A stretch of 34,344 nucleotides of DNA from NCBI GenBank assembly GCA_007128005.1, contig SKYF01000001.1, positions 1 through 34,344 on the forward strand, given 5' to 3'. This DNA is from Bdellovibrionales bacterium (GTDB lineage Bacteria > Bdellovibrionota > Bdellovibrionia > Bdellovibrionales > UBA1609). This document shows positions 1-34,344 of this stretch, one piece after another (positions within the stretch are counted from its first letter, which is position 1; every line of letters starts with the position of its first letter). The position numbers and the translations under genes are program-made. The notes under the pieces were generated by a model that saw only the letters and a program-made list of their open reading frames with translations, did not search any database and had not been told where the DNA came from.

Positions 1-2075
1 GAGTGGCCATGCAAGACGCCACAGCCCAAATGGCCCTGCTGCAGTTTATGCTGGCCGGCCGTGAGGAGTCGGCCGTTCCCGCCACAGTCCACTGTGACCA
101 CCTGATCCGCGCCTACGAGGGCATGGAAGAGGACATGAAAGTGGCCATGCAGGAGAATGAAGAGGTCTTTGACTTTTTGGCCACGGTGTCCAGCCGCTAC
201 AATATTGGCTTCTGGAAGCCGGGGGCGGGAATCATTCACCAAGTGATTCTGGAAAACTACGCCTTTCCCGGAGGCTTGATGATCGGCACTGATTCCCACA
301 CTCCCAATGCGGGAGGTTTAGGTATGGTGGCCGTGGGCGTGGGCGGGGCTGACGCCAGTGACGTGATGGCGGGGCTGCCCTGGGAAGTGAAAAACCCCAA
401 GCTGGTGGGAGTGCATCTCAAAGGCAAAATGAGTGGCTGGACTTCGGCCAAAGATGTGATCCTCAAGCTCTGCGGAATTATGACGGTCAAGGGCGGCACC
501 AATAAAATTGTGGAGTACTTTGGCGAGGGCTGTGAGTCCATCAGCTGCACAGGCAAGGGAACCATCACCAATATGGGAGCTGAGCTGGGGGCCACTTGTT
601 CGGTCTTCCCCTATGACTCGCGCATGGCCGATTTCTTGCGCATCACTCAGAGGGGAGAGCTGGCTGAGATTGCAGATAGCCACCGGGAGCTGTTGCGAGC
701 TGACGATGAGGTCTTAAAAAATCCCGAACAGTTCTACGATGAAGTTATCGAAATTGACCTGTCCAAGCTAGAACCCCACTTGGTGGGCCCCCACTCTCCC
801 GATGCGGCAAGGCCCTTGAGTGAGGTCAAAAAGGCGGCTGAGGAGAATGGTTGGCCGGTGCAACTGTCTGCAGCCCTGATTGGATCTTGCACCAACTCCT
901 CCTACGAGGACATTGGCCGTGCTGCCCATGTGGCCCGGCAGGCCACAGCGGCCGGAGTCAAGATGCCCCAGCAGTTTATGGTGACTCCAGGTTCCTCGCA
1001 GATCAAAAAGACCATTGAGCGCGACGGCTATATGGAAGCTCTGGAAGGGGTGGGGGCTACAGTCTTGGCCAATGCCTGCGGCCCTTGCATTGGCCAATGG
1101 AAGCGAGATGACTTTAAGAAGGGCGAGGTCAACACCATCGTCAACAGCTTTAATCGCAACTTCCGCGGCCGCAACGACGCCAACCCTGAGACTCTGTCTT
1201 TTATTGGCAGTCCTGAGATTGTGACGGCCCTAGGGATTGCAGGACGCTTGGACTTTGACCCCAGCCGGGATGAAATTGCCACTCCTGACGGCAAGTCTCT
1301 GCGACTGCAAGCTCCCGAAGCCGATGAGCTTCCTGGAGCTGGCTTTTTGGCCGATCCTGAGGCCTACCAGCCTCCCATGGGAGCCAAGGCCGAGGTGAAG
1401 GTGGCGCCCAACTCGGAGCGACTGCAACTGTTGGAGCCCTTCCCCGCCTGGTCGGGAGGGGATTTAAAGTCCATGCGGGTGCTGTGTAAAGCCCAGGGCA
1501 AATGCACCACCGATCATATCAGTCCAGCAGGTCCTTGGCTCAAGTACCGAGGTCATTTGGACAACATCTCCAACAATATGCTGTTGGGAGCCACCAATGC
1601 CTTTCACCCTGAGTGGATTGGCAAGGGCAAAAATCTGCTCACCGGAGAGGGGGAGCAGGAGTTTGCCAAGGTGGCTCGCTCCTACAAGGCCCAGGGGCAG
1701 CCCTGGCTGATTGTGGGTGATGAGAACTATGGGGAGGGCTCCAGCCGTGAGCACGCCGCCATGTCGCCTCGTCACTTGGGCTGCTTGGTGGTGCTGGTGA
1801 AGAGCTTTGCCCGTATCCATGAGACCAATCTCAAGAAGCAAGGGGTACTGGCCCTGACTTTTGTGAAACCAGAGGACTACGGCCGGATTCAAGAAGAGGA
1901 CAAGGTCTCTGTTCTGGGCTTAAAGGACTTTGCCCCCGGCAAAAATCTCACTCTGGAGTTAGAGCACAGTGACGGCACCAAGGAGACTTTTGAAGTGACT
2001 CACTCCTTCAATGCCGAGCAGGTGAAGTGGTTTAAGGCGGGCTCTGCCCTCAACCTGCTGCGCGGGCAGGGGTAG
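1..2075 (+). CDS. acn: Aconitate hydratase, mitochondrial type (5' truncated)
   Basis: TCA-cycle enzyme that isomerises citrate to isocitrate in the cytoplasm using a [4Fe-4S] cluster. About 690 residues are visible. The three cluster cysteines are visible at residues 296 (GSCTNSS) and 359/362 (CGPCIGQW), counting from the GTG at base 3. The C-terminal swivel domain carries the substrate-binding [10 protein letters not shown] motif. The [18 protein letters not shown] segment is typical of the mitochondrial ACO2-like branch rather than AcnA or AcnB. Family members have roughly 60 more N-terminal residues. The family motif at this point reads RVAMQDA, and bases 1-2 (ga) fit the end of an Arg codon, so the GTG at base 3 is an internal Val and the gene begins outside the window. 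It stops at TAG 2073-2075 and converges on vapC. The function call is very secure. Confidence 0.97.
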
Positions 2076-2207
2076 GGTTGACCCAGGCCAGGCTTTTGTT
2101 GTCTACGCAGGGGAACTCTCACAGACCCGAGAGGGCTTTAGGATATTGACTCCAGAGAACCTGGTCCCTCTAAAACCTACTTCCTAAAGATTTGCAACAT
2201 ATTGGGT
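2076..2207. other. Convergent intergenic spacer, no gene seen
   Basis: This 132-bp gap lies between the 3' ends of the aconitase gene and vapC. It holds short imperfect inverted repeats, for example CTCTC/GAGAG near 2115-2135, but no stem followed by a T-tract. I cannot support a terminator or a small gene here. Confidence 0.5.
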
Positions 2208-2627
2208 TTAGGGGGTTCCAACAGCGACAGAAATGTTAAGAGACTTGAGTTTTTTATGGGCTTTCTCATCAAAGGTGTACCATCGACCCTTTGTCAATTT
2301 GGCAGTGGCCGCATAAATGGCATCATAACCACTCAGCTTATAACGACCAGCAATATGAGCCGCCGTCTTTAGGAGTTCATGCCCTAGTCCCACCCTCTCA
2401 ATGCCTAAGTCCTCTAAAAGTGAGATGGCCTCTTTAACCTTGTCCTCGTTTTGCATCACGCGATTTAAAACATGTAACATTTCAGCAAAAAAGAGATCGG
2501 GAACCAGAAAGTTCTTGGGACTCGCTTCTACTTCCGCCAACAACAGGTCGGCGGCTTCCTGTCCAGAGGGCTCCTCAATAAACCACTTCAGTGCAACTGA
2601 GGCATCCAAAATTTTAAGAGGCTTCAT
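2208..2627 (-). CDS. vapC: VapC-like PIN-domain ribonuclease toxin
   Basis: Toxin half of a type II toxin-antitoxin pair; the family cleaves RNA (often initiator tRNA or rRNA) with Mg2+. The 139-residue length is typical. The acidic PIN quartet is present: D8 (KILDAS), E49 (FFAEM), D102 (GYDAIYAA) and D120 (YTFDEK). The start ATG overlaps the antitoxin stop by 4 bp (ATGA), so translation is coupled and the antitoxin is made first. The region looks more A/T-rich than the flanking ugd and aconitase genes, which fits an acquired module. Family membership is clear. The RNA target cannot be read from the sequence. Confidence 0.93.
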   Translation of the reverse strand: MKPLKILDASVALKWFIEEPSGQEAADLLLAEVEASPKNFLVPDLFFAEMLHVLNRVMQNEDKVKEAISLLEDLGIERVGLGHELLKTAAHIAGRYKLSGYDAIYAATAKLTKGRWYTFDEKAHKKLKSLNISVAVGTP

Positions 2628-2887
2628 TGACGGGATTCTCTAATGAGGTCGATGGAACTCTCTCCCTCTGGAAGTCGTTGGCGCATTTTTTTTATTCGCG
2701 AGACCAACTCTTTTCTTTTCTCATCCGCTTCTCTGTCTACAAAGCGCTTCTGATAGTCTTCCAAAGTAATAAGTACTGCGGCTGGCTTAGAGTTCTTCTC
2801 CACCAAAATGGGCTGTCGGCTGGTTTGAAGTTTCTTGAGCACTGCACCCAATGACTGCCTCAGTTGAAGGGCATTGGTTTTGATCAT
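2624..2887 (-). CDS. vapB: VapB-partner antitoxin, Phd/YefM-like
   Basis: Labile antitoxin that binds the PIN toxin and represses its own promoter. The 87-residue protein begins MIKTNALQLRQSLGAVLKKL and continues with a beta-alpha segment (RQPILVEKNSKPAAVLITLEDYQ), which is the Phd/YefM DNA-binding fold. Its charged helical C-terminal half is the usual toxin-wrapping tail. The frame is open up to 3025, but the ATG at 2887 is chosen because a strong AGGAGG sits 7 bases upstream and the family begins here. The upstream frame would also run through the promoter and operator. The gene overlaps vapC by 4 bp. Confidence 0.88.
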   Translation of the reverse strand: MIKTNALQLRQSLGAVLKKLQTSRQPILVEKNSKPAAVLITLEDYQKRFVDREADEKRKELVSRIKKMRQRLPEGESSIDLIRESRQ

Positions 2888-2917
2888 ACTTGTCCCTCCT
2901 GATGGAGTTTGAATACC

Positions 2918-2946
2918 AGTATGACATGTTTGTATACACGTGTCAA
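2918..2946 (-). promoter_or_regulatory. vapBC promoter with overlapping operator
   Basis: Reading the minus strand, TTGACA (2946-2941) and CATACT (2923-2918) are separated by exactly 17 bp. An imperfect inverted repeat (2922-2945) with TGACA and TGTCA as outer arms covers the whole spacer, as expected for an autoregulated toxin-antitoxin operator. The -35 box begins 2 bp after the ugd stop codon. Confidence 0.7.
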
Positions 2947-2948
2947 GC

Positions 2949-4268
2949 CTACTGTCGCCCGAGGCCGAAGTAGGTCCACCCGCTGGATTCAAGCTTCTGA
3001 TAGGGGTAGAGGTTACGCATATCAAAGAGTAGGGGGGTCTGCATTTTGTCTTTGAGTTGGTTGAAGTCAGGGGATTGAAACTCTCTCCATTCGGTCAGCA
3101 GGACAAGGGCATCAGCCCCTTCGGCGCAGGAGTACATCTCCTCACACCTCTGAAGTTGGTCAGGCTCCTGAAGCCCCAGGCTTTGCATATGATTCCAAAA
3201 GTTGTCCGAGGCCTCGGGGTCAAAAAAGCGAACCTGGGCTCCAGCTTCAAGCAGTCGCTGGGTGATGCGAATGGCGGAGGTCTCGCGAATGTCGTCGGTG
3301 TTGGCCTTAAAGGCCACACCCCAAAGAGCTATCCTTTTGCCTTTGAGCTGGCCCTGAAAGTGGCGGTTGATTTTTTGAAAGACATATTCGCGCTGCTCTT
3401 GGTTGACCTCTTCGGTGCACTCAATCAGGCGCAGTGGGGAGTCGTACTCCTGAGCAGTTTTGATGAGAGCTTTGACATCCTTGGGAAAGCAGCTGCCCCC
3501 GTAGCCAGGACTGGGGTAGAGGAAGTGCTTGCCAATGCGCTGATCCGAGGTGATGCCTTGGCGGACCTCATCGATGTTAGCTCCGGTGGCATCGCAGAGC
3601 TTGGCGATCTCGTTGATAAAGGAGATCTTAGTGGCCAGAAAGCAGTTGGCCGCATATTTGGTCATTTCGGCCGACAAGTTGCTCATGGTGTAGATGGGGT
3701 GGCCTTGGCGCACAAAGGGGGCGTAGAGCTCTTTCATGACCTCCGCGGCCTCAGTGTCGGAAGTTCCGATCACAATGCGGTCCGGGCGCATAAAGTCGTT
3801 GATGGCAGCCCCCTCTTTGAGGAATTCGGGGTTATTCACCAGGTGGAAGGGCTTGGTTGTGCGGCTGCGAATGTATTCATGGACCTTGGCTGCAGTGCCC
3901 ACGGGCACAGTGGACTTGATGACCACCACCAGTCCGTCCGCCATCCTCTCGATGATTTGGTCTACAGCACTGTACAAGTACTTCAGGTCAGCAGAGCCGT
4001 CTTCTTGGGAGGGGGTGCCAACGGCTAAAAAAACTGCCGAAGAGGAGGCGATAGAGTCAAAGCCGGTGCTAAAGGAAAGCCTGCCAGCCTGAATGTTTTT
4101 TTTCAGCAGCTCTTCAAGCCCAGGCTCGTAAATAGGTGAAATTCCGTCCTTTAAAAGGGCAATTTTCTTCTTGTCGATGTCTATGCAGTCGACCTGATGG
4201 CCAATCTCAGCAAAACAGGTCCCACTGACCAGGCCTACATATCCGGTTCCTACAATCGAAATTTTCAC
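2949..4268 (-). CDS. ugd: UDP-glucose 6-dehydrogenase
   Basis: NAD-dependent two-step oxidation of UDP-glucose to UDP-glucuronate, a precursor for capsule, LPS and exopolysaccharide sugars. The 439 residues match the family length. The N-terminal Rossmann motif is GTGYVG (residues 7-12). The NNPEFLKEGAA segment follows at about 145-155, and the catalytic cysteine is Cys260 in GYGGSCFPKD. The frame is open to 4304, but GTG at 4268 is preferred because AGGGGG lies about 7 bases upstream and the protein then begins (V/M)KISIVGTGYVG exactly like the family. It is divergent from the decarboxylase that uses its product. It is followed within 2 bp by the vapBC promoter. Confidence 0.96.
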   Translation of the reverse strand: MKISIVGTGYVGLVSGTCFAEIGHQVDCIDIDKKKIALLKDGISPIYEPGLEELLKKNIQAGRLSFSTGFDSIASSSAVFLAVGTPSQEDGSADLKYLYSAVDQIIERMADGLVVVIKSTVPVGTAAKVHEYIRSRTTKPFHLVNNPEFLKEGAAINDFMRPDRIVIGTSDTEAAEVMKELYAPFVRQGHPIYTMSNLSAEMTKYAANCFLATKISFINEIAKLCDATGANIDEVRQGITSDQRIGKHFLYPSPGYGGSCFPKDVKALIKTAQEYDSPLRLIECTEEVNQEQREYVFQKINRHFQGQLKGKRIALWGVAFKANTDDIRETSAIRITQRLLEAGAQVRFFDPEASDNFWNHMQSLGLQEPDQLQRCEEMYSCAEGADALVLLTEWREFQSPDFNQLKDKMQTPLLFDMRNLYPYQKLESSGWTYFGLGRQ

Positions 4269-4362
4269 GGCAACCCCCTTTGTCGGTAAAAAACCGCTGA
4301 ACAAAGCTAATCAAACAGGTTAAATAATGCCATAAGGTTATTGTCAAACCGAAAGGACAGCG
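4269..4362. promoter_or_regulatory. Divergent ugd/uxs intergenic region
   Basis: This 94-bp spacer lies between the two divergent nucleotide-sugar genes and must hold both promoters. It carries ribosome sites at each edge (AGGGGG for ugd, GAAAGGA for the decarboxylase) and an A/T-rich centre. No convincing -35/-10 pair stands out on either strand. Confidence 0.4.
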
Positions 4363-5337
4363 ATGAAGAGAGTGTTGGTGACGGGCGGAGCAGGCTTTCT
4401 GGGCTCACACCTGTGTGACCGATTGGTGGCTGAGGGCTCAAAAGTCTATGCTTTGGATAACTTGCACACAGGGTCTGTGAAAAATATTGAACACCTCCTG
4501 GCGCTAAAGGACCACTTTGAGTTTATCGAGCAGGATGTCTGTGAGCCCCTGGAGTTGGAGGTCGATGAGATCTACAACTTGGCCTGCCCAGCTTCCCCCA
4601 TCCACTATCAGGAAAATCCGATCCGCACCTTTGAGACCTCAGTGTTGGGAACTCGCAATATGTTGCTTTTGGCTAAAAAGCATGGGGCCAAGCTCTTGCA
4701 GGCCAGCACCAGTGAGGTCTATGGAGATCCTCAGGTTCACCCCCAGGTGGAGTCCTACTGGGGCCATGTCAACCCCATCGGCATTCGCTCTTGCTACGAT
4801 GAGGGGAAGCGGGGGGCGGAGACTCTGTGTTTTGACTTCCGTCGAGTGCATGGGCTGCGAGTGAAAGTGGTGCGCATCTTCAACACCTATGGACCGCGGA
4901 TGCACCCCCAAGATGGCCGAGTGGTTTCAAACTTTGTCGTGCAGGCGCTACAGGGTCAGGATCTGACTGTCTATGGTGAGGGTCAGCAAACTCGCAGTTT
5001 TTGTTATTATTCCGATTTGATTGAGGGGATCTATAAAACAATGCAGACCCCTGATGACTTCTTGGGTCCCATCAACTTAGGCAACCCCCATGAGTTTACC
5101 ATTTTAGAGCTGGCTAAAAAAGTCCTCGAATTGGTACCCGAATCGGCCACAGGGGGTGGGGGCTCCAGAGCCTCAGTCTCCAGGATTATTTATCGGGAAC
5201 TACCCGCCGATGATCCCACCCAGCGGCGTCCCGATATCGGCCTAGCTCAGGGGGTTTTAGGCTGGACCCCTCAAGTCGAATTGGATGAGGGGCTAAGGGC
5301 CACCATTGCCCACTTTAAGAAGTCGTTACTGCAATAA
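4363..5337 (+). CDS. uxs: UDP-glucuronate decarboxylase (UDP-xylose synthase)
   Basis: Extended short-chain dehydrogenase/reductase that decarboxylates UDP-glucuronate to UDP-xylose via a 4-keto intermediate. It has the NAD-binding [10 protein letters not shown] (residues 7-16) and [10 protein letters not shown] around 114-123. The catalytic YxxxK is Y145/K149 in the UXS-diagnostic SCYDEGKR, followed by [15 protein letters not shown] and a QTRSF arginine at 211. The substrate is supported by the divergent ugd. A family oddity is a Gly/Ser-rich insertion (residues about 258-273, containing GGGGSRAS) where most relatives have a short turn before the conserved IxYRxLPxDDP motif. GAAAGGA lies 6 bases before ATG. 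The gene converges on the methyltransferase gene with a 20-bp gap. Confidence 0.94.
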
Positions 5338-5357
5338 TTGGGCTGTTGCACTCGTCT

Positions 5358-6272
5358 TTAAGTGATTTTCATCAGCATGTACTTTTTGGTGGCAGAGAAC
5401 TGAAGGGGGTCTACGACCTTCAAGTTGCTCTCCACTTTCTCCAGAAGCTGAGGGATCACGTCTTCGGCCAGATAGTACCAGCCGGGGTTTTTGACCTTGA
5501 GTTTTTCAATCAAAAAGTCGAGGACGGGGACTCCCACCCGAGTGCCCCAAAGGTGAGCAAAAGCAATGGTGGGTAAAATATGGGGGGTGATATCCTCAGT
5601 CGACTCCAGGTTAAAATTGAGCTGTTTGAGCCGGGTTTCGAAATCCTCCCAGATATGGCCGCTCTTTTCAAAGCTCTCAGGATGGGTGCGGAAGTAGTCG
5701 CAGGCAATCCAGCAGCCGCCCGGACGAAGTAGAGTCTTGATCAAAGGCAGAGATTGATCGAGGTTGAGGTATTGCAAGGACTCAGAGGTGATGATCACAT
5801 CAAAGGCCCCTTGGTACTCGGCAGTGGGAATCTCTTCGAAGCGGCAGTGCAGAGTGGGATTGGGATAGTGCTCGCGGATATACTGGACTTGGTTGATGTC
5901 GGGGGTCAGGCCGATGGCCTTGTGTCCTCGGGTGTTGAGCATTCCCAAGAGGCCTCCCATGCCGCAGCCCACATCGAGCACATGTTTTTTGCTCTCTCCA
6001 TTGGGAATGAGATCGAGGATTTTCTCTGCATAGCGTTCCTGAGCTTTATAAATCATCGAAAAAGAGATGTCTTCAGCCGAGATATCGCGGTCGTCAAAGT
6101 AGCCGTAGTGAAGAAAGTCACCTTTGAGAATCTTTGAGTAGAGCTTGAGTTGGGCATCATTGGCTGAGCGTGCAGTGACCTTGCGGTTCTTCTCCAACTG
6201 AACGACCTTGACTAGGTTCAATGGGTTGATCACTTTCTTTACTGTCCCTTGCCAAAGAGTCTTTTTTTCCAT
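5358..6272 (-). CDS. SAM-dependent methyltransferase, substrate unknown
   Basis: A 304-residue class I methyltransferase. Motif I is VLDVGCGMGG (residues 98-107). The post-I acidic loop includes GLTPDINQV, and motif II-like DVIITSESLQYL precedes LLRPGGCW. The LHYGYFDD segment at about 55-61 resembles the HYGYW substrate-cap element of the cyclopropane-fatty-acid/sterol/tocopherol methyltransferase group, so a lipid or small molecule is a more likely substrate than nucleic acid. The C-terminal third is helical and unassigned. Start ATG has a very strong GAGGAGGGGG immediately upstream. It sits beside the nucleotide-sugar genes but points toward them, so a role in polysaccharide modification is only a guess. 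Confidence 0.8.
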   Translation of the reverse strand: MEKKTLWQGTVKKVINPLNLVKVVQLEKNRKVTARSANDAQLKLYSKILKGDFLHYGYFDDRDISAEDISFSMIYKAQERYAEKILDLIPNGESKKHVLDVGCGMGGLLGMLNTRGHKAIGLTPDINQVQYIREHYPNPTLHCRFEEIPTAEYQGAFDVIITSESLQYLNLDQSLPLIKTLLRPGGCWIACDYFRTHPESFEKSGHIWEDFETRLKQLNFNLESTEDITPHILPTIAFAHLWGTRVGVPVLDFLIEKLKVKNPGWYYLAEDVIPQLLEKVESNLKVVDPLQFSATKKYMLMKIT

Positions 6273-6325
6273 GCCCCCTCCTCATTAAACAGATGGTCAA
6301 CGCTGACACTTGCAGTTCTTTGCTG

Positions 6326-6601
6326 TCAAGCTACTTTCAAAGGGATTTTATGTTCTAGAGTAACAATAATTTTTACCAATAATTCGATGGATAGGCTATT
6401 TTCCCCCAAGTTGGCAATTCGGGTGATTCGCGCTCTTGAGGTTCCAATTTTTTCTGCAATTTCCTCGTGAGTTAACTTTGACTTTGAAATGCTTCTTGCC
6501 GCTTGTTGATAGAGCTGAGATTTGAGCTCCATAACAGCAGCCTCGGCATCGTTCAGTCCTAATTCAGAAGCTAAGTTTTTAGCCTGCCTACTGATTCTCA
6601 T
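6326..6601 (-). CDS. higA: HigA-like XRE antitoxin (module 1)
   Basis: A 91-residue helix-turn-helix protein, the antitoxin of a HigB-type toxin. The HTH lies around residues 43-66 (LTHEEIAEKIGTSRARITRIANLG) and is followed by a helical tail typical of XRE antitoxins. The gene is downstream of its toxin and overlaps it by 14 bp, the reversed toxin-first order characteristic of higBA. It most likely represses the pair through the inverted repeat at 6931-6950. Confidence 0.85.
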   Translation of the reverse strand: MRISRQAKNLASELGLNDAEAAVMELKSQLYQQAARSISKSKLTHEEIAEKIGTSRARITRIANLGENSLSIELLVKIIVTLEHKIPLKVA

Positions 6602-6920
6602 AAACTAATCTCCTTAAGCGTTTTTTTCCTGTCTCCACCTCTTTTAGCGGTGTTTTCTGAGATTTTTTACTAAAAGCATGAGGAACAAAAATACGGCCCC
6701 TGTCCACAAGGACGTAGAAAACCCCGTAGACTCCACCCTTGTCCTTGACACGCAATTCAAAGGCCCCTTCGGCAAGTTGTCGAAAGGGCTTCGACTGAGG
6801 CATCCCTAGCACTTCGCCTCTTTGTAGGAGCCTTAACAAGGATCCTATTTCCTGACGGACCCCCGCTGGGAAGTCGCGTATGGTTTTCAAAGCAGAGATG
6901 TTCCGGATGATCGCCTTCAC
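6588..6920 (-). CDS. higB: HigB/Gp49-like RelE-superfamily toxin (module 1)
   Basis: A 110-residue probable ribosome-dependent mRNA interferase. It carries the family signature FELRVKDKGGVYGVFYVL, then a PHAFSKKSQKTP segment and a Lys/Arg-rich helix ending in GKKRLRRL. This is the phage Gp49-like (HigB) pattern of the RelE/ParE fold. The frame starts at GTG 6920, where family alignment puts the N terminus (MKAIIRNISALKTIRDFP). No Shine-Dalgarno sequence precedes this GTG; the promoter and operator abut it directly. The next in-frame ATG lies far inside the fold. A/T-rich composition at both ends suggests an acquired cassette. Confidence 0.88.
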   Translation of the reverse strand: MKAIIRNISALKTIRDFPAGVRQEIGSLLRLLQRGEVLGMPQSKPFRQLAEGAFELRVKDKGGVYGVFYVLVDRGRIFVPHAFSKKSQKTPLKEVETGKKRLRRLVYENQ

Positions 6921-6929
6921 GTTGTTTTA

Positions 6930-6959
6930 ATTGTGCTATATTTAGCACAAAGCTGTCAA
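6930..6959 (-). promoter_or_regulatory. higBA-1 promoter and palindromic operator
   Basis: An inverted repeat at 6931-6950 has perfect 8-bp arms (TTGTGCTA/TAGCACAA) around a 4-bp centre. On the minus strand TTGACA (6959-6954) is followed after 18 bp by CACAAT (6935-6930), so the repeat covers the core promoter. The -10-like box ends only 9 bp before the toxin GTG. Confidence 0.65.
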
Positions 6960-6972
6960 GATCTTTAATTGG

Positions 6973-7521
6973 TTAGTCTTGGTCCTCAAGGATGCGAAAT
7001 AGGTACTGAGTCATAAACTCGTGGTTGACTGTTTCGTAGAGCTCGATGACCTCATCAGCGACCTGCAGTTGCTTTCTGCGAATGTATTTTGCAGCCTTTG
7101 GGTAGACTTTGATGGGTCCCAGTGCCGGCGAGCCGGTAAACCTGGCGACAACAAAGCGGCCTTCAGGAATAAACCGAGAGGCAAATCCGGGCGGCAGGTC
7201 TTCGTCGTCAATGAGCTTGTGGATAACACAGCCTCCATGACTGCGCAGGTGGTGTTCGTCGACGCTGTTGGGGTTGTCCAGGTACTCTCCAAAAGACACC
7301 GGACAGTTGATGCCGACACTCTGGGCCCAGCCCTCCACCTCTTCAATTACAGGGTTGATCTTATGGTAGGGGCCAAGATGAGGTTGATAGACAACATAGA
7401 ATCCGGGGCGAGTCTCCTGGACGACCTCCGCTGAGCGGAATAGGCCGATGTAGAAGGAGACGTAGAGCATGGTTGAGGCAATGGCGATGAAAATAATTAA
7501 AAATAACCAACGGAAAATCAT
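6973..7521 (-). CDS. Membrane-anchored GyrI-like effector-binding protein
   Basis: A 182-residue protein with one N-terminal membrane segment (residues about 3-27) and a soluble domain resembling the GyrI-like/AraC-effector-binding (SOUL-like) fold. The supporting pattern is a beta strand, then LGPYHKINPVIEEVEGWAQSVGI (about 49-71), FGEYLDNPNSV, the double-beta LRSHGGCVI (92-100) and a closing GRFVVARFTG strand. There is no DNA-binding domain, so it is not a regulator by itself; such stand-alone domains often bind small hydrophobic ligands. It starts 4 bp after the redoxin gene and ends the birA/nadC operon. The fold call rests on pattern matching only. Confidence 0.65.
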   Translation of the reverse strand: MIFRWLFLIIFIAIASTMLYVSFYIGLFRSAEVVQETRPGFYVVYQPHLGPYHKINPVIEEVEGWAQSVGINCPVSFGEYLDNPNSVDEHHLRSHGGCVIHKLIDDEDLPPGFASRFIPEGRFVVARFTGSPALGPIKVYPKAAKYIRRKQLQVADEVIELYETVNHEFMTQYLFRILEDQD

Positions 7522-7525
7522 GGCT

Positions 7526-8074
7526 CTATTTCCACTTTATGGAGCAGCCCATAGAGGGGTTTGCTTCGAAGGAGACGGGCTGCCCCTTTAAGAGCTCCTC
7601 TATGGCCTCTTTGAGCTCCTGCCTTTGGACTTGGTTTGGATCCTTCCAGGAGTCGTCCAAGCGCCCCCGATAGGCAAGGCGATCCTGGCTGTCATAGACA
7701 AAAAAGTCTGGGGTGCAGACAGCGCCAAAGGACTTAGCCACCTCTTGGCTGAGATCCTGGAGGTAGGCGAAGGGGTAGCCCTTTTCCGTGGCACGCTTTT
7801 TCATATTTTCTAAGCTGTCCTCAGGGTATTGCTCGGGATCGTTTGAAGAGATTCCCACAAAGGCCACACCCTTGGGTGCAAGCTCCGTGGCTAGCTGTAC
7901 GAGGCGATCTTCGATGGCCTGAACGTAAGGGCAGTGATTGCAGATAAACATAATCACCTTCACCTTGGCGTCAGCCAAATCGGATTTGGAAAGACTCTTT
8001 CCATCCACTCCTGGCAGTGTAAAGTCGGGACAGGTTTGGCCAATTTCGGCTTCGGGTGTGTATGTTAGGGCCAT
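7526..8074 (-). CDS. Thioredoxin-like redoxin, CNHCPY type
   Basis: A 182-residue AhpC/TSA-redoxin-family protein without a signal peptide, so cytoplasmic. The DFTLPGVDGKSLSKSDL lead-in is typical. The active-site motif is C-N-H-C-P-Y at residues 45-50, in the position of the thioredoxin CxxC. The cis-proline loop is VCTPDFFVYD (about 119-128), followed by a RGRLDDSW strand. It could act as a thiol-disulfide reductase or peroxide scavenger; the physiological substrate is unknown. The start ATG shares one base with the birA stop (TAATG), so the two are translationally coupled. Confidence 0.87.
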   Translation of the reverse strand: MALTYTPEAEIGQTCPDFTLPGVDGKSLSKSDLADAKVKVIMFICNHCPYVQAIEDRLVQLATELAPKGVAFVGISSNDPEQYPEDSLENMKKRATEKGYPFAYLQDLSQEVAKSFGAVCTPDFFVYDSQDRLAYRGRLDDSWKDPNQVQRQELKEAIEELLKGQPVSFEANPSMGCSIKWK

Positions 8075-8793
8075 TATAAATCACTCCATCGGTAGGTTTT
8101 ATCGGCAAACACGAGGTCCCCGGCTGGGGTCACTTCGACGATGTAACTGGCTTTGAGAGGGTTGGCATTCAGGGCTGCTCGGAGCTGAGTTTGGGCCTCT
8201 GGACTTAGTTCCGCACTGAGCCCCTCCCTCTGTGCCTTCGTCAGCTGGTCTGCAAATTCATTTAAAAAGCTCTGGTACTCCTGTTGAGTCGGAGGGCGGC
8301 CGAGGCCCTCTGAACTGCTGAGATGACCGGCCTCGGGAAGATTCTCCGGATGGTCAAGCACGTTCAAGCCCACCCCCACCACCAGACGATGCTGGTCGCC
8401 GCAGGAGACGGTTTCCAGCAACAGACCAGCAACCTTTTTTTCGCCAAGAAATAGATCGTTAGGAGCCTTCAGGCTCCAAGGCAGGTCGGGCCAGGCCTTG
8501 GTCACGGCTCGATAGAGAGCCAAGCCAATCAGGGGAGCCATGATGGGTTGGGGGGCCGAGGGACAGCTCAGAGACCAAGAGCTCAGTAAGTTTGTTCCCG
8601 GTTTGCTATTGTGCCAGTGTCTTTGTCCCCGGCCGCGGCCTGCAGTTTGACTGGAAGCCGCCACGATAACGAGAGGCTCTAGGTTTTCAGAGATCTGGTT
8701 TTTGGCCTCTTGGTTGGTGCTGCCAAGGCTCTCAAAAAACTCCAGGGGAATCTGCCTTTCCTGAGCCCAAGACTTGAGCCATTGATTGATCAT
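8074..8793 (-). CDS. birA: Biotin--[acetyl-CoA-carboxylase] ligase
   Basis: Attaches biotin to the biotin carboxyl carrier protein through biotinyl-AMP. The 239-residue protein contains only the catalytic and small C-terminal domains, with no N-terminal winged helix, so it is a group I ligase and not a biotin repressor. Visible motifs are SLGSTNQEAK (22-31), the adenylate-binding QTAGRGRGQRHW (49-60), and LKAPNDLFLGEKKVAGLLLE (108-127), where the usual Lys-Trp-Pro-Asn-Asp reads Lys-Ala-Pro-Asn-Asp. K109 is retained. It overlaps nadC by 4 bp on one side and the redoxin start by 1 bp on the other. Confidence 0.95.
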   Translation of the reverse strand: MINQWLKSWAQERQIPLEFFESLGSTNQEAKNQISENLEPLVIVAASSQTAGRGRGQRHWHNSKPGTNLLSSWSLSCPSAPQPIMAPLIGLALYRAVTKAWPDLPWSLKAPNDLFLGEKKVAGLLLETVSCGDQHRLVVGVGLNVLDHPENLPEAGHLSSSEGLGRPPTQQEYQSFLNEFADQLTKAQREGLSAELSPEAQTQLRAALNANPLKASYIVEVTPAGDLVFADKTYRWSDL

Positions 8794-9647
8794 GGCAAGA
8801 CTCCTTGCGTTTTAGTTACAAAATCAAACTCTAAACTAAAGTCTGCACAGGGAGCCGAGTGAGTCAGAGCCCCTACGCTGATAGAGTCTACACCCATTTC
8901 TGCCACCTCCTTCACTCTGTCGATGGTCATATTGCCGCTGGCTTCGGTCTCAATCCGGCGGGGGATTTTTTCCAAAGCCTTCCTCAGGGTGTCGTTATCC
9001 ATATTGTCGAGAAGAATCCTTTCCACCTTGAGTTTTGTGGCCAGCTGTATAGCCTCATCGACCTGCTCCAGTTGAGCGCATTCCACCTCTATAGGACCAG
9101 GAAAACTTTGTCTAATTTTATTCACAGCCTGGCTCAGTCCTCCACAGGCGGCAATGTGGTTGTCCTTGAGTAAAACGGCTTGGCTGAGACTGAGGCGGTG
9201 GTTGTGGCCCTGCCCATGGCGGACGGCCTGTTTTTCCAGAGAGCGCAATAGGGGGGTGGTCTTTCGAGTATCTAGGATCTTGCAGGGAGTGTGCTTGACC
9301 TGTTCCACAAAGCAGCGGGTCAGGGAGGCAATTCCAGACAGTCGACCGATAAAGTTCAAAGCCACTCTTTCTGCCTTCAGTAGAGCACTCAACTGACCAC
9401 TGAGCACTGCGACAGTTTGGGAATTCAACACAAAAGCTCCATCATCAAACTGCCATTGAATTTGGCACTCGGGATCCAGATGGAGAAAGCTCATTTGAAA
9501 GGCTTCGCGTCCGGACAGGACCAAGTCCTCTTTGGCAATCAGTCGAGCGCGACCCCGTCGCGATTCCAAGCCAAGGTTGTCAGTGGTAAGGTCTCCGTGG
9601 GGCAGGTCCTCTTTTAAGGCCTGTCCGACCAGATCAAATAGATTCAC
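8790..9647 (-). CDS. nadC: Nicotinate-nucleotide pyrophosphorylase (carboxylating)
   Basis: De novo NAD synthesis: quinolinate plus PRPP to nicotinate mononucleotide. The 285-residue length is normal. Diagnostic motifs are ERVALNFIGRLSGIA (93-107), LDTRKTTP (125-132), GHNHRLSLSQAVLLKDNHI (147-165), VECAQLEQ, LLDNM and EASGNMTIDRV, ending in the ISVGALTHSAP barrel strand. The start is GTG with GAGGAG 9 bases upstream. It follows the receiver-protein gene by 24 bp and overlaps birA by 4 bp. No nadA or nadB is present in the window. Confidence 0.96.
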   Translation of the reverse strand: MNLFDLVGQALKEDLPHGDLTTDNLGLESRRGRARLIAKEDLVLSGREAFQMSFLHLDPECQIQWQFDDGAFVLNSQTVAVLSGQLSALLKAERVALNFIGRLSGIASLTRCFVEQVKHTPCKILDTRKTTPLLRSLEKQAVRHGQGHNHRLSLSQAVLLKDNHIAACGGLSQAVNKIRQSFPGPIEVECAQLEQVDEAIQLATKLKVERILLDNMDNDTLRKALEKIPRRIETEASGNMTIDRVKEVAEMGVDSISVGALTHSAPCADFSLEFDFVTKTQGVLP

Positions 9648-9671
9648 CGATTTATGCTCCTCGAGTCACTA

Positions 9672-10733
9672 CTAATAGAGGTTGGACTCTTTGTCGTCGA
9701 GAATCTTTTTGAGTTCTCTTTCGATGATCTGCTGAGCCAATTCGGGGACAATTTGCCATACGGCAGCCTCTATGGACTCCCGGGCTTGCTCCCGCACGAT
9801 GGCCTCGATTTGTTCCGCCGAAAGAGAGGGACTTGTATTCGGAGGCTGCGGCCTTGGAGGGAAGTCGGATATTGGCGCGCTGGGTCTAGGAGGGATTGGT
9901 TCCGCTGAGGTCAAATGGGTGGCCGTCAGATCTGGGCGAAAATCTGCCGGCGACTGAGGCTGCCACTCCTCAGTCTCAAGCTCGGGCTCCATGTCCACAT
10001 CCAGCTCTGTTTCCAGCTCCAGGGGAGGTGGAGGTGGTGGCCCTGGCTCAATGGCTTCGTCTTGGGCTTGAAGGATCTCTTCCGTGGGCAAGTCCTCATC
10101 TGAGCTGTCAGGGTCAATATCCACTTTGAAGCGAGACAAATCCTGGCGCTGCCAAGTCTCATCTTCGTCTTGAGGCTCAGGCTCCTGAGTCTCTGGAGTT
10201 TTGATGGGATCAAAGCTCTCAATGGTCCACTCACTTTCACTTTCCTGAGCGTTGTCTTGCTCGGCGGCCCTTACAGACTCATTGACAGCCGCCGGGGGAG
10301 CTTCCTCGGGCAGCATCTCCGGCATTTTGGGAAAGCTCAGGTACTGAGAGATCTTTTGCTCCTGGGTGCGCGGCACGAACTCTTGGATAAGCCTACGTAG
10401 ACTATTGACATCAAAGGGCTTTTCTAGTTTTCCGTCGGCCCCTGAGGCATCAAAGCGGTCCTGATCCAGTTCCATAAAACCGCTCCACATAAGGACCACG
10501 GGAAGGTGCTTCAGTCCACTGTGACTCTTGATCTCGGCACAGACCTCATAACCGGATTTTTTTTGCAGCAGCACATCGGCAAAGACGATGTCGGGATTGA
10601 ACTTCTCTGCCACTTGGATCACATCCAAACCCACATTGACTGGACGCACATCGACAGCATAGTCCTGAAGGGCCAGTTGGAAGACCTTTTTGATAGTGTT
10701 ACTCTCATCCGCAAGTAAGACGCGCAAAGCCAT
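9672..10733 (-). CDS. Receiver-domain protein with acidic linker and C-terminal helix
   Basis: A 353-residue two-component receiver protein with no DNA-binding or enzymatic output domain. The N-terminal REC domain (1-121) keeps the acidic pocket D9/E10, phosphoacceptor D53 (VFADVLL), switch residue S84 and K105 (EKPFD). Residues about 135-300 are low-complexity, rich in Glu, Asp and Pro (including PPPPPLELETE), and probably disordered. The last about 45 residues form an amphipathic helical segment (EAIVREQARESIEAAVWQIV...ELKKILDDKE) resembling the C-terminal modules of deltaproteobacterial receivers and, loosely, the PopZ C-terminus. This architecture suggests a scaffold or polarity role. It leads the nadC/birA unit. 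A weak promoter at 10741-10769 lies right before ATG without a Shine-Dalgarno. Confidence 0.85.
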   Translation of the reverse strand: MALRVLLADESNTIKKVFQLALQDYAVDVRPVNVGLDVIQVAEKFNPDIVFADVLLQKKSGYEVCAEIKSHSGLKHLPVVLMWSGFMELDQDRFDASGADGKLEKPFDVNSLRRLIQEFVPRTQEQKISQYLSFPKMPEMLPEEAPPAAVNESVRAAEQDNAQESESEWTIESFDPIKTPETQEPEPQDEDETWQRQDLSRFKVDIDPDSSDEDLPTEEILQAQDEAIEPGPPPPPPLELETELDVDMEPELETEEWQPQSPADFRPDLTATHLTSAEPIPPRPSAPISDFPPRPQPPNTSPSLSAEQIEAIVREQARESIEAAVWQIVPELAQQIIERELKKILDDKESNLY

Positions 10734-10740
10734 ACGCTAA

Positions 10741-10769
10741 GGTTAACGACGTAAATAGGAACCAGTCAA
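10741..10769 (-). promoter_or_regulatory. Possible promoter of the receiver gene
   Basis: On the minus strand TTGACT (10769-10764) and TTAACC (10746-10741) are 17 bp apart. The -10-like box is a poor match, but it lies 7 bp from the ATG at 10733 and no Shine-Dalgarno intervenes, so the mRNA could be leaderless. Confidence 0.3.
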
Positions 10770-10893
10770 TAGCTAAAACAGGCGGTCCGGGTGGGGGCTT
10801 AACCTTTGAGTGACTCTGGTCTTTTCCCATGCGGGCCTTTCAGTTTTTTGCTAGTCTTGCAGGGAGTTTTTCCAGTGGGAAAGGGATGCCTCA

Positions 10894-11976
10894 GTGTTTT
10901 TATTAATAGATCGCTATGTGGGACGAATGTTTTCGCTTTATTTTTTGGCGGGACTTCTTGTTTTTGCCACTCTTTTTCTGGCGATTGACTTTATGTCTAT
11001 GGCCCCACGCTATTCGGGAGTGGCCCTTGATGTTTGGCTGCGCTACTATCTCTACACCACGCCAGCCATTGTCTATCAGATGATACCCGTTGGGGGTTTG
11101 ATTGCCACCGTCTTTACCCTCTCTTCTATGAATCGAGCCAATGAGTTGATTGCTCTGCACAGCTCAGGAATGAGTTTGGCGCGAATCAGCAGCCCCATTT
11201 TGGTTCTCACCCTGTCCCTTTCCATCTTTTCACTGTGGATGAGTGATCGCATTTTGCCTCAGCTGACGCAAAAAAAGAACTTTACTCTCTATGTAGAAAT
11301 TCAGCAAAGGCCAGGACTTTACTCCACAGTGACAACCGATCGCATCTGGTACCGATCTGAGAATATTCTCTTTAACATTCAGACTCTCAACACGGAGGAG
11401 TCTCGGGCCCAGGGGCTGACCCTCTACTATTTTGATCCCGATTGGAGGCTCATTCAGTTGATCACTGCATCTCGAGTGCAGATGCAGGGGCAGCGCTGGG
11501 ACCTAGAAAGGGGAACAGTGACCCTGTTTACTGAGGCATCCAGCTTTCCTCTGACCCAGAGCTTTGATCGCAAAACCATAGCTATTGGCGAGGAGGTCTC
11601 TGACATCAAAAGCATGAGCAGTGCAAGTGAGGTGATGAGCCTCAGAGACCTCAGGCGCTTTATTGCCCGCAACAAAGATGCCGGCCTTGAGACTCTGAGC
11701 TATGAGGTGGATTATCACAGTAAATTTGGCTTTGCTCTGGCGGGCTTTGTGATGGCCTTAATGGGGATCCCTTTCAGTGTTTCGCGCCAGCGTTCTGGTG
11801 GAGCCTTTGTCAATTTGAGCCTGTGCGTGGGCTTGGCTTTTTTGTACTGGGCATTTTATAGCTCCAGCCTGGCCTTGGGGCGGCACGGCCTTCTGCCCCC
11901 AATTTTGGCTGCATGGGTGGCCAATGGGTTGCTGTTGGGCATATCCTTTGTGCTTTTATTGCGTTTGAGGAGCTAG
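10894..11976 (+). CDS. lptG: LPS-export permease of the LptG type
   Basis: Inner-membrane subunit of the Lpt transporter (YjgP/YjgQ family), which extracts LPS and passes it to the periplasmic bridge. The 360 residues show three N-terminal membrane segments (about 12-34, 52-80, 100-125), a periplasmic beta-jellyroll region (about 130-265) and three C-terminal segments (about 278-355). The opening LIDRYVGRMF matches the LptG-type (LDRYIGK) rather than the LptF-type start. The start is GTG at 10894 with AGGGA about 8 bases upstream. It is the first gene of a same-strand run through hutI; def begins 54 bp later. The LptF partner is not in the window. Confidence 0.88.
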   Translation: MFLLIDRYVGRMFSLYFLAGLLVFATLFLAIDFMSMAPRYSGVALDVWLRYYLYTTPAIVYQMIPVGGLIATVFTLSSMNRANELIALHSSGMSLARISSPILVLTLSLSIFSLWMSDRILPQLTQKKNFTLYVEIQQRPGLYSTVTTDRIWYRSENILFNIQTLNTEESRAQGLTLYYFDPDWRLIQLITASRVQMQGQRWDLERGTVTLFTEASSFPLTQSFDRKTIAIGEEVSDIKSMSSASEVMSLRDLRRFIARNKDAGLETLSYEVDYHSKFGFALAGFVMALMGIPFSVSRQRSGGAFVNLSLCVGLAFLYWAFYSSSLALGRHGLLPPILAAWVANGLLLGISFVLLLRLRS

Positions 11977-12029
11977 AGCTTGACTGTGCGACAGGCAATT
12001 GGTTCAAAAACTTTAAAAAGGAGAGAGTT

Positions 12030-12614
12030 ATGGCGCTCTTGGAGATATTAAAATTCCCTGATCCCAGACTGAGAAGAAAGTGCCAACCTGTGGACGCGGT
12101 CACGGATGAAATGCGGCAGTTTGCTCAGGATATGCTTGAGACAATGTATTCCTTTCGCGGTATTGGCTTGGCTGCAGCTCAAGTCAACAGGCTGATTCGG
12201 TTGCTTGTAGTGGATACAAGGTCTAAGGATCCAGAGACAGATCGCTATCGTCTGGATGAGATGACGGAGTTGGAGCGCCAAATTCAACAGCCCCTGATTT
12301 TGTTCAACCCCGTGATTGTCGGCAAGCAGGGTAAGACCACCTATGATGAGGGCTGTCTTTCCGTTCCCTCTTATTACGAGACGGTGGACCGGTTTGAGGA
12401 AATTGAGGTTGAGGCCCTTGGACCGGATGGACAAAAGCTGCACTTTAAAACCGATGGCTTACTAGCGATATGCATTCAGCACGAGATTGATCATTTGGAC
12501 GGCAAGCTGTTTATAGATCGCTTAAGTCCTATCAAATCAGCCCGCATTAAATCAAAAATTCGCAAGCACGGCTATCCAGAGCCCCTTAAAGAGAAAGAAG
12601 AAGTGCCTCTGTGA
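12030..12614 (+). CDS. def: Peptide deformylase
   Basis: Metalloenzyme removing the formyl group from the N-terminal Met of new proteins. All three family motifs are present: GIGLAAAQV (44-52), EGCLSVP with ligand C109, and HEIDH (151-155) with ligands H151/H155 and catalytic E152. At 194 residues it is longer than the E. coli enzyme because of an insertion at about 63-86 (charged, containing DPETDRYRLDE) between the first two motifs. The open frame reaches back to 11913, but ATG 12030 has AAGGAGAG 6-7 bases upstream and the protein starts at the expected MALLEILKFPDPRLR. It overlaps fmt by 4 bp (GTGA). Confidence 0.96.
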   Translation: MALLEILKFPDPRLRRKCQPVDAVTDEMRQFAQDMLETMYSFRGIGLAAAQVNRLIRLLVVDTRSKDPETDRYRLDEMTELERQIQQPLILFNPVIVGKQGKTTYDEGCLSVPSYYETVDRFEEIEVEALGPDGQKLHFKTDGLLAICIQHEIDHLDGKLFIDRLSPIKSARIKSKIRKHGYPEPLKEKEEVPL

Positions 12615-13552
12615 GTGTGGTTCGGGCCATTTTTTTGGGAACTCCGGAAATAGCTAGGTACTGCCTAGAGTCCCTGCTGCAGGATGAGCACTTTTGTGTG
12701 ACGGCAGTGGTGAGCCAACCCGATCGGCCCTCGGGCAGAAAAATGAAGTTAACTCCTTCGCCGGTCAAACAAGTGGCCATAGAGAAGGGGATTGAGGTCA
12801 AGTGCTATGAGTCGGTCAATACCCCTGAGGCCTTGGCCGAGATACAGGGCTTTCGGGCAGAGGTGGCGATAGTGGTGGCCTTTGGCCAGATTCTCTCTCA
12901 GAAGTTTTTAGATCTTTTCCCCAACAAGGTGGTGAATGTACATGCCTCACTTTTGCCCCGTTGGCGGGGGGCAGCACCCATTCAGCGGGCCATTATGGCA
13001 GGGGATAAAGAGACCGGTGTGTGTCTGCAGGTGATGGTCAAGCAACTGGACGCGGGAGACGTTTTAGGTTGCCGATCTGTCCCCATCACAGAGGACATGG
13101 ATGCTCTTGAGTTGCACGATCAGCTCAAGCCTCTGGCCGCAGAGCTTTTGCAGGTGGAGTTGATGGATTACCTGCGCGGCAACCTCGTGGGCACCCCTCA
13201 GGATCCCAAGCGGGTGACCTATGCCCCTAAGATTGACAAAGCGGAGTCGTTGATTAACTGGAGGCGGCCTGCGGTCGAGATATTCAATCAGATGAGGGGG
13301 CTGGCTCTGGGGCCTGGAGTCCACAGCCTGAGAGGTGGGGAGAAGCTTAAGATTCTCAAGGCAGAGGTTGAAAAGACTGTTCGCTCTCAGACACCTGGGC
13401 AGATTGTGGAAGTGGCGAGGGACTCCTTTGTGGTGGCCTGCGCAGAGCAGGGTCTTAGAGTTTTAGCCGTGCAGCCCCCATCTCGTGGCAAGCAAAAGGT
13501 CAGTGAGTATTTAAAGGGCTATCCGATCAAAGAGGGAGAGGTGCTAGGGTGA
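12611..13552 (+). CDS. fmt: Methionyl-tRNA formyltransferase
   Basis: Formylates initiator Met-tRNA using 10-formyl-tetrahydrofolate. The 313 residues show the N-terminal FLGTPEIA strand-turn, the tRNA-binding loop SQPDRPSGRKMKLTPSPVK (35-53), and the active site N109/H111 (VNVHASLLPRWRGAAPI) with D150 (QLDAGD). A C-terminal OB-fold follows, ending with the conserved GYPIKEGEVLG. GTG start within the def stop (GTGA) and 4-bp overlap with rpe downstream give tight coupling to def, the usual pairing. Confidence 0.96.
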   Translation: MSVVRAIFLGTPEIARYCLESLLQDEHFCVTAVVSQPDRPSGRKMKLTPSPVKQVAIEKGIEVKCYESVNTPEALAEIQGFRAEVAIVVAFGQILSQKFLDLFPNKVVNVHASLLPRWRGAAPIQRAIMAGDKETGVCLQVMVKQLDAGDVLGCRSVPITEDMDALELHDQLKPLAAELLQVELMDYLRGNLVGTPQDPKRVTYAPKIDKAESLINWRRPAVEIFNQMRGLALGPGVHSLRGGEKLKILKAEVEKTVRSQTPGQIVEVARDSFVVACAEQGLRVLAVQPPSRGKQKVSEYLKGYPIKEGEVLG

Positions 13553-14208
13553 AGACGCAGAGTTTGGTGGCTCCAAGTATACTGTCGGCAGACTTTGCCA
13601 ATTTACAAAAAGAGGTCGAAGCCCTGGCCCAGGCAGGAGCCGACTGGGTTCATGTGGACGTGATGGATGGGCACTTTGTACCCAATTTGACCATCGGAGC
13701 GCCTGTGGTCAAGAGTCTCAAGGCCGTCACCCCCCTGCCCTTAGACGTCCACCTGATGATAGAGGAGCCTGAGCGCTACATTGAGGACTTTGTCAGTGCG
13801 GGAGCCGATTATTTGACTATCCATGTGGAGTCCACAGAACAAGTGGAGTCCACTTTGAAGTCGATTCGCCAACTAGGTGCAAGGCCTGGAATTACTCTCA
13901 GGCCAGGGACGGCCATTGAGGAGATATACCCCTATTTGGGCCTTGTGGATTTGGTGTTAATTATGACGGTGAACCCGGGCTTTGGGGGCCAGAGCTTTAT
14001 GCTCGAACAAGTGGGAAAGATTGCTGCGGTGAAGGAGCAGTTAGAAGAGATAGGTTCATCTGCACTGATTGAGGTGGATGGGGGAGTCAATGAGCAGACG
14101 GTCTCCCATTTACTGGCAGCCGATGTGTTTGTGGCGGGCAGTTACGTCTTTAACTGTAAGGAGGGTTATGCCCACGCTATAGAAAAGCTCAAGAGGAGAG
14201 GCGGATGA
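13549..14208 (+). CDS. rpe: Ribulose-phosphate 3-epimerase
   Basis: Pentose-phosphate pathway epimerase (ribulose-5-P to xylulose-5-P), a metal-dependent TIM barrel. The 219 residues include APSILSADFANL (8-19), HVDVMDGHFVPNLTIG (35-50) with metal and catalytic residues, DVHLMIEEPERY, IMTVNPGFGGQ and IEVDGGVN. GTG start overlaps the fmt stop by 4 bp, and its own stop overlaps hutH by 4 bp. Many genomes have rsmB/sun between fmt and rpe; it is absent here. Confidence 0.96.
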   Translation: MKTQSLVAPSILSADFANLQKEVEALAQAGADWVHVDVMDGHFVPNLTIGAPVVKSLKAVTPLPLDVHLMIEEPERYIEDFVSAGADYLTIHVESTEQVESTLKSIRQLGARPGITLRPGTAIEEIYPYLGLVDLVLIMTVNPGFGGQSFMLEQVGKIAAVKEQLEEIGSSALIEVDGGVNEQTVSHLLAADVFVAGSYVFNCKEGYAHAIEKLKRRGG

Positions 14209-15779
14209 TGCAAACGGAAAAGCCAAACCAAATGTTGAATGAAGTGGAAATCACCGGTGAGGGGCTGGATTTAGAGACGGTCTGGCATGTGGCCTACGGG
14301 CCTCAAGTGCAGGTGAGGTTGTCTGCGGGCTCCAGGGAAAAAATGCGGCTCAGTCGGGGCTATATCGAAGGTAGGATTGAGCGCGGTGACATTATGTATG
14401 GGGTCAACACCGGCTTTGGGGCCTTTAGTGGGGTGAGTATCTCCCAGTCAGACATTGTTCAGTTGCAAAAGAATTTGATTCGCTCTCACTCCAGCGGAGT
14501 GGGGGAGCCCTTTAGCCGGGCAGAAACTCGGGCCATTATGCTCTTGAGAGCCAACGCCCTGGCCAGAGGCCACAGCGGTGTGCGTGTTGAGGTGGTGAAA
14601 AAGATTTTGGAGTTTTTAAATCGGGGACTGATCCCGGTCATCCCCCAGCAGGGAAGTGTGGGGGCCAGTGGGGACTTGGCTCCTCTGTCACACCTATCCT
14701 TGGCCCTTATTGGTGAAGGCGAGCTGTGGTCTGACAAGCTGGGAGAAGTTCTTGCGGCCCAAGAGGTGCTCAAGAGCAAAGGGATTGAACCCCTTGAGCT
14801 CCAGGCCAAAGAGGGACTGTCTCTGATCAATGGCTGTCAGGTAATGACCGCCGTGGGAATGTTGAATGCAGTGGAGAGTCGACGCCTGCTGTGGATGGCA
14901 GACTTGGCAGGGGCAATGACCCTTGAGGCTCTTCAGGGCTCAAGGTCGGCATTTGATCCTTTGATTTTTGCCACAAGGCCTCATCCTGGAGAGGCCAAGA
15001 CGGCCCGCAACCTTCTGAAGCTTCTAGGCAGTGAGTCTGAGATCGGAAACAGTCACAAAGACTGTGGGCGAGTTCAGGATGCCTATTCGCTGCGCTGTAT
15101 GCCAGCCGTGCATGGGGCCGCCAAGGATGCTCTTCGTCGTCACGCCGAGGTGCTGATGGTGGAAGCCAACTCCTCCACAGACAATCCCTTGGTCTTTGCT
15201 GAGGAGAATAAGGTTCTCTCCTGCGGAAACTTCCACGGTGAGCCTGTGGCCTTTGCCTTGGACTTTATGGGCATTGCCATGGCGGCCATGGCAAGCATGA
15301 GTGAGTGTCGCATTGAGAAGCTCATCAATCCGGCAATGAGCGGCCTGCCAGCTTTTTTGGCCCCTCAAGGCGGGCTCAATAGCGGGATGATGATTGTTCA
15401 GGTGGCCGCGGCCTCTTTGGTGAGCGAGAACAAGATTCTGTCTCATCCGGCCTCTGTGGACAGCATCCCGACCTCGGCGGACAAAGAGGACCATGTGAGC
15501 ATGGGAACCATTGCGGCAAGGAAGCTGGGGAAGATTGTTCGCAATGCGGAAAACATAGTGGCCATGGAGTTGTTGTGTGCGGCCCAGGCCTTAGATTTTT
15601 TAAAGCCCTTGAAACCGGCTGCAGGGGTGTGGGCGGCCTATGAGGTTCTGCGCAAAGAGGTCCCCTTTGCCGAGCAGGACAGAGTCTTTGCCCGGGACAT
15701 TGAACTTATCAAGAAACTCATTCGCGATGACCAGTTGATGCAGGCCATTGATCAGTCGGTCGGAACCCTGGAGTGGTAA
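14205..15779 (+). CDS. hutH: Histidine ammonia-lyase
   Basis: First step of histidine degradation: L-histidine to urocanate plus ammonia. The self-formed MIO cofactor tripeptide is Ala154-Ser155-Gly156 in GSVGASGDLAPLSH. The catalytic Tyr lies in YGVNTGFGAFS (65-75), and SSTDNPLVF and GNFHGEP motifs line the pocket. At 524 residues it is normal to slightly long, with a 10-20 residue extra N-terminus. ATG at 14205 overlaps the rpe stop, so hut expression is coupled to a housekeeping gene. Aromatic ammonia-lyase activity is possible in this family, but the adjacent hutU and hutI settle the role. Confidence 0.95.
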   Translation: MMQTEKPNQMLNEVEITGEGLDLETVWHVAYGPQVQVRLSAGSREKMRLSRGYIEGRIERGDIMYGVNTGFGAFSGVSISQSDIVQLQKNLIRSHSSGVGEPFSRAETRAIMLLRANALARGHSGVRVEVVKKILEFLNRGLIPVIPQQGSVGASGDLAPLSHLSLALIGEGELWSDKLGEVLAAQEVLKSKGIEPLELQAKEGLSLINGCQVMTAVGMLNAVESRRLLWMADLAGAMTLEALQGSRSAFDPLIFATRPHPGEAKTARNLLKLLGSESEIGNSHKDCGRVQDAYSLRCMPAVHGAAKDALRRHAEVLMVEANSSTDNPLVFAEENKVLSCGNFHGEPVAFALDFMGIAMAAMASMSECRIEKLINPAMSGLPAFLAPQGGLNSGMMIVQVAAASLVSENKILSHPASVDSIPTSADKEDHVSMGTIAARKLGKIVRNAENIVAMELLCAAQALDFLKPLKPAAGVWAAYEVLRKEVPFAEQDRVFARDIELIKKLIRDDQLMQAIDQSVGTLEW

Positions 15780-15800
15780 ATAAAAAGGAGCGCAGAAAAA

Positions 15801-17450
15801 ATGCAAAAGCGAACTATAAAAGCCCCCGTCGGAACAGAACTGCATTGCAAAGGCTGGCTTCAAGAAGCGGCTTTTCGAATGATTCAGAACAACCTGGACC
15901 CCCAGGTGGCAGAACTTCCCGATGATTTGATCGTCTACGGGGGGCGGGGCAAGGCGGCCCGTAACTGGGAGTGCTTTGACAGGATCTTGGCCGCCTTGAA
16001 GGAGTTGGACAGTGACGAGACCCTCTTGGTTCAGTCGGGAAAACCCATTGGAGTTCTCAAAACCCACAGCGATGCTCCAAGGGTGTTGATTGCCAACTCC
16101 AACCTGGTTGGCAACTGGGCCAACTGGGAAGTCTTTGATGAGCTGGAAAAAAAGGGGCTGATGATGTACGGCCAGATGACGGCAGGATCTTGGATCTACA
16201 TTGGCTCCCAGGGCATAGTTCAGGGGACCTATGAGACTTTTGTCGAAGCCGGTCGCAGACACTTTGGGGGAGACCTGAAGGGACGAGTCATCCTCACAGC
16301 AGGTCTTGGGGGAATGGGTGGAGCTCAGCCCTTGGCCGGAGTCTTTGCCGGAGCCTCGGTGCTGGCCGTGGAGGTCGACCCGGAGCGCATTCAAAAGAGG
16401 TTGGATACAGGCTATGTGGACGAATGGGCTCAGGACTTGGATGAGGCCCTGACTAGAATTGAGGAGTGCAAGAAAAATGCTTGGGCCAAGTCTGTGGCTC
16501 TTCAGGGCAATATGAGTGAGGTCATCCATCAACTCATCGAGAGAAACTTTCAGCCCGACCTCTTGACGGATCAGACCTCAGCCCATGACCCGCTGACGGG
16601 ATATATTCCGGCAGGATACTCTGTGCAGGCTGCGGCGGAGCTTCGTGCCCGCGATCCAAAGGACTATGTGCGCAAGTCCAAGGCCAGTATGGCTCAACAT
16701 GTGCGTGGAATGCTGGAGATGCAAAAGCGAGGGGCGGTGACCTTTGACTACGGAAACAACATTCGCGCCATGGCTCGCGACGAGGGAGTGGAGGAGGCCT
16801 TCTCTATTCCGGGTTTTGTGCCTGAATACATTCGCCCCCTGTTTTGCAAGGGCAGTGGGCCCTTTCGCTGGGTGGCGCTCTCCGGAGACCCTGAGGACAT
16901 TCGGGTCACGGATGCGGCTTTGAAGGAGCTTTTTCCCCACAAGACTCACCTCTTGCGCTGGTTGGATATGGCTGCTGAGCGGATTCAGTTTCAGGGGTTG
17001 CCTGCACGGATCTGCTGGCTAGAGTATGGAGAAAGAGCCAAGGCGGGCTTGAAATTCAATGAGCTTGTGGCTGAGGGCAAAGTCAAAGCACCCATTGTGA
17101 TTGGGCGTGACCACTTGGACTGTGGCTCGGTGGCTTCTCCCAACCGAGAGACAGAGGCCATGCAAGACGGCAGTGATGCCGTGGCCGATTGGCCCATTCT
17201 CAATGCTTTGGTGAATACGGCCTGTGGAGCGACTTGGGTCAGCTTTCACCATGGAGGAGGAGTTGGGATGGGCTACAGTCTCCATGCGGGGCAGGTGATC
17301 CTTGCTGATGGAACCCCAGAAGCTGCAAGGCGCCTGCAGAGGGTGCTGACTGCGGATCCTGCCATGGGTGTTTTTCGTCATGTGGATGCGGGTTACGAGG
17401 AGGCCAAAACAACAGCTAAGGACAGGGGGGTCCAGTCCCTGTGGCTTTAA
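15801..17450 (+). CDS. hutU: Urocanate hydratase
   Basis: Second histidine-degradation step: urocanate to imidazolone-propionate, using tightly bound NAD+ as electrophile. The 549 residues are the standard length. The NAD-binding glycine-rich stretch is [12 protein letters not shown] (166-177). The family signature [10 protein letters not shown] (397-406) contains the active-site cysteine (Cys405 here), and [18 protein letters not shown] follows. AAAAAGGAGCG precedes the ATG by about 8 bases. It is 21 bp after hutH and overlaps hutI by 10 bp. Confidence 0.97.
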
Positions 17451-18691
17451 AGATCTTTGACTTTGATGAGCTGTTCACCTTTAAGGCCGCCGCCGCCCGC
17501 GATGGTCGAAGAGTTTCTCAAAAGGACCTAAGTCCCCTGAAATCGGCTCGGCTGGTCAGCGTTGATGGCAAGATCCTTTGGTTGGGGCCGAAAAAGCAGT
17601 TTAAGGCCTCGCTGCTCAAACCCTGGGGTGGAGTAAGGGCCTTTGAACAGGTAAACTTATCAGGTTTTTTGGCCTTGCCCGCCTTTGTCGAGTGTCACAG
17701 TCATTTGGTCTTTGCCGGCTCCAGGCATGGTGAGTTTGAGCAGCGCAATCAGGGGGTCAGCTATGAACAGATTGCCAAGCAGGGCGGGGGGATTATTTCC
17801 ACCGTCAAAGCCACTCGCAGAGCATCAGAGTCTGAGTTGCTGGCTTTAGCTCAAGAGCGAGCCATTAAGTTCTTAAGCCAAGGTGTCACTGTTCTTGAGG
17901 TCAAAAGCGGCTACGGCTTAAACCAATCCAGCGAGCTGAAACTCCTGAAGGTGGCGGGACAAATTCAAGGGCCCCAAATTGTCCCTACTTTTTTGGGAGC
18001 TCATGCCCTACCCCCTGAGTTTTCAGATGTGGACAGTTATTTAGACTATTTGGAACAAAAAGTCTTGCCCTTGGTGAAGCGAAGAGGGCTCGCACAAAGG
18101 ATAGATATCTTTTGGGACAAGGGTTATTTTCACAGTCCGAGAGCTCTCAAGTTTTTGCTCCAGGCCCAAAAAATGGGCTTTGCCATCTGTGCCCATGTGG
18201 ATCAACTCCATTCCCTTGGCGGAGTGAAGTCCTTGTTGGAGTTGGCCAGTGTTTCTTTAGATCATGTGGTTCAACTCACAGATCCGGACATCACTCGCAT
18301 TGCGCGAAGCCAGTCGACGGCCGTCCTGCTTCCCGGGGCCGATTTTTATTTGCGTATGAAGTATCCTCCAGCGCGAAGGCTTTTAGAAGAAGGGGCTCGC
18401 TGTGCCTTGGCCACTGATTTTAACCCGGGATCTTGCCCCACCCAGGACCTGTCTTTGATAGGGGTGCTGGCTCGCCTGGAGATGAAAATGACTCTGCCTG
18501 AGGTGCTCGTTGCCTACACCTATGGGGCTGCAGCGGCTTTGGGCCTGCAAGCTGATTTTGGTTCCTTGGAGGTTGGCAAGAGCTGTGACTTTGTTTGTTT
18601 CAATGCAGGGCTAGAGGAGCTGTTTTATTCTGTTGGCCATCATCCTGTGAAGGGGGTTTGGCATCGGGGGCAGCAGGTTTACGCTCACTGA
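17441..18691 (+). CDS. hutI: Imidazolonepropionase
   Basis: Third histidine-degradation step: hydrolyses imidazolone-propionate to N-formimino-glutamate. A metal-dependent amidohydrolase of 416 residues with the HSH ligand pair (H86/H88 in [20 protein letters not shown]), then EVKSGYGL, a HVDQLHS metal-ligand strand and [11 protein letters not shown] with the catalytic Asp. GTG at 17441 lies inside the end of hutU (10-bp overlap). No hutG, hutF or ftcD follows, so the formimino-glutamate step must be encoded elsewhere. Confidence 0.95.
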
Positions 18692-18723
18692 TTTAGGCGG
18701 ACTGAGCTTAGAACTCACTTCAT

Positions 18724-18752
18724 AAAAAAAAGTTTTGCTTTTTTGAGCAAAA
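18724..18752 (-). terminator. Possible minus-strand intrinsic terminator
   Basis: Inverted repeat TTTTGCT/AGCAAAA (18733-18739 and 18746-18752) with a 6-base loop. Read on the minus strand it is followed by one C and eight Ts. The stem is short and A/T-rich. If real, it would stop transcription running through from the FecR-like gene before it enters the hut genes antisense. There is no T-tract on the plus side, so it is unlikely to terminate hutI. Confidence 0.35.
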
Positions 18753-18794
18753 GGAAAATAGGCTATAGGAGACCAACAGGGACGGGGGTTTCAA

Positions 18795-19208
18795 ATGGCA
18801 GAAGCTACACTTTTTTTGAGTCAGTCGCGCTACTATTCACCAGTGTTCAATTCGGCGATTTTTGATGGGCCAGTGAGAGTCTACTTTGCTCAGCACCAAG
18901 AGTCTTTGGCTCTAAAGGTCTACTTTAGGCTCAAGGAGAGGTTGAAGTCCATTGGAGATGAGGTCCGCTACAGCGGTCAGCATCTGTTTGTGATGCTGTA
19001 TCCAAGTGATGAGTCCTTTGAGCTGTCCTTTTCTGGGGCAGCACCTAAAATTGCTCAGGAGTTACTGGGTGAGGATTTTGTCTTTGGAGTTAAGGGGCCA
19101 TTGGAGGATGAGGCTTATGAGTCACTCTATGCTCAGGCCGAAAAGGTCTTACACTCTTGGAGACAGGAAGAGCGACGAGAGGGAGTGTCAGCTTCCCCCT
19201 TGGATTGA
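18795..19208 (+). CDS. Uncharacterised small soluble protein
   Basis: I do not recognise this 137-residue protein. It has no signal peptide, membrane segment or cysteine. It appears mixed alpha/beta: a strand-like opening (VRVYFAQ), a helix (ALKVYFRLKERLKSIG), a strand (HLFVMLYPS) and a C-terminal helix (EAYESLYAQAEKVLHSWRQEERR). GGGGG precedes the ATG by 7 bases, and codon use looks like that of its neighbours, which supports real coding. Its last 21 bp overlap the 3' end of the converging FecR-like gene. It lies 104 bp after hutI, possibly with its own weak promoter (TTGAGC/TATAGG, only 15 bp apart). Confidence 0.65.
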   Translation: MAEATLFLSQSRYYSPVFNSAIFDGPVRVYFAQHQESLALKVYFRLKERLKSIGDEVRYSGQHLFVMLYPSDESFELSFSGAAPKIAQELLGEDFVFGVKGPLEDEAYESLYAQAEKVLHSWRQEERREGVSASPLD

Positions 19209-21488
19209 CCAGGGATGGCTCCAAGAGGAGGAAAACTCCTCTCTTTCTGCCCGAACGCGCCAGAAAACTCTTCCGCTGGGAAGAGATTGGTCAAGGATAA
19301 GGCTGTCCGAGTCGGACTCCTTCTCTAGCAAAACTTCACTGAACTGAGGAGTCAAGGAGAACTGAACGCGGTAGTTCAGGGCTTCAGGTACTCTCTGCCA
19401 GGAAAAGAATAAAGTGGATTCATCGTCATCATCCCCATCACTGGGTCCTCCAAAGGAAACCACTTGAACATTATCAATTGGTTGCAATAGCCGGGGAACT
19501 TCCAGAATCAGGGTCCTTTTGTAGAGGATCTCAATGGGCTCGGTCTTTTGGGAGAGATCCTCTTTATCAGCAGTCATGGCCACAGCGCGTGCAAAATAAG
19601 TTCCGGGCTCTTCCAGTTTGATTTCGATATTGGGCTCACTGGCGAGAGCTCTTTGGGGCTCGGTGAACTCTGGGTCTTTGGACCATTCTAGGGCGTAGGA
19701 GCTGGCTCCCTTAACAGGGCCGAGGGCGACCTCAACTGTATGTGGAGAGCTGAGTAGCTCCGCAGCTCGTCTGACTTCGACCTTGGCATCTACAAGTTTC
19801 GGAGCTTCTGGAGCTGGAGCCAGAATCATAAGGCTTGAGGTGGGGCTGTAGTCGCTCCACTCTCCAGATTCATTCTGACTGCGGACGCGCCAGAAGACTC
19901 GGCCTGGTTGGGGAGATCTCCAGCGCAGGTTGGTGTTTTGGGTCCGAGCCTCCTCCCGGGATTCTATAAACTCATTGTCTCTGGCCACTTGAACTTGATA
20001 GGCCGTAGCCCCGGTGACGGCTTGCCAAGATAGCATTACCTGGGCGGCCTGCCCTGGGGGCAGGTCCACTTGGCTTGGGGCCTGAACTTTTGTAGGAGGC
20101 AAGAGGGGAATTTTTAGGGGCACAGCTGTGGGCTCCTCCTCAATTTCCTCCTCATCAATGACCTCATCAGAAGCGGAGGAGGCCTTTGCAAGGAGATCGA
20201 CGACCTCAGGCAGGGGCAACTCTTCTGCTGTGGGGGTGGCCGGCGGCACCAGGCTGGGGTCGATAGCCAGAGGCATTGCCGATGAGTCTCTGTCTCCCAC
20301 CCAAAAGCGTCGTGTTTGGCTCCACAGTTCGTCGACTGGGTGATTGTGGTCTGTGCGCACTCTCCAGTAAAATGAGCCTGTCCTGTCAAAATGCAGTTTG
20401 ATTCGATTTCCAGTGATTTTGCTGCGGGCGAAAAGAGGAGAGAACTCCTCATTTCGGCTGACCTCTATATAATGGTTGAGCACCGAGGGCCTGGATCTAA
20501 AGCGAAACTCCACCTCAACAGAATCTCCTCTTTGGAGGAGCTGATCTGGAAAAGAGTACTTATTTATGGGGAACTCCAGCTCCGGAGGGGCAATCAAATT
20601 CAGTGTGAAGAGTTGGAACTCATCTGAGGAGGCTTGCCCATCAGGACTGACCTGCCAGTAGACAGGCCCCTCAAATGTCCAGTTGCTGATCTCAGAACTT
20701 CTGCCACTAAACTGAAGGGAGGTCAGTCTGCGCTGAAATTGGGGGTCCAAGGCGATGTGAAGTTGGCCCTGGGCGATGTCTTGATTGACCTCAAAGCGCA
20801 GAGGGTCTTGAGGCCAAAGCCAGGTTTCGCCCTTGGGGGATTTGAGGTTTTTTCTAAGGCTTCGGTCTTGGCTTGGAGTGGTTTCGGAGAGGAGGAGTTT
20901 CTCCCCTTCTGTCACTGAACGTCTTTTTCCGTCTTCGTCTTCAACTTCAAGGCTTCCGCCAAGAGTCTGAATCAGGACATTGCCGATGGGTGACTTTTGA
21001 ATAAGTGTCTGTCCGCTTTGTGGAGTGCCTCTGAGAGTGACCTCTCGCCCTTGGTGGATCAAAGAGAGTGATCTTCCTGACCCCAGGTTGAGCTCTGCTG
21101 AACCCATTTGAAAATCGAGAGCAGGTCCAGATTTCCCCACAATCACTTGGACCAAGGTTCCAGGGCCCAGCTCGAGTTGAGTGTCGATGGGGTAGATTTT
21201 AAAGCTCAGTCGGGACTGGGAGCCCACAAACAGGGAGTCGCGGTTGTGGATTCGGTGTTGGGAGTTGAGGGGAAACCAAGTGAGACTGGATTCAGATCTT
21301 CTGCGCGCATCGTTGGAGGAATACAGAGCCTCTCCCACGACTTCGTTCTCTGATGACTGACTAAGGTCCAGCATCTGGCGCAACAGGTGTTCGTCATTCA
21401 AAAGATAGACTCCTGCGAGCACAATCAAGCCGCTGACAGAGAGGAGAACTTTGTCCACATAAGAAGTTTTTAGAGAAAACATGTTCAA
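19188..21488 (-). CDS. FecR-domain protein with fibronectin-III-like repeats
   Basis: A 766-residue single-pass envelope protein. One N-terminal hydrophobic segment (13-30) anchors or exports it. Residues about 68-200 match a FecR-like beta domain (SLFVGSQSRLSFKI, LELGPGTLVQVIVG, VTEGEKLLLSE). The rest holds about five divergent fibronectin-III-like units, recognised by a late Y/F-W-x-V motif: 277 (VYWQVS), 374 (FYWRVR), 532 (VFWRVR), 631 (YFARA) and 742 (VFWRVR). Three are preceded by GATAYQVQVARDNEF-like strands. Acidic linkers occur at 441-452 and 685-690. Probably periplasmic or surface scaffold, ligand unknown. It is divergent from the SpoIIE-like gene with only 32 bp between starts. Confidence 0.8.
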   Translation of the reverse strand: MNMFSLKTSYVDKVLLSVSGLIVLAGVYLLNDEHLLRQMLDLSQSSENEVVGEALYSSNDARRRSESSLTWFPLNSQHRIHNRDSLFVGSQSRLSFKIYPIDTQLELGPGTLVQVIVGKSGPALDFQMGSAELNLGSGRSLSLIHQGREVTLRGTPQSGQTLIQKSPIGNVLIQTLGGSLEVEDEDGKRRSVTEGEKLLLSETTPSQDRSLRKNLKSPKGETWLWPQDPLRFEVNQDIAQGQLHIALDPQFQRRLTSLQFSGRSSEISNWTFEGPVYWQVSPDGQASSDEFQLFTLNLIAPPELEFPINKYSFPDQLLQRGDSVEVEFRFRSRPSVLNHYIEVSRNEEFSPLFARSKITGNRIKLHFDRTGSFYWRVRTDHNHPVDELWSQTRRFWVGDRDSSAMPLAIDPSLVPPATPTAEELPLPEVVDLLAKASSASDEVIDEEEIEEEPTAVPLKIPLLPPTKVQAPSQVDLPPGQAAQVMLSWQAVTGATAYQVQVARDNEFIESREEARTQNTNLRWRSPQPGRVFWRVRSQNESGEWSDYSPTSSLMILAPAPEAPKLVDAKVEVRRAAELLSSPHTVEVALGPVKGASSYALEWSKDPEFTEPQRALASEPNIEIKLEEPGTYFARAVAMTADKEDLSQKTEPIEILYKRTLILEVPRLLQPIDNVQVVSFGGPSDGDDDDESTLFFSWQRVPEALNYRVQFSLTPQFSEVLLEKESDSDSLILDQSLPSGRVFWRVRAEREEFSSSWSHPWSIQGGS

Positions 21489-21501
21489 CTCATCGGAAAG
21501 C

Positions 21502-21507
21502 TATAAT
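21502..21507 (+). promoter_or_regulatory. Consensus -10 box between divergent genes
   Basis: A perfect TATAAT ends 13 bp before the SpoIIE-like ATG, implying a leader of only about 6-7 bases. No good -35 lies 16-18 bp upstream. The complementary strand reads TATTAT nearly in register (CTATAATAG), so the divergent FecR-like gene could share the melted region. Confidence 0.5.
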
Positions 21508-21520
21508 AGAATTCAAATAA

Positions 21521-23341
21521 ATGAAGGTCCAAATTTCAATAAAGTTTAAACTTTTACTACTGACCAGTGGGCTTGTGACGCTGGCCCTCCTTGCAAACCA
21601 CTATCTTTCGGTTGAGGAATTTAAACGCGATAAAATTGCCTATGTTTTTTTCTCCTCCTTGGCCAACGCCCAGAATACAGCCACCCATATTCGTGGAGAT
21701 CTCAACTTTGGTCTAGAGCGCATTCGCTCCTACTTGCGACTTTATAATCCCGAGGGCCCGAACTTTCTGCCAAGGGCCTATGAAAACTTGAACGAAGATC
21801 AGTTTTTAGTTGATCTCCAAGTGTATCAATTGGATCCAGATTCTGGAAGGTATCAGCTTCGCAGTCGGCTCAGTCGAGAGTCCGGTGAAGAAATGGGCCT
21901 GTCAGATGAACTGATCCAGGAGACTTTGCAGCAAGAGGTGAGCCTGGGGGTGGATCCATCGCGTAGGGACAGATGGAGACTGAGTGTGACTGTGCCCGTA
22001 CAGGGAGGCGGCGAGCCCTTACTGGCTTCGGCCACTTTTCAGGAAGGGCAGTTTCTCGATCATTTTTTTAGCCCCAAGATGCAGAACACCTATTTGATCA
22101 ATGAGTTTGGTGAGGTTCTCATTTCTCCGGCCAGAACTCCCCATGAGCTTGATGAGGGCCTTCTGGCTCGGTCTCTAAAGGAGCTTTTGCCCGACCTGGG
22201 TTCAGCAAGTCAGGTGAAGGAGATCAACGATCTATTGATCTCTTTCAGCCAAGTCGGGGCTGGAAACTTGAGTGCGGTGAGTCTGGTGCCTCGGGCCGCA
22301 GCCCTTGAGGGGCTGCAGTTTATCACTTTGAAATCAACTGTGCTGGTGATTGTATTGATTGCCATAGCGATCATATTCAGTGTCTTGGGGTCCAATCAAC
22401 TGACAGCAAATATCTTTCGCCTCTATGATGCCATGAAGATGGTCACAGCGGGGAATTTGGACTCTCGAGCCCAGGTGAAAAGTCAGGATGAGATTGGCGT
22501 TTTGGCGCAGGGCTTTAACCATATGACAGCGGAGCTGCAGAGGTTGCTAGCAGAGACAGCAGAAAAGGCTCGAATGGCTTCGGAGTTGGCCACAGCTCGG
22601 ACTGTGCAGTCCACCTTGTTTCCCCATCCGGAGCTGGTCACAGAGGAAGTTGAAGTGCAGGGCTTTTACGAGCCTGCAAGTGAGTGTGGAGGTGACTGGT
22701 GGCACTATTATATTAGCAAAGAGAGGCTCTACCTGTGGATTGGCGATGCCACGGGCCACGGAGTGCCAGCGGCTCTGATCACCAGTGCGGCCCGCTCAGC
22801 CTCATCTGTCCTAGAGTCTCTACCAGACCTCAGTACTGCCGAGGCCATGCGCCTTCTCAACAAAGCCGTCTGTGAGACCTCAAAGGGTCAGGTTATGATG
22901 ACCTTCTTCTTGGGCTGCTTAGACCTTAAGACAGGTGAGCTGCGCTATACAAGTGCCAGTCACGACCCGCCCTTTTTGCTGCCGCAAAAGGAGGGAAAGC
23001 TCTCCAAAAAAGATGTTCTTCCTCTGATGGACAGTGAGGGCAAAAGACTGGGCGAGAGTCTAGACAGTGAATACGAGGAAAAAGCTGTGCAGCTGAATCC
23101 TGGAGATAGGCTATTTCTCTATACGGACGGGGTGACTGAGCTTGTGGGGCCTGAGCAGAGTCAGTGGGGGGAAAGACAACTTATTAAAACTCTCCTGCAC
23201 TCTATCAACTCACAACATAGCCTAAAGCAAGGACTTGAGGAGATGAAGACAGCTTTAAGTGAGTTCAAACAGGACACCCCTTTGGCTGATGATGTGACTT
23301 ATTACTTTGTGCAACTTAAGAAGGTGATCAATGAACACTAA
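21521..23341 (+). CDS. Membrane sensor SpoIIE-type protein phosphatase with HAMP
   Basis: A 606-residue signalling protein. TM1 is at 10-27, an extracytoplasmic sensor region at about 30-268, TM2 at 270-290, a HAMP domain at about 290-342 (NIFRLYDAMKMVTAGNLDSR...EIGVLAQGFNHM), a short coiled coil, then a PP2C/SpoIIE domain from about 365. Metal-binding acids are visible: D392 (GGDWW), D409 (GDATGHG), D536 (YTDGVTE) and D590/D591 (LADDVT). Such proteins dephosphorylate anti-anti-sigma or related STAS/HPt partners. No anti-sigma kinase or STAS gene is nearby, so the target is unknown. No Shine-Dalgarno is evident before the ATG. Its end overlaps the next gene by 11 bp. Confidence 0.9.
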   Translation: MKVQISIKFKLLLLTSGLVTLALLANHYLSVEEFKRDKIAYVFFSSLANAQNTATHIRGDLNFGLERIRSYLRLYNPEGPNFLPRAYENLNEDQFLVDLQVYQLDPDSGRYQLRSRLSRESGEEMGLSDELIQETLQQEVSLGVDPSRRDRWRLSVTVPVQGGGEPLLASATFQEGQFLDHFFSPKMQNTYLINEFGEVLISPARTPHELDEGLLARSLKELLPDLGSASQVKEINDLLISFSQVGAGNLSAVSLVPRAAALEGLQFITLKSTVLVIVLIAIAIIFSVLGSNQLTANIFRLYDAMKMVTAGNLDSRAQVKSQDEIGVLAQGFNHMTAELQRLLAETAEKARMASELATARTVQSTLFPHPELVTEEVEVQGFYEPASECGGDWWHYYISKERLYLWIGDATGHGVPAALITSAARSASSVLESLPDLSTAEAMRLLNKAVCETSKGQVMMTFFLGCLDLKTGELRYTSASHDPPFLLPQKEGKLSKKDVLPLMDSEGKRLGESLDSEYEEKAVQLNPGDRLFLYTDGVTELVGPEQSQWGERQLIKTLLHSINSQHSLKQGLEEMKTALSEFKQDTPLADDVTYYFVQLKKVINEH

Positions 23342-24620
23342 ACAAAAAATAAGCTCGTTTTTAGGCTGTCCTGTGGAGTGCCTTTTGATTTTTGTGGTTC
23401 TTGTCTTAGTGGGGACTATGGGATCTTCAGTGAGAGCTCAGGACCTTTCAGTAAGTATTCAAGAGGATGAGTCTGAGGATATGGGATTAGGTGGGGAGGA
23501 GGAAGAAGTCCCCTTTCTGGATGCCAGACCGGTGCCACAAATTCAGTGGTACTTTCCAATTAGCCGCCCAAGCCCCAAGAAAAATAGAATTCGCGTCATT
23601 GTTTCTGGAAGAGTAGAGGGGCCGGCCAAGGTGCACCTCGGTGCCGATCGCATTCCCGTCATTATTGGTCGCAGAGCGGCCAATGCGCCTCCGCGAGCTC
23701 TGCTCGACACCCAACTGCCCCTAGAGACGGACCGCTCAGGAACTTTTGAGATTGTTATGGACGCTCCTCAGAGCAATATCCAGCTGCCACTGAGAATCGT
23801 AACTTTGGATGAGCAAAAGGAGGGGACCTTTCAGCTGAACTTGGTCATTCGCAGGGACCGAGTGGAGCTGCGTGGGCAGGACAATCTAGTGCACGCACCA
23901 GCCCACCAGAAGCGCTTTGAGGCCTGGTTTGGAACGGGCTTTAACTACCTTCGCTATTCTCAGGACACGGAATTTTGGAACCCCGCTTTTGAGACATTTA
24001 CTGGACCCTCGTTTTTTGCCAAAGGACGAGCTCGAGTGTGGCGGGATTTCAGTGCTTTGTTAGAGGTGAAGATGTCGCCTGGGGCCACTCAGAGCTCAGA
24101 GAGCCTTGACGTCACTCAGGGGAGTTATCAGTGGTGGATCTACTCTGGAGAGGTTCTCTATATGCCAGCTTCTCTTCAAGGCAGGCTTCTGCGCAATCCG
24201 GGACCCTGGGGTATCCGGGTGGGAGCTCAGCACCATATTATGCCCTTTTTGCGCCGTGAGGAGGATGTTCGCTTTTCGATTGTGGACGCCCAAGTCACTA
24301 TGGCGACCTTGGGCTTTCAGCATGAGGAGGAGCTGTTTAACAATATCGATTTTGAGATCTTTATGCGCTATCAACATCCCATCACTAAGGGCGATGTGTT
24401 TACAATTTCCCCGATATTTGCTTTTGATGGCTCTTTGGGCTTGATCTACAACTTTCGATCTGGTTTGAGACTGGGTGCCTTTTGGTATGGTCAGTGGCAT
24501 GAGTACAACTATACAGATAAGCGCTTTGACCCCTCCCCAGACGTCAACGGTTTTGTGCAGGGCAGGCAGTCTCTGTTTTTCAGTAATGCCGAAATTCGCT
24601 TAGGTTATGCCTTTGATTGA
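23331..24620 (+). CDS. Putative outer-membrane beta-barrel protein
   Basis: A 429-residue exported protein. The signal peptide includes CLLIFVVLVLVGTMGSSVRAQ (about 18-38) with cleavage after RAQ. The mature N-terminus is very acidic (DESEDMGLGGEEEE). A beta-rich domain at about 60-190 follows (VIVSGRVEGPAKVHLGADRIPV, then GTFQLNLVIRRD). The C-terminal about 230 residues show alternating aromatic/polar strands (FEAWFGTGFNYLRYSQ, GLRLGAFWYGQWHEYNY, AEIRLGYAFD), typical of a small outer-membrane barrel. AAGGTGA lies 5 bases before ATG. The 11-bp overlap with the SpoIIE-like gene indicates co-expression. I do not recognise a named family. Confidence 0.68.
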   Translation: MNTKQKISSFLGCPVECLLIFVVLVLVGTMGSSVRAQDLSVSIQEDESEDMGLGGEEEEVPFLDARPVPQIQWYFPISRPSPKKNRIRVIVSGRVEGPAKVHLGADRIPVIIGRRAANAPPRALLDTQLPLETDRSGTFEIVMDAPQSNIQLPLRIVTLDEQKEGTFQLNLVIRRDRVELRGQDNLVHAPAHQKRFEAWFGTGFNYLRYSQDTEFWNPAFETFTGPSFFAKGRARVWRDFSALLEVKMSPGATQSSESLDVTQGSYQWWIYSGEVLYMPASLQGRLLRNPGPWGIRVGAQHHIMPFLRREEDVRFSIVDAQVTMATLGFQHEEELFNNIDFEIFMRYQHPITKGDVFTISPIFAFDGSLGLIYNFRSGLRLGAFWYGQWHEYNYTDKRFDPSPDVNGFVQGRQSLFFSNAEIRLGYAFD

Positions 24621-24628
24621 GGGGAAGC

Positions 24629-25321
24629 TTAGGCAATCCTCTTGATTTGGGCGAGCTTTGAGCGCAGTTGAGCGTTTTCATTGCGCAGGCGCTGGTTGTC
24701 TTCAGACAGTTCAACAATCTTTGCAGACAGTTTTTCGAGCTTGCCTCTATCCTCGGCCGGGGTGTCGGCGCGCGAAGTTTTTACTTCTGGAACGGTCTTA
24801 AGAGGAGTGGGCTGAGTGATGGTGATGCCATCGAGTTGAGGTTTTGAACCCATTAACATCAAGTCAATGTCAGGAGCTATTACTAGGTCTGGGCAAATGG
24901 TCTCGAGTTTCAGTTTGCCGTCTTCGATCAGACCACGCACATGAACAATGAGTTTAGTGACAGCGGCTGAAGACTCTCCCGGGCTTGGAGTGAGTTCCCC
25001 ATAGAGGTCTTCTAAGTTTCTTTTTTTGCTGAATGCCAAAGAGTTGAAAAAAACAGCTCTTTTACTCTCCTCCAGTTGGTGGAGAACAGTGGCCAGGGTG
25101 AGAGGGGGTAAGTTCTCCAGAGCTTGAGTCATAGAGTCTTCGGCCCAGGAGGCGATGCGCTCAAGGGTCAGGCGTTTTTTTTGAATGAGCTGCTCCCAGA
25201 AGGGATCTTCTTCTTGGATCACCTTAAGGAGTCGCTCCTGCTTTACGGGATCACAGTTCTCAATAAGTTTGAGAATTTGGATAAAACCACCATTTTTTTT
25301 GTAGCGATCAAGCATTCCCAT
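24629..25321 (-). CDS. FliG-C-like domain protein with leucine-zipper tail
   Basis: A 230-residue cytoplasmic protein. Residues about 28-110 match the FliG C-terminal repeat pattern. KVIQEEDPFWEQLIQKKRL aligns with the FliG I-x-EEDP-x6-I-x3-MF segment, LERIASWAEDSMTQALENL with ED-(I/L)-V-L-L-D-D-x2-(I/V)-Q-x-(L/V)-L, and TLATVLHQLEESKRAVFFNSLAFSKK with LALALKGA...(F/L)xxNMSKR. Residues 192-227 form a heptad coiled coil (LEKLSAKIVELSEDNQRLRN). It lacks the FliG N- and middle domains and is not in a flagellar cluster. It is the third gene of the lemA/M48 unit, 23 bp after the protease. The function is unknown and the domain call is by eye. Confidence 0.6.
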   Translation of the reverse strand: MGMLDRYKKNGGFIQILKLIENCDPVKQERLLKVIQEEDPFWEQLIQKKRLTLERIASWAEDSMTQALENLPPLTLATVLHQLEESKRAVFFNSLAFSKKRNLEDLYGELTPSPGESSAAVTKLIVHVRGLIEDGKLKLETICPDLVIAPDIDLMLMGSKPQLDGITITQPTPLKTVPEVKTSRADTPAEDRGKLEKLSAKIVELSEDNQRLRNENAQLRSKLAQIKRIA

Positions 25322-25344
25322 ATTTGACTCATCGGACAGGGACC

Positions 25345-27297
25345 TCAGGAAGCTGAGTCCAAAAATGGGGCCGGAGTGTCCATGGACTCAAGTAGGGCTC
25401 TGAGCATTTCCTGTTCTTGAGGGAGAACGGGTTGCAGATGCAGAGCTGTGGCAATGAGAGCCTTGGCCACCCACTCCTTTTTGTGGGGTTTAAGTTGCCG
25501 CAGGCGATCTATGGCCCAGATAAGATTTTCTCCCTGGGCTTTAGTCAGGGTTCGGTAGCGCAAATTGGACTTTTCTTTTAGAACCTCGGCTCCGGCATTG
25601 AAGGCCTGAATTCTCTCACTGTCAGAGGCGCTGGACAAATGCGCCAAGGCTGATAGCACCAAGCTGATCTCCTGAGACATTTGAGAAAGACCTCGGCTCG
25701 GTAAGAGAGGGGCCACCAGATGGGAGGAGTCTTGAAGGTGATGGCGAAGGAGAGAATAGAGAACAAACTCAAAGTGGTCCAGTTGTTGGTTGAGGTACAT
25801 GATGCGCTGGATGTGGTGGAGGAGGCTTCGTTTTCTCTGCGGGGCCAGCTCCTTAAGAGTGGGCAGGCAGAGGTCAATGAGCCGCAGCCGCTGGCTTCTG
25901 TCAATGCGGTCGATCTGTTGGCGAGCTGGTTCTATAAGAGCTCTCAGATGAGGGGATTCGTTTTCCTTCAACCACTGGATCTGTGCCTGTCGGGAGACGA
26001 GATCTTCTTCCAAAGCCAGAGCATAGGTGTAGGCCATGGCTCCCAGCGGGTCTCTACAGGCCTCAATTACAGACTCCGGAAGGCTTTCAAGCAGCCGCTG
26101 GGCTTTTGAGAGCTGCTCGCCCTCAAGGACTCCAATGGTCAGTAGGAGTTGCTCAGGGGTGATCTGCCCGCGAGTCAGGCCAGGGATAATAGGAGGGGGT
26201 CCTTGACGAGAGGGTTTTTTGGGCTGCTCTTGGTCCTTCTTGGGTGATTCTGTGCGAGGGTCGTAAGGGGGGAGTCTGAGCAAGCCTCTGTCGATTCGGC
26301 GGATCCTCTCCTCAAGCGGAGGGTGGGAGGCAAAGAGGCTGTCCAGAGCAAATTTACCAGGGCTTGCAAAAAACATATGGCTGAGCTCCTGAGCATGGTA
26401 GTCTTCGATTTGGCCCTTCCACCAGGAGTATCGACTGAGGTCTCTGATTTTTTTTAGAGCTCCTCCAATGCTCAGGGGGTTGCGCGTGAACTGCAAAGCC
26501 GCGGCATCGGCCAAAAACTCCCTTTGGCGCGAGATCGAGGACTTAATCAGCTGACCAAATAGCACACCAAAGTATCCCAGTACGATCAGGAGCAGGCCAA
26601 AGGCCATCATGGCAAGGATGACAAAAAAAACTCCCTGCTGGCCTCGCCCTCCTCTTCGACCGCTAAAACGAATCCAGTGCAGGCTGCGCAAAAAAAAGCG
26701 TCCGGCAATGGTAAGAGAGAAGATTCCAAATAGCAGACTGACAAGATAGGTGTTCAAACGCATATCTCCGTGAAGAATATGGCTGAACTCATGGGCCACC
26801 ACACCTTGAAGTTCATCTCGGGTGAGGTGATCTAGGCAACCTTGAGAAAAAGCTACGGCGGCCTGATTGGGGGAGTAGCCAGCGGCAAAGGCGTTGATGG
26901 AGGACTCTCGGGGCAGAAGGTAAACTTGGGGCATCACGATGCCCGAGGCAATGGCCATCTCTTCGACCACATTGAGCAAGGTTTTTCTCTGGGGATCTTG
27001 GTCGCCGTGAACGATCAGCTGACCACCCATCATCTCTGCAACAGAGGCCCCTCCCTTTCTTAACATCATCCATCGGCCCCAAGAGGCCAGGGCAATCAAA
27101 ACGGCCGTGGTCAGGGCCACGCCCCAACCCACTTCCCAGAGTCTCTCCGGAGCCACATCGCCCGCGTTGAGCCACAGGACGATGGCCAGGGCTCCCAGAG
27201 TGGCTGAGCCCACCAGGGCCACCACGGCCAGGAAAAAGTAAAATATCAGGATTCGCGTCTGTCTATGGGCCCAGCGCTGGTGCTCAAAAAAGTTCAT
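25345..27297 (-). CDS. M48 (HtpX-like) membrane metalloprotease with long C-terminal extension
   Basis: A 650-residue inner-membrane zinc protease. Membrane segments lie at about 15-44 and 57-75, and two more at about 182-202 and 222-247 flank the active site. The zinc motif is HEFSH (169-173) with the third ligand E260 (REFLADAAAL). SSINAFAAGYSPNQAAVAFSQG is the family substrate-cleft strand. HtpX itself is under 300 residues; here about 310 extra residues after about 340 form a Pro-rich linker then a helical, Leu/Gln-rich domain without recognised motif. The gene follows lemA by 3 bp, a known LemA-M48 pairing. It likely acts in membrane-protein quality control. Confidence 0.9.
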   Translation of the reverse strand: MNFFEHQRWAHRQTRILIFYFFLAVVALVGSATLGALAIVLWLNAGDVAPERLWEVGWGVALTTAVLIALASWGRWMMLRKGGASVAEMMGGQLIVHGDQDPQRKTLLNVVEEMAIASGIVMPQVYLLPRESSINAFAAGYSPNQAAVAFSQGCLDHLTRDELQGVVAHEFSHILHGDMRLNTYLVSLLFGIFSLTIAGRFFLRSLHWIRFSGRRGGRGQQGVFFVILAMMAFGLLLIVLGYFGVLFGQLIKSSISRQREFLADAAALQFTRNPLSIGGALKKIRDLSRYSWWKGQIEDYHAQELSHMFFASPGKFALDSLFASHPPLEERIRRIDRGLLRLPPYDPRTESPKKDQEQPKKPSRQGPPPIIPGLTRGQITPEQLLLTIGVLEGEQLSKAQRLLESLPESVIEACRDPLGAMAYTYALALEEDLVSRQAQIQWLKENESPHLRALIEPARQQIDRIDRSQRLRLIDLCLPTLKELAPQRKRSLLHHIQRIMYLNQQLDHFEFVLYSLLRHHLQDSSHLVAPLLPSRGLSQMSQEISLVLSALAHLSSASDSERIQAFNAGAEVLKEKSNLRYRTLTKAQGENLIWAIDRLRQLKPHKKEWVAKALIATALHLQPVLPQEQEMLRALLESMDTPAPFLDSAS

Positions 27298-27300
27298 GGG

Positions 27301-27894
27301 TTAACTGAAAGAGACTTGAATGTTCTTTCGCTCTTCTGCGGACTCCACTTCAAAGAGTTCAGCGGGTTGAAAGCCAAAGGAGCCAGCAAAGATCACATTG
27401 GGGAAAACCTCTCTGGTTGTATTGTAGGTCATCACCGAGTCATTGTAATGCTGACGGGCAAAGGAGATCCGGTTCTCTGTGGAAGACAGCTCCTCCATCA
27501 ACTGGCGCATATTCTCATTGGCCTTGAGGTCGGGATATTGCTCAAATACAGCGAGCAATCGTCCCAGGCTGCCACTCAGTTGAGAGTCGGCTTTGGCCAA
27601 ATCTTTGATGGCCTTTGCGTCTGTGGGGTCGGAGGCCGCCTTTTTTTCTGCAGTGATAGCTCCGGTGCGGGCCTGGATCACAGCCTCTAGGGTTTCTCTT
27701 TCGTGCTTCAAGTAGCCCTTGGCGGTCTCTACAAGATTGGGGACGAGGTCGTAGCGTCTTTTCAATTGCACATCAATTTGTGCGAAGGCGTTCTTAAACT
27801 GGTTTTGAAGCCTCACCAGGGAGTTGTAGATATTGACGATCATAAAGATAAGAACTCCCGCCACTACCAGGCCGATGATTGTCCCCAAAGTCAT
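27301..27894 (-). CDS. lemA: LemA family protein
   Basis: A 197-residue protein with one N-terminal membrane helix (about 5-22) and a long helical bundle. The family core is clear: VNIYNSLVRLQNQFKNAFAQIDVQLKRRYDLVPNLVETAKGYLKHE (about 20-65), then ALKANENMRQLMEELSSTENRIS-like and YNDSVMTYNTTREVFPNVIFA motifs. Family function is not settled; it is repeatedly adjacent to M48 peptidases and membrane-stress genes. It is first in a three-gene minus-strand unit, with AAAGGGG about 7 bases before ATG and a good upstream promoter. Confidence 0.94.
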   Translation of the reverse strand: MTLGTIIGLVVAGVLIFMIVNIYNSLVRLQNQFKNAFAQIDVQLKRRYDLVPNLVETAKGYLKHERETLEAVIQARTGAITAEKKAASDPTDAKAIKDLAKADSQLSGSLGRLLAVFEQYPDLKANENMRQLMEELSSTENRISFARQHYNDSVMTYNTTREVFPNVIFAGSFGFQPAELFEVESAEERKNIQVSFS

Positions 27895-27913
27895 TTTCTG
27901 CCCCTTTCTTGTT

Positions 27914-27941
27914 GCTATATTTTAAATGTAGGCAATTTCAA
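27914..27941 (-). promoter_or_regulatory. Promoter of the lemA/M48 unit
   Basis: On the minus strand TTGAAA (27941-27936) and TATAGC (27919-27914) are spaced by 16 bp. A normal leader with AAAGGGG follows before the lemA ATG at 27894. Confidence 0.5.
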
Positions 27942-27985
27942 TAACTTAAGTCTGGTTGTGGAATTTGGAAAAGTAAAGAGGGGAC

Positions 27986-28014
27986 TGGCAAAACATTAAC
28001 GCTTAGCATATATT
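27986..28014 (+). promoter_or_regulatory. Possible promoter of the olsB-like gene
   Basis: TGGCAA (27986-27991) and TATATT (28009-28014) are separated by 17 bp. The -35 match is poor. The predicted transcript start is near 28021, leaving a leader of about 78 bases. Confidence 0.33.
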
Positions 28015-28020
28015 GTTGAG

Positions 28021-28056
28021 TGCCCTTTGGGGGCAGCTCATGCTCAGAGTTGAGCT
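28021..28056 (+). other. Tandem hairpins in the olsB-like leader
   Basis: TGCCC...GGGCA (28021-28025 with 28031-28035) and AGCTCA...TGAGCT (28035-28040 with 28051-28056) form two adjacent stems sharing base 28035. They lie between the proposed transcript start and the ribosome site. Neither is followed by a T-tract, so they are not terminators. Confidence 0.4.
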
Positions 28057-28098
28057 GGACTGGACCTTTGGAGAGTGTGTGGTCAGAGAGGAGATCAA

Positions 28099-28917
28099 GT
28101 GATCGATTTTGCATTGGACCCTCAGAGTGAAAAGCTCTTTGCTAAAATTCATGTGTTTAGGGCTCATATTACAATTCGCCATGAGACAGCAGGTTTTTTA
28201 GTTAAGACGGCAGAAAACCCCATGGAGCTGATAGATGTCTTGAGGCTTCGTCACCAGGTTTTCCTAAAAGAGTGGCAGGGCAAGGAGCAAGTTCATGGTT
28301 TGGACATCGAGGACTATGATTTTCGCTCCGACCACCTGATGATTATTGATAAGAACAAAGGTCAGGTTGTTGGGACTTATCGTCTTATGGCCTCAGTCTT
28401 TACGAATCAGTTTTATTCGCAGAGTGAGTTTGATTTGACTGAGTTTTTGCGTTGGCCCATCAAGGTTTTGGAGATGGGCAGGGCCTGCACCCATGCCGAC
28501 TACCGAACGGGTCAGACCTTTGATCTATTGTGGAGGGGGCTTGCTCAGTACATTAAGGCCAGTCAGGCCCAGTGTCTCTTTGGCTGCTCCAGTGTGAAGA
28601 CCTCGAATCCTGCTGTGGTGGCCTCGCTGATCCATCACTTGCAGCAGAGTGGCCAGTACAGCGATGCCTATAATATTCGCCCTCTGGAGAGTTTTCGCCA
28701 CCCGGAGTTTTCTTTGGATCAGGTTTGCGAGCTGAGTCGCGAGGAGCTCAAGCAAATTTTACCCTCGCTCCTTAGAAGCTACCTACAGGCAGGAGCCAAG
28801 GTCTACGGTGAGCCCGCCTTTGACAAGGAGTTTGCTTGCTTTGACCTGCTGACCATTTTGGATATGAAAAACATCACCAAACGCCATTACCAGCGCTACT
28901 TTGAGCTTTCGCACTGA
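28099..28917 (+). CDS. olsB: OlsB-like N-acyltransferase (GNAT fold)
   Basis: A 272-residue acyltransferase matching the acyl-ACP-dependent N-acyltransferase/acetyltransferase family of OlsB, which makes lyso-ornithine lipid from ornithine and 3-hydroxyacyl-ACP. Family landmarks are LRLRHQVFLKEW (48-59), DIEDYDFRSDHLMI (69-82), VVGTYRLM (90-97), the YSQSEFDL helix start, VLEMGRACTHADYRTG (123-138) and LFGCSSV (160-166). The frame is open from GTG 28075, but GTG 28099 has GAGGAG 6 bases upstream and is preferred. The adjacent PlsC-like gene supports a two-step aminolipid pathway. The head-group amino acid (ornithine, glycine, glutamine) cannot be told from sequence. Confidence 0.82.
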   Translation: MIDFALDPQSEKLFAKIHVFRAHITIRHETAGFLVKTAENPMELIDVLRLRHQVFLKEWQGKEQVHGLDIEDYDFRSDHLMIIDKNKGQVVGTYRLMASVFTNQFYSQSEFDLTEFLRWPIKVLEMGRACTHADYRTGQTFDLLWRGLAQYIKASQAQCLFGCSSVKTSNPAVVASLIHHLQQSGQYSDAYNIRPLESFRHPEFSLDQVCELSREELKQILPSLLRSYLQAGAKVYGEPAFDKEFACFDLLTILDMKNITKRHYQRYFELSH

Positions 28918-28933
28918 TGAAGGGGGGCTGAGT

Positions 28934-29809
28934 ATGAAAAAGCGTCTTCTCCAGCCTCTGAGGTTTGTCGGGATATTTTTATTGATTCTGCTGTATATGG
29001 GCCACGCCTTTGTGCTGAGTCTATGGTTTGGGCGAAAGGACCCCTATCGGCTCAGGGACCATCTGACGTCTTGGCTACAGAGTTACTCTTTTTTGGGGTT
29101 AAAGGTTTTGGGAGTCAGAGTTCGTCTGTTGGGAGAGCCTCTCACTGAAGGAGAGCAGCTGGTTGTCTCCAATCATTTGACCTATTTGGATGTCTTGGTG
29201 TTGAGCAGTCAAAAGGCGGGCTGCTTTGTCACCTCAGAAGACATTCGCCGCACAACTTTCTTAGGCCAGATTGTGGAGCTTGCGGGCTGCCTTTTTGTCG
29301 ACCGCAAAAGCCGACAAAATTTGGCGCGAGAGATCCACCAGTTGACCGAGGCCCTTCAGGCGGGGCTCTCCGTGATGGTCTTTCCCGAGGCCACCAGCAC
29401 CAACGGGGAGGGGGTGTTGCGCTTTCGCCGACCGCTGTTCAATGCCTCCCTGCTCAGTGGGCGTCCGGTGCAACCCCTTTGTATCAACTATGTCCAACTG
29501 GGTGGAGAGCCCACCAGTGTGCAAAATCGCGATGCTGTGTTTTGGTATGGGGATATGCCCTTTGCTTCTCATCTTTGGGCCATGTGCGGTCTTGGAGAGA
29601 TGGAAGTAGAGCTGACGGTTTTGCCACCCCTTGATCCCTCGCAGGCTGAGGCCGGGGCTCAGGCGCTCGGTCTGGCCTCGGCAGATGAGTGGCTTGCCAG
29701 TCAGGCCCATCAGGCTGTCCAGTCCGCCTACAAACCCCTGCGGGAAGAGCCCTTCCTGCAAAGACCAGCCGCCATTCAAGGAGTACGACCCCCCGAGGCC
29801 TCCCTGTGA
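28934..29809 (+). CDS. olsA: OlsA/PlsC-type lysophospholipid acyltransferase
   Basis: A 291-residue membrane acyltransferase that would add the second, ester-linked fatty acid. One N-terminal membrane helix is at about 10-32. Motif I is N80-H81-x4-D86 (SNHLTYLDVLVL). Motif III reads FPEAT (150-154), a G-to-A change from the usual FPEGT. FVDR (121-124) is motif II-like. The frame is open from 28901, but ATG 28934 follows AGGGGGG by 7 bases and lies 16 bp after the OlsB-like stop. Pairing with OlsB suggests OlsA; a general PlsC role in phosphatidic-acid synthesis is the alternative. It overlaps the next gene by 4 bp. Confidence 0.83.
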   Translation: MKKRLLQPLRFVGIFLLILLYMGHAFVLSLWFGRKDPYRLRDHLTSWLQSYSFLGLKVLGVRVRLLGEPLTEGEQLVVSNHLTYLDVLVLSSQKAGCFVTSEDIRRTTFLGQIVELAGCLFVDRKSRQNLAREIHQLTEALQAGLSVMVFPEATSTNGEGVLRFRRPLFNASLLSGRPVQPLCINYVQLGGEPTSVQNRDAVFWYGDMPFASHLWAMCGLGEMEVELTVLPPLDPSQAEAGAQALGLASADEWLASQAHQAVQSAYKPLREEPFLQRPAAIQGVRPPEASL

Positions 29810-30597
29810 GCCCAGAAGGTGAGAGGCCTCTGCTGACTGCAGAGGCTCTACTGCGCTACTTAAAGCCCAAGCAGCTGCCCTTGAACCCTGAGTCGGGTTT
29901 GCCCCAACTGCCACCTAAGGCCCTGTTGAGTTTTTCTCCAAGTCTTGTCAAACAAATCAAAGGGCAACTCAAAGAGCAGTTGAGTTTTGCCGAGCCCCTG
30001 CCCTTTCTCGGAGTTCAGCTGCATCAGATCTCCCCAGAGTGGATGGTGGTCAGTGGACTGGGGCTTGGAGCTCCAGCGGCCGTCGCCCGGCTGGAGGAGC
30101 TAAGATCCTGTGGGGTTAAAGAGTTTATTTTCTTAGGCTCTGCGGGGTCCCTGAAGAAGGATCTTGGGCCAGGTCAAGTGCTTGTGTGCACAAAGGCAAT
30201 TGCAGATGAGGGTACGTCTCAGCACTACCTTTTGGAGCAGCAGGAGCAGCAGGGGCAGCAGCACTACTCGGCCCATGGAGAGCTTGGCCACTGGCTGGAG
30301 CAAGTCCTTCTGAAGAACTCTATTGATTTTGTTCAAGGAGTGTCCTGGACCACGGATGCCCCTTACCGAGAAACGCAGAGTAAGGTGGATGACTTTGTCA
30401 AGCGGGGAGCCTGTGTGGTGGACATGGAAGCCTCAGCACTTTTTGCTGTGGGAGCCTTTTATGGACTCAAGGTTGCCGGGGTCTTTGTTGTCAGCGACCA
30501 GTTGACAGAGGGGCAGTGGCGGCCCCATTTTCGCGAAGCCAGAGTCAAGGACCCACTGATAAAAGTCGCGAGGGCCATTTTAGAAGCGGGTGCGTAG
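29806..30597 (+). CDS. Nucleoside phosphorylase (PNP/UDP family)
   Basis: A 263-residue protein of the purine/uridine phosphorylase superfamily. Signatures are VVSGLGLGAP (81-90), FLGSAGSLKKDLGPGQVLV (109-127), the AIADEGTSQHYL loop (131-142) and the ribose-binding VDMEASALFAVGAFYGL (205-221) with VVSDQLTEG. The base specificity is unclear. Gln-rich EQQEQQGQQ (144-152) is an unusual low-complexity insert. The open frame extends to 29689, but GTG 29806 overlaps the acyltransferase stop as GTGA, the local habit, and removes a non-family N-terminus. Its last 18 bp overlap the converging porin gene. The link to aminolipid synthesis is unexplained. Confidence 0.85.
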   Translation: MSPEGERPLLTAEALLRYLKPKQLPLNPESGLPQLPPKALLSFSPSLVKQIKGQLKEQLSFAEPLPFLGVQLHQISPEWMVVSGLGLGAPAAVARLEELRSCGVKEFIFLGSAGSLKKDLGPGQVLVCTKAIADEGTSQHYLLEQQEQQGQQHYSAHGELGHWLEQVLLKNSIDFVQGVSWTTDAPYRETQSKVDDFVKRGACVVDMEASALFAVGAFYGLKVAGVFVVSDQLTEGQWRPHFREARVKDPLIKVARAILEAGA

Positions 30598-31713
30598 ATC
30601 CAGCAAGAAGCGGTGAAAGTCCTTCGGAGCACCAGTGCTCACCTCCGTTTGAGCGACCAGGTATCTCACTGTCCAAAGACTGTGATGTCTCCAAGCGTAG
30701 GAGAGGTTTAAATTGTGTCCCCGGCTGTCCTGCTGTGCGAAGGCAAACCAGCCGTCAGTTAAAGCCCCCACCTGGGAGTCCTTTTCCATAAACCGATAGT
30801 CGTAGGACAAGCTGACATCTCCGGCCCGTCTTTGCTCTCCCAAGATCAGGGCCACCAAAAAGTTCCTGTTCTGCTCAGGTGCAGCTTGGTTTTCAGTCCA
30901 CTCCAGGACAATCTGCGTAGGCAGGCGGCCATGCCAACTCCACTCCAAAAAAGCCTGAAGGACTTCGTAGTTGAACCTGAAAATTTTGGCTGAATCGGGG
31001 TCCAGGGGGTCTAAGGGGTCCACAGAGTTGCCAAAGTCTCTGTGGTACATCAAGGGTCGGCCCTTGAGTTGACTAAAGTAATAGGCCCCAGCTCCAATCA
31101 ACACAGATGAGTTCAGCCAGCTGTAGCTTAAGGCAGCCTGGGCAGCATAGAGGTAGGAGTCGGACTCAGAGACATACTCCTGCATGACAAAAGTGCCCAG
31201 CCGAGCCAAGGCCTTCCCTCTTGGCAGGGGTTGGTTCCAAGAAAGGTTCACTCCCTCAGGGGTGATATCCGGATCCCAGAGCAGATGGCGGCGGCCGGCA
31301 CTGTAGAAGGGCAAGGGGATTTTGCCTACCTGTAGATCGGTTGTCTCAGCCAGTCGCCACTCCAGATAGGCCATATCCACGTAAATATCTTTGTTGGCAA
31401 AGCCATCAGTGAAAGTGGTCTCATTGGAGTTGACGGGATGTCGAGATTCGCCTGAGGCCAAGCGCAGGCCAATTTTTATATCCTCATCCACCTGTGCAAG
31501 GCCATCTAAGCGCAGTCTGTAACGGTGACGAATGCGAGTGCGCTCATCTTGGCGGGAAATTCGATCTTGTCGCAGTCTCAGGTCTCCGGACAGGTCCATT
31601 CGCTCGAGCCAAGGGCTGAGCTTGAGCTGAGGAGCTGGCCAGGCAGTGGTGCTGCCGATCAAGCCCCAGAGACACAGAATAACTGGAAACGCCCTTACCG
31701 CTTTGGCTCTCAC
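30580..31713 (-). CDS. Putative outer-membrane porin
   Basis: A 377-residue exported beta-barrel. The signal peptide is at 1-27 (ILCLWGLIGSTTAWPAP). An opening LSGDLRLRQDRISRQDERTRIRHRYRLRLDG strand pair is followed by IKIGLRLASGESRHPVNSNETTFTDGFANKDIYVDMAYLEWRL and DLQVGKIPLPF, the pattern of the 'putative porin' families related to Porin_5/alginate-export barrels. Alternating strands run to a C-terminal TRF; terminal Phe is the BAM recognition hallmark. GTG at 31713 overlaps the DCC-domain gene stop by 4 bp. The substrate is unknown. Confidence 0.82.
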   Translation of the reverse strand: MRAKAVRAFPVILCLWGLIGSTTAWPAPQLKLSPWLERMDLSGDLRLRQDRISRQDERTRIRHRYRLRLDGLAQVDEDIKIGLRLASGESRHPVNSNETTFTDGFANKDIYVDMAYLEWRLAETTDLQVGKIPLPFYSAGRRHLLWDPDITPEGVNLSWNQPLPRGKALARLGTFVMQEYVSESDSYLYAAQAALSYSWLNSSVLIGAGAYYFSQLKGRPLMYHRDFGNSVDPLDPLDPDSAKIFRFNYEVLQAFLEWSWHGRLPTQIVLEWTENQAAPEQNRNFLVALILGEQRRAGDVSLSYDYRFMEKDSQVGALTDGWFAFAQQDSRGHNLNLSYAWRHHSLWTVRYLVAQTEVSTGAPKDFHRFLLDLRTRF

Positions 31714-32810
31714 TTCAGTATCCTTCCTCGCTCCTCAAGGCTGGGAAGTCTGCAGGTCTCAAGTCTTCCAAACCACTGGTAGCGTGATTGAGCGATGCGA
31801 TCATAGACAAAATCTCTGAAAGGTCGAGGAATAAGTCTCAGCACTGCGGCCAGTCGCCAAATGCCCCCGATGTGCTCGGCCAACAGCAGTGCCGCCGTCG
31901 ACCGCAAATAGACTTTGCCATCCACCCACAGGACGAGGCTGTCGAGATTTTTGCGTAACTCTTCATCCAAAACTTCCGCGGCTCGATCTCCCTGCAGCGG
32001 GGCAAAGAGAAGCCTCCGTTGCCAGTCTTCTTTTAAGGCCCAGTCCACACAGCGATTGCACAGTCCACAGACCCCATCAAAAAACAGAATCGGTGGACTT
32101 TGGCTTTGCCTTGCTCCTAGCCAGCGGCTGTCAAATAGGTAGAGCATAAAAACTAAACTCAGCAGACTGGCTCCGGCCCAGCTGCCGCTCAGAGTGCCCA
32201 CTCCCAGTATCAGATAGGCCATAAAAAGCCCAAACAGCATAAGCCAAGCCAGGGGGCGGGTGGAGCGAAAGAACCACAAGACCGGGGCCAGCCAAAAGAT
32301 GGCACTGGCCCCTTTTTGGGGCAGGAGGATAAAGTAATCCACAGCTTCCACAAAGCTGCGTCCCAGCCAGGGACTGCTCTTAAGGCCATTGAGAAAAACC
32401 ACTGCAAACCACAGGGCACCTAGCCATCGGTAAGGACCCAAAGGCAGGAGCCACTTTTTGTGGGGCTGAAGGGAGGACTTCGACCTCAAGAGGCTCAAGG
32501 GCTCCCCAGGTGGGGCCAGAAGAAGGCTGGCCCAAATCAAAAGAATCACCAGTGGGCCGATTTCCAGCTCCAAGTTGCGCGACCACTCCATCTCCCACAG
32601 CCAAAGGGCTGCCACAGACAGGGACGCCCAGGGCCGAAGAACGCCGAGGGTCAGAGCCAGCAAACTCAAACTCAACAAAAGTTGAATCCACGAGACCTCC
32701 ACCTCCACCAAAACCAAGGCCAAACCCGCAATGCCTAAAGCGAGCCTAAAGAAGGTAAACTGCCAACCAGAGTAGTGGGGCAAAAACGCACTCCTTGTGG
32801 AAAAATTCAA
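31710..32810 (-). CDS. Polytopic membrane protein fused to DCC thiol-oxidoreductase domain
   Basis: A 366-residue fusion. Residues 1-228 carry about six to seven hydrophobic segments, resembling the HTTM-like membrane part often joined to DCC domains. Residues about 238-366 are a DCC (DUF393) thioredoxin-like domain with FFDGVCGLCNRCVDW (243-257; C248, C251, C254), APLQG, a DSLVLWVDGKVYLRSTAALLLAEHIGG segment and the terminal CRLP motif. The start is TTG at 32810 with GAGG 8 bases upstream; no better ATG lies before the first membrane segment. It is coupled to the porin gene by a 4-bp overlap. Redox partner unknown. Confidence 0.8.
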   Translation of the reverse strand: MNFSTRSAFLPHYSGWQFTFFRLALGIAGLALVLVEVEVSWIQLLLSLSLLALTLGVLRPWASLSVAALWLWEMEWSRNLELEIGPLVILLIWASLLLAPPGEPLSLLRSKSSLQPHKKWLLPLGPYRWLGALWFAVVFLNGLKSSPWLGRSFVEAVDYFILLPQKGASAIFWLAPVLWFFRSTRPLAWLMLFGLFMAYLILGVGTLSGSWAGASLLSLVFMLYLFDSRWLGARQSQSPPILFFDGVCGLCNRCVDWALKEDWQRRLLFAPLQGDRAAEVLDEELRKNLDSLVLWVDGKVYLRSTAALLLAEHIGGIWRLAAVLRLIPRPFRDFVYDRIAQSRYQWFGRLETCRLPSLEERGRILK

Positions 32811-32939
32811 AACTACCTCAGCCCCCTCTTGTAGGCAACTGTAGGTGTTTGAAGGATGGGCTTTGACTTATGCTGCGCTCATGGCACTTTCCCTTATCCG
32901 CTGCGGTAGATATCCTCAAGTAAACTCCTGAGGGGAGCC
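32811..32939. other. Intergenic region upstream of DCC gene and higBA-2
   Basis: This stretch separates the DCC-fusion gene (minus) from the second toxin-antitoxin promoter (plus). I see the GAGG ribosome site of the DCC gene but no convincing -35/-10 pair for it. A CTCAAG...CTTGAG-like partial symmetry near 32912-32935 (CCTCAAGTAAACTCCTGAGG) is short and unassigned. Confidence 0.4.
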
Positions 32940-32968
32940 TTGACATTATAACGAATTCGTTATAACAT
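32940..32968 (+). promoter_or_regulatory. higBA-2 promoter with perfect palindromic operator
   Basis: TTGACA (32940-32945) is followed by a perfect 20-bp palindrome, TTATAACGAA/TTCGTTATAA, at 32946-32965. A -10-like box is TAACAT (32963-32968, 17-bp spacer) or TATAAC (32961-32966, 15 bp). The palindrome therefore occupies the spacer exactly, as expected for autorepression. Only 5-7 bp separate the -10 from the toxin GTG. Confidence 0.72.
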
Positions 32969-32973
32969 GCATT

Positions 32974-33294
32974 GTGGAATTGGTCGTACTTAAGCAAGCA
33001 CAGCGTGAACTAAAAAGAGCTCCACCTGATACCATAGAAGACATCTTTGCCCTGTTCGATGATCTGATGGCTGGGAAGCATTTAAGTATGCCCATCTCTC
33101 GTCCACTCCCGTCGATTGCGAAAGGTCTTCATGAGTTGCGGCTATCGGGGCGTGCTGGCGAGTACAGAGTTTTTTACGTCATCCGTGTTGAAGAGGCTAT
33201 CTATGTTCTCCATGCGACCCAAAAGAAAACTCAGAAGACGGATAGGCAAACCATAGAATTGATAAAAAGCAGAATAAGGAGTTTGAGATTATGA
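32974..33294 (+). CDS. higB: HigB/Gp49-like RelE-superfamily toxin (module 2)
   Basis: A 106-residue probable mRNA interferase of the same family as the toxin at 6588-6920. Signatures are LHELRLSGRAGEYRVFYVIRVE and YVLHATQKKTQKT, followed by a basic C-terminal helix (IKSRIRSLRL). The two toxins are clearly diverged, so this is not a recent duplication. The GTG at 32974 gives the family N-terminus (MELVVLKQAQRELKRAP) but has no Shine-Dalgarno; an ATG at 32967 is out of frame. It overlaps the antitoxin by 4 bp (ATGA). Confidence 0.88.
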   Translation: MELVVLKQAQRELKRAPPDTIEDIFALFDDLMAGKHLSMPISRPLPSIAKGLHELRLSGRAGEYRVFYVIRVEEAIYVLHATQKKTQKTDRQTIELIKSRIRSLRL

Positions 33295-33584
33295 AATCAG
33301 AAGTTGAAAAATACAAAACAGCCGATGAGTTTGGGCACTCTCTGGGGCTGAGTGGCATAGAAATGGAGCTTATCCGACACAAGAAAAAGCTGATCGAGAA
33401 ATTACGCAAGACTCGTGAAAAAAAGGGGCTTTCTCAGGGCCAGCTAGCTGCTATCGTTGGCAGCAAGCAACCAGCTATCGCTCGAATGGAATCTGGCCAA
33501 GTCAGTCAGGTCAGTCTTGATTTTTTATGTAAAATTGCGCTTGCTCTTGAGGTTTCAATTACAATTAAGCCTCATGCCGCCTAA
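33291..33584 (+). CDS. higA: HigA-like XRE antitoxin (module 2)
   Basis: A 97-residue antitoxin. A charged N-terminal helical part (1-40) is followed by a canonical XRE helix-turn-helix, LSQGQLAAIVGSKQPAIARMESG (about 49-71), and a short tail with LDFLCKIALALEVSITIKP. It is translated by 4-bp overlap from the toxin cistron. Predicted to bind the perfect palindrome at 32946-32965. It differs from the first module's antitoxin in the recognition helix, consistent with a different operator sequence. Confidence 0.9.
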   Translation: MKSEVEKYKTADEFGHSLGLSGIEMELIRHKKKLIEKLRKTREKKGLSQGQLAAIVGSKQPAIARMESGQVSQVSLDFLCKIALALEVSITIKPHAA

Positions 33585-33607
33585 CTTACCCGTCTTTGGG
33601 TTTGACT

Positions 33608-33636
33608 TTGACTTAGGGGCCTCTTGCCCTTAGGTT
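33608..33636 (+). promoter_or_regulatory. Possible promoter of the terminal redoxin gene
   Basis: TTGACT (33608-33613), itself the second copy of a TTGACTTTGACT direct repeat, and TAGGTT (33631-33636) are 17 bp apart. The -10 match is weak. Only 6 bp separate it from the ATG at 33643 and there is no Shine-Dalgarno, so the message could be leaderless. Confidence 0.27.
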
Positions 33637-33642
33637 GCCGCC

Positions 33643-34344
33643 ATGGATGCCTACAAGCGCTTTTTGGCGGCACTCGTCGCAACTTTTGTGGCGGCTCCGG
33701 CTTTCTCGAGTCAGGTCTTACCCACCCCCCTGATGGAGGCCCTTTCGGCCCGGCTGCCACAGGATCAGAGTCAGCCCTTGGTCTTTGTCACCCTGTCAAC
33801 CACCTGCCCCTGCTCTGTGTCTCATATGGCTCATCTGAGTGAGCTCGCCAAGAGTTATCCTGATCTCACTTTTGTTGGGATACACGCCGACTCTTCAGTT
33901 TCCCAAGAGGAGGCCCAGGGGTTTTTTGAGGCACAAAATTTGGCCTTTTCGGTGTGGAGTGATGCGGACTTGGCTTTGAGTCGCGCTCTGGGGGCTGTGA
34001 CAACTCCCCAGGCCTTTGTCTATCAAGCCAACAAGGGGTTGTTTTATCGGGGAGCGGTCTCCAGCGGAAGTCAGTTTTCAGACAAAAACAGAGCCTATCT
34101 CAGCGAGGCCCTGAGCTCCTTAAAAGAGGGCAAAAGGCCACCGAGAGCCCGCACTCGGCCCCGGGGCTGTGAGATCAACTACCCCTCTGCCTCCAACATC
34201 GAGAGCCGACCCCTGGCAGTAAATTGTGACTGGCGCGAAACCGCCAAATACGGCGTTGCTCGTCTCAAATCTCACTCCAACGTACCGCTCAAGTACGCCT
34301 GCGTTCGATTTGAGCCGGGCGCCTTGTCTTTGGCGGTTATCGCC
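33643..34344 (+). CDS. Secreted redoxin-domain protein with CPC motif (3' truncated)
   Basis: The frame is open from ATG 33643 to the window end (234 codons, no stop), so it is a partial gene. Residues 1-22 form a signal peptide (FLAALVATFVAAPAFSS), giving an extracytoplasmic protein. A thioredoxin-like domain follows: LVFVTLSTTCPCSVSHMAHL with the redox motif C-P-C, FVGIHADSSVSQEEA, and a cis-Pro loop TTPQAFVY. Residues about 175-234 begin a second region with a conserved-looking Cys pair (RGCEINYPS and AVNCDW). This resembles AhpC/TSA redoxins joined to a C-terminal cytochrome- or copper-monooxygenase-like part, but that end is outside the window. Substrate unknown. Confidence 0.75.
   Translation, partial: MDAYKRFLAALVATFVAAPAFSSQVLPTPLMEALSARLPQDQSQPLVFVTLSTTCPCSVSHMAHLSELAKSYPDLTFVGIHADSSVSQEEAQGFFEAQNLAFSVWSDADLALSRALGAVTTPQAFVYQANKGLFYRGAVSSGSQFSDKNRAYLSEALSSLKEGKRPPRARTRPRGCEINYPSASNIESRPLAVNCDWRETAKYGVARLKSHSNVPLKYACVRFEPGALSLAVIA

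Follow-up and report, generated by a model that had tools for sequence, protein, structure and literature searches.

A conserved FecR/Fn3 rod, sensor phosphatase and outer-membrane barrel cassette as a possible envelope half of partner switching in Bdellovibrionales

A sensor phosphatase gene, the gene of an outer-membrane barrel protein that follows it, and a divergent gene encoding a FecR/Fn3-like rod protein form a cassette whose order is conserved in relatives of a Bdellovibrionales bacterium. What might such a set of proteins do? We propose that the three proteins make up the envelope side of partner switching in Bdellovibrionales, where a surface event would act through the phosphatase on a STAS/kinase switch. 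Our confidence in this reading, at first slightly better than even, came down to evenly balanced because kinase genes are missing in some relatives. The barrel and the rod appear to feed a sensor with a swappable output, be it phosphatase, histidine kinase or cyclase, and since the output is exchanged on a common sensor, the input module can be studied separately. The probable rest of the pathway is encoded in the same genome, which opens what would be a new type of surface sensing to direct testing. Most of what is known of surface sensing through both membranes concerns TonB-receptor/anti-sigma systems and lipoprotein-fed phosphorelays. Among the literature titles and opening lines of abstracts listed, we found no description of a set consisting of a FecR/Fn3 protein, a SpoIIE phosphatase and an outer-membrane protein.

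The cassette and its conservation

The window, that is, the whole stretch of 34,344 nucleotides that was analysed, comes from a Bdellovibrionales bacterium (genome G000), a relative of predatory bacteria. The sensor phosphatase is encoded at 21521-23341 on the forward strand (606 aa, ATG start), the outer-membrane protein at 23331-24620 on the same strand (429 aa, ATG start), and the FecR/Fn3-like rod protein at 19188-21488 on the reverse strand (766 aa from a TTG, with an in-frame ATG at 21482). As a sequence-only reading had noted, the two forward ORFs have 11 bp in common (23331-23341); inside the phosphatase gene, an SD-like AAGAAGG ends, by eye, 6 nt 5' of the outer-membrane protein ATG. 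That reading took the two genes to be translationally coupled. The overlap and the SD-like motif fit coupling in the window, but the arrangement is not conserved: with starts taken from the longest ORFs, the two genes overlap in four of 12 trio loci and are separated by 11-90 bp in the other eight. Judged from the sequence, coupling is plausible here; being kept in so few loci, the overlap is no hallmark of the cassette, and 11-bp coupling as a general rule is ruled out. The divergent intergenic region between the rod protein TTG and the phosphatase ATG is 32 bp long (21489-21520) and holds back-to-back -10-like elements, a TATAAT on the forward strand (21502-21507, by eye) overlapped by a TATTAT on the reverse strand. 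There are five promoter-like sites in 3.5 kb, compared with 2.1 expected; these are consensus matches only, and the promoters are putative.

The trio is present in at least 12 loci of at least 11 of the 47 genomes of the GTDB family, spanning nine genera with the order kept, and one genome (G038) has two such loci. A locus was counted as a trio if the FecR gene was divergent at no more than 277 bp and the barrel gene lay on the same strand no more than 210 bp from the phosphatase match; the count drew on 53 of 64 phosphatase matches (leaving out the 11 weakest, E>=3.8e-28), on 41 of 42 family barrel matches, and on 60 FecR matches among far more listed, chosen without second pieces and without many of the distant matches. 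The neighbourhood on which the sequence-only reading rested is therefore found in relatives, at no fewer than 11 other trio loci in at least ten other family genomes, and another family, f6, adds two genomes with the trio, one of which (G121) has a short phosphatase ORF of 491 aa. The divergent FecR-phosphatase pair occurs at 21 or more loci of at least 19 family genomes, with additional loci in f2, f3, f4, f6 and f8. Co-occurrence of all three families, which had been suggested as a check, is borne out by the trio genomes but is incomplete, the barrel gene not being beside nine of the 21 listed FecR-phosphatase pairs (two are at contig edges, and three have the kinase gene there). The contig scan for wider distribution used a single peptide pattern, so the cassette may also exist beyond Bdellovibrionales-type records.

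In other relatives, the FecR/Fn3 protein and the barrel are one polypeptide. Seven such proteins of 841-892 aa are encoded in G026, G027, G028, G029 and G046, another of 758 aa in G043, and further fusions are found outside the family (L119, L123); the eight fusions that were measured have an N-terminal hydrophobic segment of 19-20 residues and a C-terminal barrel. The output attached to the sensor also changes. In the window's own genome the same sensor is found on a HATPase histidine kinase, with a FecR protein of 801 aa encoded 3.3 kb away (L183), and at another locus (L072) it is found on a GGDEF cyclase whose gene overlaps by 4 bp the gene of a 440-aa FecR-barrel fusion. Together with the conserved trio, the fusions and the repeated occurrence of this sensor alongside FecR and barrel lend support to the earlier suggestion of a three-protein set spanning the envelope.

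Domain make-up of the three proteins

The phosphatase consists of a TM segment, a periplasmic dCache-like sensor, a second TM segment (both assigned by eye), a HAMP domain (residues 292-340; PF00672, E 4.5e-12) that joins the membrane sensor to catalysis, and a SpoIIE/PP2C domain (residues 400-598; PF07228, E 2.7e-35). The dCache_1 family is matched by the sensor's GGDEF relative alone, with 24.3 bits, under the cut-off of 45. Four motifs (GGDW, GDATGHG, TDG and DDxT) retain their Asp residues, which we take to be metal-binding, in 39 out of 39 phosphatases in the alignment, the window's included.

The AlphaFold2 model of the outer-membrane protein (mean pLDDT 84.3) has a signal helix, a disordered stretch (residues 30-61), a beta-sandwich-like domain (residues 71-181, 23541-23873 on the forward strand) and ten long strands that form a predicted barrel (residues 196-428, 23916-24614 on the same strand). 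With the Pfam matches of the phosphatase, this agrees with the earlier description of a HAMP-SpoIIE phosphatase overlapping a signal-peptide beta-barrel gene. The beta-sandwich-like domain is also present on other proteins (L057, L061), and the barrel domain recurs in relatives fused to FecR/Fn3 and beside genes for MAT-type fibres. Searches with the outer-membrane protein gave no match in Pfam at E<=0.1, none among PDB sequences at E<=10 and none in a plasmid collection. In a fold search, the predicted barrel matched the 10-stranded barrels of OpcA and the omptins (Z 18.6-20.4 over 204-224 residues), but at 8-12% identity, and unlike them the protein has an extra N-terminal domain.

The rod protein starts with about 9-12 residues and a hydrophobic helix (residues 10-31), by which it is probably anchored in the inner membrane. 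A FecR-like beta domain (residues ~50-200), five beta-sandwich or Fn3-like domains and a disordered linker (~401-465, about 58 residues) were delineated from the sequence and from a model that is based on a shallow alignment and has a pTM of 0.38; a fold search with this model found long Ig/Fn3 ectodomains, but the superpositions were too poor to be of use (TM 0.1-0.2, by query length). The window protein matches Fn3/Ig-like Pfam families, has no match to FecR (PF04773) at E<=0.1 and contains no peptidoglycan-binding Pfam domain. It is labelled FecR because its orthologues and relatives match PF04773: orthologue L225 scores 28.4 bits (cut-off 24), and L052, L058, L183 and L072 score 23.6-24.0 bits, at or slightly below that cut-off. 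On these grounds the divergent neighbour is probably FecR/Fn3-like, as the sequence-only reading had it.

A kinase-like and STAS-like pair in the same genome

The earlier suggestion that the set works without the usual anti-sigma partners is not supported. Contig C101 of the same genome carries a kinase-like and STAS-like pair (C101:4101-5371; the two genes at L208:3990-4895 and 4898-5377), unlinked to the window trio, which speaks against an absence of partner-switch genes from this genome, and in relatives such genes are operon-linked to the phosphatase family or beside it; members of the window's phosphatase family open the kinase/STAS operon in L184-L188, L195, L196, L220 and L228. Next to the pair, an Hpt-histidine kinase and response regulators are conserved, as in the C101 operon itself (L208:3990-9785, kinase-STAS-PAS/Hpt/HATPase-RR-REC/DnaJ). 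The genes of this operon and the three 5' of it that were scanned with Pfam include no sigma factor.

The phosphatase family also co-occurs with these proteins. Presence of the phosphatase (E<1e-100) and of the STAS-like protein agrees in 31 of 31 genomes that are at least 90% complete (19 with both, 12 with neither) and in 44 of 47 overall; among genomes at least 90% complete and at least 2.4 Mb in size, 19 have both and four have neither (p 1e-4), in tests that ignore phylogeny, most genomes with neither being small. For phosphatase and kinase (E<=1e-25), 22 genomes have both, four the phosphatase only, two the kinase only and 19 neither. The kinase gene is not beside the STAS gene in G016 (100% complete, L213), in G017 (L219) at the g30 loci L225-L227 or at L233; at L229 it had been hidden behind an antisense ORF by the longest-ORF gene caller.

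The kinase-like protein is very divergent in sequence and has RsbW-like motifs by eye; its family weakly matches HATPase_c_2 in two of seven members (best E 0.0033), reaches a profile-profile (hhalign) probability of 33%, and as a profile finds nothing among PDB sequences at E<=1. The STAS-like family weakly matches PF01740 in three of seven members (best E 0.011), and its profile gives similarly weak matches to TM1442 in the PDB (E 0.38) and in hhalign (probability 31%); an Asn-Ser in the expected STAS loop is invariant in 39 of 39 sequences. Pfam searches for HATPase_c_2 and STAS are unspecific, with matches in 45 and 43 of the 47 genomes, respectively, many of them in long frames.

Which phosphatase might act on the C101 pair? 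Just one phosphatase match in the window genome contains a PP2C domain at E<=1e-20, and there is likewise one kinase match and one strong STAS match, so the window phosphatase, as the sole PP2C match, is by elimination the candidate partner of the kinase and STAS proteins. In a tree of 40 phosphatases from available loci, all with a complete ORF of 450 aa or more, barrel-linked and operon-linked members fall apart, and G007, G028, G038, G073 and G119 carry both; because of this split and of these five genomes, the two types may be paralogues with different substrates. In the mechanism we propose, a surface or envelope event would be felt by the barrel and its extra beta domain, and the inner-membrane-anchored rod would pass the signal on across the periplasm. 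The dCache-like sensor would read the rod through physical contact, and HAMP would switch PP2C activity. The phosphatase would then dephosphorylate the STAS-like protein encoded on C101, putatively at the Ser of the Asn-Ser pair (Ser52), the dephosphorylated protein would change partner with the RsbW-like kinase, and this change would gate the neighbouring Hpt-histidine kinase and response-regulator relay as the presumed final target.

Known systems and alternative readings

The closest known system is RsbU/RsbW/RsbV partner switching with a sensor phosphatase, for example the Rsb system of Chlamydia (PMC11619594). A sensor phosphatase with HAMP and PP2C is common to both; the linked kinase-like protein, by its motifs as judged by eye, and the STAS-like protein, with its invariant Asn-Ser, are putative counterparts of the kinase and STAS antagonist of that system, and a common logic is proposed. 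Unlike that system, the cassette has a FecR/Fn3 rod and an outer-membrane barrel on its input side, the output genes lie by an Hpt-histidine kinase and response regulators with no sigma factor seen there, and the kinase and STAS proteins are very divergent, with the kinase gene missing from some operons.

Could the barrel be an output rather than a receptor? The phosphatase pathway would then control envelope composition, and the barrel would be a regulated surface protein, an adhesin or porin, encoded in the operon. The barrel fold is nearest to the adhesin OpcA and the omptins, barrel relatives often adjoin giant genes, some with adhesin-like repeats, and the listed FecR-phosphatase pairs that have no barrel gene beside them imply that sensing can work without an operon barrel. 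However, a mere target gene would hardly be expected to occur in covalent FecR-barrel fusions or in the two-gene unit of GGDEF cyclase and FecR-barrel protein, and we regard the barrel as output as a minority possibility. It is rather unlikely that the rod and barrel have a structural role, tethering the membranes to each other or to the wall, with the phosphatase reading tension or envelope spacing instead of an external ligand. The eight measured fusions would bind both membranes if uncleaved, and a rod built from five beta-sandwich domains and a disordered linker would be in keeping with a tether, but the N-terminal segment may be cleaved, the window rod has no peptidoglycan-binding Pfam domain, and the low-pTM model behind its architecture comes from a shallow alignment.

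FecA-FecR-FecI cell-surface signalling combines an outer-membrane barrel with an inner-membrane protein that has a FecR-type periplasmic domain, and the barrel of TonB-dependent receptors has 22 strands. The cassette likewise sets a barrel beside a FecR-type domain that is probably anchored in the inner membrane, and a surface event would cross the periplasm in both; unlike FecA-FecR-FecI, it has no anti-sigma domain, TonB-dependent receptor or sigma gene among the scanned neighbours, and its membrane step ends in a phosphatase. That the cassette is a classical system of this kind is scarcely credible: although the FecR-like domain adjoins an outer-membrane barrel, an anti-sigma role is ruled out because the few residues that precede the membrane helix leave no cytoplasmic domain, the modelled barrel has ten strands in 233 residues, unlike a TonB-dependent receptor, and there is no sigma factor among ten window proteins scanned with Pfam. 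Chance neighbourhood or simple co-inheritance is just as hard to credit, for although MAGs of one order have common ancestry, the order is kept in nine genera, window-like flanks surround the trio only in the sister genome G044, and the genes are fused in others.

Mosaic adhesive trimer (MAT) fibres of Bdellovibrio are the subject of another report (PMC10769870). Some barrel relatives are encoded in clusters together with a lipoprotein-like protein and a fibre of the MAT type, which makes them candidates for the surface element of that fibre. A more speculative reading, which we consider doubtful, is that the barrel family and the small lipoprotein hold MAT prey-recognition fibres, and that the FecR rod, together with whichever output the sensor carries (a phosphatase, a histidine kinase or a diguanylate cyclase), relays fibre or prey contact into the cytoplasm; one polypeptide would covalently link both membranes in G026-G029 and G046, and the window cassette would be a form with a non-MAT surface partner. 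Unlike the MAT clusters, the window locus has no gene for a MAT N-terminal domain beside its barrel on contig C61, the single G000 match being on contig C48, and G003, G010, G018 and G025 hold the trio with no MAT at E<=0.001 among the matches listed, which lowers the case for the window barrel itself as a MAT anchor. The chance estimate for barrel-MAT adjacency counted pieces of matches rather than proteins (84), and the MAT counts may be low where the first look took in 29 candidates. Ten MAT genes adjoin barrel relatives; five of the ten trained the MAT model, and hold-one-out recovers all five.

The FecR-phosphatase-barrel cassette

The genes for the FecR/Fn3-like rod protein, the sensor-HAMP-SpoIIE phosphatase and the outer-membrane protein are a real, conserved cassette. 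In the window, which is contig C61 of an assembly of 212 contigs and 2.57 Mb, the phosphatase gene (21521-23341, + strand; HAMP and SpoIIE by Pfam) overlaps the outer-membrane protein gene (23331-24620, + strand; zero families in a Pfam scan) by 11 bp, and the FecR/Fn3-like gene (19188-21488, - strand; Fn3/Ig-like families by Pfam) is its divergent neighbor, with 32 bp between the start codons, an arrangement that agrees with the sequence-only reading. The three genes are also neighbors in relatives, contrary to the condition under which that reading would fail. With 53 of 64 phosphatase-profile rows counted (the 11 weakest, E ≥ 3.8e-28, dropped), 60 FecR rows and 41 of 42 barrel rows of the family, a divergent FecR gene lies directly upstream of the phosphatase gene, with a gap of at most 277 bp, at 21 loci in 19 of the 47 family genomes among the profile matches listed, and the barrel gene follows directly on the same strand at 12 of these 21 loci (11 genomes, 9 genera, among the same matches). 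At the nine loci where it is missing, two are at contig edges and three have a kinase-like gene instead. The trio is also present in two genomes of another family, G121 and G122, with a phosphatase ORF of only 491 aa in G121. Of the 21 relatives with names, all of them metagenome-assembled genomes, nearly all are labeled as Bdellovibrionales, Bdellovibrionia or a family or genus thereof, and one as Oligoflexia; by single-sequence search, barrel protein relatives occur in 27 of the 47 genomes of the window's family.

The flanking genes of the window are common only to the sister genome G044. The window also holds a histidine-degradation-type row (14205-18691, + strand; aromatic amino acid lyase, urocanase, amidohydrolase), a gene convergent to the outer-membrane protein gene (24629-25321, - strand) whose 230-aa product matches FliG_C (30.7 bits, cut-off 23.3), and an M48 peptidase gene with an adjoining LemA gene (together 25345-27894, - strand).

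The cassette is probably sensory and trans-envelope. The model of the outer-membrane protein (21-sequence alignment, mean pLDDT 84.3) runs from a signal helix through a disordered stretch to a β-domain (71-181) and ten long strands (196-428). The modeled barrel resembles OpcA (2vdf; Z 20.4, rmsd 2.7 over 205 residues), omptins (Z 18.9-19.7) and a Legionella Dot/Icm porin (Z 19.1), the next match dropping to Z 11.8. The rod is modeled (12 sequences, pLDDT 78.7, pTM 0.38, domain borders set by eye) as an N-terminal helix, a FecR-like β-domain and five β-sandwich domains, with disorder at about 401-465. The longest N-terminal run free of charged, amide, His and Pro residues spans 16-21 positions in 19 of 20 FecR proteins (the window protein has 17, and L034, the exception, 12), which fits a membrane anchor, and cleavage is also possible.

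Probable kinase-like and STAS-like partners

Membership of a FecA-FecR-FecI system was rejected, as two of its defining features fail. The cassette likely belongs to the classical RsbU-RsbW-RsbV system; it would act in the manner of partner switching, preceded by a cell-surface input stage. That the usual anti-sigma partners are absent, as the sequence-only reading had it, does not hold for the genome: kinase-like and STAS-like genes lie on contig C101, in a five-gene operon (L208:3990-9785) without a phosphatase gene, and the cytoplasmic partners of the cassette are likely encoded elsewhere in the window genome. Elsewhere the phosphatase family provides the first gene of such an operon (L184-L188, L195, L196, L220, L228), followed by genes for a kinase-like protein of about 280 aa, a STAS-like protein of about 157 aa, a PAS-Hpt-HATPase histidine kinase and a response regulator, and in most of them a REC-DnaJ-TPR protein; the last gene of L228 was not recognized by the gene model, and L188 stops before that gene. 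A FecR gene diverges from the operon at L195, L196, L220 and L228. At three loci of genus g30 (L225, L226, L227; family f3), an Hpt-kinase gene follows FecR, and STAS and REC-DnaJ genes follow the phosphatase; a kinase-like gene was not found at these loci.

Profile evidence for the kinase and STAS labels is weak; they rest on operon position, an Asn-Ser of the STAS-like protein that is invariant in all 39 aligned sequences, and kinase-like N and G motifs read by eye. Pfam HATPase_c_2 is matched by two of seven kinase-like members (best E 0.0033) and Pfam STAS by three of seven STAS-like members (best E 0.011), the sole further family listed being a dynein (E 0.092). Profile-profile comparison with canonical members of other family genomes, the STAS set adding one from the window's own genome, gave probabilities of 33% for the kinase and 31% for STAS (E 0.0005 each, for one comparison). 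Two small genomes, G005 and G006, carry short canonical STAS, HATPase_c_2 and REC-phosphatase-like gene sets (L172, L175, L176, L179) that differ from the divergent genes above.

STAS and kinase relatives occur in 27 and 28 of the 47 family genomes, respectively. At cut-offs of E < 1e-100 for the phosphatase and E ≤ 1e-25 for the kinase, and with phylogeny ignored throughout, phosphatase and STAS are both present in 25 genomes and both absent from 19; the phosphatase alone is found in G004 (82% complete) and STAS alone in G009 (61%) and G040 (76%). In the 31 genomes with a completeness of 90% or more, 19 have both, 12 neither and none only one. For phosphatase and kinase, the corresponding counts are 22 both, four phosphatase only, two kinase only and 19 neither, and 18, one, zero and 12 in the 31 more complete genomes. 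That one exception is G016, a 100%-complete genome whose operon (L213) begins with STAS; a kinase gene was likewise not found beside STAS in G017 (L219) or at L233, which suggests that the kinase is dispensable in places, or replaced by another protein.

Fusions, output domains and phosphatase ancestry

In G026, G027, G028, G029 and G046, seven proteins (841-892 aa as called ORFs, 843-905 as open frames) join a hydrophobic N-terminus, FecR/Fn3 domains and a barrel in one chain, and G043 encodes a 758-aa protein of the same fusion make-up. In these fusions (L045, L047-L052, L058) the barrel is C-terminal; if the N-terminal helix were uncleaved, they would reach from the inner to the outer membrane in a single chain. 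FecR/Fn3-barrel fusions also occur outside the family (L119, L123). Directly 5' of three fusion genes is a thioredoxin-like/TPR gene (L050, 3345-5051; L051, 1562-3262; L049, 9779-11461).

The window's genome also encodes a 711-aa HATPase histidine kinase in which the sensor-HAMP part of the phosphatase recurs (L183); its gene lies 3.3 kb from that of an 801-aa FecR protein. At L072 the same part is carried by a GGDEF cyclase whose gene overlaps that of a 440-aa FecR-barrel fusion by 4 bp. Sensor, FecR and barrel thus travel together while the output domain varies. The C-terminus of the 801-aa protein (contig C118) is barrel-like by eye, as is a 550-aa Fn3-like protein on contig C202 of the same genome (L197), whose gene overlaps that of a 745-aa FecR-like protein by 4 bp.

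A tree of 40 phosphatases, all complete ORFs of at least 450 aa, separates a barrel-linked group, some members of which lack the link, from an operon-linked group, with moderate support (80/85) and two rows on very long branches. The G121/G122 trio falls in the operon-linked group. Because of this split, and because members of both groups coexist in G007, G028, G038, G073 and G119, the barrel-linked phosphatase may be a duplicate that has kept or replaced the ancestral substrate. The window phosphatase is the only PP2C match in its genome at E ≤ 1e-20, though the genome may also encode an unrelated SpoIIE protein with a weaker match.

The barrel family and fiber genes

The barrel domain also adjoins genes that share a recurrent N-terminal domain. 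Among the matches listed, this domain has 17-29 copies in 13 of 24 g30 genomes and 3-9 in the other 11; the higher range is in line with the 21 mosaic adhesive trimer (MAT) fibers reported for B. bacteriovorus HD100 (PMC10769870). Its position and number, together with chaperone-like ends on several of the proteins, lead us to infer that it is the MAT N-terminal domain. A fiber-type neighbor is found at ten barrel loci (G026, G027, G043, G048, G085, G106, G119, G121, G122, G124), where chance would give 0.6-1.8 for the 84 barrel match pieces counted, uncorrected for ancestry; five of the ten genes trained the MAT model, and holding one out recovered five of five. A fiber gene was not found at the window locus, nor, by profile search at E ≤ 0.001, a MAT match in the cassette genomes G003, G010, G018 and G025.

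Small genes that encode a lipobox-like Cys, by eye, lie between barrel and fiber genes at L113, L120, L121 and L123 and just upstream of the barrel at L082; these clusters are candidates for a MAT-fiber surface complex. The lipoproteins of L120, L121 and L123 have a common C-terminal Y/H-GG..G...SR ending. About 10 kb of contig C12 in G119 (L113, L235) holds FecR, phosphatase, fiber, lipoprotein, barrel, kinase-like and STAS-like genes. Genes of at least 800 aa are enriched among immediate barrel neighbors (15 of 86, against 6 of 304 genes at least three places off), and the fiber and large-gene neighborhood supports the view that barrel-family proteins act at the surface. At L118, L126 and L128, and more weakly at L127 and L129, the gene next to a barrel relative encodes a giant protein whose repeats are Ig-like, Calx-beta or laminin-G.
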